Below the pieces are notes generated by a model. It was given only the letters and a program-made list of their open reading frames with translations, searched no databases and was not told the DNA's origin. Positions 1 through 54,081 of a stretch of DNA of 54,081 bases are shown here, piece by piece. The stretch lies in IMG/VR virus record IMGVR_UViG_3300025543_000036, positions 1-54,081 of that record. One strand, given 5' to 3'. A program made the translations under genes and the position numbers. Source of the DNA: a virus. Within the stretch, counting starts at the first letter, position 1, and each line of letters starts with the position of its first letter.

Positions 1-51
1 GGGCATAAGTGATTCTGTATCTCATAAATTTTCTGAAGAACTTAGCATAAG
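1..51. repeat. Terminal overlap, left copy
   Basis: The first 51 bases recur at 54031-54081 with a single difference, A at position 19 against C at 54049. Both copies lie in the same reading frame of the ribonucleotide reductase gene, and the difference is a silent third-codon change (GTA/GTC, Val). The simplest reading is a circular or circularly permuted genome whose contig ends overlap. A true short terminal repeat is less likely because it would fall inside a gene. Confidence 0.9.
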
Positions 52-598
52 TCGGCCAGTAGCTAACCGCGCTATCGCACCTACAGGATCAATTGGTATT
101 CTTGCAGGGACAAGCACTGGCGTAGAGCCAATATTTGCTGTGGCTTACAAGCGTAGGTATTTAAAAGGTGGAACTAGGTGGCACTATCAGTATGTGGTAG
201 ACAGTGCGGCTCAAGAACTTATTAATATCTACGGTGCTAACCCAGACAAAATTGAATCTGCTCTTGATCTTGCTGACGACTATAAGCGTAGGATAAAGTT
301 CCAGGCTGACGTTCAAGACTATGTGGACATGTCTATTTCTTCTACAATTAACTTACCATCTTGGGGTAGTAAGACTAACAACGAAGATACTGTAGAAGAA
401 TTTACAAACACTCTCGCATCATATGCTCATAGATTAAGAGGCTTCACTGTATATCCTGACTCATGCCGTGGAGGACAACCTCTAACAAACGTACCTTACT
501 CTGAAGCTGTAGATAAACTAGGAGAGGAGTTTGAAGAGGGTGTAGAGGCACATGATATCTGCGACATTACAGGTCATGGGGGTAGTTGTGGGGTATAG
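2..598 (+). CDS. nrdJ: Class II ribonucleotide reductase, C-terminal part
   Basis: This is the 3' portion of the gene that begins at 52943. Read from position 2 it continues the same frame without a stop; the joined protein is about 561 residues. The segment holds the reductase barrel-end motif (APTGSIGILAGTSTGVEP) followed by FAVAYKRRYL, typical of adenosylcobalamin-dependent reductases. The C-terminus carries two cysteines (DICDITGHGGSCGV), expected to act as the redox relay that re-reduces the active site. It converts ribonucleotides to deoxyribonucleotides for phage DNA synthesis. The TAG stop (596-598) directly abuts the ATG of the next gene, so the two are probably co-translated. At about 560 residues it is shorter than most cellular class II enzymes, as is common for phage versions. 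Confidence 0.9.
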   Translation, partial: GISDSVSHKFSEELSISRPVANRAIAPTGSIGILAGTSTGVEPIFAVAYKRRYLKGGTRWHYQYVVDSAAQELINIYGANPDKIESALDLADDYKRRIKFQADVQDYVDMSISSTINLPSWGSKTNNEDTVEEFTNTLASYAHRLRGFTVYPDSCRGGQPLTNVPYSEAVDKLGEEFEEGVEAHDICDITGHGGSCGV

Positions 599-1165
599 AT
601 GTTAACTCACTATTGTTTCAAAGAAGTTCTCCCAAAAGAATTTTGTGACGGTTTTCTTAATGTTGCACGGGAACTAGATTCTAAAGAGGCAGAAGTTTTT
701 AAAGAAGGCGACGATGTAGTATTATCAGAGATAAGAAACAACAGAGTTGCATGGTTAGCTAATGACGAGTTGTCTGGGATACTAGAATTGTATGTAGACA
801 TAGCTAATGAAAAAGCTGGCTGGGATTTTAGTTTAACTTCTTTTGAAGTACCTCAAGTATCCTTTTATGGTAAGGGTCAGTTCTATGATTGGCATGTAGA
901 TACAGGAGTAGAAAAACAAAGTGATCCTTACTTCAGAAAGTTAGCTATCTCTATAACACTCAACGATGAGTTTAAAGGGGGTGACTTCCAGGTACAGAAT
1001 TTTGTTCACCCTCAAGCACCTAATAGATTTAAAACTGTAAAAGAAATGAGGAGACAAGGAAGTATTGTTGTCTTCCCTTCTTTTATTTTTCACAGAGTAA
1101 CTAAAGTGAAAGAGGGAGAAAGGTCTGCTATGACTTGTTGGTTTAGAGGTGAAAAATTCTCTTGA
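599..1165 (+). CDS. 2-oxoglutarate/Fe(II)-dependent dioxygenase
   Basis: A 188-residue protein with the double-stranded beta-helix signature of Fe(II)/2-oxoglutarate oxygenases: an HxD pair (His99, Asp101 in YDWHVD), a distal His165 (FIFHRV) and Arg175 (GERSAM) to bind 2-oxoglutarate. The family includes PiuC-like and prolyl-hydroxylase-like enzymes, and such genes are frequent in marine phages. The substrate cannot be read from sequence; peptide or nucleic-acid hydroxylation are both possible. ATG follows the reductase stop with no gap, so expression is presumably coupled. The gene's own stop overlaps the -35 box of a promoter for the next gene. Confidence 0.85.
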   Translation: MLTHYCFKEVLPKEFCDGFLNVARELDSKEAEVFKEGDDVVLSEIRNNRVAWLANDELSGILELYVDIANEKAGWDFSLTSFEVPQVSFYGKGQFYDWHVDTGVEKQSDPYFRKLAISITLNDEFKGGDFQVQNFVHPQAPNRFKTVKEMRRQGSIVVFPSFIFHRVTKVKEGERSAMTCWFRGEKFS

Positions 1166-1190
1166 CTATTGTTTCTTTTTGTAGTAATCT
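1162..1190 (+). promoter_or_regulatory. Putative sigma-70 promoter upstream of hsp20
   Basis: TTGACT (1162-1167), a 17-base spacer, and TAATCT (1185-1190). The -35 box overlaps the TGA stop of the oxygenase gene. Predicted from sequence only. Confidence 0.6.
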
Positions 1191-1192
1191 TT

Positions 1193-1221
1193 TTGTGGCA
1201 TGACATATTGTGTGCTATACA
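1193..1221 (+). promoter_or_regulatory. Second putative promoter upstream of hsp20
   Basis: TTGTGG (1193-1198), a 17-base spacer, and TATACA (1216-1221), ending 23 bases before the hsp20 ATG. It is weaker at -35 than the first site. Tandem promoters would give the heat-shock gene extra expression over the long plus-strand transcript. Confidence 0.4.
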
Positions 1222-1244
1222 ACCTTGCTTAACAGGAGAATACT

Positions 1245-1691
1245 ATGAATACAATATTACAAACTGAAAATGTTCAGAATTTATTAAAGAACTTTAGTCT
1301 TGGATTTGAAGATTACTCATCTTCACCAATGATATCCTTTCATAGAGATAATGCAACTACTTTTCCTTTCCACGATATTAATAAAGACGGAGAGGATGGT
1401 TATGTCTTAGAGATTGCTTTAGCTGGATATGCTAAAGAAGACATAACAGTAGAAGAGAGAGATGGTTTCTTAACTGTCGCCTCTAGTGATTTCTATAACA
1501 ATAAAGAAATAACAGAAGAAATTTCAGACGCTATTGTAGTAAGAAATATTTCAAAGAGAAAATTTAAAAGAACATTCTCTTTAAATCCTAACTATGTTGT
1601 AGCTGCCGCAGAGATGGTGGACGGGCTACTAAAAATTAGGTTGAAGATGAAAGCCGATGACCAACATAAAAAAGTAATTCCAATAGAATAG
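1245..1691 (+). CDS. hsp20: Small heat-shock protein (Hsp20, alpha-crystallin domain)
   Basis: A 148-residue IbpA-type holdase. Residues about 45-140 form the alpha-crystallin domain, recognisable from DGEDGYVLEIALAGY, KEDITVEERDGFLTV and the late strand ISKRKFKRTFSLN. A short variable N-terminal arm precedes it. sHsps bind unfolding proteins without ATP, and homologues are known in T4-like cyanophages. A good ribosome site (AGGAG, about 1236) lies upstream of the ATG. The gene has its own promoter-like sequences and a hairpin behind it, so it may be a separate transcription unit within the late plus arm. It could protect the host translation machinery or virion proteins during infection. Confidence 0.92.
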   Translation: MNTILQTENVQNLLKNFSLGFEDYSSSPMISFHRDNATTFPFHDINKDGEDGYVLEIALAGYAKEDITVEERDGFLTVASSDFYNNKEITEEISDAIVVRNISKRKFKRTFSLNPNYVVAAAEMVDGLLKIRLKMKADDQHKKVIPIE

Positions 1692-1699
1692 GTAGTACG

Positions 1700-1723
1700 G
1701 GGGTGGGGTATTGTCCTCACCCC
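1700..1723 (+). terminator. GC-rich hairpin after hsp20
   Basis: GGGGTGGGG (1700-1708) pairs with CCTCACCCC (1715-1723) through one G-T wobble, with a six-base loop. No T-run follows, so it may be an mRNA-stabilising or processing hairpin rather than a classic terminator. The next ATG is at 1737. Confidence 0.45.
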
Positions 1724-1736
1724 TGACCATATAAAA

Positions 1737-2498
1737 ATGTTAGATAAACCATACAAAATATATGTAGGGTATGACGAAAAAGAAAAGACTTACTTTGATG
1801 TTCTGTCCTACAGCATAAGAAAAAATACAAACCATCCCGTAGATATAATCCCACTAAAGCAGAACGCTCTACGAAGGGCGGGTCTTTACTTCAGAGGAAA
1901 AGAAATAAACGAGGACAATCAATTTGTAGATTGTTTTGATGGTAAACCTTTCTCAACTGAATTTAGTTTCACTAGATTTTTAGTTCCTTTCTTAAATCAA
2001 TTTGAAGGGTACGCCTTATTTATGGACTGTGATATGTTTGTTAATACAGACATATCTGAATTATTTAATGAGTATTGTAATCCTTCATTTGCGGTCAGTT
2101 GTGTGAAACATGACCATGTTACAGAAGGCGGTCTGAAGATGGATAACCGTGTTCAGTCTAACTATCAGAGGAAGAACTGGTCCAGTTTTGTTATGTGGAA
2201 CTGTGGGCATGAAGCACTAAAAGATTTTACTGTGCATGATGTAAGTACAAGGAATGGTTCTTGGTTACATAGGTTTGCTTTCCTTGAGAGGGAGTATGAG
2301 AATAATCTTATTGGGTCTATACCTCAAGAATGGAACTGGTTAGATGGACATTCTCCCGCTAACTTAAAACCTAAGTGTGTTCACTTTACTACAGGCGGTC
2401 CAATATACAGCAACTGGGATGGGCGAAGAACTATAGATAATAAACATGCTATGGAGTGGTCAACATTATATTCAGAAATGGTTAAAGTAAATGGTTAG
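1737..2498 (+). CDS. GT-A fold glycosyltransferase (GT8-like)
   Basis: A 253-residue protein. The N-terminus (YKIYVGYDEKE) starts a Rossmann-type nucleotide-sugar fold. Residues about 96-104 (YALFMDCDMFV) hold a DxD motif that binds metal and the sugar-nucleotide. Later segments (SSFVMWNC, PQEWNWLDG, VHFTTGGP) match GT8-like and marine-phage glycosyltransferases. It likely moves a sugar from an NDP-sugar to an unknown acceptor in the host cytoplasm. It overlaps the next gene by 8 bases. With the fusion protein downstream and the GDP-sugar genes at 48.9-51.1 kb it suggests a phage-encoded glycosylation programme. No strong Shine-Dalgarno is visible before the ATG. Confidence 0.82.
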   Translation: MLDKPYKIYVGYDEKEKTYFDVLSYSIRKNTNHPVDIIPLKQNALRRAGLYFRGKEINEDNQFVDCFDGKPFSTEFSFTRFLVPFLNQFEGYALFMDCDMFVNTDISELFNEYCNPSFAVSCVKHDHVTEGGLKMDNRVQSNYQRKNWSSFVMWNCGHEALKDFTVHDVSTRNGSWLHRFAFLEREYENNLIGSIPQEWNWLDGHSPANLKPKCVHFTTGGPIYSNWDGRRTIDNKHAMEWSTLYSEMVKVNG

Positions 2499-4785
2499 AT
2501 TTGTAACATCCTTTTCAGGTAAACACTACGACATATATGCAAAAAAAATGTTGGAGTCTGTCGTTGAACACTGGGCAGATAACTTAAAACTTATTGTTTA
2601 TTATGACACTGTAACTGAAGAACAGAAGAAAGACTTTCCTAAGTCACCTATTATTGAATACAGAGACTTAGATGAGGTTGAAGACAGAGCTATCTTCTTG
2701 GATAAGATGAAAGGCTATGACGGCACATCTAATGGTCAGATGCCTTATGACTTTCGCATGGATGCTCTACGCTTCTGTCACAAAGTATATGCTCTCACAG
2801 ACTACTTTCTTGAGATATCAGAGAACGAAGCCAAGGGTGGCTGGCTTATATGGATGGATGCAGATGTACTGACTACATCCCCTTTGTCTGAAGAAATTTT
2901 GTTCCAGGCTTTTCCTAAAGATTCAGAGTTAATACATTTAGGAAGAACAGACATTGATTTTAGTGAGACAGGATTTATTGGTTTTAATCTAGATACGATG
3001 CATAGCCATTACTTCTTAGCTGACATAAGAGGATGCTATGATATAGGCGAAGTGCTGGCCTACCGAGAGTGGACCGACGCTTTTATTATGACTAGGTTCA
3101 TTAAGATATATGCAGCGCATGGCATGAAGGTTCATAATTTAAGTGAGGGTGCGTCTGGTCTAGCTGTTTTCCCTCAATCTAAGTTAGCAGACTTTATGAT
3201 CCATTATAAAGGTAATTTAAAAAATACTATAGGCGAAGATATTGTTACTCCTGATGTAAACTTACCTCGTTATCATCAGTTAGCTGTTCTTATTAGAGAG
3301 TATAAACCTAAAAGAATTGTAGAGGTTGGAACTTGGAATGGTGGCAGAGCTATAGAGATGGCCTTGGCTGCTTTTGAAAATAGCAAACGAGTACACTATA
3401 CTGGCTTTGATTTATTTGAAGATGCAACATTTGAGATAGACCGTAAGGAACAAAACACTAAGCCTCATAATAATTTTGATGCAGTAAAGAAACGTCTTGA
3501 AGACTTTGCTGGTAAGATGAAAGAAGATAAGAAGACGTTCACCTTTACTTTATTAAAAGGTGATTCAAAAGAAACCATGCCGAAAGCAAAGAAAGAGTTA
3601 AAGAAAGCTGACTTTGCTTTTATAGATGGTGGTCATAGTGAAGAAACTATTTTATCTGATTATGAAAATTTAATACATGTTCCTGTAGTAGTCTTAGATG
3701 ATTACTATAGTAAGGATATAGACGATAAAATTCCTGGTGATGATTTTCTAGGAACTAACCGTCTTGTAGAATCAATGGAGAAGACAAGGATATTTGTCTT
3801 GCCTTCTCAAGATAGAGTGAAGGATGGCGGTACTGTTCACTTGGCTGTTAGGTTAAAAACAGATGACCTTCCTAACCTACCTAAAGAATTAAGTAGAACA
3901 CCTATTATAATTCAACCTAAAGATTGCGTTCCTAAAGACGATATACTGGACAATATAAACGATAACGTAGAGTTAATAAAAGATTGGGACTTTGTTCAAA
4001 ACTGTGATGTTAATAATGAACATGTAATTGTAGCATCCGCTGGTCCTTCTATGGACTTTGAAGAATTAAAAGCTGTTCAGAAAAAATACGATGCTAAAGT
4101 AGTGTGTGTAAAACATAGTTATCCTTTACTCTTGGAGGCTGGTATTCAACCTTGGGCATGTGTTATACTTGACCCTCGCCCGATAACTGGAACTAGTACA
4201 CACGGTGTTGTGCGAACAGAGTTGTTTAAGGAGATTGACCCAGTTACTAAGTTCTTTATTGCGTCTATGACTGATCCTAGTGTTACTAAGTTCATACTGG
4301 ATAAGACAAAGAATGTATACGGGTGGCATGCTTTCTCTCAAGCTGTTGCTGATATAGTAAGTGGTAAGATTGAGATAGACTATAATTTAAAAATAGACAA
4401 AGAAAACGCTACGTTTGTTAGCGGTGGTACATGTGCGGCAATGCGATCAATTGGCATGATGCACATATTTGGATTTAGGAACTTCCATCTGTTTGGTTTT
4501 GATTGTTCAATAGAAGGTCTTTCTGATGAACAGAAAAAAGAAAAGCTAGATGATGGTGTAAGACCTAAATATATGCCAGTAGAAATAAGCGACTGTCATT
4601 TCTGGACTACTGGCGAACTTCTTGCAATGGCACAAGATTGTGAGAAGTTGTTTGATAATCCTCAAGTTGAAATGATGGTCAATTTTTATGGAGAGAATAC
4701 ATTAGTATCTGAGGTTTACAAACTTTCTAAGAAAAGTAATCCAACACACTACACTAAATATATAGAAGACAAACAGACAACCTAA
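2491..4785 (+). CDS. Three-domain fusion: glycosyltransferase, SAM methyltransferase, DUF115/MptE-like
   Basis: A 764-residue protein with three visible parts. Residues 1-245 resemble a GT-A glycosyltransferase with a DxD motif (WMDADVL, 121-127). Residues about 260-460 look like a class I SAM-dependent methyltransferase: motif I VEVGTWNGG (277-285), then a TGFDLFED strand and an AFIDGGHSEE segment (376-385), as in the Methyltransf_24 type. Residues about 510-720 resemble DUF115/MptE-like Rossmann domains found in flagellin (Maf/PseE) glycosyltransferases: VIVASAGPS (512-520), VILDPRP and FHLFGFDCS. The protein could add and methylate a glycan. Substrates are unknown. It overlaps the preceding glycosyltransferase gene, implying joint expression. 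Each domain call rests on motifs; the fusion itself is directly seen as one uninterrupted frame. Confidence 0.75.
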   Translation: MVRFVTSFSGKHYDIYAKKMLESVVEHWADNLKLIVYYDTVTEEQKKDFPKSPIIEYRDLDEVEDRAIFLDKMKGYDGTSNGQMPYDFRMDALRFCHKVYALTDYFLEISENEAKGGWLIWMDADVLTTSPLSEEILFQAFPKDSELIHLGRTDIDFSETGFIGFNLDTMHSHYFLADIRGCYDIGEVLAYREWTDAFIMTRFIKIYAAHGMKVHNLSEGASGLAVFPQSKLADFMIHYKGNLKNTIGEDIVTPDVNLPRYHQLAVLIREYKPKRIVEVGTWNGGRAIEMALAAFENSKRVHYTGFDLFEDATFEIDRKEQNTKPHNNFDAVKKRLEDFAGKMKEDKKTFTFTLLKGDSKETMPKAKKELKKADFAFIDGGHSEETILSDYENLIHVPVVVLDDYYSKDIDDKIPGDDFLGTNRLVESMEKTRIFVLPSQDRVKDGGTVHLAVRLKTDDLPNLPKELSRTPIIIQPKDCVPKDDILDNINDNVELIKDWDFVQNCDVNNEHVIVASAGPSMDFEELKAVQKKYDAKVVCVKHSYPLLLEAGIQPWACVILDPRPITGTSTHGVVRTELFKEIDPVTKFFIASMTDPSVTKFILDKTKNVYGWHAFSQAVADIVSGKIEIDYNLKIDKENATFVSGGTCAAMRSIGMMHIFGFRNFHLFGFDCSIEGLSDEQKKEKLDDGVRPKYMPVEISDCHFWTTGELLAMAQDCEKLFDNPQVEMMVNFYGENTLVSEVYKLSKKSNPTHYTKYIEDKQTT

Positions 4786-4798
4786 GAAAGGATTTAAT

Positions 4799-4981
4799 AT
4801 GCTTCAAACTATCATAGACAACAGTGATATAATTTTAAGTACGTTAACAGGTATCGTTACCATAGCTAGTATTGTTGTGGCTGGTACACGAACACCTTCC
4901 CCTGACACTATTATGGGCAAGATTTATAAAGCAGTAGAGTTTTTGTCGCTAACAATAGGTAAAGCTAAAGAAAAAGGTTAG
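4799..4981 (+). CDS. Small membrane protein, holin candidate
   Basis: A 60-residue protein with one hydrophobic stretch (about residues 9-28, IILSTLTGIVTIASIVVAG) and a short charged C-terminal tail (GKAKEKG). It has an AAGGA ribosome site and sits directly before the i-spanin/o-spanin pair. That position and topology fit a holin, which would form lethal membrane lesions at the end of infection. No holin family signature is visible, so the call depends on context. Confidence 0.55.
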   Translation: MLQTIIDNSDIILSTLTGIVTIASIVVAGTRTPSPDTIMGKIYKAVEFLSLTIGKAKEKG

Positions 4982-4988
4982 AAACAAA

Positions 4989-5219
4989 ATGCCTGTAATA
5001 TCTTCTATTGTATCCTCAGTTGTTAATATCTTCACTAAAATACTACCTCTTTTATTTGCATATAAAGCAGGTAAGAATAGTGCAGAGAAAAAAGAACTTG
5101 AGGATGCAATAGAAAAAAATAGGAAGCGAGATAAAATTGAAGAAGATATTGAGCGTCTGTCTAATGACTCTGTTGTTAGCAAGTTGCGTAACCGTTGGGG
5201 GAGGAAAGACTTACTGTAG
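4989..5219 (+). CDS. Rz: i-spanin (Rz-like)
   Basis: A 76-residue protein with an N-terminal membrane anchor (about residues 4-25) followed by a highly charged helical region (KNSAEKKELEDAIEKNRKRD and on). This is the layout of inner-membrane spanin subunits, whose periplasmic coiled coil contacts the outer-membrane lipoprotein to fuse the two membranes during lysis. The last 83 bases overlap the start of the o-spanin gene in another frame, the classical Rz/Rz1 arrangement, which strengthens both calls. Confidence 0.8.
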   Translation: MPVISSIVSSVVNIFTKILPLLFAYKAGKNSAEKKELEDAIEKNRKRDKIEEDIERLSNDSVVSKLRNRWGRKDLL

Positions 5220-5322
5220 TTGGGTAAAGCCTATCCTTATTTCTGACAATGACAAACTTTCTAATGGAACCGCAAGGCGTATACTTGCCCATAATGAAAC
5301 ATGGGATAAGTTCTGTAATTAA
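5137..5322 (+). CDS. Rz1: o-spanin lipoprotein (Rz1-like)
   Basis: A 61-residue protein from a TTG start. It begins MKKILSVCLMTLLLASC, a lipoprotein signal with lipobox LLAS-Cys17. The mature part (ISDNDKLSNGTARRILAHNE) resembles Rz1-type proteins that follow i-spanins in other phages. The TTG at 5137 is preferred because the internal ATG ten codons later would leave too short a signal; AGGAAGCGAG lies upstream. The 5' part overlaps the i-spanin gene in a different frame. The terminase small subunit gene begins 3 bases after its stop. Confidence 0.82.
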   Translation: MKKILSVCLMTLLLASCVTVGGGKTYCSWVKPILISDNDKLSNGTARRILAHNETWDKFCN

Positions 5323-5324
5323 TC

Positions 5325-5858
5325 ATGGCTGAATTAAAGATAAGACAGGAGAAGTTCTGTCAAGCATATGTCCTCTATCGCAACGCAACGGAGTCAGCCA
5401 AGATAGCTGGCTACTCTGAAGGTTCTGCACATACGCAGGGTCATAGACTTATGCAGCGAGGAGACATTAAAGAAAGAATAGAAGAATTAGAGAAAGAAGT
5501 AGAGACACGCATTGATGTTGTCTCTGAAATAGAAAACCAATATACCTACGCAAAGAACAACGGACACACAAACAGCGCTATCAAAGCACTAGAGGTGTTG
5601 TCTCGCATACGTTCTGCTAAAGAAGATGAAGCACCTAAAAATGTAGCTGAAATAGAAAACGAGATAATTAAGTATCTTGAAGTTCTAGGTGAGAAAGAAA
5701 CATCAAAACTTTTTTTAAAATGTGATTTCTTTGCTGATGAAGAACAAGAAGAAGACCTTGATGAGGTAGAACATCTAAAAGAAAAGATAGAATCTATACC
5801 TAAAAGGAATGTTAGGAAAGAATACCTGGAATCCAGGGAAGGACATGTGCTAAAATAG
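5325..5858 (+). CDS. terS: Terminase small subunit
   Basis: A 177-residue protein. The N-terminal 60 residues (LKIRQEKFCQAYVLYRNATE, AKIAGYSEGSAHTQGHRLMQ) match the helix-turn-helix DNA-recognition part of the Terminase_2 family. A helical oligomerisation region follows, then an acidic segment (about 145-155) and a charged tail. It recognises phage DNA and delivers it to the large subunit. Unusually it lies at the end of the plus-strand arm behind the lysis genes, about 27 kb from the large subunit gene (32702-34297, minus strand). On the circular map it is the last gene of the plus arm. Confidence 0.85.
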   Translation: MAELKIRQEKFCQAYVLYRNATESAKIAGYSEGSAHTQGHRLMQRGDIKERIEELEKEVETRIDVVSEIENQYTYAKNNGHTNSAIKALEVLSRIRSAKEDEAPKNVAEIENEIIKYLEVLGEKETSKLFLKCDFFADEEQEEDLDEVEHLKEKIESIPKRNVRKEYLESREGHVLK

Positions 5859-5953
5859 GCTAAATCCTTTGTGCGCCTGACAATTAAACACACATAAAAT
5901 TAACTTATATTCTGGTGGTAGGGTAGCAGGGGCATTGCTTACCTGCACTGTAC

Positions 5954-5978
5954 GGCTAATTTTAAGCCTTATTTTTTC
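5954..5978 (+). terminator. Terminator between the converging arms
   Basis: GGCT (5954-5957) and AGCC (5965-5968) form a short stem followed by TTATTTTTTC. An additional hairpin (GCAGG/CCTGC, about 5928-5945) lies just upstream. It sits exactly where the plus and minus arms converge. The stem is short, so efficiency is uncertain. Confidence 0.5.
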
Positions 5979-6325
5979 ATCTTAATCTCTTCAACGGCAG
6001 GATGTCGCCCATTATGCATTTTTTGGAGTGCTAATATTTCATATTCTGTTTTCTTTAATCTTTCAGAAACTCCACCCCTCCATTTATTTTGTTCTTCAAG
6101 ATTACCAGGACTTAGGATATCTGACAGAACCTTAATCTGACTTCTTAAAACAGAGACAGTATTCTCTGCTGTATCTAGTTCCCTGTTTAATTCATCTACA
6201 TAAGTTTTTATCTCAGCTTGGTTAGCTTTTAATGTAGTTACTTGTGATCTTACTAATGCCCATGCACCAGACAACGAGGCTATGACTGCTCCAATCTGGA
6301 ACAGAAATTCTGTGTCCATCTCCAT
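5969..6325 (-). CDS. Membrane-anchored coiled-coil protein, unknown function
   Basis: A 118-residue protein with a hydrophobic N-terminal segment (about residues 6-26, LFQIGAVIASLSGAWALV) and a long predicted coiled coil (about 30-95) with regular acidic and basic heptads. It is the last gene of the minus-strand virion arm and shares a TAATG stop/start with the large internal virion protein gene before it. A spanin-like or virion-ejection role would fit the topology, but I see no family signature. Confidence 0.7.
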   Translation of the reverse strand: MEMDTEFLFQIGAVIASLSGAWALVRSQVTTLKANQAEIKTYVDELNRELDTAENTVSVLRSQIKVLSDILSPGNLEEQNKWRGGVSERLKKTEYEILALQKMHNGRHPAVEEIKMKK

Positions 6326-9300
6326 TAGTTTGACTCTATCTCAATAGTAGGTGGTTCTTTAGATAGATCACGATCAAAATAAAAATCTTCTACTTTCCTC
6401 ATTTGTTTTCTTAAATAATCCATGTAAGGTTGGACATTATTATAGTTATCTTGCTCTAAGTCTAGGATAACATCTTTCCAATATTTATTATTAGACGATA
6501 AAGTATTAGGTAATGATCTGTTAGAATTAATAATATTTTGTAATGCTCTGTTAGAAGGAAGGACTTGTTTAATAGAAGACCTTCTTAAAATTTTTATAGC
6601 TTTGTCTTTTCCTTCAGACCTAACTAAGTCTTGATATATTTTTTTAACTTCTTTTTGAGCAACAAACTGTTCTTCTAAAATATTGCTATAATCTTCTAAA
6701 AGTTCTTTAACATCTATTTTATAAGAAGGTTCTCTAATTTTTCTTTTTAAATTTTGAGCAAATGATCTTTTAGAACCAGCTATACTTCTATTAACTGTTG
6801 ATAAAGCAAATCCTGTGCTTTCTACTGGATCAATAGTTTGTAACTTTAAGCCAGGAATTATAATACCTCTTTTAAATAAAGAATCTACAACTGACATTTC
6901 TTCATCTAAAGGTTTATATGGAACAGAATACATAGTATTTTTTAATTCAGAAAAAGATTCATCAGCCATAACTAGATTAGCTAAGTTAGTATCTCCTACT
7001 GTTATATCCATTGCCATCTTCGCGTATCCTGGCATTGCAGCTTTAGCCATCTGACGCGCACCTCTAGACAGATCATTAGCAGAACCTTCATAATCACCCT
7101 TAACTCCTTTGAATACTCCTGATACAAGTGGTTCCACTAATTCTGTAAAAAGAGTGGGAGATATATAAGGCTCATATAATTTTTCAGCAGCCTCTTTAAC
7201 AGCATCGTCTAAATCTTTTGATACGTCTTCACCTCTAGATGCTTTTAGTATTGTGGGCATAACCAGACTTAATAAATGACTATCTGGTTCAAGATAAGTT
7301 AGATCAATAAACTGCTCTTTTCCTTTTTTATCTTTACCTAAAAATAAAATAGCATTGTCTTTTGCCCAAGGAGGGAGTTGACTCCTTAGTTTATCGTATA
7401 CTTCTTCTACATCTTCTTTATTGTAGAGTGCTGTACCTACATATGCTGCGGTGTAAGGAGCAGCTTTGGCTGCTTGGAACTGTATAAATCTACTTAACCC
7501 TCTATTTCTTAGAGCATTGTTGCCAGTTTGAACACCCATTGATATTTCATCAGCGGCAGTTTTAAATAAATTATATGTGTTTCTTAATCTCTCTGTTGGG
7601 TAAGCTGTAAAGTTACCTATAACAGGCACTCTCCTCATCATCTCTAAAACAGCAGGAACGCGAGAATAAACAGGAGTAAGATTTTTAGCATTTCTATTCC
7701 TGTATATTCTTACATAGTCTTCTTTCTTTGGATTAGCTATTCCAAATGTATCTGATAATTCTTTAAGTTGAAGTTTCTTTTGTTCTGGTGTGAAGCTATC
7801 AAATATTTTATTTAAAGATTTACCCTCACTTACATAAGTAAGAAACTTAGCTACATTATCACCAGCCACAAAAGCTCTCTGTAACTTCTCAGCTACTTTT
7901 TTTCCTGGCTTAAACGGTCCAGCATCAGCAATAGATAGACCAGATGTTCTTAGTAATTCTTTAAAATATTTATCTTCTCCACCAACATCTCCAAGCCTTC
8001 TCATTACTTGGTTCATTCTAACATCAGAGTCTAAAAAACCATCTTCAATAAACTCTTTAATTAATTTATCTTTAGAACCTACATCAAGTTTATTAAAATA
8101 TTTAGGAAGTTCCATTAATCCTTTAAGGTTTCCTGATGACATAACATAGCCCATACCGCTTATTGCATTTCTAGCTATGGCAAGAGGATTATAAAGTGTT
8201 TTACCTGCTTTCAAAGAACCTTGTATACCAGATATATTTTTAAGTAAAGCACTATTTGCACCAATACTTTCTCCAAGAACATCACCTCTTTGATATTGAA
8301 ATAATGTTTTAAGTTTTTTACCTTCATCTGCTGTAACCCAAACATCTTTAAATTTACTATCTAGAATAGGTATTTCTTGCTCTTTACCTTCTTTAGTTAA
8401 TTTTACAGAGTATGGTATTTGAGTAACAGTATCATCTAATTTAGCCTGAGTTACTCCATCTTTAGCCAGTACACCTGATAAACGCATTACTTTACCACCG
8501 CCCAACTTTTGTGACGCTTCCACAACATCTTTAGCTACGGTAGACAACCCTCTTGATAGAGTATCTTTAAAGACAATATCTGCTGCATTTGCTTTAGTTG
8601 CGTAATCAACAATAGCATTTACTGTTTCACCAATTCGTAAAGCAGGTCTATTATTATAACCTATAACTTTCTTTACTGAAGAAGGTAATTGTTGTTCTGT
8701 TTTTATAGCTTCTAAAGAACCTGTTTCTTTTGCTTTTGACAGATCAGGAGAGTATAGCTTTTTAGCTACCTTATCTATTTCTTTATTTAAATCAGCTTCA
8801 CTTAAATCAGACCTGAAAGATTTATTTTTTGTACCAATGCCTGTTATTATCTGTTCTGCTTCATCTTTCCAATAGGCAAGTTGTGGAAAAGCAAACATGT
8901 CCTTTTTCAAATCTTCAACTATGTCTGGATTTTGTTTTTTAAAACTTGAATAACTTTCTGATCTTTTTCTTGAAGCAAAAGCCTCTGGTACGTTCTTAAC
9001 GTAATTATCATTCTTGGTAAAGATGCCTTTATATTTATCAGATAAAGCAGAGGTTATCCCGTACTGAGTTGCCCTATCTCTTAAACCTCCATCTGAAAGA
9101 AAAGTATCTAATATTTCTGCTGACTCTGAACTTTTAGCTTTAATAGCAGTTAAGGCTTCTGAACCTATTCCTTCTTTATAAACTTTATTGAATAAAGCAT
9201 TAACTTCTTCTTTAGACGTATCAGCAAAATCTCTAGCGATAGCAACATCTAATTTTTCTGTTAGGTTTTTACCAAGACCTTTTAACTCTGTAGGCAAACC

Positions 9301-10182
9301 TAAGTTCCGTTCAAGATTTAAAGTCGTGCTTTCTTTTAAACCAAAACTAGGTAGAAAATATCTCTCAAGGACATTTGTCATGTCATCTGCTTTTGTCTTA
9401 ATATTAGACAATGCATCTATTTTAGATGCTGTATTCATACCAGCCTTTACCGTACCGCTTACAGCTTTACCCGCACCTTTTAAAGCATAGCTTCCGATAA
9501 CACCAAATAATGGACTAGCAATACCCTCTATTGCTCCTTGTCCAAATACTTGTAGAGGATCAATATCTGTTCGCTCATCTAAATCTATTTCTAAATCTTG
9601 TTTAATATAGTTTTGTGCTGCTCCACCAACTGCGGCAGTTCCTCCTTCAACAGCCAAAACAGGAGCAAGTAGTCTAGCTTTAGCTAGTTCACTTTTTAAT
9701 CCTTCTTTAAGTGTTTGTTTTACTCCAGCTTTAGCGGCTTCCTTTGCTGCAAGTCCTGCTGCTCCACCCGCACCAAAAGTAAAACCAGAAGCTAAGATAG
9801 ATATAAGATTTGTTGGATCAGTTATCCCACCATAAACATAATCTTTTACTGCTGTTCCTACAGGCGCACTACCTTCTTCAAAAATGCTAGGTAGTTTAGC
9901 TGCACCATCTCTAGCTACTTGGTATAACTTTTTATCTATATCAGGCAGGTCTTTTATTCTTGATGCCTGACCTATAGTATCGCCTAAGTTAACTTCAAAG
10001 TATCTTTGCTGAGTTAAAAAAGAATCTATTATTTTCTTAGGGTCATACTCTATCTGTTCATCAGGGTCTAGGTTTTGCAGAGTATAGTACATTGCATCCA
10101 CAACCCGTTTATTTTCAGGATTCTGAATTTGTTGTAGCTCTTCATAAGAAACAGTATCAGTTTTTTGTTTTTCTTCTGCCAT
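6325..10182 (-). CDS. Large internal virion protein, probable DNA-ejection protein
   Basis: A 1285-residue protein, the largest in the genome. The first 130 residues are charged. Residues about 130-240 contain Gly/Ala-rich amphipathic stretches (LASGFTFGAGGAAGLAAKEA) that could insert in membranes. The rest is mostly helical and Lys-rich, with a segment FTAYPTERLRNTYNLFKTAA seen in analogous marine podovirus proteins. Size, position at the end of the virion operon and composition match the T7 gp15/gp16 class of ejected core proteins. No transglycosylase motif is evident. It starts at an ATG 6 bases after the stop of the preceding S74-containing gene. Confidence 0.7.
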   Translation of the reverse strand: MAEEKQKTDTVSYEELQQIQNPENKRVVDAMYYTLQNLDPDEQIEYDPKKIIDSFLTQQRYFEVNLGDTIGQASRIKDLPDIDKKLYQVARDGAAKLPSIFEEGSAPVGTAVKDYVYGGITDPTNLISILASGFTFGAGGAAGLAAKEAAKAGVKQTLKEGLKSELAKARLLAPVLAVEGGTAAVGGAAQNYIKQDLEIDLDERTDIDPLQVFGQGAIEGIASPLFGVIGSYALKGAGKAVSGTVKAGMNTASKIDALSNIKTKADDMTNVLERYFLPSFGLKESTTLNLERNLGLPTELKGLGKNLTEKLDVAIARDFADTSKEEVNALFNKVYKEGIGSEALTAIKAKSSESAEILDTFLSDGGLRDRATQYGITSALSDKYKGIFTKNDNYVKNVPEAFASRKRSESYSSFKKQNPDIVEDLKKDMFAFPQLAYWKDEAEQIITGIGTKNKSFRSDLSEADLNKEIDKVAKKLYSPDLSKAKETGSLEAIKTEQQLPSSVKKVIGYNNRPALRIGETVNAIVDYATKANAADIVFKDTLSRGLSTVAKDVVEASQKLGGGKVMRLSGVLAKDGVTQAKLDDTVTQIPYSVKLTKEGKEQEIPILDSKFKDVWVTADEGKKLKTLFQYQRGDVLGESIGANSALLKNISGIQGSLKAGKTLYNPLAIARNAISGMGYVMSSGNLKGLMELPKYFNKLDVGSKDKLIKEFIEDGFLDSDVRMNQVMRRLGDVGGEDKYFKELLRTSGLSIADAGPFKPGKKVAEKLQRAFVAGDNVAKFLTYVSEGKSLNKIFDSFTPEQKKLQLKELSDTFGIANPKKEDYVRIYRNRNAKNLTPVYSRVPAVLEMMRRVPVIGNFTAYPTERLRNTYNLFKTAADEISMGVQTGNNALRNRGLSRFIQFQAAKAAPYTAAYVGTALYNKEDVEEVYDKLRSQLPPWAKDNAILFLGKDKKGKEQFIDLTYLEPDSHLLSLVMPTILKASRGEDVSKDLDDAVKEAAEKLYEPYISPTLFTELVEPLVSGVFKGVKGDYEGSANDLSRGARQMAKAAMPGYAKMAMDITVGDTNLANLVMADESFSELKNTMYSVPYKPLDEEMSVVDSLFKRGIIIPGLKLQTIDPVESTGFALSTVNRSIAGSKRSFAQNLKRKIREPSYKIDVKELLEDYSNILEEQFVAQKEVKKIYQDLVRSEGKDKAIKILRRSSIKQVLPSNRALQNIINSNRSLPNTLSSNNKYWKDVILDLEQDNYNNVQPYMDYLRKQMRKVEDFYFDRDLSKEPPTIEIESN

Positions 10183-10188
10183 ATTATT

Positions 10189-12159
10189 TTATGTGCCATA
10201 AGCTGCTTTTTGTTTCGACATTATCGTTGGTTGTTCTGGTGATGGGGATACTACAACTTTTCTTGGGTCACTTTTTTTTTCAGGATCACCTTCACCCGCT
10301 GGTGTTTTAAATCTCTTCAACATAAGTTTAATTAAATCTACATTTCTACCCTGCTTACCTTTTATAGCGTCTTCTGTAGCCTTTATAACAATATTTTTTT
10401 CTGAATCTTGTATCACACCAGCTCCTTTAGATACTTTAATTAACGCGTCTCTTAAAGAATTTGCAGTTGAGATAGGTATATCTAATACTTTAGCTGATTT
10501 AATATCTAGTGCTTTCTCTTCTGCCTCTACTCTTCTTATGGCTAAATCATTAGCTAATCTTTGTTGTTTTGTTGCAGCTTTAGCTTTAGAAACTTCATTA
10601 AAAGTTTGTCCAAGTTGTGTACCTAAAGGTTTAGAAGGATCAGTTTGTGAATATTTTAATAAATAATCACTAATTGTATCTAATCTTGATGGACCTTGTA
10701 ATGATTGTTCAGGGTCTATTTCTGTTGGTTTAGTAAGAAAACTAAAAAAGCCTTCTTCTTCTTCTTTATCTTTTACTTGCTTTCCTGTGCTAAGAGAAAC
10801 TAATCCACCCTGTCGAAGAGATGCTACATTCTCTTCTTTATTCATATTAGCAATAGATGCTAACCCACCAAAATCAACAACCTCTGTACCGTCAACCTCT
10901 GATACAAGTTCAGGATATTTCTCTTTAACCTCATCAGACATAGGACCAACAACTTTAGGATAAGTTTTAGGGTCATCTTTATATCTAAACGAATACATTG
11001 CTAAACCAGTAGCATCATCCATTCCTATTTTTTGAATATCTGTTTTCTCTCTAGGATCACTCATTTTAGCAAAACCACCAGCAGCCGATCCTAATGCTCC
11101 TATAAGTCCTGCAGTTTGTTGAAGATAAGTTGGTTGTGCTTGTCCTGGTCCTCTATTTGTAGTTGTACCGGCTGCGCCTAATGCACCTTGAGTAGGCTGA
11201 ATAAACTGAGAGTACTGTTGAAGTGTAGCTTCTGGAAAAGTTCTTTCTTCTAAAAACTTTCTTTGTGCTATATCTAATTCAGCTTGGCTTTGTCCTCTAC
11301 GTGCTGCACCAACTGCTTCTAAACGTGCAAGCTCATCTGCAGTTCCTCTAGGTGCAACTTGTGCAAGTTCAGTAAGACTACGAGCAGCACCTAATCTACT
11401 CTCTTGTTGCGCTTGTGCTTGTTCCACTGCTTGTTTAAATGCTTGTCCTAAACCTGCAGTTCTTATATCGGCAATACCCTGCTCTAAATTACGGCGGCGT
11501 TCTGCTTCTAGAATACCTTGCCTACTACCTCCAAATGCACCAGCCGCAACTGACTGTGCAGCTAATTCTTGTGCCTCTATGTCTCCTGCTCTCCTACGCT
11601 CACGCTCTGCTATATCAATAACTTGAGAAGCATAAGGATTCATAAACCTTGAAATATCTGCATCAGTAGTTCCTAGACCAGCTAGTCCTGCAAACTGTGC
11701 AGCGGGTGTAGCAAAAGCTTGAGTTTGTCCTACTACATCAGAAGTAAGATCAAATGCTCTTTCTTGTTCTGTGGTGAAGTCAGCTATCTCTTGACCCGTA
11801 AAAGGAACATAACCTTCTCCTTTACGAGTTTTATAAATGTCCTGTGCTTCAGAAAGAACTTCTTTAACATAAGGTTTTAACTCTTCGGGTATTTCTTTTG
11901 TTTGTACTGATGTTGTTTGAACAGGAGGAGGTGGGGGAGGAGAACCAAAGAACTGGATACACTTAGTATTTTCGTTTATCGTTCCTACGCCACCCATAGA
12001 ACGAAGAACATCCATCTCATGTTTGTTAACGTGAGCAAGTTCAGTATCTCCACATACGCCTTTACCAGATAAATCCTCATACAAGAAGTTGTATAAGAAT
12101 ACTTTCTCCTCATTAGAGAAGTCAGACAAGACTTTGTTAAATTTATTTTTCATGCTCAT
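10189..12159 (-). CDS. Virion protein with internal S74-type chaperone domain
   Basis: A 656-residue protein. After a short folded N-terminus and a polyproline run (residues 74-79), residues 110-330 are Ala/Gln/Glu-rich helix (RFMNPYASQVIDIA, SVAAGAFGGSRQGILEAERR), typical of podovirus injection proteins. Residues about 366-420 match the intramolecular chaperone domain of peptidase S74: KMSDPREKTDIQ with the Ser367-Asp368 dyad, TGLAMYSFRYKDD and VVGPMSDEVKEKYPELV. That domain is normally C-terminal in tail spikes; here more than 230 residues follow it. If autocleavage occurs at Ser367 the protein would be split. It is probably ejected or part of the internal core. Confidence 0.75.
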   Translation of the reverse strand: MSMKNKFNKVLSDFSNEEKVFLYNFLYEDLSGKGVCGDTELAHVNKHEMDVLRSMGGVGTINENTKCIQFFGSPPPPPPVQTTSVQTKEIPEELKPYVKEVLSEAQDIYKTRKGEGYVPFTGQEIADFTTEQERAFDLTSDVVGQTQAFATPAAQFAGLAGLGTTDADISRFMNPYASQVIDIAERERRRAGDIEAQELAAQSVAAGAFGGSRQGILEAERRRNLEQGIADIRTAGLGQAFKQAVEQAQAQQESRLGAARSLTELAQVAPRGTADELARLEAVGAARRGQSQAELDIAQRKFLEERTFPEATLQQYSQFIQPTQGALGAAGTTTNRGPGQAQPTYLQQTAGLIGALGSAAGGFAKMSDPREKTDIQKIGMDDATGLAMYSFRYKDDPKTYPKVVGPMSDEVKEKYPELVSEVDGTEVVDFGGLASIANMNKEENVASLRQGGLVSLSTGKQVKDKEEEEGFFSFLTKPTEIDPEQSLQGPSRLDTISDYLLKYSQTDPSKPLGTQLGQTFNEVSKAKAATKQQRLANDLAIRRVEAEEKALDIKSAKVLDIPISTANSLRDALIKVSKGAGVIQDSEKNIVIKATEDAIKGKQGRNVDLIKLMLKRFKTPAGEGDPEKKSDPRKVVVSPSPEQPTIMSKQKAAYGT

Positions 12160-12161
12160 TG

Positions 12162-12590
12162 TTACAGTTCCTTAGTTAATACGGTGGCGTATTTTTTATA
12201 ATTAAATTTCTCTAACTTTCTTTTCCAACCATCTCTTGCAATTATTTTAATATGCTTTACATTATTTTGTTTTGCATATTTAACAATGTCAGAGTTATCA
12301 GACACACAATAGTCTAACCATTTGCTTATCGTACCTGTCTTCGCACCTACTAAACAGATAGTAAGAACATTATAATTAGGATATTTATCAAGTTGGGTTG
12401 TTGCAGCGACAACAATTCCATTCTCTTCATTAAGACCAACCCACAACTCCATTACTTCTGTTACTAATAAATTATAAATATCTTCTAAGTTGTACTCTCC
12501 GTGACTTCTTTCTAATGGTTTAGCTAGTAAATCTTTTACATGCGGCCATGTAACTTCTATACAGTTTGACCTTATCTTTGTAACTTCCAT
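12162..12590 (-). CDS. Virion-operon protein, possible GNAT-like fold (T7 gp13-like)
   Basis: A 142-residue protein. The pattern of an N-terminal helix, central strands (ELWVGLNEENGIVVAATTQL, YNVLTICLVGAKT) and a C-terminal helix-strand (KHIKIIARDGWKRKLEKF) resembles GNAT acetyltransferase-like proteins found at this position in T7-type and marine podoviruses. The acetyl-CoA loop is not convincing, so enzymatic activity is doubtful. It is packed between the lysozyme-domain and S74-domain virion genes with almost no spacing. Confidence 0.55.
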   Translation of the reverse strand: MEVTKIRSNCIEVTWPHVKDLLAKPLERSHGEYNLEDIYNLLVTEVMELWVGLNEENGIVVAATTQLDKYPNYNVLTICLVGAKTGTISKWLDYCVSDNSDIVKYAKQNNVKHIKIIARDGWKRKLEKFNYKKYATVLTKEL

Positions 12591-13904
12591 TTAAGCTATC
12601 GAACTTAGTCCTTTCTCTGCATCAATTTCTTTTTGTTGCTCTTCTCTTCCAAATGCTTCTTTGCGAACATCTGTTAGAAAATCATCTAACTCATCTGCAC
12701 CAGCATCAGAAGAACCATTACCAAGCATAGACACTACATCAGCAGGTATAACATATTCATCTTTACTAAGAAGAGCAAAGTCAGGATTACCACCCTCTAC
12801 TCGGAAAGGTATTTCATCTGACATGCCATCACCCTTTCCTTCTACTTGACCCTCAAAGTATTCTCCTACATCCCCGCCTTCTTGGAATCCTAAAAATTCT
12901 TTAACTTTAACACCATAAGATTTAATAGTATCTAGAATATCTCCATCAGAGTAATCTTTTAATTCTTCTGAGACTGCTTCCATTCTAGGTCTAATTCCTG
13001 CTCTATTTCTTTCTACTGCATTTCTATATTCGTCGTGATCTAAAAATTCTTTAGAGGCTTCCTTAAATTTTTCTTGATTAATTAATCTTATAGTTTCAGG
13101 ACTTCCACCTAAACTTCCTCTAAAAAATTCTCCTAATAAAGCTACCTGTAAATCTTCTGGAAAAGAATCGAATTTTGGAATCCTTCTTCTAATTTGAGGC
13201 AGTCTGTCTTTAATATCTTTTCTTAATAAAGTATCTGCTTCTTCTTCTGTTATTGTCTGTCCTGATTTTACATTAGCACTTGCGTGACCATGACCTATGG
13301 TTAATCTATCACCTTTTGTAGGAATTTTTGCTGTTAGTAACAAACCTTCTTCATCTTTTAAAAAGTCTACAAATGGTTCTATGTTTTCATTTTCTATCCT
13401 GCCGCCTTCTTGCATAGGCACCATACTAGCTAATCCCTCTTGAGGAGCTACTTCACTTACTTGGATTTCTTCTTGCGCCTGAACCGGCATATCCATTGGC
13501 ATATCCATTGTTGGCATAACTGTTCTAGTTCTATCGGGAAGTGATCCTGCCATACTTTTAACATCATCTAGATTTTCCTTTTTAGATTCTGCTTCTACAC
13601 GTTTGTCTATCATGTTAGCTGCTTCACTACCCGCACCAAAAGCAGCCAGTGCTGCAGCAAATGGTCCTGTCTTCTGTGGGTTAGCCATAGCATACTGACC
13701 AGCTATATTAGTTACTTGACCAACAGCATCAGCAGGACTAAAGCCTACTGGCATACCTGTACCCATATCTACTTCTTGTTGACCTAAACTTTGTAAACCA
13801 GCTTGAGGAGAAGGCATCTGCATTCGTTGTACTTCAGCAGGAGGACGTTGAGCAGCCTCACGTAAAACTTCTATTTCTGCCAGCTTATCTAACCCGTCAA
13901 TCAT
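12591..13904 (-). CDS. Virion-associated lysozyme (GH24 domain) protein
   Basis: A 437-residue protein. Residues 1-165 are Met/Pro/Gln/Ala-rich and low in complexity. Residues about 175-320 match the T4-lysozyme family GH24: FVDFLKDEEGLLL with catalytic Glu186, then DRLTIGHGHA, and a helical remainder ending in AGIRPRMEAVSEEL. The C-terminal 100 residues carry the EGKGDGMSDEIPFRVEG / LLSKDEYVIPADVVSMLGNG motif common in marine phage structural proteins. It likely digests peptidoglycan at entry and may also serve at lysis, since no separate endolysin is seen. The ATG at 13904 is chosen because it shares a TAATG with the upstream stop and lies 9 bases after AGGAG; an ATG at 13913 is possible. 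Confidence 0.82.
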   Translation of the reverse strand: MIDGLDKLAEIEVLREAAQRPPAEVQRMQMPSPQAGLQSLGQQEVDMGTGMPVGFSPADAVGQVTNIAGQYAMANPQKTGPFAAALAAFGAGSEAANMIDKRVEAESKKENLDDVKSMAGSLPDRTRTVMPTMDMPMDMPVQAQEEIQVSEVAPQEGLASMVPMQEGGRIENENIEPFVDFLKDEEGLLLTAKIPTKGDRLTIGHGHASANVKSGQTITEEEADTLLRKDIKDRLPQIRRRIPKFDSFPEDLQVALLGEFFRGSLGGSPETIRLINQEKFKEASKEFLDHDEYRNAVERNRAGIRPRMEAVSEELKDYSDGDILDTIKSYGVKVKEFLGFQEGGDVGEYFEGQVEGKGDGMSDEIPFRVEGGNPDFALLSKDEYVIPADVVSMLGNGSSDAGADELDDFLTDVRKEAFGREEQQKEIDAEKGLSSIA

Positions 13905-14119
13905 TATAAGCATCTCCTAATATCCATGTAGTTAGACTGCGCCTTAGTCATATCTGCATGTAATGTATTTTCTTTATTATACAGCGAACCTTTTGAATAT
14001 GCCATACCTTCAGCCTTGGTTGCTCCAAAAAAATCAGGCGGTTGTACTATACCTTTATTTACATTCTCAATAAATGTATTCTGATTTATTATTTCTAAAA
14101 CTTTTTTATAATCGTGCAT
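13904..14119 (-). CDS. Small virion-operon protein, unknown
   Basis: A 71-residue protein with no recognised domain. It is bracketed by TAATG overlaps with both neighbours (14119 and 13904), indicating translational coupling between the tail-protein gene group and the lysozyme-domain protein. The sequence is polar, with a central FFGATKAEGMAYSKGSLYNK stretch. A structural or assembly role is inferred only from position. Confidence 0.65.
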   Translation of the reverse strand: MHDYKKVLEIINQNTFIENVNKGIVQPPDFFGATKAEGMAYSKGSLYNKENTLHADMTKAQSNYMDIRRCL

Positions 14120-14385
14120 TAGTTAAAGTCCACCCAACTATTACCTATATAACCTCTAAACTTACTTGCGCTTACACAGAAAGCAATATTTCCACTAGCA
14201 GGTCTACCTATTTCTGTTACCGTAGTAACACTAAATATCTTAGTAGCTGGTGTAGAGTCTACTTCTACATCCCTTGATTCTAAAAGAAACTTTAGTTCAC
14301 CAGCATAAGATATAAGAGTATTGTATACTTCAGTTAAATCTTCTGTTGATTGATACTTAGGTAGTTCTGGGTAAAGGAAAGCCAT
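14119..14385 (-). CDS. Small virion-operon protein, unknown
   Basis: An 88-residue protein linked to the previous tail gene by a TAATG at 14385. The C-terminal half (RPASGNIAFCVSASKFRGYI) resembles the short beta-rich caps found in tail-fibre-associated proteins. The N-terminus (FLYPELPKYQSTEDLTEVYN) looks helical. No family is assigned. Confidence 0.65.
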   Translation of the reverse strand: MAFLYPELPKYQSTEDLTEVYNTLISYAGELKFLLESRDVEVDSTPATKIFSVTTVTEIGRPASGNIAFCVSASKFRGYIGNSWVDFN

Positions 14386-16253
14386 TACCGTTTACCATCT
14401 CGTTGAATAGCCATACGAACACTACCCCATCTCCATGAAGTATTAAAACTATTACAAGAAACTCTTACGTTTGCTTGTCTACCCCTACCTCTGAAGTCTA
14501 CTTTCTTTGTTCCTGAATTAATTTCAAACGGTCCTTTCTCAACCTCACTAGCAGCAGGAAACTCTCTAAAGTTAACAGACATATTTAGATCACCTTGATT
14601 TATAGTGTAGTCAGGAATAATTCTGTCTGCAAAAATTAAATCATTACCGTCTTCTATATCAAAGTCTGCTGACTGTAAGAAGGAAGACAAAGCTACTCCA
14701 TCCCCTGTAAATACTGATACAGGTTCGTTATCCCAGATATGAGGTGTTGCTCCTGCAGATACTTTTCCTGTTGCTATGGTGTTAGTAAATACTGTAGCAT
14801 CTTTAAAGGTTGTGTAGAAACTAGTTCCAAATGCCCAGGTATTTTCTTCATAGTTATATAAAACATAAGCATCAGGTTCTAATGAATTTTCTGTAGGATA
14901 AAACCATACAATTTCGTGAAACTCTGAGTTTACTGCAGCATATACTTTATCTCCTTGTGTTGAGTTAAAGTCATCATATACATATCTACGAACCGTACAG
15001 TCTAGTTTATCTACTCTGCCATCAAATCTATAGAAGTTATTATCCCCCATCCAATAAGAAATACCATCTACGTTGATAGCTCCATGTTGACCTATTAACC
15101 CACAATTAGTTCCTAGTTGTGATAAGGAAAATATAAATGGTGGACCGACATACTGTAAAGAATATAAAGCTTGGTCAGACCAAACATGAATTGTATTACG
15201 CGATCTAATGCCACCTTTAAGAGTTGTTCCATCTACTACTTGTAACTCACCTGATGTAGAAGAAACTGATGGTGTCCAGTTAGTAAAGTCTTCTTGGTCT
15301 GACCATCTAATTAACAAAGGATTAAATGCACTACCAGAAAACTCATTTGTTCCGAAAGCAATAACATGCCTATCATTAGGAGACACGACAATACTGTTAA
15401 TACTAACAGGAGCAGTAGTTACAATAGCTGCTCTAACTGGTACAAGGCTTGCATTAGCATCCCAGTGTAGTAAATTACCGCCTCTACGAACAGCTAATAA
15501 ATCTTCTCCAAAGTTATCTAGTGACCATTGACTAGCAGCAAAAGTTATTCCTGAAGCTGTAGCAGGTTTATTCCATGCTCTTCCTCCTGTTGTAGATACA
15601 CCAGCATTATATACTCCTGCACCATAACCTAAACCTTGAATGTTATCATTCTGTCCTGTTCTTAAAAGAAAGTTAACTATTCCTGTACCAGCACTTGTAC
15701 TTGTAGCTGTTGCTACACTTGTAGTGCTAATAAGAAAACGATTTGTGCCACTAGTGCTGACTGCTCTAAATACAGGTCCACCAAAACTACTTGCAGCAAA
15801 ATTAGTACTAGCAAAGTTTCTTATAGATGCATTGGTAAAGAAAATAAAATCATTTACTGAAACACCATTAGAATTAAGACTAACTGCAATTTTATTAGAA
15901 CCTGAAATAGTTCCTAACTTACCTATTGTTCCGTCTGTTCCTACAGTTACTGTACTTACAATGGGAGTTATGTCATGTAAAACATCACTAGCAAGAAGAT
16001 ATAATTTTTGTTCTGTACCAAAAGACAAAAGTTTTTCTGTGTTATTATTTTGCCAAGTAAGCAAGTCTCTCCCTGTACCATCAAAGGTAGTAGACAAATG
16101 TTTCTGGTAACCACGTAAGTTTTCTGGTTTACCTGCTCTAAAACGTACACGATCACAATCATACCAAGAACCACCCTCAGAGTATTCTGTAGACTCTCTG
16201 TGTATTCCAGGTCTAAGATTAAATTTAAATAAGTTTGCTGATGTACTTGCCAT
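14385..16253 (-). CDS. Tail protein (P22 gp10 / T7 gp12-like, tail tubular protein B class)
   Basis: A 622-residue protein beginning with the motif seen in phage stabilisation and nozzle proteins: FNLRPGIHRESTEYSEGGSW, then CDRVRFRAGKPENLRGYQK. Repeated beta-rich segments follow, such as DNLLHWDANA-like RRGGNLLHW, DQEDFTNWTPS, GGIRSRNTIHVWSDQALYSL and MGDNNFYRFDGRVDKLDC, consistent with a beta-propeller platform. In P22 and T7 relatives this protein forms the lower tail tube or nozzle. The gene follows the tail-fibre gene at 16258 after a 4-base gap and is coupled by TAATG to the next small gene. Confidence 0.82.
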   Translation of the reverse strand: MASTSANLFKFNLRPGIHRESTEYSEGGSWYDCDRVRFRAGKPENLRGYQKHLSTTFDGTGRDLLTWQNNNTEKLLSFGTEQKLYLLASDVLHDITPIVSTVTVGTDGTIGKLGTISGSNKIAVSLNSNGVSVNDFIFFTNASIRNFASTNFAASSFGGPVFRAVSTSGTNRFLISTTSVATATSTSAGTGIVNFLLRTGQNDNIQGLGYGAGVYNAGVSTTGGRAWNKPATASGITFAASQWSLDNFGEDLLAVRRGGNLLHWDANASLVPVRAAIVTTAPVSINSIVVSPNDRHVIAFGTNEFSGSAFNPLLIRWSDQEDFTNWTPSVSSTSGELQVVDGTTLKGGIRSRNTIHVWSDQALYSLQYVGPPFIFSLSQLGTNCGLIGQHGAINVDGISYWMGDNNFYRFDGRVDKLDCTVRRYVYDDFNSTQGDKVYAAVNSEFHEIVWFYPTENSLEPDAYVLYNYEENTWAFGTSFYTTFKDATVFTNTIATGKVSAGATPHIWDNEPVSVFTGDGVALSSFLQSADFDIEDGNDLIFADRIIPDYTINQGDLNMSVNFREFPAASEVEKGPFEINSGTKKVDFRGRGRQANVRVSCNSFNTSWRWGSVRMAIQRDGKR

Positions 16254-16257
16254 TTTA

Positions 16258-17478
16258 TTATGGGGTATACTCTGTTATTTTAACTGATGACATTGGTATT
16301 GTAAGACCATAAACAGGTGTAGAGCTTCCACCTTGATTTCCGTTAACAAAACATGAAGCATTATTAGAACTGCCTATATGCACTCTGAAGCTTTTTTGAG
16401 ATGTAGTTCCTGCTGTTACTTTAGCTTGTGCTATTAATCGAGAAAGTGATCCAGAACCAGCCTCAAAAGCAAGATTACCACCTATTGCAGATGATAAAGA
16501 TGCATCAAATATAAGTATTCCCCTATTAATATTATCAGCAGCAACTTCAGCTACAAGATTTGCTTCAATAAGTAAAATATTACTTGCAGATTGAGGTGTA
16601 ATAGTAATATCTAAAGCACTGACTCTATTACCTTCTGATATTTGAGGAACTGTACCATCTTCAGGAATAGCACCATTTGCACCTACAGAAGTAACCGAAG
16701 AAAAGTTAACTGCTGTAACTTGAGCTACTAAACCACTTGCCCATACAGGATTAGCACTTGAACCTTTAGTTTGTAAGAACTGACCGCTTGTACCTGCAGG
16801 AAGTCTTGCAATACTGCTTCCAGAATAATAATAAACATCTCCTTGAGCATCACTTCCAAAACTAAGTTGATTACCTAAACCATCAAATGCAGAAGCAGAT
16901 ACTGTACCTGAAAATCTACCTGATACAGCCGATACTGATGTAGCATGTATTGCTGTAGCTGATACTTGTGTAGCTGTCATAATGCTAGTAGATATTTTAG
17001 TAGCATTAAGAACACTAGTAGATACTGATGTAGCAGTAAGACTATTAGCGGTAAAAGAACTTACTGATGTTGGAAACGCAGTTTGAAATACATTAGTGCC
17101 ATCAGTAGCCACCATAACATTAGAACCTTGTTCTATTGTAATAGCTGTATTACCTGCAGTTTTAACTTTAAGAGCGTGTGATCCAGATGTATTGTTTCTT
17201 ACATAATACATCTTATTAACAGAAGGAATAATAATAGAAGTTTCTGCAGTAAGTGTACCATCAAAAGACAAGATAGCTTTACGTGATTGATCTGTAGCAC
17301 CATTAACTTGAGTTAGTGTTAAAGGTGTTGTCCCACTAACAGAAACTATTTGATATGCTGCAACAGCCTGATCAACTAGATCAATAACATTCGAGTTGAG
17401 TATTGTTCCCCAAGAGTTGGGATTTTCTCCATCTCCTTGTTTCTCTAGTCTAATGTTTGTTGTAAATGTACTCGCCAT
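16258..17478 (-). CDS. Tail fibre protein
   Basis: A 406-residue protein. The N-terminal 110 residues (TNIRLEKQGDGENPNSWGTI, LNSNVIDLVDQAV) match the attachment part of marine phage tail fibres. Residues about 140-200 are a Ser/Thr/Val/Ala repeat (TATSVSTSVLNATKIS and similar), likely a triple-helix stem. A cap-like unit ARLPAGTSGQFLQTKG precedes a beta-rich C-terminal domain (about 260-406) that resembles receptor-binding jelly-roll ends. The ATG lies 2 bases past the stop of the 17480-17860 gene. It probably recognises the host surface. Confidence 0.8.
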   Translation of the reverse strand: MASTFTTNIRLEKQGDGENPNSWGTILNSNVIDLVDQAVAAYQIVSVSGTTPLTLTQVNGATDQSRKAILSFDGTLTAETSIIIPSVNKMYYVRNNTSGSHALKVKTAGNTAITIEQGSNVMVATDGTNVFQTAFPTSVSSFTANSLTATSVSTSVLNATKISTSIMTATQVSATAIHATSVSAVSGRFSGTVSASAFDGLGNQLSFGSDAQGDVYYYSGSSIARLPAGTSGQFLQTKGSSANPVWASGLVAQVTAVNFSSVTSVGANGAIPEDGTVPQISEGNRVSALDITITPQSASNILLIEANLVAEVAADNINRGILIFDASLSSAIGGNLAFEAGSGSLSRLIAQAKVTAGTTSQKSFRVHIGSSNNASCFVNGNQGGSSTPVYGLTIPMSSVKITEYTP

Positions 17479-17479
17479 T

Positions 17480-17860
17480 TTAAACTCCTAAGTGTGCTGC
17501 AGTCATAAACAAGATATATCCTGTCTCTTCTAAACTTGTTTTAATTTTATAAACTATTGCTTCTTTTCCATAAGTAAATTTAAATGTATGTATATCTTCA
17601 ATAACTAATCCTATTAATTCTTCAGAATGTTGAAAACATCTTTCTGATTTAGATAAACTAAAAAACATAAGGTCTGCTTTTTCTCTTGATACTTCTAATG
17701 CTTGACCAACTCTTAATATTGCATCCTCATCTATACAATAACTTCTATACATTAAAAAATCTTCAGGTATAGGATTTTGTAAATGTCCTGCTTTTACAGG
17801 AGGAGACAAAAGGAAAACCTGTAAATAAAATATTGTAAAAACTATAATGTATTTTAACAT
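17480..17860 (-). CDS. Exported protein of unknown function
   Basis: A 126-residue protein with a clear N-terminal signal sequence (KYIIVFTIFYLQVFLLSP, then a likely signal-peptidase site near PPVKAG at residues 20-25). Two cysteines (in YRSYCIDE and SERCFQHS) could pair in the periplasm. It lies between the tail fibre and other tail genes, which is an unusual position for a secreted protein. It could alter the host surface, but the function is not recognisable. Confidence 0.65.
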   Translation of the reverse strand: MLKYIIVFTIFYLQVFLLSPPVKAGHLQNPIPEDFLMYRSYCIDEDAILRVGQALEVSREKADLMFFSLSKSERCFQHSEELIGLVIEDIHTFKFTYGKEAIVYKIKTSLEETGYILFMTAAHLGV

Positions 17861-17894
17861 TAATTTAAAAACCTTAAAAGATAACTATTAAATT

Positions 17895-18233
17895 TTAATC
17901 TTCCCGTTCAGCCCATGATGTAGAAGATTCATCCCAATAATATTTTCTGTCTCCTGCAACACCAGGATATTCTACAGGTGCTTGCCATATACATTTATCA
18001 TCTAAGACCCAACTTGGATACGGTTGTGGTCCGTAAAAAGCATCTTTTACAGGATCGTAAGTAAAACCAATACCAGCAAAATTATATCTTATATTATTAT
18101 TATAACTTGTTTGTTTCCACGTACCACCCCAAAAATCTTTACACCAATTCTCACCATCAGCTTCATATTCGTCATTTACTACGCATACTCTTAATACAAT
18201 ATTATTTTCATCTAATTCCGCAAAATGTGCCAT
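17895..18233 (-). CDS. Conserved tail-fibre-region protein (MAHFAELDENN type)
   Basis: A 112-residue protein of a kind I recognise from many cyanophage and pelagiphage tail regions: an N-terminal MAHFAELDENNIVLRVCVV, a central GGTWKQTSYN and GIGFTYDP, and PYPSWVLDDKCIWQAPVEYP. The biochemical role is unknown; it is usually encoded beside tail fibres and may be a small fibre-tip or assembly protein. It sits 10 bases after the glycine-rich adhesin gene. Confidence 0.75.
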   Translation of the reverse strand: MAHFAELDENNIVLRVCVVNDEYEADGENWCKDFWGGTWKQTSYNNNIRYNFAGIGFTYDPVKDAFYGPQPYPSWVLDDKCIWQAPVEYPGVAGDRKYYWDESSTSWAERED

Positions 18234-18243
18234 CTTATTATTC

Positions 18244-19092
18244 CTATTGGAATTGATATCTAATTATTACCACGCCACTGCCACCACCGTTAGTGCCAGT
18301 CGCGTTGTTGTGACCTGTTCCGCCACCGCCACTGCCTGTATTTACGCTGCCGGGCGTTGCTGCAATTCCACCCTCGCCTCCAGTTCCGCCGCCGCCGCTT
18401 CCACCGGCACCCCTGCCTCCGACTTCTGTAGTGCCGCCGCCACCACCTCCCGCTCTGGTGACCGATGATCCGGTTATGCTGGAGGCAGTACCAGAGCCGC
18501 CTGGACCGCCTGGAGTTGTACTGGTATTTCCATTACCACCAGCACTACCACTACCGCCTCCTCCTCCGGCTGTGCCGTTATTATCAGAGCTTATTCCACC
18601 ATTATTGCCTTGACCAGATGTCCCGGTGCCGGCGCTACCAGAACCAAGGCCGGCAGCACCGCCACCCGACCCTCCATTACCTCCGTTAGCAGCACCATCT
18701 GCACCACCACCACCTCCTCCCGTTGAGGTTATCGATGAAAATACCGAATTAGAACCGCTCGCGCCTTGCGTACTACCACTCGATGATGCCGCACCACCAG
18801 CACCAACAGTAATGCTATACGCTTGTTGGGATACACTAAAATTAGTTGCTGTTCGATAGCCTCCCGCACCACCTCCACCACCGTAGAAATCTGAACCTCC
18901 TGCAGCACCTCCTGCAATAACTAGATACTGGACTACACCATCAGCCCCTAATTGTGTAATAGTAAATGTTCCACTAGAGTTAAAAGTATGTACTTTAAAG
19001 TTGCCGTCCGTTGTTATTGTTCCACCAGTAGCCACAGTAAATGCAGCGCCTGAAGAAGAAATACCACCCTGGACTATAGGAAGTAGTGACAT
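18244..19092 (-). CDS. Glycine-rich tail adhesin
   Basis: A 282-residue protein. A short N-terminal beta domain (residues 1-75, GGTITTDGNFKVHTFNSSG, VQYLVIAGGAAGGS) is followed by about 190 residues dominated by Gly, Ser, Ala, Thr and Asn, with many GGGGG runs, ending GGGSGVVIIRYQFQ. This is the glycine-rich adhesin architecture, comparable in principle to T-even gp38 polyglycine motifs, where variable loops determine receptor choice. The DNA at about 18270-18720 is visibly GC-rich against AT-rich neighbours, suggesting recent acquisition or selection on glycine codons. The start is an ATG adjacent to the stop of the upstream fibre gene. Confidence 0.8.
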   Translation of the reverse strand: MSLLPIVQGGISSSGAAFTVATGGTITTDGNFKVHTFNSSGTFTITQLGADGVVQYLVIAGGAAGGSDFYGGGGGAGGYRTATNFSVSQQAYSITVGAGGAASSSGSTQGASGSNSVFSSITSTGGGGGGADGAANGGNGGSGGGAAGLGSGSAGTGTSGQGNNGGISSDNNGTAGGGGGSGSAGGNGNTSTTPGGPGGSGTASSITGSSVTRAGGGGGGTTEVGGRGAGGSGGGGTGGEGGIAATPGSVNTGSGGGGTGHNNATGTNGGGSGVVIIRYQFQ

Positions 19093-20580
19093 TTATTGTA
19101 GTGCTTTCACAGTCAGTAAGGAGAATGTAGTAGAACCATCATTTATTCTTGTAATATAGAAGAAAAACTCATGTCCATTTGTAGTTGTTAAGTCATCTCC
19201 ATCTTTAACAGTATATGCGGAAGTAGTTAGTGTTCCTGCACTTGCATTATTCTTGTATAATATAACCATAGTACAATTTTTAGTAGGAACAGCTAATGTA
19301 TGTGCGCCTCCGTTAGTTGCAAACTGAAAATTGCCATCATCAACGTCAGGAGTAAATGTCCCACTAGATTTAGTACCTGCACTATGAGCAGCCGCACTGA
19401 ATCCTGCAGTTAACTCATCAGCTTCGTCTGCTTTTAAAATATCTGCATTAAAAGCCTCAACATCACTTCCTATTGCTACTCCAAGATTTGTTCTAGCTGT
19501 ACTAGCACTATTTAAGTCTGAAAGATTACTTGCTTTTAATAGAGCAGCAGAGTTAATAGATGTTATAGCTGCTTTATTAACACTAGTTAAAACACTTACA
19601 GCAGCAATATTAGTATTGCTATTTCCAATACTTGTAGCTAAAGCTGAAGAAGTATTAGCTATCCTTGCTAAGTTAACACTAGTTAATACACTAACTGCAG
19701 CAATATTAGTATTACTATTACCTATGCTTGTAGCTAAAGCTGAAGAAGTGTTTGCAACTCTCGTATTAACTGAAGTAATAGCTGCAGCATTAACACTTGT
19801 TAACGCACTAACAGCAGCTAGAGCAGAAGCACTAGGAACTGCAGCACCGCCTATAAATACATTAGTAGATGCAAATAAATTAGCTGCAGAAACATTACCA
19901 CTAAACTCTGCTGCAGTACCACTAACTTTTCCTGTAAAAGATGCTCCACTTACAACAGTAAGCTGATTAGTTGTAAAGGCCGCAACTGATGTAGCTGCAG
20001 ATGCTTCAACACCTGTTAAGTTTGATCCATCACCAAAATAAGATGCTGCAGTTACATTACCACTGAATGTAGCAGCAACACCAGAAAATGTAGAAGCAGA
20101 CACTGCTCCTGTCATAGCTAATGTTGTACCACTTACTTTCCCTGTAAATATACCTGCTGCACCAGCAAATGTTCCTGCTGATACTATACCGCTAAACTCT
20201 GCGGCTGTCCCACTAACTTTACCTGTAAATGCTGCACCACTTACTACAGTAAGTTGATTAGCAGTAAATGATGTTACTGATGTAGGAATAGATGCTTGAA
20301 CACCTGTTAGATTAGAACCGTCACCAAAATAAGTTGATGCACATACAGCAGTTATGAGAGTAGCAGAGTCACCCGTTATTTTTCCTGATGCACTAAGAGC
20401 AGCACCAACTGTTAATTTTCCTGTTGTCTCAACTTCAGAGTTACTTATTTTTAAAGCAGAGTTTGTCCCTTCACCATCTGAAACAAACCGTACAGTTGAA
20501 TCAACTCCGTCATTACTATTACTTACTTGAAGTAAATCTTTATAAGTATTTGATATAAGTTTGCCGGTAAGTGTTGCCAT
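19093..20580 (-). CDS. Tail fibre protein with internal repeats
   Basis: A 495-residue protein beginning MATLTGKLISNTYKDLLQVS, a typical marine phage fibre start. The stem holds repeated modules: YFGDGSNLTGV twice, NQLTVVSGAAFTGKVSGTAA-like units twice or more, and a roughly 33-residue NTSSALATSIGNSNTNIAAV unit repeated (about 99-bp DNA period near 19577-19780). The C-terminal domain (about 385-495) is beta-rich with TNGGAHTLAVPTKNCTMVIL. The ATG at 20580 shares TAATG with the upstream stop; a start 15 bases earlier inside the previous gene is possible but less likely. Confidence 0.8.
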   Translation of the reverse strand: MATLTGKLISNTYKDLLQVSNSNDGVDSTVRFVSDGEGTNSALKISNSEVETTGKLTVGAALSASGKITGDSATLITAVCASTYFGDGSNLTGVQASIPTSVTSFTANQLTVVSGAAFTGKVSGTAAEFSGIVSAGTFAGAAGIFTGKVSGTTLAMTGAVSASTFSGVAATFSGNVTAASYFGDGSNLTGVEASAATSVAAFTTNQLTVVSGASFTGKVSGTAAEFSGNVSAANLFASTNVFIGGAAVPSASALAAVSALTSVNAAAITSVNTRVANTSSALATSIGNSNTNIAAVSVLTSVNLARIANTSSALATSIGNSNTNIAAVSVLTSVNKAAITSINSAALLKASNLSDLNSASTARTNLGVAIGSDVEAFNADILKADEADELTAGFSAAAHSAGTKSSGTFTPDVDDGNFQFATNGGAHTLAVPTKNCTMVILYKNNASAGTLTTSAYTVKDGDDLTTTNGHEFFFYITRINDGSTTFSLLTVKALQ

Positions 20581-20858
20581 TATATTAGATTCCAAAATTT
20601 ATCTGTGTCTTCCCATTTAGTATTGGCGTTTTGCCATTCAAGATTCCTATCTGAGTTAGACGGTGGACGGGGATTGCGAATATTTGTATCATCTCTTACA
20701 TCAGGTACTTTATTCTGCGGATGGTTCTTTAGATCATATGCTCCATCAAAGTCAGTAGGACAAACAAGTAAACCATAACTGTTAAGTTTCATTACCCTAT
20801 GTGGGTAGACAAAACCACACATATCGCATACAGCTTTGGCATTCTTATTACTCGCCAT
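20580..20858 (-). CDS. Small Cys-containing tail-region protein
   Basis: A 92-residue protein. VCDMCGFVYP near the N-terminus and LLVCPTDFDG form a C-x2-C...C pattern that may bind zinc. The remainder is polar with PPSNSDRNLEWQNANTKWED. Similar short proteins precede fibre genes in other marine podoviruses. It shares TAATG with the following fibre gene and starts 3 bases after the adaptor-like gene. Confidence 0.7.
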   Translation of the reverse strand: MASNKNAKAVCDMCGFVYPHRVMKLNSYGLLVCPTDFDGAYDLKNHPQNKVPDVRDDTNIRNPRPPSNSDRNLEWQNANTKWEDTDKFWNLI

Positions 20859-20860
20859 TA

Positions 20861-21535
20861 TTATACCCTATTTATTCTAGGTAAAAAATAAGCACTTGCT
20901 CTTTCTCTATCTTCATTCATAGCATTTGTAAGACGTTCTTCATACTCTGCTTTAAGAAGACCAATACGACCTACATCTATACCTGGACGTTTCATAGCCA
21001 TGTAGTAAGCTAACCCTGTAGTTAGGCAAGGTAGAAACCTACGAGATATGTCTGCATTCTGACCAGCAGATTTTGTTACATCTTCTGTGTATTTAACCTG
21101 TTCTAGTTTTAAAATGTCTGTAGTATTCTCTGGGATAGGCCAAAGGAATAAAACAGGATTACCTTTTTCTCTACGAATAGCGTATTGGTTAGGTCTTCCT
21201 GTTTGACTTTTACGAGGAATCTTTAAATACTCTTCCATCGTAATACGTTCGAGTTGAAGATCAACATCATCTCGTCTAAGAACTGCTTCAGTAACATCAA
21301 TTGTACTTGAAGTTAAAGCATAAGATGTTACACTAGTAGAGACTGAAATAGCAGTTGTACCAGCAGTCCAAAGGAGAATGCCACGGTTCTGCCAATCTTG
21401 GAGAAGAAGATTAATCGACCTACGAGCAGATTTAGGTTCATGTCCTAGTGTCTGCTCACCACCAATCATCTCCGTTGCTTCTTGAATAACTTCATCAATA
21501 TCCATTGAGAAGTCGTATGTTCCGCTAGTAGCCAT
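20861..21535 (-). CDS. Head-tail adaptor (P22 gp4 / T7 gp11-like)
   Basis: A 224-residue protein. EVIQEATEMIGGEQTLGHEP and ARRSINLLLQDWQNRGILLW open a helical domain. The middle is beta-rich (SYALTSSTIDVTEAVLRRDD), then KGNPVLFLWPIPENTTDIL and a helical end. The layout matches the adaptor/tail tubular protein A class, which plugs the portal and joins it to the tail. A second protein of similar layout is encoded at 24608-25264, so one may be the adaptor and the other a tail-tube component. Confidence 0.72.
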   Translation of the reverse strand: MATSGTYDFSMDIDEVIQEATEMIGGEQTLGHEPKSARRSINLLLQDWQNRGILLWTAGTTAISVSTSVTSYALTSSTIDVTEAVLRRDDVDLQLERITMEEYLKIPRKSQTGRPNQYAIRREKGNPVLFLWPIPENTTDILKLEQVKYTEDVTKSAGQNADISRRFLPCLTTGLAYYMAMKRPGIDVGRIGLLKAEYEERLTNAMNEDRERASAYFLPRINRV

Positions 21536-21545
21536 TTAGTTATTC

Positions 21546-21749
21546 CTAGTCTTTGTATTCTATGATTTTACCTGGATCATAGTCCACTACAACATCCTGT
21601 TCTTTAGCTTTAATCTGTGGACCTTTACGTGCAGCGCCATATCCTTGACCAGTGGGACGACCTGTCATCTTATCTATATCTTCTGCAGTACGAGGATTAC
21701 GAATATAATTATAAGTATATTCTTTTATTCCCTCTGGATTATTTGACAT
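21546..21749 (-). CDS. Small virion-operon protein, unknown
   Basis: A 67-residue polar protein (TYNYIRNPRTAEDIDKMTGR, then GYGAARKGP). An AGGAG site lies about 8 bases before its ATG, inside the 3' end of the upstream 42-residue gene. No family is recognised. Confidence 0.65.
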   Translation of the reverse strand: MSNNPEGIKEYTYNYIRNPRTAEDIDKMTGRPTGQGYGAARKGPQIKAKEQDVVVDYDPGKIIEYKD

Positions 21750-21751
21750 CT

Positions 21752-21880
21752 TTATCTCCTTTTAGACTTAACGTGCCTATTTGTTTTTAAAGCAATTGAT
21801 CTAATAAGTTTATTTTTCTTTTTCTTTTTAGCTGGTGGTTTAAGAATTTGTTGGTTTATCTTTGATCTATTTATTGCCAT
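21752..21880 (-). CDS. Basic 42-residue protein
   Basis: A small open frame of 42 residues with an ATG at 21880, rich in Lys and Arg (PPAKKKKKNKLIRS). It fits between the KYMSKGG-repeat gene (2 bases upstream) and the gene at 21749, whose ribosome site it overlaps. No strong Shine-Dalgarno of its own is visible; expression by coupling is likely. It belongs to a run of basic proteins from 21.7 to 24.6 kb. Confidence 0.5.
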   Translation of the reverse strand: MAINRSKINQQILKPPAKKKKKNKLIRSIALKTNRHVKSKRR

Positions 21881-21882
21881 TA

Positions 21883-22032
21883 CTAATAAAGGCGATTATG
21901 AGGTGCTTTGCCTACAGCACCGCCTTTAGACATATACTTACTCTTTTTAACTGCTCCACCTTTAGACATATACTTTGTCTTTTTCGTAGAGCCACCTTTC
22001 TTCATCTTGGACATATACTTACTTTTTTTCAT
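21883..22032 (-). CDS. Lys-rich repeat microprotein (KYMSKGG repeats)
   Basis: A 49-residue frame with three copies of a KKxKYMSK(GGAV) unit: KKSKYMSKMKKGGS, KKTKYMSKGGAV and KKSKYMSKGGAV, ending in a short tail. The frame is fully closed by repeats, which supports coding. The ATG at 22032 overlaps the end of the preceding gene by 14 bases with GGAAAT upstream. The strongly basic, regular sequence suggests DNA or capsid-interior binding, but that is inference. Confidence 0.6.
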   Translation of the reverse strand: MKKSKYMSKMKKGGSTKKTKYMSKGGAVKKSKYMSKGGAVGKAPHNRLY

Positions 22033-22696
22033 CTTTAATTTCCTTTTCATACAAGTTGTTAAAAGTTAGATATGGATTCATATAGCTATCATGTATCTCT
22101 GCTGAATGAACATACTGACTTGGTAAAAAGTCTGGTGCGCCTTCACCAGTTACCCACAAAGCAGGGTTAGTTACTCTTACTCTATTGTTTGGTAGTGCTA
22201 CAATATTACCAGTGTATTCTCCTGCATCAATTAATTCTAAAACATGTGACTGTTTATGTTGTGCAGGATCATCTGATATAGAACTATCTGTATAATCTAC
22301 CGTAAATAAATATCTCCCAGTGTGAAAAACATTGTCTATCTTGCATAACCAAGGACTTGAGGATACTCTGTCCATTACTATTATAGCATGATTTCTAGAA
22401 GAACAGTCCCAAGGTTGAGCTAAATGGGTGGGCATTTTAACAGGCCATTCTTCTAACCTAGTATCAGCTATTAAAGCTGTGATGGGCATCCTTGCCCACA
22501 TTGCCCCACCATGTACATTTTCTTCTTCATCACATCCAGTAAATACAACATTAAAAGTTAATGATCTGTCTGGTATTGTATTAACTGCAATTACTAAAGC
22601 GTGTAAATATTCTCCTTCGTATTCTATATGGTTATTAGTAAATTCTTTACGCACCCAACATTTAAATTGTGGGATGTTCGAACTTAGATATGTCAT
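22019..22696 (-). CDS. Conserved phage virion-module protein, unknown
   Basis: A 225-residue protein. The opening (MTYLSSNIPQFKCWVRKEF) and the pattern MWARMPITALIADT and LAQPWDCSSRNHAIIVMDRV resemble a protein of unknown function common in the structural modules of cyanophages and other marine podoviruses. The fold is probably beta-rich. It is followed with overlap by the KYMSKGG-repeat microprotein. Confidence 0.72.
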   Translation of the reverse strand: MTYLSSNIPQFKCWVRKEFTNNHIEYEGEYLHALVIAVNTIPDRSLTFNVVFTGCDEEENVHGGAMWARMPITALIADTRLEEWPVKMPTHLAQPWDCSSRNHAIIVMDRVSSSPWLCKIDNVFHTGRYLFTVDYTDSSISDDPAQHKQSHVLELIDAGEYTGNIVALPNNRVRVTNPALWVTGEGAPDFLPSQYVHSAEIHDSYMNPYLTFNNLYEKEIKDEKK

Positions 22697-22733
22697 TTTA
22701 TTTTTTACTTTTATATTTGTAAGGTTTCTTTCT

Positions 22734-23045
22734 TTAACACTTCCATCTTTTTCTAGCTTGCCTAAGTCTTGAGTTAGGATTCTTAGCGGCTTTAGGAAAC
22801 TTCTTCATTTGTCCTGCTGATCTAGCGCAATAACTTTTACGTCTTGCTGCTCTCTTACCAGTAGGTTTAGATTCAGTTACAGCAGTTTTAAGTTTACTAC
22901 CAGGATTTTGTCTACGGTATTTAGCTACTCCTTTAGCAGTTAGACCAGCACCAGATTTAGTAGGACGTTTATGACCACCACCGATAGTCATTCCCTTCAT
23001 GCCCTTACCTTTTCGTACACTTTTCTTTTTTGTTCTTACTGCCAT
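22734..23045 (-). CDS. Basic protein, DUF6321-like
   Basis: A 103-residue, strongly basic protein. The segment GGGHKRPTKSGAGLTAKGVA, then KYRRQNPGSKLKTAVTE, GKRAARRKSYCARSAGQMKK and a final NSRLRQARKRWKC match a small family I recall as DUF6321, found in phages of marine bacteria. It may bind DNA or act inside the capsid; no experimental role is known to me. It is one of several adjacent Lys/Arg-rich proteins. Confidence 0.78.
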   Translation of the reverse strand: MAVRTKKKSVRKGKGMKGMTIGGGHKRPTKSGAGLTAKGVAKYRRQNPGSKLKTAVTESKPTGKRAARRKSYCARSAGQMKKFPKAAKNPNSRLRQARKRWKC

Positions 23046-23052
23046 TCTCTAC

Positions 23053-23526
23053 CTATTTACCTTTCATAGCTTTACCAAAACCTCTCTTGGCTATCCCACA
23101 CCCTCTAGGTTTAATTTGACCACCCCCTGACTTAAATGTTTTTACCATTGTAGGCTTACCACCTACTCCTTGAGGTTTAGCTCTCTTTCTTTTAACAGCA
23201 GACTTCTTCTCAGAGGCTGACATACTTTTTGCTTTAGCAAGCGGCACACACTTAGGATATTTTCTTTTACTTCCTTTAGCAGACTTTCTACCACAAGGCT
23301 GATACTTACCATCCTTCTTTGGCGCACCAATGTCAACCCATTTCTCGCCTACCCACTTACGAAGACCGCCTCCCTTTTTCTTTTTAACAGCCTTTTTCTT
23401 TTTCTTTCCACCAGGAGTTACTTTGCCACTACAGACTGCGGATGCATACATATTAGCATAAGCTGATGGGTAAACATCAAACTTTCTTTTTGCTGCAGCT
23501 TTTCCTTTAGCACAAAGTTTAGCCAT
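23053..23526 (-). CDS. Basic protein, DUF5872-like
   Basis: A 157-residue protein beginning MAKLCAKGKAAAKRKFDVYP, SAYANMYASAVCSGK, then a poly-Lys stretch and GGGLRKWVGEKWVDIGAPKK, YQPCGRKSAKGSKRKYPKC. This pattern matches a family I recall as DUF5872 in marine phages and algal viruses. Paired Cys and Lys richness suggest nucleic-acid contact. The ATG at 23526 (3 bases past the upstream stop) is preferred over a TTG 12 bases earlier because family members begin at this Met. Confidence 0.75.
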   Translation of the reverse strand: MAKLCAKGKAAAKRKFDVYPSAYANMYASAVCSGKVTPGGKKKKKAVKKKKGGGLRKWVGEKWVDIGAPKKDGKYQPCGRKSAKGSKRKYPKCVPLAKAKSMSASEKKSAVKRKRAKPQGVGGKPTMVKTFKSGGGQIKPRGCGIAKRGFGKAMKGK

Positions 23527-23528
23527 AC

Positions 23529-24242
23529 TTAAACCCAACCGCCTCCTGTACCTCTAGTACGTTTATTTCCTTTACTAGCACCCATATTAGGTTTAAAACC
23601 TTTTATAGCTGAACGAACACCGCGAGGTGCTTGACTTACTTTTTTCTTCTTACCTTTTCCTACACGACCACCCTTTGAGTCGCCTTCATAAAGTTCTTCT
23701 TCTTCTATTCTTTCTTTAATCTCATCAGAAACAGTCTTGTCATCTAAAATTTCTGCTGTATCTCTTCTATACTCAAACCCTGCTTTTCCAGCCGCACCAG
23801 GATATGCCTTATACTCACTACCTGTTTTTTTAGGAGCAGGAGCAGATTTCTTTTTTGGTTCTTGAGATTTAAGAGTAGTTACTTTAGGAGGAGGACCAAC
23901 TTCTTTTTCTGGTAACTTCTTACTCTTCTTACTAGCTACAGATGCTATTCCTGCTGCTGTGCCTATTCCTGCTGCAGCAACCGCTTTTCTACCACCCCTT
24001 GGTAATTTTTTACCTGGAACTTTACCACCTATTTTAGGAGCAGCATCTTTTGCTAATTTAGTAGCTCTAGCTTCACTCATTGTTTTTATTGGTTGTCTAG
24101 AAGCTGTTGTTTGTTTTTCTATAACTTTTTTACTTGCTTTTCTAGCATAACCTTTACTCATTAAAGATTTTGCTACTCTTGGAGCAACTCTTGCAACTAT
24201 ATTAGCTCCTACAATTACTATTGGAATTAATGGTACTGGCAT
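23529..24242 (-). CDS. Basic low-complexity virion-region protein
   Basis: A 237-residue protein. The first 30 residues (VPLIPIVIVGANIVARVAPR) are hydrophobic, and residues about 88-105 are Ala/Gly-rich (AVAAAGIGTAAGIASVA). The rest is rich in Lys, Pro and Gly. The C-terminus (GGRVGKGKKKKVSQAPRGVR, GFKPNMGASKGNKRTRGTGG) shares the GGRVGKGK and RG-rich tail seen in the next protein (24258-24596). The function is unknown; capsid-interior or ejected protein is plausible. Confidence 0.7.
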   Translation of the reverse strand: MPVPLIPIVIVGANIVARVAPRVAKSLMSKGYARKASKKVIEKQTTASRQPIKTMSEARATKLAKDAAPKIGGKVPGKKLPRGGRKAVAAAGIGTAAGIASVASKKSKKLPEKEVGPPPKVTTLKSQEPKKKSAPAPKKTGSEYKAYPGAAGKAGFEYRRDTAEILDDKTVSDEIKERIEEEELYEGDSKGGRVGKGKKKKVSQAPRGVRSAIKGFKPNMGASKGNKRTRGTGGGWV

Positions 24243-24257
24243 AATATTCTCCTATAA

Positions 24258-24596
24258 TTAAAAGCCACGTAAAGCAACACCTGCTCCACGGCCTGAAAAG
24301 TTATTTCTTTTTTTAACTTTTTGTTTTTTATTCTTGCCTTTTCCTACACGACCACCGTCAGACTCACTAACGTAATCACTATTAAATCCACTAATGTTAC
24401 TTGATAAATAATTAAAGTCAGGCATGTTTGCTTGTTGCCGTTCATAAGCTGTATCAAACTCTGCGTCTGACATACCATCACCTTTTTTACGCTTTCTTTT
24501 TCCTACTCCTTTTCTATTCTTAGCATCCAACTCTCTTTGATACTTTGTAGCAGGACTTTCATTAGGGTTAAGAGGATCAAAAATAGGACCAGCCAT
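24258..24596 (-). CDS. Small virion-region protein with GGRVGKGK tail
   Basis: A 112-residue protein. It contains KKGDGMSDAEFDTAYERQQA, echoing the GDGMSD motif of the lysozyme-domain protein, and ends GGRVGKGKNKKQKVKKRNN, then a short RGAGVALRGF. The repeated tail motif across two adjacent genes implies a shared binding partner. No enzymatic domain is visible. Confidence 0.68.
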   Translation of the reverse strand: MAGPIFDPLNPNESPATKYQRELDAKNRKGVGKRKRKKGDGMSDAEFDTAYERQQANMPDFNYLSSNISGFNSDYVSESDGGRVGKGKNKKQKVKKRNNFSGRGAGVALRGF

Positions 24597-24607
24597 TATA
24601 GTCTCCT

Positions 24608-25264
24608 TTAATTAGTATTAGCTACTAGATTGTCATCTGCGCCAGCAGGACTTGCAGGACTTTGCATATCATCCCTACGTGTTCTACGTGCTTGATTGCG
24701 CTGTAATTCTAGAAGCTGTGAGTATCGCTGTTCAAATAACTGTGAAGTAGGATAGTCTTTTTGAAAGACCATAGCCTCTATCATAGAAGCATTAAAAAGA
24801 AGGTCATAACAAAAATCAGTATAATAGTTTTCGGGAGTTGCAGATGTTAATGTTACTGGGCGACTAACATGTACAACTTGTCCACCATAAGTAGAAGCAG
24901 GAGTAGGCGCAATCAAAACTGTAGTATTATTACGAGGAGCGTAATATCTTGGCTCATCAGTTGATGCGCTTACAGGCCAGTAGTCATTAATATATTCATC
25001 TGTTCTTTGTAACAGATTAATTTTTGTAGAGTTACTTACAATATTAATATTCTTAACTACTCTTGTTCCTGTAGGTAAAGTAAGGATATTATTTCCAGAA
25101 GAAACAGCAATAGAAGTATAAGATACTAGACCATAGTCATCTAAGTCTTTTGTTAAACGCTCTTCAGCACGATTAACCATCTTAGGAATATAGTTAATAA
25201 ACTCTGTTCCTTCATTCTCAGACGCCTGAATAATATCATTTACTAAATAAGTATAATCAACCAT
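24608..25264 (-). CDS. Second adaptor-like protein (P22 gp4 / T7 gp11-like)
   Basis: A 218-residue protein: YLVNDIIQASENEGTEFINY, VNRAEERLTKDLDDYGLVSY, a beta region with ILTLPTGTRVVKNINIVSNS, then NTTVLIAPTPASTYGGQVVH and a helical end RYSQLLELQRNQARRTRR. This matches the head-completion or tail tubular A-like class. It lies immediately after the capsid region and overlaps the upstream gene by 8 bases. With 20861-21535 it makes two adaptor-type proteins in one virion. Confidence 0.72.
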   Translation of the reverse strand: MVDYTYLVNDIIQASENEGTEFINYIPKMVNRAEERLTKDLDDYGLVSYTSIAVSSGNNILTLPTGTRVVKNINIVSNSTKINLLQRTDEYINDYWPVSASTDEPRYYAPRNNTTVLIAPTPASTYGGQVVHVSRPVTLTSATPENYYTDFCYDLLFNASMIEAMVFQKDYPTSQLFEQRYSQLLELQRNQARRTRRDDMQSPASPAGADDNLVANTN

Positions 25265-25562
25265 AGAACACTGCTATTGTTGCTGCTGAAGTTGGAGCAG
25301 AAACCACAACTGTTCCTTTCATTGCAACACCTAAATCAGAGAAGTAAACTTCATTTGCATCACATGCTGTAGTATTTACAAATCTAATATTATTTCCTTT
25401 AACTGTGCCTCGCGCATCAGTAGAAGTTCCAGTAATAAGAAACTGACCAACGCCTGTAGCAAATACGGAACGGATACGAGTATCTGCAAGAGAGACACTA
25501 GTTACAGTATCAAGAACCGCCCCACTTCCAGTTACAAATCCCTGTCGAATAGTAGTTGCCAT
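25257..25562 (-). CDS. Small beta-rich virion protein
   Basis: A 101-residue protein, rich in Thr, Val, Ala and Gly (TTIRQGFVTGSGAVLDTVTS, ARGTVKGNNIRFVNTTACDA). Its composition suggests a beta-sandwich, as in decoration or tail proteins. It is the first gene after the capsid terminator. An AAGGAAC sequence lies just upstream of the ATG. No family is assigned. Confidence 0.65.
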   Translation of the reverse strand: MATTIRQGFVTGSGAVLDTVTSVSLADTRIRSVFATGVGQFLITGTSTDARGTVKGNNIRFVNTTACDANEVYFSDLGVAMKGTVVVSAPTSAATIAVFYG

Positions 25563-25600
25563 GTTTTGTTCCTTTATATAAATAGAATTTAATTATTTGT

Positions 25601-25628
25601 ATTATATAACAAGACCAGTAATTACAAA
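25601..25628 (-). promoter_or_regulatory. Putative promoter after the capsid terminator
   Basis: On the minus strand TTTGTA (25628-25623), a 16-base spacer, and TATAAT (25606-25601), about 40 bases before the ATG at 25562. It overlaps the T-rich tail of the capsid terminator and would restart transcription of the tail genes. The -10 matches consensus, the -35 only partly. Confidence 0.4.
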
Positions 25629-25673
25629 AGCAAAGGGTGAAGAAAAAGAAGCTTGTATCTTTCTCTCCACCCT
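25622..25673 (-). terminator. Rho-independent terminator after the major capsid gene
   Basis: On the minus strand, AGGGTG plus a purine-rich arm pairs with a pyrimidine-rich arm plus CACCCT (outer stem 25634-25639 with 25668-25673, inner A/G to T/C pairing), followed by TTGCTTTTG. It lies about 40 bases past the capsid stop. Terminators directly after capsid genes are common in podoviruses and set high capsid output. Confidence 0.7.
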
Positions 25674-25712
25674 CACCTAACTTAGTCTATATTAACCTAG
25701 TTTACGCTGCTC

Positions 25713-26657
25713 TTAGGACGAACCAGAAGCACCATAATAGCTACGCCAATCAGAGAAGCCGAAGCTGTAACGCTCACGCGCTTTAAACCTAAGATTGCCT
25801 GTATCGAAATCAGGTTCCATCTTAGTTTGAAGAGGCGCACGAACAAACATTTTAGCTCCATTCGGGCAATCAGTACGCAGATACCAAGCATTTCCATCTT
25901 GGAACCTACGGTTTACATAAAAGCCACCAGGAACTAGACCCTGATTACGGATGCTGTTAATATCATTAACATTCGTTGCACCGTTACCAGCAGTCGTTGG
26001 GTTAACACCAATTGTCGTTGACATTGTGCTATTCAAGATTTGGTCTGCCGTAAAGGCAAGGTCCGAAGGCACATGAAGTGACTCAACCTGTAGACCAACA
26101 AGAATACCACGATCATCTTCTGCTTTTGAGATGGTAATCAAAGCCGACTCAAGAGATGCTTCCGAAAGATCAGTAGCACCAAGAGTGTTGGATTGAGTAC
26201 CGCCACCAACTACTGGATGACTAGCACTGAAGAAAGGCTGTCCGTCCCCACCAGGACTTGTCGCCGCAAAGCCGTTGTTGAAAACATCAGCAGCTTTAAC
26301 TTGCTTAGTGTTAGCCATTGCACGGGCAAGACCACGCGCACGTAGTTTAGCAAAAGTGTCATAAAGATTATCTTCCATAGCTTCTTCAGTTACTGCAAAA
26401 GCAAGAGCTATAGTCTCGTGACTGTAACGAGAAGCATAGCCTTCTTGTGCATCATCAAACTGAACAGCAGCGCCTTCACTTTTAACAGGTGCTGTGCCAA
26501 AGCCGGTGAATAGAACTTCTTCCTCAAACGCACGATCTGATTGTTCAATATCAAAGAGTGAAGCATGTTCATTGTCCACATCATTGTATTCAATACCAAA
26601 TACAGCGTTTAATCCTGGGAGCAGTTCTTTCGCAATACTAGAGCGATTAATAGCCAT
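25713..26657 (-). CDS. Major capsid protein
   Basis: A 314-residue protein of the HK97-fold type, resembling Mu gpT-like head subunits: LLPGLNAVFGIEYNDVDNEH, ETIALAFAVTEEAMEDNLYD, RARGLARAMANTKQVKAADV, PFFSASHPVVGG and a C-terminal GNLRFKARERYSFGFSDWRS. It forms the icosahedral shell. Codons in the gene look slightly GC-richer than its neighbours, as expected for a highly expressed gene. It follows a smaller head protein gene and is followed by a strong terminator. A scaffold gene lies upstream. Confidence 0.88.
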   Translation of the reverse strand: MAINRSSIAKELLPGLNAVFGIEYNDVDNEHASLFDIEQSDRAFEEEVLFTGFGTAPVKSEGAAVQFDDAQEGYASRYSHETIALAFAVTEEAMEDNLYDTFAKLRARGLARAMANTKQVKAADVFNNGFAATSPGGDGQPFFSASHPVVGGGTQSNTLGATDLSEASLESALITISKAEDDRGILVGLQVESLHVPSDLAFTADQILNSTMSTTIGVNPTTAGNGATNVNDINSIRNQGLVPGGFYVNRRFQDGNAWYLRTDCPNGAKMFVRAPLQTKMEPDFDTGNLRFKARERYSFGFSDWRSYYGASGSS

Positions 26658-26675
26658 TTTTTATTACTCCCTTCC

Positions 26676-27263
26676 TTAGTTAGCCGATGAGTCAGCGGAG
26701 ATGTAAGCATCTACGTGACGCACGATACGAACTTCCAGTTTTGGAAAAGCACGATCTGCAGCAACACTAATATCATTTCCTGGCTCATCTAATACAGAGA
26801 TAGCACGAAGCATACCACCTGTAGTGTCCGTGCGAGAAGCAGCGGCAATTCCGAAGCCTGAACGACCAGTTACTGTAGAACCTGCACCTATTGTACAACT
26901 AAAGTTCTTCGACATAATATCACCAGCAGTGACAGAAGCATCAGCTTGAACTACAAAGGTAGCTTGTGGGTCATCAACAACGAATGCAACCGCATCGTCA
27001 GAAGATGTACCACTAGGCCAGTAGTTAGAATACTTAATTTCACCGTTAGCAGTATATTGACAACCCTGAAAAACACCTATAGCTTTTTGGGTTGAAACGC
27101 TTAAAACGACCACATTTCCTGCAACATTACAAACAATATCGCCACTGAAGATGTTGGTTCCGAAACCACTTGCAATGGGATATTCATTCGTAGCAGTGCT
27201 GTTCGAGGCACCACCACGTTTGCGAGAAGGACTAAGGCCGTTTAGTGCTTTTGTATCACTCAT
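26676..27263 (-). CDS. Capsid-associated protein (putative decoration or minor head protein)
   Basis: A 195-residue protein rich in beta-forming residues: YPIASGFGTNIFSGDIVCNV, QKAIGVFQGCQYTANGEIKY, PQATFVVQADASVTAGDIMS. Such proteins occur directly before the capsid gene in marine podoviruses. The function is inferred from position; a head decoration or minor capsid role is likely. Confidence 0.7.
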   Translation of the reverse strand: MSDTKALNGLSPSRKRGGASNSTATNEYPIASGFGTNIFSGDIVCNVAGNVVVLSVSTQKAIGVFQGCQYTANGEIKYSNYWPSGTSSDDAVAFVVDDPQATFVVQADASVTAGDIMSKNFSCTIGAGSTVTGRSGFGIAAASRTDTTGGMLRAISVLDEPGNDISVAADRAFPKLEVRIVRHVDAYISADSSAN

Positions 27264-27311
27264 AACACTATTCCTTTCCTTGTTTTAAAGTTACGATGAC
27301 AAACAGGAAAG

Positions 27312-27794
27312 CTAATCTTGAAAAGAAGGTTGCCTTCCTGTAGTTACCCTTGAGCGACTAGAGTTTGAAATTGGCATACGTGAATCTGAATTACGCATTA
27401 GTTGTGCGTTTACAGCGCCTACCGCATCCCTACTTTTTTGCTCATAAAATTCTTGACGGGATTCAGCTAGGTCAGTTGGCATTTTTGCCAAAGCCAAGTC
27501 TCCACGACAGACTGCTCCTGAATATCGTCCTTCCTCTCTCACGACAGAGGAGTGTGTCATTTCGGGAACTTCCTCGGATTGAACTATCTCCCAACCTTCT
27601 GCTTGGCGCTTACTGATATTTTGAATATCATCATTGCCTTTCATAGTCATACGAATCCAACGCAAAGACATGCCTTCACTTTTGAATCTTTCTGCAACAG
27701 TCGGTGGAATATCTAACCAATTAGGTTCTTCAAAAGTCCTACGAGGTTTAGCTTCCCTTGTGCTAGTACTACGTGAGTTTGTATTTCGTGCCAT
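27312..27794 (-). CDS. Head-module protein of unknown function
   Basis: A 160-residue polar protein: FEEPNWLDIPPTVAERFKSE, LRWIRMTMKGNDDIQNISKR, GWEIVQSEEVPEM, and a Ser/Arg-rich tail. It resembles small proteins placed between scaffold and capsid in other marine phages. The ATG at 27794 is preferred; an in-frame GTG 18 bases upstream would swallow the GGAAGG ribosome site. Confidence 0.7.
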   Translation of the reverse strand: MARNTNSRSTSTREAKPRRTFEEPNWLDIPPTVAERFKSEGMSLRWIRMTMKGNDDIQNISKRQAEGWEIVQSEEVPEMTHSSVVREEGRYSGAVCRGDLALAKMPTDLAESRQEFYEQKSRDAVGAVNAQLMRNSDSRMPISNSSRSRVTTGRQPSFQD

Positions 27795-27818
27795 TGTAAT
27801 TTTTCCTTCCACGCTTAA

Positions 27819-28820
27819 TTAATAAATGCTTGTGTAGTCGCCTTCAGCTTTTTCAACTTTAAGCTTTTCAGTAGCATATTGTTCAAGTGATATTCCCCAT
27901 TTGTTAGCTAAACGAACGTCTTCTTGTGTTAGTTTAACTTTATTACTCTTAGAAGTTTTAGGTGTGCGTGATGCACCAGCTACCACTTGAGCAGAATTTG
28001 ACGATGTATCCTGCAAACGAGGTGTTTCAGGTTCTTGAGTAGGAGTACCCTGAAACCTTTGAGGATAACGACTATGTAATCTATTATCGATTTCCTCGTA
28101 AAAATCATTATCAGAAGGATCGTATCCTTCATCTTTAAGTTCTTGGTCTATAGACAAAGCAGCCGTAGTCATTATTTGATCTTTACCAAACCAATCATTC
28201 TTAGCTGCCCAATCAACAGCTTTTGGATCATATTTAGTAGGCTGTTGTTGTGGTTGACTTACCTGTTGTTGCTCTGCCTGTGTAGTATAATTCTCTAATG
28301 CTGTACGTTGATTATTTATTTGATTGAGTTCAGCGTGTGCTTTACTAATACTTTCTTGTGCTGTAATCTGAGCATCTATATCACTATTCTCTATAGCTTG
28401 TCTGTAAATACTTTTAGCAGCCTCTAAATTATTAGTTAATTGAGATTCGCTATTATCTATAGAACTTTTTAGAGAAGTAGATAACTGCTCTTCTTTTTGA
28501 TTTAATTTATTTTGAAGTGTACTAAGACGCTCTTCCATGCTTTGAAGTTTTTCATCACGCTCTTTACGTTGACGAATTAACTGGCGAATACGTTTCTCTG
28601 CGCCTTTAGTCTCAATACCTTCTAATTCTTTTATAGGCTGTTCTTTGTCTTCAGCTTCTTCAGGCTGTGCAGCTTCTTGTACTTCTTGAGTATCTTCTTC
28701 TACAACAGCTTGAACAGGTTCTTCATTTGCTTCTTGACCTTCTACTTCAAACTGAACAGCTTCTTGTTTTTCTACACCATCTACTTCAATGGTTGACCAC
28801 TCTTCTTGATTCTCACTCAT
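27819..28820 (-). CDS. Scaffold protein
   Basis: A 333-residue, very acidic and Gln-rich protein. The N-terminal 90 residues are Glu-dense (EGQEANEEPVQAVVEEDTQE). Residues about 75-195 form a long coiled coil (KRIRQLIRQRKERDEKLQSM). A basic C-terminal region (SRTPKTSKSNKVKLTQEDVR) fits capsid binding. Composition, length and position between portal and capsid genes are those of podovirus scaffolds, which are lost on maturation. Confidence 0.82.
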   Translation of the reverse strand: MSENQEEWSTIEVDGVEKQEAVQFEVEGQEANEEPVQAVVEEDTQEVQEAAQPEEAEDKEQPIKELEGIETKGAEKRIRQLIRQRKERDEKLQSMEERLSTLQNKLNQKEEQLSTSLKSSIDNSESQLTNNLEAAKSIYRQAIENSDIDAQITAQESISKAHAELNQINNQRTALENYTTQAEQQQVSQPQQQPTKYDPKAVDWAAKNDWFGKDQIMTTAALSIDQELKDEGYDPSDNDFYEEIDNRLHSRYPQRFQGTPTQEPETPRLQDTSSNSAQVVAGASRTPKTSKSNKVKLTQEDVRLANKWGISLEQYATEKLKVEKAEGDYTSIY

Positions 28821-28889
28821 TACTTTTCCTTTACATACCGCTAGTGGCGAACCTAACGAATTAAGGTTTATCCTACGCCGTTACTATAT

Positions 28890-28917
28890 TTTATATTATA
28901 TAATATAAATACACAAA
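28890..28917 (-). promoter_or_regulatory. Possible promoter upstream of scaffold
   Basis: Minus-strand TTTGTG (28917-28912), a 16-base spacer and TATAAA (28895-28890) in a very AT-rich gap between the GroES-like and scaffold genes. A weak AACCT/AGGTT hairpin lies between it and the scaffold start. AT-richness makes chance matches likely. Confidence 0.3.
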
Positions 28918-29337
28918 TTAATTTGAAAGATTAAAAGTTGGATCAAGTGTATGAGGACTTTCTACTCTCATAATAATTTGATCATCAAACAAAAGAATTA
29001 ACTTAACACCTTTGTAAACAAACTTTTGACCAGTGAATTTTCCATAGCAAACATAGTCGCCTGTAGCACACCATTTTCCTAATGGAAACTTCTCTTCGTC
29101 TTTATAAGCAAGGTCGCCTAATTTTAATACCCTGCCTACTGTTGTAAGATATGAAATATCTTCTTTTAATTTTTCAGGGATAATAATACCCCCTTTAGTT
29201 TTCTCTTTAACTATTACTGGTTGAACTAAAACGTGATAACCAGGAATATCTGGTAAATCATTTACATCAATTAGATCACTATCTGAATTTACCCAGTCTG
29301 AATTATTAATTGATTTCTCTAGTTGTACAGCTTGCAT
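28918..29337 (-). CDS. groES: GroES-like co-chaperonin
   Basis: A 139-residue protein. Residues about 35-125 match the Cpn10 fold: GYHVLVQPVIVKEKTKGGII, IPEKLKEDISYLTTVGRVLK, then GKWCATGDYVCYGKFTGQKF and VKLILLFDDQIIMRV. The KTKGGIIIPE stretch is the mobile loop that docks on GroEL. A 30-residue N-terminal and a 15-residue C-terminal extension are longer than in bacterial GroES. No GroEL is encoded, so it must work with the host chaperonin, as T4 gp31 does for its capsid protein. Its place between portal and scaffold supports a capsid-folding role. The ATG at 29337 overlaps the upstream TGA. Confidence 0.88.
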   Translation of the reverse strand: MQAVQLEKSINNSDWVNSDSDLIDVNDLPDIPGYHVLVQPVIVKEKTKGGIIIPEKLKEDISYLTTVGRVLKLGDLAYKDEEKFPLGKWCATGDYVCYGKFTGQKFVYKGVKLILLFDDQIIMRVESPHTLDPTFNLSN

Positions 29338-29528
29338 CAATCTTCTTCCTCATATATTCGATGTTTAACTATATGCCTTAGTAAGTCCTGTGCAAATTCA
29401 ACACCTTCTATTAGACCTACTGCTTGACGATACTCATCGTAACTAGAAGCGTTTCCATACGCAAGAGATTTTTTTGTTTCTTCTATCTTTTCTTTATACT
29501 TTAAATTTAACTCGTCCCAAAATTCCAT
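29337..29528 (-). CDS. Small helical head-module protein
   Basis: A 63-residue protein (MEFWDELNLKYKEKIEETKK, YDEYRQAVGLIEGVEFAQDL) with a charged, helical sequence. A protein of this type often follows the portal gene in marine podoviruses. The ATG at 29528 is used; a GTG at the portal stop is possible. It overlaps the co-chaperonin start through TGATG. Confidence 0.65.
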   Translation of the reverse strand: MEFWDELNLKYKEKIEETKKSLAYGNASSYDEYRQAVGLIEGVEFAQDLLRHIVKHRIYEEED

Positions 29529-29530
29529 CA

Positions 29531-32056
29531 CTATCCTTTATTTGTATCAGAGATAAACTTACCTAACATATCTGCTGCTTTAAGAGTTTTGTCTCTGTCA
29601 ATGTTTGCTTCAGTATCTGCTAATTCAAGCAACGCTTCCATAGCCGCAATAGCTTTCTTAGATTCCCTATCACGCTCAGAATCCTCTGCTTTAGCTGTGA
29701 TACTAGCACCTTCTTTAAACATATCCAACTGAATTTGTAGTTCTTTAAGATCAAGCTCACGTTGTTTATTAGCAGCATTTATTGCTTCTTTAGCTGCTTG
29801 TGCTTGAATTTTCTGTTGTTCAATACCAAGCTTCTGTCCTTCAATCTGAACAAGCTGCGCTTCAGGAGACATTGCTTGTTGCTGCATAGCGGCAGCTTGA
29901 TTGGCTTGAAGAACTTGTTGAGCAGCAGTAGCCATAACTGCTTCAATAAGATCAGGATTATTTGGATCAATGCCCTGCTGTTCTGCATCATTGCCATATG
30001 TAGAAATCATTTCTTCTGTTATACCAGTAATCTGTTCTTGATACTTTAACATAAGATGTTCCTGCATGTTTGCTTCTAAAATTGGAGCTATTCGTTGCAT
30101 TAACGGATTAGCACCATTTGCAGGGTCTTGTAGGTATGTGGTCTTAACTTGAATATGTGCATCATGGTTTTGACCAGGGAATGCTTTGATAGCCATTCCT
30201 TTAACTGCTGCAGCAATATCACTTACAGGATCAAGCGGAACAGGCTTTGGCTTGCTCGGCATAATCTTATCTAAGTTAGGAATATTTGCTGCATTAAGAA
30301 TTGTCTTGTTTAGCTCTTCAATATCAAACATGCCTGGAGGAGATGATTGAGAAAGCTGTAGTGCAAGTTGTGCCATCATCATGCGATGAGCAGAAGATGG
30401 TATATTAGGATCAGACACAGGAATAATATCAATCCTGCCATCGAAGTCATTACGATATATTTTTAATGTACCATTAGGAATATCACACATAGACTCTGAA
30501 GGAAGATACTCATAGTTAATTCTTCCTAAGAGTTTAAATTCTTCTTTCTGAGATTTATGTAAACGCTTATGAATAGCACTGAAGAACTTACTACTGGCTT
30601 CTAGTAATGCCATTGTAGTTCCTACAGGACCATAGTTAACACCATCAGCTATAACTTGTTCTGTACTGTCTGCAAACTTCTGTGCTGTAGAGGTTACAAA
30701 GTTAAGCATCTGCAGAAGTGTTTGAGAAGGTTCTTTGTAGGGCAGGTTAATAATCATCTTAGAGATATCATTACCTGTAGCTTCTACTTCTTTAAACTCA
30801 CCAGGAGATATAGGATCATTATCTCCTACAATACGCATACCTTTTGCCTTGAAACCTCCAGGTAAATTAGCAAACTGACCAGCATCTACTAGGCTACGCA
30901 TAGCTGCAGTCGCTGTCATAGTAAGATTACCCAAGAAATGTATTAGACCTAGACCATAAAAACCAAATCCAGGGACAAAACGATAGTGTGTGAAGAAGAT
31001 TTTCTTTTCTTTTCGCGGATCATCTTTATCATAGTTCCTGCGGATAGACAGAATCTTTCTGCTTTTCTCTTCTATAGTAACAATATAAGGAAGAGCAATA
31101 TCTTCTTCGTCTTCAAAGCCTTCTAAATCTAAATAACAGTGCTGTTCTAACAACACATATTGTGGATCATTGTCTCCAGATGGAGATAAACCCATGATAT
31201 TATCCATCTTCTGGGACATAGCGCTGCTTTGTGGTATAGAAGCTTCAGGTAATTCTACGTCTTCATACATACCTGCAGCAATATCTCTACGCATCTCTAC
31301 CGGAGAACGGTAAATTACATGCGTATACCTATCTGCTCGACGTAAGTCTGTAGCATAATAGGACACATAGAACTGATCTATAGGGACAAACTCAGATACA
31401 GGACGGTTTAAACCTGAATCAAAATAAATTTTCTTGAAGGCAGAACCTATCAGAGGTAGATGAAAGAGCATACGTTCAAACTCATCAAAGTATTCTGACA
31501 TCTGGTCAGTAACCTGATAGTTCATAAACTCTTCTACACGTTGTGCCTGATCTTCTTTTTCTTCAGATACATTTCCTATGATCTGAGACTTAACAGGTCC
31601 ACTGGCAGGAAATAGTTCTTGTGTAGCTTTAGACTGAAACTTAACTGCTGACTCAATAAGAACAGGATGTACTGCTGTACATGCTCCCTCAAAAGGTTCG
31701 GAGGCTTCCTCTAACTTCAAACCAAGAAGATCGAAGCCACGCTCAAACATACTCTCCCATTCACCGCGACTATCTTTGTCTGCTACAAAGTTATCATAAA
31801 CTTCTTGAGAGATATCTTGAAGAATATCATCATCTATCTCATCTGCTAAGTTTCTATAAAACTCATCATCAGTTTCTTCTATCTGTTCATCAGACAATAA
31901 TTCTTCTGTTGGGTTTTTAAATTCTACTATTACACCACCATCAGTATTATCATATTCAATAGTAGCTTCTTGCTCTGTGTCTCCCTCTGGCTCAATCTCT
32001 ATTTGAGTAACTTGAACTTGTGGGATAGGATCAAAGGGATTACGTTCAGTTGCCAT
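29531..32056 (-). CDS. Portal protein
   Basis: An 841-residue protein. An acidic N-terminus (residues 1-85) precedes a conserved core: GLKLEEASEPFEGACTAVHP, VKFQSKATQELFPASGPVKS, FHLPLIGSAFKKIYFDSGLN, VPGFGFYGLGLIHFLGNLTM. The C-terminal 160 residues are Gln/Ala/Glu-rich helix (QQVLQANQAAAMQQQAMSPE), as in the barrel of P22-type portals. It forms the dodecameric ring at one capsid vertex through which terminase pumps DNA. It lies next to the terminase large subunit in the usual order. Confidence 0.88.
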   Translation of the reverse strand: MATERNPFDPIPQVQVTQIEIEPEGDTEQEATIEYDNTDGGVIVEFKNPTEELLSDEQIEETDDEFYRNLADEIDDDILQDISQEVYDNFVADKDSRGEWESMFERGFDLLGLKLEEASEPFEGACTAVHPVLIESAVKFQSKATQELFPASGPVKSQIIGNVSEEKEDQAQRVEEFMNYQVTDQMSEYFDEFERMLFHLPLIGSAFKKIYFDSGLNRPVSEFVPIDQFYVSYYATDLRRADRYTHVIYRSPVEMRRDIAAGMYEDVELPEASIPQSSAMSQKMDNIMGLSPSGDNDPQYVLLEQHCYLDLEGFEDEEDIALPYIVTIEEKSRKILSIRRNYDKDDPRKEKKIFFTHYRFVPGFGFYGLGLIHFLGNLTMTATAAMRSLVDAGQFANLPGGFKAKGMRIVGDNDPISPGEFKEVEATGNDISKMIINLPYKEPSQTLLQMLNFVTSTAQKFADSTEQVIADGVNYGPVGTTMALLEASSKFFSAIHKRLHKSQKEEFKLLGRINYEYLPSESMCDIPNGTLKIYRNDFDGRIDIIPVSDPNIPSSAHRMMMAQLALQLSQSSPPGMFDIEELNKTILNAANIPNLDKIMPSKPKPVPLDPVSDIAAAVKGMAIKAFPGQNHDAHIQVKTTYLQDPANGANPLMQRIAPILEANMQEHLMLKYQEQITGITEEMISTYGNDAEQQGIDPNNPDLIEAVMATAAQQVLQANQAAAMQQQAMSPEAQLVQIEGQKLGIEQQKIQAQAAKEAINAANKQRELDLKELQIQLDMFKEGASITAKAEDSERDRESKKAIAAMEALLELADTEANIDRDKTLKAADMLGKFISDTNKG

Positions 32057-32656
32057 TTATATCGTCCTCGGTGTATAGTTATAAGGATTACGTTCTACTA
32101 TAGAACCACCTTTCTTATATCCCATCCAAGTACGCATTTGTTTTAAAGTGGGATTTTTAAAAGTCTTTTGTTCTATCTTGTCTTTAACTTTTGTGCCGCC
32201 TAAAGGAGTATAAGCAATAATCTTATCACCTTCTATATTATATTTAAAGTTTTTATTTTTACTGTCTGTTGCTAAACTATAACCATGTTCTTCTAAAAAT
32301 TGTATTTGTTTTTTAAAATCTAATCTTTTATTTAGATTAGTATCAGGATAGTCTCGTTTTGTTTTTTGAATTGTTTTTGCTATAGGCTTTACTGTTTTAC
32401 CTACAGGACTTTCTAATGCTCCAGAAAGTAAAGCAGTTGTAGCTACGGCAGGACTAGGGTTTTCTACAACTTGTTTACCAGCTTCATATATTGCAGATAT
32501 ATCAGGTGTAATAAATTGAGCAAGTCCTTTAATTGGCTCATAAGCAGGACCAAGTGTACCCTGAAGAACCTCCTCTCCTTTAGTTAATCCAGTTTGTACA
32601 TAAGACTGCATTAAGTTTAGAACATTTTCTAATGCGCTATCGCCATCAATTGCCAT
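32057..32656 (-). CDS. Virion-module protein with KKGGSIVERNPYNY tail
   Basis: A 199-residue protein. The first half is helical (LENVLNLMQSYVQTGLTKGE, then DISAIYEAGKQVVENPSPAV). The C-terminus ends MGYKKGGSIVERNPYNYTPR, a short motif I recall from structural proteins of marine podoviruses. The ATG at 32656 has AAGG at good spacing; an ATG 9 bases upstream is also possible. The function is unknown. Confidence 0.68.
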   Translation of the reverse strand: MAIDGDSALENVLNLMQSYVQTGLTKGEEVLQGTLGPAYEPIKGLAQFITPDISAIYEAGKQVVENPSPAVATTALLSGALESPVGKTVKPIAKTIQKTKRDYPDTNLNKRLDFKKQIQFLEEHGYSLATDSKNKNFKYNIEGDKIIAYTPLGGTKVKDKIEQKTFKNPTLKQMRTWMGYKKGGSIVERNPYNYTPRTI

Positions 32657-32701
32657 ATTGTGCATTACCTTTACTAAATAAATAATTTTTTAATTATAGT
32701 C

Positions 32702-34297
32702 TTAAACTCGCCAGTATGCAACTCGCTTTTGATTTCTATGTCCTTGATCATCCTCCCAATCAGGATCATCAGGATGCTCTAAACGCCAGCTATCTTTTAC
32801 ATAATGTATTGCCATTGTCATGGCGTCAACCTGATCATCATGTTTACCATATGGAAACATTATCATCTCTTCGTAAAGTTCTGTTGACCAACCCTTTCCT
32901 TCTGGTAGCCATACCCTTCCTGACTCTAGCATAGGAGATGCAGAAATAACTCTGCTAACCTTATCTCTATCAGGAGTATACTCTAGTACAGGCAAACCAC
33001 TTCTACGCATGTCCTGTATCAAAGACTGACCACTGGCCTTCTTTTCTACGAGACAAAAGTCTGGCCTATGTTTCTTGTATTCTTCTTGTGCTATACGTCT
33101 TAGATCAGGATACTCGTATCTGCCTCTTTTACTTCCTAGTAGAATAATATTAGAGGCTACGTTTTCTTCTCCTGTTTCAAGATCATCATCATGGAAATAG
33201 AATATACCCCATGTTTGTATCACTGAATAGTCTGCGGTTGTCTTTGTGGAGAACGCTGTGTCATATGTCTGTAGAATAAAGTCACAGCCAGGAGGGTCGC
33301 CATAGTCCCACCAGTTAACCCAATCCTTCTTAATCAAGCTACCTTCATCAGGAGTAGGATTCTGCATATACAGGCTTTCCCAGTACTTTGATCCATTGGT
33401 AGCTCTTATCTCCATCTCATCTTGTCTTAGTATTTCATCGCTTTTCCATTCAGGAAAGTAACTTGTTCCTACAGGCAAGCCTAGTAACTTACTAGAATCT
33501 TCGTCTACCCATGCAGGTATACTGACTACATCCCAGCGCATCTCTGTATCTATATCAAACTTCTCTTGCTGCTTCAGCAGCCACCCGCAAAGATCATCAT
33601 AATGATAACGGGTATTAATAATAATTATTGCACCATTAGGCATGATACGTGTGCGTAAACCTGATGGCCACCATTCCTTGATATACCTTCTACCTGCATC
33701 AGAGAAACTATCTTCTTCTGACATTGCATCATCAAGGATAGCTACATGTGCGCCACGACCTGCGATCTGACTACGAACACCCGCAGCATAGTAGCTACCA
33801 TTCAGGTTTGTCTTCCACTTACCTGCTGCCCGTACATCCTGTCTGAGGTTTACCCCAGGAAACATATCTGTAAATTCTTCTGTTCCTACTATGTCTCTGA
33901 CTGATCTACCAAAGTCACTAGATAGTTGATCCGAGTGACTGACTGTCAGTATCTCATGGTTAGGATTTTTACCTATGTACCATGCAGGGAATAACTTAGA
34001 ACATATTACTGACTTACTGCTACGAGGAGGGAGAAACACCATGAGGCGTTTGATCTTTCCTTCTACCACCTTCTGCAGTTTGTCTGATATAACTTCAATA
34101 TGCTTACCCATCTCCCAATCAGATACCAGCGTAGGTGCTACTAACTTAACAAAGGTAAGGAAATCTTTCTTAGACTTCTGCGAAGTTAATTCTTTTAGAT
34201 TGTTTCTTATCTGAAGAAGAGCAGCATATTTAAACTCTTGTTCCTGTATAGCCTGTTGTTGTTTAGCAGTTAGCTGCTCTTCCTCTTGTTCTGTCAT
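32702..34297 (-). CDS. terL: Terminase large subunit
   Basis: A 531-residue packaging ATPase-nuclease. Motifs: Walker A-like FLPPRSSKSV (88-97), Walker B VAILDDAMSEED, the motor coupling region IIIINTRYHYDDLCG, then nuclease residues in ILQTYDTAFSTKTTADYSVI and the C-terminal HDDQVDAMTMAIHY. It cuts and translocates DNA into the prohead through the portal. Length and motif order are normal. The partner small subunit gene is far away at 5325-5858. Confidence 0.93.
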   Translation of the reverse strand: MTEQEEEQLTAKQQQAIQEQEFKYAALLQIRNNLKELTSQKSKKDFLTFVKLVAPTLVSDWEMGKHIEVISDKLQKVVEGKIKRLMVFLPPRSSKSVICSKLFPAWYIGKNPNHEILTVSHSDQLSSDFGRSVRDIVGTEEFTDMFPGVNLRQDVRAAGKWKTNLNGSYYAAGVRSQIAGRGAHVAILDDAMSEEDSFSDAGRRYIKEWWPSGLRTRIMPNGAIIIINTRYHYDDLCGWLLKQQEKFDIDTEMRWDVVSIPAWVDEDSSKLLGLPVGTSYFPEWKSDEILRQDEMEIRATNGSKYWESLYMQNPTPDEGSLIKKDWVNWWDYGDPPGCDFILQTYDTAFSTKTTADYSVIQTWGIFYFHDDDLETGEENVASNIILLGSKRGRYEYPDLRRIAQEEYKKHRPDFCLVEKKASGQSLIQDMRRSGLPVLEYTPDRDKVSRVISASPMLESGRVWLPEGKGWSTELYEEMIMFPYGKHDDQVDAMTMAIHYVKDSWRLEHPDDPDWEDDQGHRNQKRVAYWRV

Positions 34298-34303
34298 GTT
34301 AAT

Positions 34304-34549
34304 TTAAACTTCTTGTTGATCTGAACAAATAATTTGTCTTACTGGCTTACCCTCAAATCTAGAAGACGCATATTCTCTTATACCATCTACGTTCTTCCAC
34401 ATATAAGTATAACAACTTTCTTGCGTTCTAAAAGTTAGAGGCTTTCCCTGATGATGAGTGATAACCAATGCATCTTCTTCACCAGTTAATGGATATACCT
34501 CTTGATCTGTACCAAGACCTAGAACCATGAAAACGACTATCTTCCACAT
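34304..34549 (-). CDS. Small protein with N-terminal hydrophobic segment
   Basis: An 81-residue protein with a short hydrophobic N-terminus (KIVVFMVLGLG) that might be a signal anchor, two later cysteines and KPLTFRTQESCYTYMWKNVD. Similar small exported proteins precede terminase in some marine phages. Its ATG overlaps nothing but follows the Cys-rich peptide gene by 1 base. The function is unknown. Confidence 0.6.
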   Translation of the reverse strand: MWKIVVFMVLGLGTDQEVYPLTGEEDALVITHHQGKPLTFRTQESCYTYMWKNVDGIREYASSRFEGKPVRQIICSDQQEV

Positions 34550-34550
34550 T

Positions 34551-34679
34551 TTACTTTCCTTTTTGTTTTGCTGCTCTTTCTTCTCTACAGCATCTGCAGT
34601 TACAGTCTCCCTCTTTATGTTCTACATGAAGTTTCCCACAAGTACAATAGTCTTTATTGTTATCGCAATCTTTTTTCAT
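34551..34679 (-). CDS. Cysteine-rich 42-residue peptide
   Basis: A short frame with a strong ribosome site (AGGAGAT, 9 bases before the ATG). It encodes MKKDCDNNKDYCTCGKLHVE, then HKEGDCNCRCCREERAAKQK and GK. Seven cysteines and two histidines in CTCG and CNCRCC patterns suggest a metal-binding miniature zinc-ribbon or metallothionein-like peptide. It is the first gene of the minus arm, directly behind the divergent promoter region, so it is likely made in quantity. A strong SD and immediate coupling to 34549 support coding. Confidence 0.68.
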   Translation of the reverse strand: MKKDCDNNKDYCTCGKLHVEHKEGDCNCRCCREERAAKQKGK

Positions 34680-34710
34680 AATGACAATATCTCCTGAACA
34701 TCAAAATAAT

Positions 34711-34739
34711 ATTTTAACACCCTCTTCTTGTGAAGACAA
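34711..34739 (-). promoter_or_regulatory. Putative promoter of the minus-strand (virion) arm
   Basis: Minus-strand TTGTCT (34739-34734), a 17-base spacer and TAAAAT (34716-34711), with the first ribosome site about 20 bases beyond. It is the best candidate to start the virion operon. Its -35 lies inside the first of two direct repeats. Confidence 0.5.
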
Positions 34740-34767
34740 CAAAAGTACCTTTTCTTGCGAAGACAAC
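34725..34767. repeat. Two 16-base direct repeats at the virion promoter
   Basis: TTCTTGTGAAGACAAC (34725-34740) and TTCTTGCGAAGACAAC (34752-34767) differ at one base and lie 27 bases apart, about 2.6 helical turns. Each contains a small inverted repeat (TTC...GAA). The first covers the -35 box of the minus-strand promoter, so they may be operator or activator sites. Confidence 0.6.
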
Positions 34768-34792
34768 CAAGGCTATCTTATATGGTAGCGAA

Positions 34793-34808
34793 GTTGCATT
34801 TATGCAAC
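34793..34808. promoter_or_regulatory. 16-base inverted repeat between divergent promoters
   Basis: GTTGCAT-TT-ATGCAAC is an exact inverted repeat centred about 48 bases before the plus-strand -35 box at 34845. It may be a regulator-binding site. A T-rich tract follows on the plus strand, so a terminator of upstream plus-strand transcription is another reading. Confidence 0.45.
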
Positions 34809-34844
34809 ACTAAGATATTATTTTTATTTTTTTATTATTTTTTC

Positions 34845-34873
34845 TTGATAATATTATTTTTGTCTGTTATAAT
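34845..34873 (+). promoter_or_regulatory. Near-consensus sigma-70 promoter
   Basis: TTGATA (34845-34850), a 17-base spacer and TATAAT (34868-34873). It is among the best sigma-70 matches in the window. Transcription would begin near 34880 and run into the strong terminator at 35071-35106. Confidence 0.65.
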
Positions 34874-34879
34874 TATATA

Positions 34880-35106
34880 TATAGAGATACTACAGAGTAG
34901 AAATTCTAACAGCAGTTAGAAGATAATAAATAATAATAATAAAAATAAAGTTAGAATATCTGTTACATAGAGTTTATATAATTTATATATAGCGATATAA
35001 TAAGAAAGTTTAACAAGCCTTATTTTTAGAATTAATTTTACTGTACGTGAATTGCTAAAAATAAACTAAGGGGGTGTTTCCTAGATTGGATGCACCCCTT
35101 TTTTTG
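34880..35106 (+). ncRNA. Candidate small non-coding RNA
   Basis: Between the promoter at 34845-34873 and the terminator at 35071-35106 lies about 225 bases with no ATG-started frame and no ribosome site. The 5' part holds an exact hairpin TTCTAAC-AGCA-GTTAGAA (34904-34921), and GTTAGAA occurs again near 34950. The middle is AT-rich. The promoter-hairpin-terminator layout suggests a discrete early transcript. Alternatively it is an untranslated leader cut off by attenuation before the early genes. Confidence 0.5.
35071..35106 (+). terminator. Strong rho-independent terminator
   Basis: GGGGTG (35071-35076) pairs with CACCCC (35093-35098), with extra inner pairing TCC/GGA, followed by seven T residues (35099-35105). 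It is the clearest terminator in the window. Confidence 0.8.
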
Positions 35107-35126
35107 TTTAAATTTTAGTAGGTTTA

Positions 35127-35339
35127 TCAAGCCTTGTATTTTTGGTCTGTATATGTCATAGGCATATATATATAAAACAGCAAAGCAAAATTTTTTTGCA
35201 GGGGTATAGCTAAAAAAATCTCTAGAAAATCCATAGAGCGTTTAGCGTTTCCTTTTTTAAATGCTTCGGCGCCACACGAAAGCTTATTCAATTGAGCATC
35301 GTTAAGATTATGCAGACGCTTGTTTAGGTCGTCGATCTT
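35127..35339 (-). other. Open frame without a clear start, possible gene remnant
   Basis: On the minus strand, 70 codons are open between a TAA (35342-35340) and a TGA (35129-35127). The translation begins KIDDLNKRLHNLNDAQLNKL and continues SCGAEAFKKGNAKRSMDFLE, which looks protein-like. The only ATG giving more than a few residues is at 35234 (35 residues), and TTG at 35291 is possible; neither has a convincing ribosome site. It may be a decayed gene, a non-ATG gene or chance. Confidence 0.3.
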
Positions 35340-35491
35340 TTACAGAAGGGGTGGGTCTTCTTAAATAACATACCCCCTACCCATCCCCAGAAATCCCCCA
35401 TTCATCTATACAGCTAATGAATAACCTGTTCGTTAAACCGCTAGGCATATGCTTAGGCGTTTGTCAATAACAATGATTATAAAAAAAAGTG

Positions 35492-35507
35492 TAAATTAAT
35501 TAATTTA
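35492..35507. promoter_or_regulatory. 16-base AT palindrome next to the early promoter
   Basis: TAAATTAATTAATTTA reads the same on both strands and ends 4 bases before the TTGACG box at 35512. It could be an UP-like element or a protein-binding site. Confidence 0.4.
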
Positions 35508-35511
35508 GTTA

Positions 35512-35542
35512 TTGACGTCCATCTCCTCATGTGTTCTATTAT
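35512..35542 (+). promoter_or_regulatory. Putative early promoter
   Basis: TTGACG (35512-35517) is followed by TCTATT at 17 bases or TATTAT at 19 bases, with AT-rich DNA directly upstream. It precedes the first early gene by about 50 bases. The -10 is not ideal. Confidence 0.45.
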
Positions 35543-35565
35543 GAATACACCAAGTTAAAACATTA

Positions 35566-35582
35566 ACCACCACCAAAGGAAA
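35566..35582 (+). repeat. Duplicated leader sequence, copy 1
   Basis: The 17 bases ACCACCACCAAAGGAAA are identical to 35978-35994. Both copies end 6-7 bases before an ATG (35589 and 36002), and AAAGGAAA serves as the ribosome site. A shared translation enhancer or a duplicated control segment is likely. Confidence 0.6.
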
Positions 35583-35588
35583 AAGACA

Positions 35589-35726
35589 ATGGAAACGTAC
35601 AAGATGACAATACAAGAAGCGCTAAAAGATCAACCCGAGCTATTAGAGAAAGTAATGGAAGTAGTAATCGAAAACGATATGAAAAAAGAAATAGCGCAAA
35701 TTGTAGCGAAAAACGAAAGGAATTAA
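35589..35726 (+). CDS. Small early protein, unknown
   Basis: A 45-residue frame (METYKMTIQEALKDQPELLE, helical and charged). It has the duplicated AAAGGAAA leader and is followed 4 bases later by the next gene. As the first early gene it may be a host-takeover protein; no family is recognised. Confidence 0.6.
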   Translation: METYKMTIQEALKDQPELLEKVMEVVIENDMKKEIAQIVAKNERN

Positions 35727-35730
35727 AGCA

Positions 35731-35943
35731 ATGGACAAATATTTACCTTACGCTATATATGATCACTGTATGGAAAAACCTGCCTCTGTTCAATCTTTAC
35801 TATTCTCACAGATGGCTACAAATCCTAGCACCTTTAAATTATCTAGTGAAGCGGTAGAGAAAATAGAAAAAAGAAGTGATTTCAAAAACAAGCTATTAGC
35901 TGCAATAGAATACGCACTTAAAGAAAAATTGGTGCAATACTAA
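35731..35943 (+). CDS. Small early protein, unknown
   Basis: A 70-residue helical protein (YLPYAIYDHCMEKPASVQSL, SSEAVEKIEKRSDFKNKLLA). It follows the first early gene closely and ends before a GC-rich hairpin. No family is recognised. Confidence 0.6.
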   Translation: MDKYLPYAIYDHCMEKPASVQSLLFSQMATNPSTFKLSSEAVEKIEKRSDFKNKLLAAIEYALKEKLVQY

Positions 35944-35952
35944 GCTAACTAG

Positions 35953-35974
35953 GGGGAGGTGTAAAAGCCTCCCC
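35953..35974 (+). terminator. Perfect 7-bp GC hairpin between early genes
   Basis: GGGGAGG (35953-35959), loop of 8, CCTCCCC (35968-35974). No T-run follows; the duplicated leader begins 4 bases later. It may be a processing or partial attenuation signal. Confidence 0.45.
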
Positions 35975-35977
35975 ACT

Positions 35978-35994
35978 ACCACCACCAAAGGAAA
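35978..35994 (+). repeat. Duplicated leader sequence, copy 2
   Basis: Identical to 35566-35582 and placed 7 bases before the ATG at 36002. Confidence 0.6.
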
Positions 35995-36001
35995 GAAGCA
36001 A

Positions 36002-36199
36002 ATGACTATTATAGTAAAAAACCCAAAGCAAATGAATATCGTGGTAAAAAATCGAGAAGTATACGGGAATGTTTTAACGTATCCAATCTGCAAAAAAGCG
36101 CTAACCTTTGCAAAAATATCAGGACATAAGACGTTAACCCGTGCAACGCTGCAAAGTATCACAGAACTAGGCTATGAGGTTATATATTCAAATGATTAA
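36002..36199 (+). CDS. Small early protein, unknown
   Basis: A 65-residue basic protein (MTIIVKNPKQMNIVVKNREV) with an internal near-repeat (IIVKNPKQ / IVVKNREV) and a C-terminal helix-strand. It has the duplicated leader and overlaps the next small membrane peptide gene by 8 bases. No family is recognised. Confidence 0.6.
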   Translation: MTIIVKNPKQMNIVVKNREVYGNVLTYPICKKALTFAKISGHKTLTRATLQSITELGYEVIYSND

Positions 36200-36287
36200 T
36201 ATAAACACTTTAATTCTTGCAATCGTGGTCACAATGGTTATGCTAGGCATACATTCAATATCTGAATACTTTTTAAATGGAGCTTAA
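36192..36287 (+). CDS. 31-residue membrane peptide
   Basis: A short frame, MININTLILAIVVTMVMLGI and a short polar tail, essentially one transmembrane helix. It is packed between two early genes. Tiny membrane peptides of this kind are common in phage early regions, but coding evidence is limited to position and hydrophobicity. Confidence 0.45.
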   Translation: MININTLILAIVVTMVMLGIHSISEYFLNGA

Positions 36288-36290
36288 AAA

Positions 36291-36533
36291 ATGAATACGA
36301 TATACGTCAACGGCATAAAAACAAAATTTAAATACTCTAATGGCGGTAGCTATGAGACAAATCAAAACAATAAAAAGAACGGCGTTCAGGCTGTCTTTAT
36401 ATGGGGTAAAGATATCAATGGTCGATCTTGCCCCACAAGTCATATAAGTTTACCGCTTGGAATGTTTCAAACCGGCGGCACTTGCAACATGTATGGTACG
36501 AAATACACAATTAAACGAAGGGACTTAGTATAA
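36291..36533 (+). CDS. Small early protein, unknown
   Basis: An 80-residue protein (NTIYVNGIKTKFKYSNGGSY, CPTSHISLPLGMFQTGGTCN), beta-rich with two cysteines. Its stop shares TAATG with the next gene, suggesting co-translation with the 230-residue protein. No family is recognised. Confidence 0.62.
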   Translation: MNTIYVNGIKTKFKYSNGGSYETNQNNKKNGVQAVFIWGKDINGRSCPTSHISLPLGMFQTGGTCNMYGTKYTIKRRDLV

Positions 36534-37225
36534 TGGCAAAGGTAAACGGACTTAAACTATTAGGCGTAGGCAATAATGCTAAGACAATCAAGGGCGATGG
36601 TTCGGAATATCTAACCGCTATCATGTATCTATTACCCGACGATTTCCTTTGCCCGATGGCGCGACTTGCGGGATGTAAGGCGGGTTGTCTTAATACCGCC
36701 GGTCGTGGTGCGTTTAACAACGTGCAAGCGGCAAGACACAGAAAGTCTAAGCTACTGTTACAAGTTCCAGAAGAATTTAACACGCTATTGCGTAAGGATT
36801 TAGATAGGTTTCAGAAGTATTGCGAACGTAAAAGCATACAGCCTGTCGTGCGATTGAATGGGACAAGCGACTATAACTGGCTAAAGATTATTAGGGATTA
36901 CCCTGCTATTCAGTTTTACGACTATACGAAGGTTTATAATCGAGTGGCTAAAGACTGGCCGGATAACTATCACTTAACCTTGTCTTATTCAGAAGCGAAC
37001 GAAACATATAGAGACAAGGTTATAGAGTACGCCAACAACTATGGTGCTAACATGGCAGTCGTGTTTAGGGATAAAAATAATATTCCTAAGAAGTTTTTAG
37101 GCCGCAAGGTCATTGATGGCGATAAGGACGACATGCGCTTTCTCGATCCATCTAATGTTGTGGTGGCACTGTACGCCAAGGGCAAGGCTAAGAAAGATGC
37201 AAGCGGATTTGTTATCGACGCATAA
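36533..37225 (+). CDS. Conserved phage protein, three-Cys, barrel-like, unknown function
   Basis: A 230-residue protein. An N-terminal cysteine cluster (Cys40, Cys48, Cys52 in FLCPMARLAGCKAGCLNTAG) is followed by GRGAFNNVQAARHRKSKLLL and alternating strands and helices: QPVVRLNGTSDYNWL, IQFYDYTKVYNR, NYHLTLSYSEAN, NMAVVFRDKN, DMRFLDPSNVVVALYAKGKA. I recognise this as a family common in phages, but without a known role. The strand-helix order would fit a TIM-barrel. The gene is visibly GC-richer than its small neighbours, suggesting separate origin. Confidence 0.7.
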   Translation: MAKVNGLKLLGVGNNAKTIKGDGSEYLTAIMYLLPDDFLCPMARLAGCKAGCLNTAGRGAFNNVQAARHRKSKLLLQVPEEFNTLLRKDLDRFQKYCERKSIQPVVRLNGTSDYNWLKIIRDYPAIQFYDYTKVYNRVAKDWPDNYHLTLSYSEANETYRDKVIEYANNYGANMAVVFRDKNNIPKKFLGRKVIDGDKDDMRFLDPSNVVVALYAKGKAKKDASGFVIDA

Positions 37226-37248
37226 CTTTAACTCAGGAGAATAAGACA

Positions 37249-37398
37249 ATGGCTATTAAATATTATGCAAGCGATTTCGATAGAATGGAAGATCAGCACT
37301 TTAACAACTCGCCTGATATAGGCATAACTAAAAAAGACGTTAAGCAATGGATCGAATATATTATGAAAGAAGAAGAAGAAAATGAAACCGCGCCTTAA
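37249..37398 (+). CDS. Small acidic early protein
   Basis: A 49-residue frame (MAIKYYASDFDRMEDQHFNN, ending in EEEENETAP). AGGAGA lies 8 bases before the ATG. No family is recognised. Confidence 0.58.
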   Translation: MAIKYYASDFDRMEDQHFNNSPDIGITKKDVKQWIEYIMKEEEENETAP

Positions 37399-37452
37399 TT
37401 ATGACACATTCATAGCTATAATGGAATTAGAAACTAATAGAGAGATAGACCA

Positions 37453-37716
37453 ATGCCCACAAATTTTATACTCAAGTGCGATGACTGCAACGGTACTGGA
37501 GAGATACGATACGGCGACCATGGTGGCGCAGAAGGTACAGCACACCCGTGTGAATGTTGTGAAGGGACAGGCGTCAAATGGTTCAGCGACTACTATCCTA
37601 CATGGGGCGATCTATTGTTAGATGTACCCAATGCAATGACGCTGAAGCAATGCCGCAATGTATTAGGTACTGAACCAAATTGGCCGCCTGAGAAAACAAT
37701 ACAAGGAGACTTTTAG
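37453..37716 (+). CDS. Free-standing DnaJ-type zinc-finger protein
   Basis: An 87-residue protein with two CxxCxGxG repeats, CDDCNGTG (near residues 9-16) and CECCEGTG (near 34-41), the zinc-binding module of the DnaJ central domain. A short C-terminal region follows (YPTWGDLLLDVPNAMTLKQC). It has no J domain, so it cannot stimulate DnaK by itself; a small RNA- or protein-binding role is possible. Similar Cys-rich proteins occur in phage early regions. Confidence 0.78.
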   Translation: MPTNFILKCDDCNGTGEIRYGDHGGAEGTAHPCECCEGTGVKWFSDYYPTWGDLLLDVPNAMTLKQCRNVLGTEPNWPPEKTIQGDF

Positions 37717-37718
37717 AT

Positions 37719-37913
37719 ATGGAAAAGAAGCTAATAAATTTAGTAGAGAGACAACGTCCACTAGCTGCCGGTGGGATGCAGTATCTCTATGAAGTATCAA
37801 CCCTACGCAATACATGTGAATTTCACATAGGCGAAGTAGTAAAACCGGCAAAGGTGCGCGCCATGTGTATGGATAGGGATAGCTATAGAGTAACAATAAG
37901 AGGCAATGGCTAA
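37719..37913 (+). CDS. Small early protein, unknown
   Basis: A 64-residue protein (EKKLINLVERQRPLAAGGMQ, EFHIGEVVKPAKVRAMCMDR). AAGGAG lies upstream. It shares TAATG with the next gene. Confidence 0.58.
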   Translation: MEKKLINLVERQRPLAAGGMQYLYEVSTLRNTCEFHIGEVVKPAKVRAMCMDRDSYRVTIRGNG

Positions 37914-38230
37914 TGGTATGTAGAACAAAAAAGGATAGCTATGCAGATAAGATATTCGTAACCAATACATACTCTGCAATAGCACATGTGACTAGGCCAA
38001 AGGAGATACCCGTTAAAATGGAAAAAGAAAGAAGCATCATTGACAATAGCTCGGAATGGTACAACACCTTTATAGATGTTCGCTACCGGCTAGACAAAGA
38101 ATATGAAATAGTATGCAAGCGGTATGATATAGACCAGGATAATAGGATTTATAACAAGATAGAAGATGTATCGAGAGAGATAGCTAACGCAATACATTAT
38201 CAGGAAACTACTAACGCTAAACAATATTAG
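37913..38230 (+). CDS. Early protein, unknown
   Basis: A 105-residue protein, basic at the start and helical in the second half (RYRLDKEYEIVCKRYDIDQD, IEDVSREIANAIHYQET). It is coupled to the previous gene by TAATG. No family is recognised. Confidence 0.58.
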   Translation: MVCRTKKDSYADKIFVTNTYSAIAHVTRPKEIPVKMEKERSIIDNSSEWYNTFIDVRYRLDKEYEIVCKRYDIDQDNRIYNKIEDVSREIANAIHYQETTNAKQY

Positions 38231-38242
38231 AGGTAATAGATA

Positions 38243-38407
38243 ATGAGGGAAGTAAAGACCATCACAGATAATGATTTTGATTTAATAGAAGCAGCAGCAA
38301 AAATAATTTGGAGTGATGTACTGATAGGAGATTATAGGAATATAGATAGGCTACTAAGAGAACTACCAAAATCTAAGTTAAAAAAGTTTTTGAGTGAGGA
38401 AGTATAA
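38243..38407 (+). CDS. Small early protein, unknown
   Basis: A 54-residue helical frame (MREVKTITDNDFDLIEAAAK, RLLRELPKSKLKKFLSEE). AGGTAAT precedes the ATG, and TAATG joins it to the next frame. Confidence 0.52.
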   Translation: MREVKTITDNDFDLIEAAAKIIWSDVLIGDYRNIDRLLRELPKSKLKKFLSEEV

Positions 38408-38487
38408 TGGATGCTTTAATCTGGTTTATTCCCTTCACAATTCTAGGCGTAGTCTTATACAGAACTTGCCCCTTTAGATATTTTTAG
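38407..38487 (+). CDS. 26-residue membrane peptide
   Basis: A short frame, MDALIWFIPFTILGVVLYRT plus a short tail, with a single membrane helix. It is coupled by TAATG to the gene before. Evidence for expression is limited to position. Confidence 0.4.
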   Translation: MDALIWFIPFTILGVVLYRTCPFRYF

Positions 38488-38503
38488 AGTAGGAGTATTC
38501 ATA

Positions 38504-38692
38504 ATGTATAACATATTTGAGATAACATTTTATAAATGTGATGATGATGGCGAACCTATCACAGATAGCAAAGGAAATATAAAACTTTACAACCCAAAGG
38601 GTAGATGGAAAAGTTTAGAATATCTTTGTGAAGATACCGAGGACAATGATTTTGAGGAGCATAAACCATGCACGAATATAAATGTAGAATAA
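38504..38692 (+). CDS. Small acidic early protein
   Basis: A 62-residue protein (MYNIFEITFYKCDDDGEPIT, YLCEDTEDNDFEEHKPC) with a good AGGAG site. It overlaps the nuclease gene by 25 bases in another frame. Confidence 0.58.
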   Translation: MYNIFEITFYKCDDDGEPITDSKGNIKLYNPKGRWKSLEYLCEDTEDNDFEEHKPCTNINVE

Positions 38693-39198
38693 TTAGGGTA
38701 GTAGATGGCGACACGGTAGACGTTGATATTGATTTAGGTTTCGGAGTGTGGCTAAACAATCAACGTGTCCGGCTGTATGGAATAGATACGCCAGAATGTA
38801 GGACAAGGGATATAGAAGAGAAATACTTTGGCTTCATGGCGAAGGCTTTAGTTAAAGACTTCTTGCCAGAAGGATCAACGCAACGGCTATCGACACGGCT
38901 AAAGGGTAAAGGTAGAGGAAAATTTGGTAGGATACTGGGTGAATTCTGGGTCTATGATGCTTGGACAGATAGAGAGACAACTGTAAACAAAGCACTATTG
39001 GTAAGGAATTATGCGGTTAAGTATGACGGACAATCGAAAAAAGAAATAGAAGATAACCATAAATTAAATAGAGAAACTATTTGTAAGAGGTTAGGTTATG
39101 AGAAAGACTTCTTTAAAAACAAGTACTCCCCAGAGAAATACAAGAAGCAAAGAGAAGATATTATTTTACAGCCAGCGACTAAAACAAAAGGTAGTTGA
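38668..39198 (+). CDS. Staphylococcal nuclease-like endonuclease
   Basis: A 176-residue protein of the thermonuclease family. Residues 10-45 (RVVDGDTVDVDIDLGF and RVRLYGIDTPE) contain the calcium-binding Asp residues plus catalytic Arg35 and Glu43; Arg88 in KFGRILGEFW completes the active site, at nearly the same spacing as in the reference enzyme. It cuts DNA or RNA and, without a signal peptide, would act inside the host, perhaps in host DNA breakdown. The C-terminal 70 residues are basic and less conserved. Confidence 0.85.
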   Translation: MHEYKCRIIRVVDGDTVDVDIDLGFGVWLNNQRVRLYGIDTPECRTRDIEEKYFGFMAKALVKDFLPEGSTQRLSTRLKGKGRGKFGRILGEFWVYDAWTDRETTVNKALLVRNYAVKYDGQSKKEIEDNHKLNRETICKRLGYEKDFFKNKYSPEKYKKQREDIILQPATKTKGS

Positions 39199-39199
39199 C

Positions 39200-39370
39200 A
39201 TGACAGATACATGCTTCGCTATGTTGATTGCAACAGCAGCCGTATGCTACGCCTTGGGTGCAGCAATTGGATGGCACATGAAAAAATCACTGCTATCTAA
39301 GAAGAAAAAACCTGGAGGAAACCAAGCCAAGAGAAAATTAAGTGCCGTGAAGAAAGCAGGACTAAGATAA
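39200..39370 (+). CDS. Small membrane protein with basic tail
   Basis: A 56-residue protein. Residues 4-24 (TCFAMLIATAAVCYALGAAI) form a membrane helix, followed by a Lys-rich cytoplasmic-type tail. The ATG at 39200 follows the nuclease stop by one base and is preferred over an in-frame start inside the nuclease gene. The function is unknown. Confidence 0.55.
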   Translation: MTDTCFAMLIATAAVCYALGAAIGWHMKKSLLSKKKKPGGNQAKRKLSAVKKAGLR

Positions 39371-39371
39371 A

Positions 39372-39587
39372 ATGAAAAACGATGAAGACAAAGTAAAAGC
39401 TTTCGTAAAGCGAGACATAACTCACGATACATTCGAGGTTATGTACAACAACTTCTTAACCTATGGAATACTTTTCCCAGAGTTAACAGGTAGGGAACAG
39501 AATATGTTGATGGCTTTAGCAGATAGATATAGCGATGCTATTTATGAAATAGTTATGAAGAATAGAAAGGATAATAACGAATGTTAG
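39372..39587 (+). CDS. Small early protein, unknown
   Basis: A 71-residue helical protein (KNDEDKVKAFVKRDITHDTF, LTGREQNMLMALADRYSDAI). It starts 1 base after the previous gene and overlaps the next by 7 bases. Confidence 0.58.
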   Translation: MKNDEDKVKAFVKRDITHDTFEVMYNNFLTYGILFPELTGREQNMLMALADRYSDAIYEIVMKNRKDNNEC

Positions 39588-39736
39588 ATATATCATATGA
39601 AATCTGGGAAGATACTTACAAAAGAAACATAAGACCTTTACCAATATGGTGGAGTAGTGAAGAGAATAAAAGAAAAAAGTACGAAGAATTCGCAAGGTTC
39701 TGTGCAACAGGAAGGGTAGATTATGATAAAAGTTAA
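39581..39736 (+). CDS. Small early protein, unknown
   Basis: A 51-residue frame (MLDISYEIWEDTYKRNIRPL, PIWWSSEENKRKKYEEFARF) with aromatic and basic residues. It overlaps both neighbours (7 and 14 bases), as in tight phage operons. Confidence 0.52.
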   Translation: MLDISYEIWEDTYKRNIRPLPIWWSSEENKRKKYEEFARFCATGRVDYDKS

Positions 39737-40016
39737 CAAGGAGAATATAAACTCTTCAACAAAAGGTAAGGAACAGCTTACGGCTTATGTAGAATATTCA
39801 CCTGAGTATGACAGAAAAGAAGTATGCTTTAGAATATTTTGGAATGAAGAAGAAGGAGAGAAAGATAAGAGAGAATTTATTGCGTCTATGATAAATTTAA
39901 TAGTAGATACCAGAGATAATATTATCATAACCCAATGCCCTGTCACTGGCGAAACTGCCGATAGGGATAAAGAAGTAACTATCTATTCTTGGATAGGAGA
40001 AGGAGTAAAGAAATGA
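39723..40016 (+). CDS. Early protein, unknown
   Basis: A 97-residue protein (YVEYSPEYDRKEVCFRIFWN, EEEGEKDKREFIASMINLIV). The stop overlaps the ATG of the lipoprotein gene (ATGA). No family is recognised. Confidence 0.58.
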   Translation: MIKVNKENINSSTKGKEQLTAYVEYSPEYDRKEVCFRIFWNEEEGEKDKREFIASMINLIVDTRDNIIITQCPVTGETADRDKEVTIYSWIGEGVKK

Positions 40017-40465
40017 AAAATTTAAAACCAGTACACATGTTGCTTTTAACTTTATCGGTTGTAGCCATTGGTGGTTGTGCGCCAATGCTCTTAGCTGGAG
40101 GTGCAGTTGTTGGCGCTAAAGGTTACGTTAATGATGCAGCACATGAAGAGCAGTTAGGAAAGCACTCGAAAGAGATTAGCAATAACCTTTCAAAGGTTAA
40201 GCAAAACTCTGAGACAATTAACAATAACCTTTCAAAGGTTAAGCAGAACTCTAAAACAATTACAAGTAATCTATCAAAAGTTAAGCAACACGCGAAGACA
40301 ATCGATAGTAACCTTTTGAAAGTAGAGGAAAATAAAAATCACATAGATGCTTTACATGAAAAGATAAAGATGCTAGAAAGTACTGTAATTAATTTACAAA
40401 AACTACTACTCGACAAACCACAACCAACCCAAGTGATCGGAGGCAGTGACAATGTTGTACGGTAA
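40013..40465 (+). CDS. Lipoprotein with four 14-residue coiled-coil repeats
   Basis: A 150-residue protein. Residues 1-22 are a lipoprotein signal with lipobox AIGG-Cys22, so it should be exported and lipidated. A Gly/Ala-rich stretch follows (PMLLAGGAVVGAKGYVN). Residues 57-112 are four 14-residue repeats, NNLSKVKQNSETIN, NNLSKVKQNSKTIT, SNLSKVKQHAKTID and SNLLKVEENKNHID, each two heptads, encoded by 42-bp DNA repeats (about 40181-40348). A further coiled coil and a short Gln/Pro-rich tail end it. Being early and membrane-anchored, it could block superinfection. The ATG at 40013 is chosen by signal structure and ATGA overlap. Confidence 0.75.
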   Translation: MKNLKPVHMLLLTLSVVAIGGCAPMLLAGGAVVGAKGYVNDAAHEEQLGKHSKEISNNLSKVKQNSETINNNLSKVKQNSKTITSNLSKVKQHAKTIDSNLLKVEENKNHIDALHEKIKMLESTVINLQKLLLDKPQPTQVIGGSDNVVR

Positions 40466-41399
40466 TCAGAACACACATTATGGATCAGCATTAGATGGAG
40501 GAAAAATTAATATGTTAGATCATCTTACCACTACAAACGATAGAGAAGTATTCTTTAAGGTTTACGAGCAAGACGTAGTGGGTGACGCTACTGGCTGCGA
40601 AGCTTATAAGCATAAGATGTTAACGCGAGGTAACGGTATCTCTGAAGAGGATAGTTTTCTGTCTATAGTAAAGTCTAACTATAGGATAGTAGAGAACGAA
40701 GAAATACTTATGCCTCTACAAGAGCAGATGATTAATTACTTTGACCCTACAGTCCTGGCTGATGTTCAGATCAAAGATCACATTGCCAAAGATGGTGCTG
40801 TATGTTTCTCGGAGTATGTCTTTCCTAGCGTAAAGAAACCTGTCGAGACAGACACCGGACATAAAACAAATATGATGCTTCGATTTATTATGAAGAATAC
40901 TTTTAATGGATCATCCTCTGTTGTCTTTTATGGTGGGTTGATAGATGCTTTTTGTACCAACGGTATGATCTTAGGTGATTACGATGTAACTAGGCGTAAG
41001 CACACAAAGAACTTTACTATAGATGGTTTCATTAAAGCCTTTGATGATTGTATGGTTAACTATAAAAATGTAGCTGATACATATCAGAAATGGGCAGATA
41101 CTAAGATTAGTTACAAACATAACGTACCTCTCTTGTTTTCTAAACTCACTAACAACCAAGACCCTAAGAAGAAAAATACTTTAGCGGATAGGTTGTATGC
41201 TCAATGCATGGATGAGGTTACTAATCGAGGTAATAATTTGTTTGCTGTAACGTCAGCCATGACACACTATGCTAGTCACAATGATAATAGGTTCCCATTG
41301 CGTAGCAACGCTGACAATGATAGCTTATTTAAGCGGCAAGAAACTGTTCGCAAATGGTTCAACTCTAAAACATTTGAGGACTTTCTTGAAGCAGCATAG
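40452..41399 (+). CDS. DUF932-like protein
   Basis: A 315-residue protein: YEQDVVGDATGCEAYKHKML, DSFLSIVKSNYRIVENEEIL, LRFIMKNTFNGSSSVVFYGG, DAFCTNGMILGDYDVTRRKH, then a helical end with LFAVTSAMTHYASHNDNRFP. The NSxNGSxxxxF-type core and CTNGM are features of DUF932, common in plasmids and phages, of unproven function. The ATG at 40452 has GGAGG 8 bases upstream; it overlaps the lipoprotein gene by 14 bases. Confidence 0.72.
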   Translation: MLYGNQNTHYGSALDGGKINMLDHLTTTNDREVFFKVYEQDVVGDATGCEAYKHKMLTRGNGISEEDSFLSIVKSNYRIVENEEILMPLQEQMINYFDPTVLADVQIKDHIAKDGAVCFSEYVFPSVKKPVETDTGHKTNMMLRFIMKNTFNGSSSVVFYGGLIDAFCTNGMILGDYDVTRRKHTKNFTIDGFIKAFDDCMVNYKNVADTYQKWADTKISYKHNVPLLFSKLTNNQDPKKKNTLADRLYAQCMDEVTNRGNNLFAVTSAMTHYASHNDNRFPLRSNADNDSLFKRQETVRKWFNSKTFEDFLEAA

Positions 41400-41427
41400 T
41401 AACAATTAGATTAGAAAGGAAGTTAAA

Positions 41428-41616
41428 ATGGTTTATAATTACAAAACCCATGAGGAAATTCCATCCTATATGAGGGATTATATTCTAGGTGTCGCTGACT
41501 GTATCGCTATAGAGCAGTTAGACTTAGACGACATTAATGACTTTCTAAATGGTCTTGAAGAGTGGTCTAGTGATGACCAGGATTACATCCATACTACTTT
41601 AAGAACCATTCACTAG
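41428..41616 (+). CDS. Small acidic protein, unknown
   Basis: A 62-residue acidic protein (YMRDYILGVADCIAIEQLDL, DDINDFLNGLEEWSSDDQDY), with AAGGAAG before the ATG. A 9-bp hairpin follows its stop. Confidence 0.6.
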   Translation: MVYNYKTHEEIPSYMRDYILGVADCIAIEQLDLDDINDFLNGLEEWSSDDQDYIHTTLRTIH

Positions 41617-41621
41617 TTGTC

Positions 41622-41657
41622 AGGGACAGGTTTATTTAAATCAGTAAGCCTGTCCCT
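41622..41657 (+). terminator. 9-bp hairpin, possible terminator
   Basis: AGGGACAGG (41622-41630) pairs exactly with CCTGTCCCT (41649-41657), with an 18-base loop, followed by TCTACTAC with few T residues. Partial termination or mRNA end protection is plausible. Confidence 0.5.
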
Positions 41658-41683
41658 TCTACTACACACAATGGAGAGCCACT

Positions 41684-42004
41684 ATGAAAAGGATTACAAT
41701 TGGACAGGAAGTTTTCTTAAAGTATGAAAGAGAAAACTATAATTGGAAACATGTAGGGAAGAAAGGTACAGAAAATATTCCTTACATATCTTTATACAAA
41801 GATAACTTAGACCATCCACCATCTAAAATAAGCACTGTGTCTTTAAAGAAATTAATTCGTAGTTCTTTAAATTTAAATTCTTTTAAAAGCATAAGCCGTA
41901 AAGAAGTAGAAGATGTTGTTAAAGATTTAAAAAAGATACAAGAAGAATTAGAAATGTATCTTGGTGACGACTACCCTGAGTTTGGCTTTGGAGACAACAC
42001 ATAA
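41684..42004 (+). CDS. Unknown protein
   Basis: A 106-residue protein (MKRITIGQEVFLKYERENYN, VEDVVKDLKKIQEELEMYLG) with a charged helical C-terminal half. TAATG couples it to the next gene. No family is recognised. Confidence 0.62.
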   Translation: MKRITIGQEVFLKYERENYNWKHVGKKGTENIPYISLYKDNLDHPPSKISTVSLKKLIRSSLNLNSFKSISRKEVEDVVKDLKKIQEELEMYLGDDYPEFGFGDNT

Positions 42005-42279
42005 TGAGTTATAATCTAAGCGCAATAATAAAAGACTTATCTCTTAGTGGTAAGGAGAATAAATTAATAGACCCTGACACAATTAAGATAGGTCTACTTA
42101 AAATAATAGAAGACGATAAGGAGAATGATGCTTACATCATAGCAACCCTTAACGAAACACTAGATAAGATAAACGATATTGTTTTCCTAAGTCTTGCACA
42201 AGAACAAAAGCTACATGATTTAGCTACAAGAGTACAAGTATTGAGAGATGAGGTACTTAAAATTCATAAGAACAGGTAA
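42004..42279 (+). CDS. Unknown helical protein
   Basis: A 91-residue mostly helical protein (YNLSAIIKDLSLSGKENKLI, AQEQKLHDLATRVQVLRDEV). It lies in a tight cluster of small genes before thyX. Confidence 0.62.
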   Translation: MSYNLSAIIKDLSLSGKENKLIDPDTIKIGLLKIIEDDKENDAYIIATLNETLDKINDIVFLSLAQEQKLHDLATRVQVLRDEVLKIHKNR

Positions 42280-42284
42280 GTAAA

Positions 42285-42467
42285 ATGGATCAGAAATCAA
42301 CTATAAAACTTTTGAAAGATCAAATATCCCAGATGACTTCTGCAACTTACTCCCACTATAAAAGAATAGCAGAGTTAGCAGAAGAAAATGATTACTTGAG
42401 AAAAAGAGTAAACTACTTAGAAAACAAATTAGAACAGGTATCAAATAGGAAACTCAATGAAAGCTGA
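42285..42467 (+). CDS. Small coiled-coil protein
   Basis: A 60-residue protein, nearly all coiled coil (LLKDQISQMTSATYSHYKRI, AEENDYLRKRVNYLENKLEQ). It overlaps the thyX start by 11 bases. No family is recognised. Confidence 0.6.
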   Translation: MDQKSTIKLLKDQISQMTSATYSHYKRIAELAEENDYLRKRVNYLENKLEQVSNRKLNES

Positions 42468-43209
42468 ACTTATAGCTAGTTTAGGTGATGATCTTACAGT
42501 TGTTAATGTTGCCCGTGTTTCTTTCGACAAGGAATCGGATTGGAAAAAGAATGTAAAATCACCGCCAGCAGATAAAGAACTTTATGATAAAGATATAAAG
42601 TTAATTAAATACTTAGCCAAGCATAATCACTTTACTCCCTTCACTCATTGCTCAATAACTTTGAGAGAAACTGTGCCTATCTTTGTAGCAAGACAAAGAT
42701 TTAAACACACGATAGGTTTTACTTACAACGAAGTAAGTAGAAGATATGTAGATGATGATCCTGAGTTTTACTCTCCTGAGATATGGAGATTTAGGGCAGA
42801 CAATATCAAGCAAGGTTCTGATAAAGAAGGTGTTTTAGATGAACGGTTAGATAGAAAGATTTGGTTTGTTGATGGGGTTTCTCGCGCCATAGATCAAACT
42901 ACAAGCACTCCAAAAGAAATATACTCTGCATGTATTAAGACATATGATGCATTGTTAGCATTAAATATCTGTCCAGAACAAGCAAGAATGGTTTTGCCAC
43001 AAGCAATGTACACAAGTTATTATGTTACAGGTTCATTAGCTGCATTCGCCAGGGCATATAATTTACGAAGTGAGGATTCGGCGCAAGAAGAAATCAAAGA
43101 GTTATCCACAGAGTGGGATAAAATAATAGGTAAGTTATTTCCTGAGAGTTGGAAAGCATTAACAAATAATAATAGTAATAATAATAAAGATGAAGAGGTA
43201 ATTCATTAA
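42457..43209 (+). CDS. thyX: Flavin-dependent thymidylate synthase
   Basis: A 250-residue protein that makes dTMP from dUMP with methylene-tetrahydrofolate, FAD and NADPH. KHNHFTPFTHCSITLRETVP and ARQRFKHTIGFTYNEVSRRY define the FAD/dUMP site, and the C-terminal PEQARMVLPQAMYTSYYVTG with Arg-x-x-x-x-Pro-Gln is conserved. The classical RHR-x7-S signature is altered here (KHTIGFTYNEVS, one residue longer), as I recall for other marine phage ThyX proteins. The last residues are low-complexity Asn. It joins the next small gene through TAATG and acts with the phage reductase to supply DNA precursors. Confidence 0.9.
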   Translation: MKAELIASLGDDLTVVNVARVSFDKESDWKKNVKSPPADKELYDKDIKLIKYLAKHNHFTPFTHCSITLRETVPIFVARQRFKHTIGFTYNEVSRRYVDDDPEFYSPEIWRFRADNIKQGSDKEGVLDERLDRKIWFVDGVSRAIDQTTSTPKEIYSACIKTYDALLALNICPEQARMVLPQAMYTSYYVTGSLAAFARAYNLRSEDSAQEEIKELSTEWDKIIGKLFPESWKALTNNNSNNNKDEEVIH

Positions 43210-43355
43210 TGGCTGCAAGAAAAAGTATAGGACTGAATACTTACGTTGATAAGAGTAGACATATGAAAACAAGCATAGGTCATTCAACTAATACTAGTCC
43301 TAAAAATAAAAACAAGAAAAGAAATTGGAAACAATATCGTGGACAGGGGAAATGA
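43209..43355 (+). CDS. Small basic YRGQG protein
   Basis: A 48-residue basic frame: MAARKSIGLNTYVDKSRHMK, ending KKRNWKQYRGQGK. Short proteins ending in a K/R-x2-YRGQG motif occur widely in marine and T7-type phages near replication genes, of unknown function. It is coupled to thyX by TAATG and overlaps the next ATG through ATGA. Confidence 0.68.
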   Translation: MAARKSIGLNTYVDKSRHMKTSIGHSTNTSPKNKNKKRNWKQYRGQGK

Positions 43356-43531
43356 AACATCTGTGGGAAAAAGATAGAAAAACAATTTATAAAGAACTAT
43401 TAGATTTATATCTTGATGAAGGTTATTCTAGAAAAGAAGCGAGACGATTAGCTACAGAGGAGACAGATGAAATAAAAGCTGGTGACTTTTCTTTTGTGTC
43501 TAACATCATGGATGAACAGGAAGATTGTTAA
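43352..43531 (+). CDS. Small charged protein, unknown
   Basis: A 59-residue protein (MKHLWEKDRKTIYKELLDLY, GYSRKEARRLATEETDEIKA). The ATG at 43352 overlaps the previous stop. No family is recognised. Confidence 0.6.
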   Translation: MKHLWEKDRKTIYKELLDLYLDEGYSRKEARRLATEETDEIKAGDFSFVSNIMDEQEDC

Positions 43532-43602
43532 GATTTTATATACGTCTCTCTCATACGTGAACAATTTTTTAAGTTATTGATTTTAATATATAAAAATAAT
43601 TG

Positions 43603-43630
43603 TTGATTAAGTTTTTAATTAGTCTATAAT
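43603..43630 (+). promoter_or_regulatory. Promoter upstream of the replication genes
   Basis: TTGATT (43603-43608), a 16-base spacer and consensus TATAAT (43625-43630) in a 130-base AT-rich gap, 31 bases before the ATG at 43662. It likely drives the primase-helicase and polymerase genes. Confidence 0.65.
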
Positions 43631-43661
43631 AGTTATCTCAACTTACCCAGGAGTTAAAGAT

Positions 43662-43922
43662 ATGAAAATTAGAGAGATAGTTAAAGAAGCATTTGAAGTT
43701 GATGAGTTAGTACATCAGTTCACTGAAATTGATGTAGAAGATAACTACCTCAAAACTGGATCAGTCGAAGAAGTTAATGAGGCTTACAGCGACAATGATA
43801 TTCTTGAAGAAGCGCGTCATAGGTTAAGCATAGCCTTAGATGCACATAATCAGGAAGAGGACTGTTGGGTGCGTGATGCAAAACAGTTGAAGAAGTTTAT
43901 TAGTCGCTGGGATTTTGCGTAG
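43662..43922 (+). CDS. Small acidic protein before primase-helicase
   Basis: An 86-residue acidic, helical protein (MKIREIVKEAFEVDELVHQF, EEARHRLSIALDAHNQEEDC). AGGAG precedes the ATG. Its stop ends 1 base before the primase start. The role is unknown. Confidence 0.62.
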   Translation: MKIREIVKEAFEVDELVHQFTEIDVEDNYLKTGSVEEVNEAYSDNDILEEARHRLSIALDAHNQEEDCWVRDAKQLKKFISRWDFA

Positions 43923-43923
43923 G

Positions 43924-45591
43924 ATGGATGGCGAAGAGAACGTATTGGTCGAAGCACATAGGCCATGCGATAGTTGCGGTTCATCAGATGCAAGAGCGTT
44001 GTACTCTGATGGACATGAGTATTGTTTTAGTTGTCAAACAAGATTTGAAGGCAAAGGAGATTACCCTATCATGTCTAAACCTATCACCACTAATGTCACC
44101 CCATTAAAATCTACTGAAGGAATAATAACTTCAATCCCTGATAGAAAGATAGCTTCTAACACTTGTAAAAAATACAATGTTAGAATAGTTAAAGATCAAG
44201 AAGGTAATATAATAAAACATCGTTATCCTTACTATGATGTTAAAGGTAACCACATTGCTGACAAGGTTCGTATCGTAGAGACAAAAGACTTTCCAACAGA
44301 GCCGGTAGGAGCATTAAGTAAGGCTGCTCTGTTTGGTCAGAACCTTTTCAGTTCCGGTGGTAAATACGTTACAATTTGTGAAGGCGAGTTGGATGCCTTG
44401 TCTGCATTTGAAATGCTTGGAAGCAAATGGCCTGTGTTGTCTATCAAGAATGGTGTTCATTCTGCATTCAAAGATTGCAAGGCTAACTTAGAATACCTTT
44501 CAAAGTTTGATAATGTAGTCTTGTGTTTTGATGCGGATGACAAGGGAAAGAAAGCATCACAACAAGTAGCCACACTGTTCGAGCCAAACACTTGCCGCAT
44601 TGTTAACATGACTGATGGCAAGGACGCATCTGAATACCTACAAGGTGGCAAGCGTGAACAGTTTTCCCAAGCATGGTGGAACGCCAAGGTCTACACCCCT
44701 GCCGGTATCCTTAATCTTGCTGACATGGGTGATGGCCTGTACGATGAAGGTGAGTACAAGACTTGTCTGTATCCATTCGAGGGTTTGAATGAGAAGCTGT
44801 ATGGTATTCGTACAGGTGAGCTAGTAACATTCACGGCGGGTACAGGTACTGGTAAGTCCAGTGTCATGCGTGAACTTATGCATCATGTACTGAACAACAC
44901 AGAAGAAAACATTGGCGTGATATCTTTGGAAGAGAATGTCAGGTCCACCATCTTCCACCTCATGTCAGTCGAGGCAAACGCTAGGCTGTACATTCGAGAG
45001 GTGCGTGATCAATTCAGCATGAGTGACTTACGCACTTGGCAAGAGGCAACGGTAGGTACTCGTAGGTTCTTTGCCTTCGATCACTTTGGAAGCATGAAGA
45101 CTGATGAGATACTATCCCGTGTACGTTACATGGTGAAAGCGCTAGACTGTAAGTGGATATTCTTGGATCACCTATCAATCCTGGTGTCTGGTCTGGAAGG
45201 TGATGATGAACGTAGGAACATTGATAATCTGATGACTAAGCTAAGATCGATTGTCGAAGAGACAAATGTAGCCATGCTTCTTGTCTCTCACCTACGCCGC
45301 GCACAAGGCGACAACGGCCATGAGAATGGTAGAGAGGTTAGCTTGTCACACCTTAGAGGTAGCCAGAGCATAGCCCAGCTTAGTGATGCAGTGGTGGCTA
45401 TGGAGCGTGACCAACAGTCTGATGATCCTAACATAGCTAACACAACAACCATCAGAGTATTGAAGAACAGGTATGCGGGAGATACTGGTGTAGCTTCTCA
45501 CTTATTCTTCAACAAAGATACGGGAAGGTTGACAGAGGTACACAATCTAGGCGATGATCCAGAAGGAGATAGTTCAGACAAGGAACTTTAA
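43924..45591 (+). CDS. Primase-helicase (T7 gp4-like)
   Basis: A 555-residue bifunctional replication protein. Residues 15-37 hold a zinc finger (Cys15, Cys18, Cys34, Cys37) for primase template recognition. Residues about 147-215 form the TOPRIM fold (ICEGELDALS with Glu154, CFDADDKGKK with Asp203 and Asp205). The helicase half has Walker A AGTGTGKS (305-312), Walker B WIFLDHLSIL, LLVSHLRRAQ and the LRGSQSIAQLSDAVVAMERD region of hexameric DnaB-type helicases. It unwinds the fork and lays primers for PolA. The ATG at 43924 is preferred to a TTG 9 bases earlier. Confidence 0.93.
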   Translation: MDGEENVLVEAHRPCDSCGSSDARALYSDGHEYCFSCQTRFEGKGDYPIMSKPITTNVTPLKSTEGIITSIPDRKIASNTCKKYNVRIVKDQEGNIIKHRYPYYDVKGNHIADKVRIVETKDFPTEPVGALSKAALFGQNLFSSGGKYVTICEGELDALSAFEMLGSKWPVLSIKNGVHSAFKDCKANLEYLSKFDNVVLCFDADDKGKKASQQVATLFEPNTCRIVNMTDGKDASEYLQGGKREQFSQAWWNAKVYTPAGILNLADMGDGLYDEGEYKTCLYPFEGLNEKLYGIRTGELVTFTAGTGTGKSSVMRELMHHVLNNTEENIGVISLEENVRSTIFHLMSVEANARLYIREVRDQFSMSDLRTWQEATVGTRRFFAFDHFGSMKTDEILSRVRYMVKALDCKWIFLDHLSILVSGLEGDDERRNIDNLMTKLRSIVEETNVAMLLVSHLRRAQGDNGHENGREVSLSHLRGSQSIAQLSDAVVAMERDQQSDDPNIANTTTIRVLKNRYAGDTGVASHLFFNKDTGRLTEVHNLGDDPEGDSSDKEL

Positions 45592-45609
45592 CTACATGGT
45601 GGAGTGACT

Positions 45610-45840
45610 ATGAAAAAAATAATTCATGTGAACATGCATGTCATTCGTAAAAATCAAAAGAAAGGTGAACGTAACCCAACGATTACAGTCAAGACATACA
45701 AGACTAACACCTACGCCCATGAAGTTGATATACTCGGACCAAGCAAAGTTATTTACTCACCAGATAAACCATTGTCGTGTGGTGCTAGGCTGTGGATTGA
45801 AACACATAGCGAGGTTGTGGCTGACGGACAGTCGGTTTAA
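45610..45840 (+). CDS. Small protein, unknown
   Basis: A 76-residue beta-rich protein (KKIIHVNMHVIRKNQKKGER, ILGPSKVIYSPDKPLSCGAR), preceded by GGTGGAG. It lies between the primase-helicase and polymerase genes; T7-like phages often carry small accessory proteins there. Confidence 0.6.
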   Translation: MKKIIHVNMHVIRKNQKKGERNPTITVKTYKTNTYAHEVDILGPSKVIYSPDKPLSCGARLWIETHSEVVADGQSV

Positions 45841-45848
45841 TTTCAAAA

Positions 45849-45968
45849 ATGTATGAATTAAAAGTAAAAACCGGAACATATAGATCAGACACTTTATTTT
45901 CATTAATGTGGGTTGTGTTTTATCATAGGCTACATCATTGGAAAAAGGGTGAGGGGTTTGTAGATTAG
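45849..45968 (+). CDS. 39-residue protein, unknown
   Basis: A short frame (MYELKVKTGTYRSDTLFSLM, WVVFYHRLHHWKKGEGFV) that fills the gap before the polymerase gene and ends 2 bases before its ATG. It has an aromatic core. No strong ribosome site is visible. Confidence 0.42.
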   Translation: MYELKVKTGTYRSDTLFSLMWVVFYHRLHHWKKGEGFVD

Positions 45969-45970
45969 AA

Positions 45971-47695
45971 ATGGAAGTTGTCTTAGACATTGAGACTGAT
46001 GGCTTAGATGCAACAGAAATATTTTGTATCGTAGCCAAGGAACGTAAGTCAGGTAAGATACATGTCTGGAAAGAGCAACAGTGTTATGAAACATTTCCTC
46101 TGTTCGCAAAGCGTGTGTCTAAATTTATCATGCACAACGGCATATCTTTTGATGCTCACGTTCTTAACAATCTTACTTCAGTTGATATTGATATAGATCG
46201 TATTGAGGATACTCTAATCTTATCCCAGCTATCATCTCCTGTAAGAGACGGCGGTCACTCCCTGGAATCCTGGGGACAAAGGCTAGGCTTCGATAAGATA
46301 GACTTCCATGACTTCTCTTGTCTCACTCAAGAGATGGTGGACTATTGTATTCGAGATGTAGAACTTACCGAGAGAGTTTACATTGCGCTTCAGCCAGACA
46401 TACAAGCTATTCGTAGGCAGTGCATAGACTTAGAGTATGAAGTCAGGAAGTTAGTTTCTCAACAAGAAAGGAATGGCTTCACCTTGGATATGCAGAAGGC
46501 TACTTGTCTTGTTGCTAAATTAAAAGATCAATCAGATCAAATTGAAAAAGATGTTACAGATATGTTCCCGCCTATACCTGTGCTTGTCAGGGAAGTTACA
46601 CCTAAAATTAAAAAGGATGGCAGCTTATCTACGGTCGGGCTAAGACACATAGAAGATATATCTACTGTTGGTGGTGTTCACTCTGCTATAGACTATCAAG
46701 AATTTAACCTGTCTTCCAGGCAACAGATAGTTAAAAGACTTTTATCTAGAGGTTGGAAGCCTAAGAAGTTTACAGAGAAAGGTCATCCGATTGTTGATGA
46801 GGGTGTGCTGAAGGATGTAGATTTACCTGAAGCAAAGAAGATAGCAGAGTTTCTCATGCTTCGGAAAAGGATAGCACAGATACAATCGTGGATAGATGCT
46901 GTTAAAGATGATGGAAAGGTACATGGACAAGTTCTTACGCTACGTGCTATCTCTGGAAGAATGGCGCATCATTCTCCGAATATGGCGCAGGTTCCAGCTA
47001 GTTACTCACCGTATGGTAAGGAGTGCAGAGAATGCTGGACTGCTGGGGATTCACCTAGTCTTGTACTTGTTGGCTGTGATGCTTCTTCTTTGGAACTACG
47101 TGCGCTGGCACATTATTTAAACGATAGTAAGTTCACTAGCGATGTTGTTGATGGTGACATACACACTGCTAACCAACATGCGGCAGGGTTAGAGACACGC
47201 GATCAAGCTAAGACATTTATCTATGCGTTCATCTATGGTGCAGGGGCAGCTAAAATTGGCTCTGTGGTAGGCGGTACGGCACAAGATGGTCAGAGACTAA
47301 TAGATACCTTTTTGTCTAACGTACCGGCCTTGGCAACGCTTAGAGAGAAAGTAGACGCTGCCTCTAACAGAGGATATCTTATCGGTTTGGATGGTAGGAA
47401 ACTCATGGTGAGGAACAAACATTCGGCAGTAAATCTTTTAGTACAAGGTGCGGGTGCAGTAATATGTAAGCAATGGTTAGTTGACATACATAATTTATTA
47501 TCGTATACACAAATGAAAGCGCGTCTTGTTGCGTCAATACATGATGAATACCAACATGAAATTAATAAAGATCAGGCTGAAGAATTTGGAGAGCTAACCA
47601 AATTGGCTATGAGGAAAACTCAAGAAAGGTTAGGTATCAAATGCCCACTGGACAGCGAATACAAAGTCGGCCACAACTGGTCACAGACGCATTAG
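45971..47695 (+). CDS. polA: DNA polymerase, family A with 3'-5' exonuclease
   Basis: A 574-residue T7-type polymerase. Exonuclease motifs: DIETDG (Asp6, Glu8), HNGISFDAH (Asn56, Asp61) and YCIRDVE (Asp129). Polymerase motif A is CDASSLELRA (Asp370), motif B RDQAKTFIYAFIYG (Arg410, Lys414, Tyr418, Tyr422), motif C IHDEYQHE (His524, Asp525). Tyr418 aligns with E. coli Phe762, as in T7, a residue linked to virulent phage lifestyles. It is about 130 residues shorter than T7 gp5 and has no DnaJ-type insertion. It replicates the genome with the adjacent primase-helicase and SSB. Confidence 0.94.
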   Translation: MEVVLDIETDGLDATEIFCIVAKERKSGKIHVWKEQQCYETFPLFAKRVSKFIMHNGISFDAHVLNNLTSVDIDIDRIEDTLILSQLSSPVRDGGHSLESWGQRLGFDKIDFHDFSCLTQEMVDYCIRDVELTERVYIALQPDIQAIRRQCIDLEYEVRKLVSQQERNGFTLDMQKATCLVAKLKDQSDQIEKDVTDMFPPIPVLVREVTPKIKKDGSLSTVGLRHIEDISTVGGVHSAIDYQEFNLSSRQQIVKRLLSRGWKPKKFTEKGHPIVDEGVLKDVDLPEAKKIAEFLMLRKRIAQIQSWIDAVKDDGKVHGQVLTLRAISGRMAHHSPNMAQVPASYSPYGKECRECWTAGDSPSLVLVGCDASSLELRALAHYLNDSKFTSDVVDGDIHTANQHAAGLETRDQAKTFIYAFIYGAGAAKIGSVVGGTAQDGQRLIDTFLSNVPALATLREKVDAASNRGYLIGLDGRKLMVRNKHSAVNLLVQGAGAVICKQWLVDIHNLLSYTQMKARLVASIHDEYQHEINKDQAEEFGELTKLAMRKTQERLGIKCPLDSEYKVGHNWSQTH

Positions 47696-48207
47696 TAACT
47701 TTAACAACTGCAGAGTTAAGGACCAGTGCGTTCATTGGTAAGTCTCGTAGTCAAAAGAATAGAGGCGCTGGGATATTTGATAGCTCCATTGCAGATACTA
47801 ACATGATAGATATCATAGGTGCAGAAGCAGAGTTAGCCTTTGCAAAGCTATGTAACTTATACCCGATAGACTTTATGATACTTGATCCTAAATCAAAAGC
47901 TAAAGGGACTGACGATGGTGATCTAAATATAGACGGTGTTTGTGTTGATGTTAAAACTACAATCCATGAGAATGGAATGTTAATTTCTAACTCAAGACAT
48001 CTTTCCGGTATAGATTTATTTGCTTTAATAATAAAGAAAGGAGAAGATACGTTCCAATTAAAAGGCTTTATGCTTGCGACTGAACTTATAGTTAAAGATA
48101 GGTTTGGCAGAGCAAACGGCAAACTTAGAAGACCTGCATACGTGGCTACACAAGATGAACTATATTGTTATGAAACCGCTATGCAGAAGTTAAAAAAAAT
48201 ATCTTGA
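47641..48207 (+). CDS. PD-(D/E)XK nuclease-like protein
   Basis: A 188-residue protein. IIGAEAELAFAKLCNLYPID, then DDGDLNIDGVCVDVKTTIHE gives a conserved Glu, Asp and D-x-K set that fits the PD-(D/E)XK fold. The second half (LFALIIKKGEDTFQLKGFML) continues an alpha-beta core. It could be a nuclease in recombination or host DNA breakdown. The first 55 bases overlap the polymerase gene. The call is motif-based and moderate. Confidence 0.6.
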   Translation: MPTGQRIQSRPQLVTDALVTLTTAELRTSAFIGKSRSQKNRGAGIFDSSIADTNMIDIIGAEAELAFAKLCNLYPIDFMILDPKSKAKGTDDGDLNIDGVCVDVKTTIHENGMLISNSRHLSGIDLFALIIKKGEDTFQLKGFMLATELIVKDRFGRANGKLRRPAYVATQDELYCYETAMQKLKKIS

Positions 48208-48232
48208 CACTATAAAATTATACCTGTATTTT
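48204..48232 (+). promoter_or_regulatory. Promoter upstream of ssb
   Basis: Consensus TTGACA (48204-48209), a 17-base spacer and TATTTT (48227-48232), about 60 bases before the SSB ATG. The -35 overlaps the stop of the upstream gene, as at 1162. Confidence 0.6.
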
Positions 48233-48291
48233 ATAAACTCAACTATCAAACTAAGTAGTTAGGCTTAGTAAACTGTAAAGGAGAATACACT

Positions 48292-48759
48292 ATGGATACT
48301 CATATTATTTCTGGTAAAGCCTACTGGGCAAGCGTTGTTAAACCAAACACAACTTACGAAGATACGTGGCAAGTTGATGTTTGCCTTGATGAAGACAGTA
48401 AAAGTATGGTCGAAAGTCTTGGCCTTACTGTTCAGAACAAAGGCGATGAGAAGGGTGACTTTGTAAAAATTAAGCGTAAAGTCTACAAGAATGATGGCGC
48501 TATGCGTCCCGCTCCTATTGTTAAAGATTCTGAAAACAACGATTGGGATGGTAGGCTTATTGGAAATGGTAGTCTGGTCAATGTTAAATTCTCTACTTAT
48601 GATTGGAACTACAACAATAAGCAAGGCAAAGCCTCTTTTCTTCTTGCTGTTCAGGTAGTTGACTTAGTTCCCTACGGGGGTGGTTCAGAATTTGAACCTG
48701 TTAAAGATGGCTTTGTAGTTGGTGGTGGTAGTGAGGCTGTTCAAGAAGCTCCTTTCTAG
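48292..48759 (+). CDS. ssb: Single-stranded DNA-binding protein (T7 gp2.5-like)
   Basis: A 155-residue OB-fold type protein. ISGKAYWASVVKPNTTYEDT, KIKRKVYKNDGAMRPAPIVK, LIGNGSLVNVKFSTYDWNYN and KASFLLAVQVVDLVPYGGGS resemble T7 gp2.5-type binding proteins. The C-terminus ends in EAPF with a terminal Phe, the short tail such proteins use to contact polymerase and helicase, although it is less acidic than usual. AGGAG precedes the ATG. The promoter and hairpins around it imply separate high expression. Confidence 0.82.
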   Translation: MDTHIISGKAYWASVVKPNTTYEDTWQVDVCLDEDSKSMVESLGLTVQNKGDEKGDFVKIKRKVYKNDGAMRPAPIVKDSENNDWDGRLIGNGSLVNVKFSTYDWNYNNKQGKASFLLAVQVVDLVPYGGGSEFEPVKDGFVVGGGSEAVQEAPF

Positions 48760-48777
48760 AACAGATCACAATAAGGG

Positions 48778-48834
48778 GTTGCCTCTCTGGGTAAAATGCG
48801 GCAACTAAGTTAGTAGTGCGGGAGGGAGACTAAC
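48778..48834 (+). promoter_or_regulatory. Two hairpins between ssb and gmd
   Basis: GTTGCC (48778-48783) pairs with GGCAAC (48800-48805), and GTTAGT (48809-48814) pairs with ACTAAC (48829-48834). The second is followed by ACTTTTAAGGAAA and the gmd ATG. A partial terminator that lowers sugar-gene expression relative to ssb, or a structured leader, would fit. Confidence 0.45.
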
Positions 48835-48852
48835 ACTTTTAAGGAAATAACT

Positions 48853-49932
48853 ATGTCAAAACATGCTTTAATTACAGGACTTACTGGACAAGATGGTTCT
48901 TATTTAGCTGAATTACTCCTATCAAAAAACTATCACGTTCATGGTTTGGTCAGGCGTAGCTCAACACCTAACACAAAAAATATAGAACATATTATAGACA
49001 ACCCTAACATCTCCATACATGTAGGAGACATGACTGATAGCGCTGGTTTAACTAAGATAGTAAACAACATCAAGCCTGATGAAGTTTATAACCTAGCTGC
49101 ACAAAGCCATGTTAAAATATCTTTTGATACACCTGTATGTACGGGAGACATAAACGCTCTTGGTTCAATGCGTTTGCTTGAGGCATGTAGGAATATAAAA
49201 GATTGTCCTCAACCAAAGTTTTATCAAGCTTCATCCAGCGAGTTGTTTGGAAAGATACAGGAGCCAATTCAAAATGAAACAACTCCAATGTATCCTCGCT
49301 CACCCTATGGCGTAGCAAAACACTATGCCTACTGGGCAGTAAAGAATTATCGAGAAGCCTATAACATGTTTGCTTGTAATGGCATCCTGTTCAACCATGA
49401 AAGTCCTAGACGAGGAGAAGAGTTTGTCACTAGAAAAGTAACTAAGTATGTGGCTAACTGGCATCCAAATTCTAAGCCACTTGAGTTAGGAAATCTTTCT
49501 AGTCTGCGAGATTGGGGACATGCCAAAGATTATGTTAAGGGCATGTGGCTTATGCTGCAAGCGTCAGAGGCTGATGACTATGTGTTAGCTACAGGTAAGA
49601 AGAACAGTGTACGCGAACTGGTAGAAAGTTGTTTCTTGATAGCCTGTAACAGGACTATTGTCTGGGAAGGGGAAGGACTTGACGAGAAGGGATATGTTTT
49701 CTTCACTGACGTATACGACAAACCTCAAAAAAATTTAGTGGTTGTAGTTAATCCTGATTTTTATAGGCCGTCTGAAGTAGATGTTCTATGTGGAGATTCC
49801 ACCAAGGCTAAGACAAAATTAAAATGGACATGTGATTATAATTTTATATCTCTAATAAAAGAGATGCTACTAGCAGATAAACCAGAGAAATATTGGTTTA
49901 CAAACGGAGGTGAATTACCTGATGGTTACTGA
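48853..49932 (+). CDS. gmd: GDP-mannose 4,6-dehydratase
   Basis: A 359-residue short-chain dehydrogenase. The NADP site is ITGLTGQDGSYLAE (residues 7-20), followed by VRRSST. NLAAQSHVKISFDTP and YQASSSELFGK are diagnostic for GDP-mannose dehydratases; catalytic Tyr152 and Lys156 lie in SPYGVAKHYA, with NHESPRRGEEFVTRK binding substrate. It converts GDP-D-mannose to GDP-4-keto-6-deoxy-D-mannose, the branch point for fucose, perosamine, rhamnose and colitose. The stop overlaps the next gene. Part of residues 250-320 is longer than usual (GLDEKGYVFFTDVYDKPQKN). Confidence 0.93.
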   Translation: MSKHALITGLTGQDGSYLAELLLSKNYHVHGLVRRSSTPNTKNIEHIIDNPNISIHVGDMTDSAGLTKIVNNIKPDEVYNLAAQSHVKISFDTPVCTGDINALGSMRLLEACRNIKDCPQPKFYQASSSELFGKIQEPIQNETTPMYPRSPYGVAKHYAYWAVKNYREAYNMFACNGILFNHESPRRGEEFVTRKVTKYVANWHPNSKPLELGNLSSLRDWGHAKDYVKGMWLMLQASEADDYVLATGKKNSVRELVESCFLIACNRTIVWEGEGLDEKGYVFFTDVYDKPQKNLVVVVNPDFYRPSEVDVLCGDSTKAKTKLKWTCDYNFISLIKEMLLADKPEKYWFTNGGELPDGY

Positions 49933-51103
49933 AATTAACTGGCCTTTAGCCCATGACACTTGGGATAATAAAGAACGAGATGCAATGCATGAAGTTATTG
50001 CTTCTGGTAGATTTACTTTCGGAGAAAAAGTAAAAAAGTTTGAGGATGAATTTTGTGAGTACTTTGGATTTCCTTACGCTGTTCAAGTTAACAGTGGTGG
50101 TAGCGCTAACCTTTTAATGGTGGCGGCTGCTGTCGAAAGAGGATGGATATCCAAGGGAGATAAAGTTATTGTACCTGCTGTTGGCTGGAGTACATCTTAC
50201 TTCCCATTTATTCAGTACGGCATTGATTTAGTTTTCGTAGATGTTGATGAAGATACTTGGAATATTAATGTAGATCAAATTGAAGACAACATAAAGGATG
50301 ATGTGCGAGGTATTCTAGCTATCAATATTTTAGGTAATCCTTGTGACTTTAAAACACTTAACTCTCTATGTGATAAATATGATTTACTATTATTTGAAGA
50401 CAACTGTGAGTCTATGGGTGCAAAACAAGGAGACACTTACTGTGGTGGGTTTGGTGATATAGGTACGTTCAGTACGTTCTTCAGTCATCACATACAAACT
50501 ATGGAAGGTGGTATGGTTGTCTGTAATGATCCTGAGACATATAACAAGCTACTAAGTCTTAGGTCACATGGGTGGACAAGAGGTACAAAGTACTACACAA
50601 ACAATCCCTTTGAGTTTGTCACTCTAGGATACAACGTGCGGCCAGGAGAATTGAACGGCGCTTTAGGTTCTGTCCAGCTAAATAAATTAGATGACATGAA
50701 CAATCAAAGAATTAAAAACGCAGATACATTTATAAAATATTTTGATAACAAAGACTACTGCAGGATTCAAAAGGTGGGGGATAATAGTCTTTCCTCATGG
50801 TTTGGTTTTGGTCTTGTCTTTGATCGTAACTCGTTCAGGCAAAGAACAAAACAAATTCTCGAAGAGTATTCTATTGATAACAGACCTATATGTACTGGTA
50901 ATTTTTTCAATCAGCCTGTATGTAAGAAGTATTATAAGAACATTGAGAGAGGAGCAGCACTGGTTGAAGCACGTAAACTTGATGACAATGGTTTGTTCTT
51001 AGGAAACAACCCTATGGATTTAGAACCAGCTATAAAAAGCCTTAGTAAAATTTTAGACTATGAATTTAGTGAGAAAAATATTTTAAATTCAGGATCATAT
51101 TGA
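49922..51103 (+). CDS. colD: ColD-type GDP-4-keto-6-deoxymannose 3-dehydratase
   Basis: A 393-residue PLP enzyme of the DegT/DnrJ/EryC1 superfamily. The usual Schiff-base lysine is replaced by histidine in TFFSHHIQTMEGGM (His189, possibly with His190), as in E. coli ColD and other 3-dehydratases. Further matches: WPLAHDTWDNKE, VNSGGSANLLM, VPAVGWSTSYFP, FEDNCESMGA, LRSHGWTRG, GYNVRPGELNGALG, SSWFGF, RPICTGNF. ColD removes the C3 hydroxyl of GDP-4-keto-6-deoxymannose on the way to GDP-colitose. Paired with gmd, whose product is its substrate. The final reductase/epimerase ColC is not in the window. The ATG at 49922 has GGAGG upstream and overlaps the gmd end by 11 bases. Confidence 0.85.
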   Translation: MVTEINWPLAHDTWDNKERDAMHEVIASGRFTFGEKVKKFEDEFCEYFGFPYAVQVNSGGSANLLMVAAAVERGWISKGDKVIVPAVGWSTSYFPFIQYGIDLVFVDVDEDTWNINVDQIEDNIKDDVRGILAINILGNPCDFKTLNSLCDKYDLLLFEDNCESMGAKQGDTYCGGFGDIGTFSTFFSHHIQTMEGGMVVCNDPETYNKLLSLRSHGWTRGTKYYTNNPFEFVTLGYNVRPGELNGALGSVQLNKLDDMNNQRIKNADTFIKYFDNKDYCRIQKVGDNSLSSWFGFGLVFDRNSFRQRTKQILEEYSIDNRPICTGNFFNQPVCKKYYKNIERGAALVEARKLDDNGLFLGNNPMDLEPAIKSLSKILDYEFSEKNILNSGSY

Positions 51104-51967
51104 ATGGCAAAAACTATAGATACTATTGTTGAAGATATCTACAACATCTTTGAATGTGATGAAGAGGTTAAGGTAAAGAAAGAAGACTTAGATGAATTAG
51201 CAAAAGGTATAGTGGATGCTGTCACTGGCTCCATTAAAGAGAGAGAAAGATCAAGAGGTAATTTAAGGCTGTCTCTTATCGGTCATCCTGACAGAAAGAT
51301 TTGGTACACTGTTAGAGATGGCGACAAGATGGGTAAGGAAAAGTTAAAGGGACAAGACAAAATAAAGTTCTTGTATGGTCATATCCTAGAGTGTCTTCTT
51401 GTCTTTCTCTCTCGCACTGCCGGTCATACAGTTACTGATGAACAGAAGACTGTTACTGTTAATGGCGTGGTCGGTCATCAAGATGCCATAGTTGATGATG
51501 TTCTTGTTGACTTCAAGAGTGCATCAAGTTATGCGTTTAAAAAATTTAAAGAAAATACAATTCATTCGGATGATCCGTTTGGTTACATAGCACAAATATC
51601 TGCTTATGCTAAAGCAAACAACCTAGATAAAGCTGGCTTCATAGCAATAGACAAATCATCCGGTGAGATTTGTTATTGTCCTGTACATTCAATGGAGATG
51701 ATAAATGCAGAAGAAAGGATTGAGTCTCTTAAACAGACTGTTAAATCTGATGTTGCTCCCCCTCGCTGTTATAGCGATATTCCTGATGGTAAGTCTGGGA
51801 ACCATAAGCTTCATATTGGCTGTGTTTATTGTTCTTATAAGCATGTTTGTTGGGCTGATGCTAACGGTGGTCAAGGACTTAAAAAATTCAATTACTCTAC
51901 TGGTCCGAGGTACTTAACCAGGATAGGCCGTATGCCTGATGTAGAGGAAATACATGAAGAGATTTAG
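51104..51967 (+). CDS. PD-(D/E)XK exonuclease, Cas4/RecB-like
   Basis: A 287-residue nuclease. GHQDAIVDDVLVDFKSAS supplies Asp127, Asp136 and Lys138, and YIAQISAYAKAN the Q-x3-Y helix typical of Cas4/RecB-type exonucleases. Four cysteines near the end (CYSDIPDG, CVYCSYKHVC) could hold an iron-sulfur cluster. It probably replaces T7 gp6 exonuclease in recombination and host DNA degradation. It starts with no gap behind the ColD gene and overlaps the endonuclease I gene by 14 bases. Confidence 0.82.
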   Translation: MAKTIDTIVEDIYNIFECDEEVKVKKEDLDELAKGIVDAVTGSIKERERSRGNLRLSLIGHPDRKIWYTVRDGDKMGKEKLKGQDKIKFLYGHILECLLVFLSRTAGHTVTDEQKTVTVNGVVGHQDAIVDDVLVDFKSASSYAFKKFKENTIHSDDPFGYIAQISAYAKANNLDKAGFIAIDKSSGEICYCPVHSMEMINAEERIESLKQTVKSDVAPPRCYSDIPDGKSGNHKLHIGCVYCSYKHVCWADANGGQGLKKFNYSTGPRYLTRIGRMPDVEEIHEEI

Positions 51968-52379
51968 ATCAAAGTCTGAAAAGAAAGCAAATGATTTTTT
52001 AAAGGATAAAAAGGTTTCGTTTAAATTTGAACCTTACTATGTTAAATATATGTGGATTGAAAACAAAAAGTATCTACCTGATTTTGTCCTAGACAATGGA
52101 ATTATTTTAGAAGTTAAAGGTAGGTTTACTTTAGATGACAGAAAGAAACATCTCTTTCTTAGAGAGAGTAATCCAGATTTGGATGTTAGATTTGTATTCG
52201 ACAACCCTAATACTAAACTTTACAAAGGGGCTAAATCAACCTATGCTAACTGGTGTAGCAAGCAGGGGTTTTTATTTTGCAAACTATCTGATGGTATTCC
52301 TGAAGGGTGGATAAGTGGAAAAAAAAGAAACAAAGATTCTTCTAGAAATAGAAGAGATAATAAAAAAAAGAAAGGCTGA
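51954..52379 (+). CDS. Endonuclease I (Holliday-junction resolvase, T7 gp3-like)
   Basis: A 141-residue protein closely following T7 endonuclease I: SEKKANDFLKDKKVSFKFEP, KYLPDFVLDNGIILEVKGRF, TLDDRKKHLFLRESNPDLDV, RFVFDNPNTKLYKGAKSTYA. Glu9, Asp43, Glu53 and Lys55 match the catalytic set. It resolves branched DNA before packaging and helps destroy host DNA. A basic tail follows the family domain. It overlaps both neighbours. Confidence 0.93.
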   Translation: MKRFRSKSEKKANDFLKDKKVSFKFEPYYVKYMWIENKKYLPDFVLDNGIILEVKGRFTLDDRKKHLFLRESNPDLDVRFVFDNPNTKLYKGAKSTYANWCSKQGFLFCKLSDGIPEGWISGKKRNKDSSRNRRDNKKKKG

Positions 52380-52659
52380 TCCAGAACAGCTTCTGTTTAT
52401 GAGTGTTATATTGCAAGCCATGCTTGATGCCACTAAACCAGTAACACCAAAGGAATCAGATGAAGCTATAGCAGCCAGAGAAACATCCATGTCTTGGTTC
52501 TTCTGCTCTGTAGGGGTGACTGCGGATGACTTTATGACTGTCTGTGATATAGCGGATGTTGATCCTGATTATGTACGATCATTCGCCCATAAAGTTATAC
52601 GGTCAAAAGAAATTGATTTTGTGAGGAAAAGAATAAACACTGTCTTAACTTTTAATTAG
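52315..52659 (+). CDS. Unknown conserved protein
   Basis: A 114-residue helical protein (EEIIKKRKADPEQLLFMSVI, SDEAIAARETSMSWFFCSVG, TADDFMTVCDIADVDPDYVR). It starts at a GTG inside the end of the endonuclease I gene (65-base overlap); a later ATG at about 52399 is possible. Similar small proteins appear near replication genes of marine phages. No function is recognised. Confidence 0.6.
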   Translation: MEKKETKILLEIEEIIKKRKADPEQLLFMSVILQAMLDATKPVTPKESDEAIAARETSMSWFFCSVGVTADDFMTVCDIADVDPDYVRSFAHKVIRSKEIDFVRKRINTVLTFN

Positions 52660-52669
52660 GAAAAGACCT

Positions 52670-52939
52670 ATGTACCAGTTTGATGAAGAACATTATTTAG
52701 AAGAGATACATAACTACATTGATGAGACTTACAGTCAACACTATGCTCAAGGTAAATATCAAGCCACAGATGTAATTTTAGATGCGGGATACGGCGAAGG
52801 TTTCTGCATAGGTAACATACTGAAATACTGTAAGAGGTATGGAAAAAAAGCAGGTAGGAATAGAAAAGATTTGTTAAAGGTAATTCACTATGCAATAATT
52901 ATGCTCCACATCCATGACCAAAAAGAGGAAGGAAGCTAA
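52670..52939 (+). CDS. DUF3310-like protein
   Basis: An 89-residue protein. YQATDVILDAGYGEGFCIGN, ILKYCKRYGKKAGRNRKDLL and KVIHYAIIMLHIHD match the DUF3310 pattern (GN-x2-KY-x2-R-x-GKK, DL-K-x2-Y), annotated in some databases as a nucleotide-kinase-like phage protein without proof. AAGGA upstream is weak. It stands 3 bases before the reductase gene, consistent with a nucleotide-metabolism link. Confidence 0.68.
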   Translation: MYQFDEEHYLEEIHNYIDETYSQHYAQGKYQATDVILDAGYGEGFCIGNILKYCKRYGKKAGRNRKDLLKVIHYAIIMLHIHDQKEEGS

Positions 52940-52942
52940 TTT

Positions 52943-54081
52943 ATGACACAGTTTCGCTCAAATGAAAATCCTATGTTCCGTTCTAAATTCAGTGAAGATA
53001 TTTTCAAACATAAATACGCACATACGGGTTGTGAAACTTGGTCAAGTTTAGCAGCGGTTCTTGTCGAAGATGTTTGCCAAGAACATATGAGCAAAGAAGA
53101 CAAAGATGATCTTGCTAACTACATTACAGATTTAAAATTTATTCCTGGCGGCAGATACCTGTATTATGCTGGTCGTCCTAACAAGTTCTTTAATAACTGT
53201 TATCTGTTAAAGGCAGAAGAAGACACAAGAGAAGATTGGGCAGATGTTTCTTGGAAGTCTGAATCGTGCCTTATGACAGGTGGTGGCATAGGTATAGACT
53301 ACTCTGTGTACAGGGAAGAGGGACGCATCCTGGCTGGTACAGGTGGCTTGTCTTCTGGACCTATACCTAAGATGCAGATGATCAACGAGATTGGTCGTAG
53401 GGTTATGCAGGGTGGCAGCAGAAGGTCTGCTATTTATGCTAGTCTTAACTGGCAACATAAAGACATAGATAAATTTCTTGAGTGTAAAAACTGGCATGAA
53501 ATGCCTGTAGGTAATACAGGGTTTACTATTGCACAAGTAAAGGAACAGGATTTTAATTTTATTGCGCCTCTTGATATGACTAACATTAGTGTGAACTACG
53601 ACACTGATTGGTTGTTGAATTACTGGCGCACGGGAGAAGTTGGGGAAGTCTTTCAAAAGAATGTCAGACAGGCTTTGAGTACGGCAGAACCTGGATTTAG
53701 TTTTAACTTCTTTGATAAAGAAAAAGAGACATTGCGTAACGCTTGCACTGAAGTGTGTAGCGAGGACGACTCGGACGTATGTAATTTAGGTTCGTTAAAT
53801 CTTGGCCGCATTGAAAGCATAAAAGAACTTAGTGACATAGTAGAACTTGCTACGAAGTTTCTTTTGTGTGGCACACTGAGAGCAAAACTTCCATATCAGA
53901 AAGTATACGATGTAAGAGAGAAGAATCGTAGGCTTGGTCTTGGTTTGATGGGCATACATGAGTGGCTAATTAAACGTAATTTTAAGTACGAAGTTACTGA
54001 TGAGCTACATCAATGGCTATCTGTGTATAAGGGCATAAGTGATTCTGTCTCTCATAAATTTTCTGAAGAACTTAGCATAAG
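52943..54081 (+). CDS. nrdJ: Class II ribonucleotide reductase, N-terminal part
   Basis: The first 379 codons of the gene that continues at position 2. Motifs: FIPGGRYLYYAGRPNKFFNN with Cys in NNCYLL (disulfide Cys), CLMTGGGIGIDYSVYREEGR, GRRVMQGGSRRSA, and the catalytic NACTEVCSED loop (Asn-Cys-Glu; thiyl-radical Cys), then VCNLGSLNLGRI. No NrdB-type radical subunit is encoded, so the B12-dependent class is favoured. GGAAG lies 12 bases before the ATG. It supplies dNTPs together with ThyX. Confidence 0.9.
   Translation, partial: MTQFRSNENPMFRSKFSEDIFKHKYAHTGCETWSSLAAVLVEDVCQEHMSKEDKDDLANYITDLKFIPGGRYLYYAGRPNKFFNNCYLLKAEEDTREDWADVSWKSESCLMTGGGIGIDYSVYREEGRILAGTGGLSSGPIPKMQMINEIGRRVMQGGSRRSAIYASLNWQHKDIDKFLECKNWHEMPVGNTGFTIAQVKEQDFNFIAPLDMTNISVNYDTDWLLNYWRTGEVGEVFQKNVRQALSTAEPGFSFNFFDKEKETLRNACTEVCSEDDSDVCNLGSLNLGRIESIKELSDIVELATKFLLCGTLRAKLPYQKVYDVREKNRRLGLGLMGIHEWLIKRNFKYEVTDELHQWLSVYKGISDSVSHKFSEELSI
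54031..54081. repeat. Terminal overlap, right copy
   Basis: Right-hand copy of positions 1-51 with C at 54049 in place of A. In frame with the reductase gene. Confidence 0.9.

Follow-up and report, generated by a model that had tools for sequence, protein, structure and literature searches.

The locus and its predicted domains

The stretch of DNA analysed here, which we call the window, is the IMG/VR virus record IMGVR_UViG_3300025543_000036 at its full length of 54,081 bases, and it contains a gene for a GT8-like glycosyltransferase directly followed by a gene that fuses a predicted glycosyltransferase, a predicted methyltransferase and a DUF115 domain in one frame (Table 1). The two genes overlap by 8 bases, and short gene overlaps of this kind are a usual sign of translational coupling. 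Judged by its sequence, the phage is an uncultured, marine, T7-like short-tailed phage, with a T7-like gene set of primase/helicase, DNA polymerase, portal, DNA-ejection-type proteins, an Rz-like spanin and the terminase subunits. Because the frame for the large subunit of ribonucleotide reductase (RNR) leaves the right end of the window and resumes at its left end, and because the same gene is single and uninterrupted in a relative (L002), the map is probably circular, with the RNR gene as the probable point at which a circular, or circularly permuted, genome was opened in this record. The fusion gene lies in the region running from RNR through lysis to the terminase small subunit gene (terS), on the strand opposite to the capsid genes and not among them; the genes for head, decoration and tail-fibre proteins are found at 16258-20595 and 24608-27263. 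A 106.9 kb record of the same phage type, IMGVR_UViG_3300025168_000039 (the source of L005), is about twice as long as the window and matches Gmd and ColD only once each, and it is possibly a joined assembly.

Table 1. Features of the window that bear on the fusion gene and its surroundings
Feature	Coordinates	Strand	Remarks
RNR large subunit	52943-54081 and 140-598		frame split by the window ends
2OG-Fe(II) oxygenase (P4H-like)	599..1165	+	PF13640, E=1e-15; frequent but optional neighbour, 60/69 loci, some truncated
Hsp20 small heat-shock protein	1245..1691	+	PF00011, E=3e-11; optional neighbour, 49/69 loci
GT8-like glycosyltransferase, 253 aa, GT-A type	1737..2498	+	invariant MDCDM motif; precedes and overlaps the fusion gene
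Glycosyltransferase-methyltransferase-DUF115 fusion protein, 764 aa	2491..4785	+	ATG start
Domain 1, GT-A-type glycosyltransferase, residues 1-245	2491..3225	+	WMDAD motif, residues 121-125
Domain 2, class I SAM methyltransferase (Methyltransf_24/TylF-like), about residues 246-440	3226..3810	+	motif I VEVGTWNGG; FIDGGH
Domain 3, DUF115/MptE-like putative glycosyltransferase, about residues 441-764	3811..4782	+	SAGPS, LDPR, SGGTCAAMR and LFGFDC motifs
Terminase small subunit	5325..5858	+	PF03592, E=2e-14; constant downstream marker, 46/46
Thymidylate synthase family gene	42457-43209		
GDP-mannose 4,6-dehydratase (Gmd)	48853..49932	+	PF16363, E=2e-130
ColD-type GDP-4-keto-6-deoxymannose 3-dehydratase	49910..51103	+	top PDB hits ColD, E=5e-95

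Two of the three domains of the fusion are recognized by Pfam above the respective cut-offs. Residues 485-674 match the MptE-like family PF01973 (Maf_flag10) with E=4.5e-15 (56.3 bits against a cut-off of 34.6; E=8e-16 when the domain 3 segment is searched alone), residues 277-396 match Methyltransf_24 (PF13578) with E=2.3e-10 (41.7 bits against 26.3; E=2.3e-11 for the domain 2 segment alone), and both families are found in all 22 aligned orthologues. The Pfam matches of domain 1 in the window protein are all sub-threshold (13.8 bits for GT2 against a cut-off of 23.3), and its fold is supported through its family, in which 14 of the 23 alignment members match Glycos_transf_2 (best 5e-6), and through its DxD motif: D123-A-D125 is invariant in alignment A1, the DxD is conserved in both A1 and A4, and W-MDAD-V is conserved in the family. 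Across the orthologue alignment, little or no variation is seen in the glycosyltransferase DxD, in methyltransferase motif I (invariant E278, G280 and G284-G285) or in the DUF115 motifs. AlphaFold models of the fusion, built from a shallow alignment, have a mean pLDDT of about 55, with parts of the DUF115 core near 90; with this weak model Foldseek returned the Maf glycosyltransferase 5mu5 as its top match (E=1e-8), together with many class I methyltransferases and the MptE/HPPK structure 8sd5 of M. jannaschii (TM normalised by target 0.62). Overall, the three folds are supported, most weakly for domain 1, and the original prediction that a single 764-residue frame joins them is upheld; the sugar-transfer role that it proposed for the fusion is likewise supported. 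Searched against PDB sequences, neither the fusion nor its GT8-like partner, nor a profile of either, gave a credible match. The maximum hydropathy over 19 residues is 1.02, with no transmembrane-like stretch, and the fusion protein is therefore expected to be cytoplasmic.

The GT8-like protein matches Glyco_transf_8 of Pfam below threshold (E=0.0018; 18.3 bits against 24.3) and the unnamed family phrog_28018 with E=4e-49, and its D97-C-D99 motif is invariant in the alignment of the partner. Homologues at 35-41% identity occur in Caulobacter, Pelagibacter and Synechococcus phages, some of them annotated as glycosyltransferases. Its AlphaFold model (pLDDT 54; Foldseek E>0.6) is too poor to use. 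That this gene and domain 1 might be recent duplicates of one another was considered and rejected, since their profiles agree in nothing beyond the DxD motif.

Conservation and modularity of the fusion

A DUF115-profile scan of viral contigs yielded 394 related stretches, the top 80 being carried forward, and 69 distinct fusion-type genes were read in viral contigs. The second glycosyltransferase that had been noted beside the fusion proved to be a near-constant companion, with a GT8-like gene adjoining 68 of these 69 genes, mostly with a short overlap, and terS follows within 1.5 kb downstream in all 46 loci whose contigs extend far enough to be counted. The possibility that a frameshift or an assembly error had joined separate genes, raised when the fusion was first noticed, is rejected by the number of distinct genes, by their occurrence in many independent contigs and by the constancy of both neighbours. 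The architecture is retained down to about 52-60% identity, and dN/dS ranges from 0.03 to 0.12 per domain for all three domains taken separately (one DUF115 comparison with saturated dS was left out), so that each of them is under purifying selection. In two of the many loci, L121 and L127, the copy of the fusion is interrupted.

The methyltransferase is the dispensable part of this architecture. In L114, L116-L120 and L124 the gene encodes a glycosyltransferase-DUF115 form of 562-564 residues, in which a short linker replaces the methyltransferase and the two remaining domains are about 59-60% identical to those of the window. An essential role for the methyltransferase was rejected on this ground, and the records at hand for these phages, which are partial, showed no Methyltransf_24 gene elsewhere. 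In a maximum-likelihood tree of DUF115, whose outgroup branches are very long, these shorter forms fall in one clade (99/100) among the three-domain forms, and a single loss of the methyltransferase would be the simplest reading of that tree. In L125, whose contig bears phage genes and was assigned to a Sneathiella bin, the methyltransferase and DUF115 domains are 50% identical to those of the window and the glycosyltransferase domain only 33%; here the N-terminal domain has diverged more than the rest.

Sugar supply, acceptors and the function of the pair

The original prediction placed the fusion together with Gmd and ColD in one complete system for building, methylating and attaching an unusual sugar, and this part of it does not hold. 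The window gene downstream of Gmd is, by its sequence, a genuine ColD: it shares the catalytic region SHH..TMEGG with ColD, and the catalytic His is conserved. An obligate link to the fusion was nevertheless rejected, since of the 28 fusion-bearing virus records, which are often fragments, 10 have Gmd and 6 have a gene of the DegT/ColD family. Two long fusion-bearing records, G012 (50.7 kb) and G016 (41 kb), contain neither gene, and in L023, L025-L027, L029, L032 and L034 there is no ColD between Gmd and the Cas4-type gene. Of the colitose pathway (Gmd-ColD-ColC), the window encodes the first two steps and not the third; it has no ColC-type reductase, and because its only Epimerase-family match is Gmd itself, the last step is missing. 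A phage with this gene content would be left with GDP-4-keto-3,6-dideoxymannose unless the host completes the pathway. Known DUF115 transferases of the Maf type use CMP-nonulosonates and not GDP sugars, and the CMP-sugar synthetase family PF02348 was found in none of the 28 fusion-bearing virus records and NeuB (PF03102) in none of 32 virus records, many of them fragments. As no donor-sugar genes travel with the fusion, the activated sugar probably comes from the host, and it may not be the same in every member.

A clue to the acceptor comes from relatives of the third domain. By hhalign the DUF115 domain of the fusion is close to stand-alone phage and bacterial DUF115 proteins of 250-300 residues (Prob 99, E=4e-19), and in other T7-like phages these lie within the capsid module, in the order major head protein phrog_9953, mostly a decoration-like phrog_29386, DUF115, and connectors phrog_20268 and phrog_6013. 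The head gene is seen in 11 of 12 viral loci, the twelfth contig starting too late to show it, and these 12 loci include several near-copies and represent about six lineages. In L217, a GT8-like gene (26%, 4e-22) lies shortly upstream of the head gene. Because these relatives lie among capsid genes, virion proteins are suggested as acceptors, by guilt by association. Longer and tandem forms also occur. L205:3957-6762 (and also L206) carries tandem DUF115 genes of 682 and 264 aa directly behind those for the head and decoration proteins, and the larger protein has no Pfam match over its first 460 residues. L204:591-2297, adjoining phage connector genes, encodes a 568-aa protein with DUF115 in its C-terminal half only and an unassigned N-terminal half. 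The DUF115-bearing contig C88 of alphaproteobacterial genome G102 (L195) matches viral contig IMGVR_UViG_3300020214_000229 (L199) and is equal to it in length (15,827), which suggests that a phage contig was placed in this MAG by binning.

Taken together, we give about an even chance (roughly 0.5) to the reading in which the GT8-like protein and the fusion are a cytoplasmic, co-expressed pair that glycosylates virion proteins, a reading favoured because of the 68/69 pairing, the intact motifs, the low dN/dS, the Maf fold match and the capsid linkage of relatives. While particles are being assembled, capsid, decoration or tail fibre proteins would receive from the pair a short glycan that is often O-methylated. 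If DUF115 works as it does in Maf, it would start the glycan by moving an activated sugar of host origin, perhaps from a CMP-nonulosonate or Kdo-like donor, onto a Ser/Thr residue. Extension would then fall to the two GT-A domains, and capping or tailoring to the methyltransferase, the methyl cap being optional. What the pair acts on, which donor it uses, in what order the sugars are added, which group is methylated and what the phage gains are all points that we infer. Against this reading stand the placement of the window fusion away from the capsid genes, a marginal similarity to true Maf, the weak AlphaFold models, the lack of donor-sugar genes alongside, the fact that no acceptor was found, and the lack of a cultured-phage match for the methyltransferase and DUF115 domains.

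The pair might instead act during infection on glycans of the host envelope, either the LPS O-antigen or the capsule, and so mask receptors or exclude superinfecting phages, as serotype-converting or sugar-remodelling phage enzymes do. This we consider unlikely, and it is kept chiefly by the cluster in Pelagibacter phage Mosig, where separate GT1 and GT8-like genes, two methyltransferase genes and one for a putative sulfotransferase resemble a polysaccharide locus. It also draws on Gmd and ColD, O-antigen sugar enzymes present in some members, and on the frequent presence of TylF/MT24-type methyltransferases in glycan loci. However, the pair is kept in long records that have neither Gmd nor ColD, DUF115 relatives adjoin head genes in other phages, and a general look through the scanned genes brought up no membrane-bound transferase for initiation and no flippase or polymerase; a lytic podovirus would presumably also gain less from receptor masking.

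Virus-encoded DNA glycosyltransferases are known, and the 2OG-Fe(II) oxygenase that neighbours most fusion loci could, together with the thymidylate-synthase-type gene (Table 1), make an acceptor base for glycosylation of hypermodified phage DNA. Yet the oxygenase falls into PF13640, a family of prolyl-hydroxylase-like enzymes, and is missing in some fusion loci (e.g., L112, L113, L126), a base hydroxymethylase signature was absent among the genes scanned, and DUF115 proteins are not known to act as DNA glycosyltransferases, so that DNA modification is less likely than virion-protein glycosylation and is in fact quite improbable. At least as improbable is the idea that DUF115 acts here as an MptE-like pyrophosphokinase or another small-molecule enzyme, the fusion making a modified metabolite and not a glycoconjugate. 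The Pfam name and the fold-level match to HPPK would fit such an activity, but the best fold match is a Maf glycosyltransferase, the weak NCBIfam matches are to PseD and, for one relative, to the WaaZ Kdo transferase, and the domain shares its chain with a GT-A domain and its locus with a GT8-like gene.

Only a few cases of virion glycosylation have been documented among tailed phages. Returning to virion-protein glycosylation, its broader formulation, a phage-specific protein O-glycosylation relay of two GT-A domains and a Maf-like DUF115 domain with an optional methyltransferase cap, which would put a methylated glycan onto virion proteins and be widespread in uncultured aquatic podoviruses, is put forward tentatively and at somewhat short of even odds. 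If a Maf-like DUF115 does decorate phage particles, a common unannotated family (the 394 related viral-contig stretches of one scan) would gain a function, and the natural clade without the methyltransferase offers a ready comparison for the role of that domain.

Comparison with known glycan-modification enzymes

The Maf/PseD proteins, which are flagellin nonulosonate O-glycosyltransferases such as 5mu5 of Magnetospirillum and CbMaf of Clostridium botulinum, share with the fusion the central PF01973 domain and a predicted cytoplasmic nature. The relatedness to flagellin-modifying enzymes that DUF115 had first suggested is thus upheld by PF01973 and by the Foldseek match to 5mu5. In contrast to Maf, the fusion lacks the full Maf architecture, is joined to a GT-A domain and a methyltransferase, and occurs in a phage without flagellin. 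The NCBIfam model of full-length Maf (NF050051, PseD) gives 17.8 bits against 670 and covers only residues 508-610 of the window protein, with weak E values of 1e-3 for the window and 4e-7 for L116, and since this full-length model failed, the fusion is not classed as Maf. A direct hhalign comparison of its DUF115 domain with alphaproteobacterial Maf was marginal (Prob 17.6, E=0.0014).

The closest DUF115 relatives by profile are the stand-alone genes in podovirus capsid modules (L184/L209, L202, L205, L211, L215, L217), which differ from the fusion in lacking the GT-A and methyltransferase domains and in their position just after a head gene, the L204/L205 forms being longer. Near-full-length similarity is found in A0A6J7X5Q0 of an uncultured Caudovirales phage (BFVD/UniProt; 714 aa, 28% identity, Foldseek E=1e-39), which carries automatic annotation only and has no described function, and MptE-like proteins of 540-700 aa are also present in other uncultured phages. 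No described function for the three-domain architecture was found in the papers searched, as the original prediction had supposed, and similar architectures are represented by automatic UniProt entries only; a search for literature on DUF115 in phages turned up nothing relevant.

Among cultured phages, the pelagiphage Mosig EXVC030M has the GT1 and GT8-like relatives adjacent to each other, as separate genes, just after two methyltransferase genes, in a cluster near RNR to which the putative sulfotransferase also belongs (L162:7653-12610, Mosig 125709-130666); queries with the methyltransferase and DUF115 domains against the cultured phages collection, Mosig included, gave no match. In the mycobacteriophages Che8 and Rita, which infect actinobacterial hosts, phage-encoded glycosyltransferases glycosylate virion proteins, and glycans are carried on the capsid proteins (Freeman et al. 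2023, cited in PMC11256854), a precedent for glycosylation of phage capsids; no such fusion is mentioned in what was read of PMC11256854. Overall, the fusion and its GT8-like partner belong with the known phage enzymes of glycan modification, as a variant of that kind.
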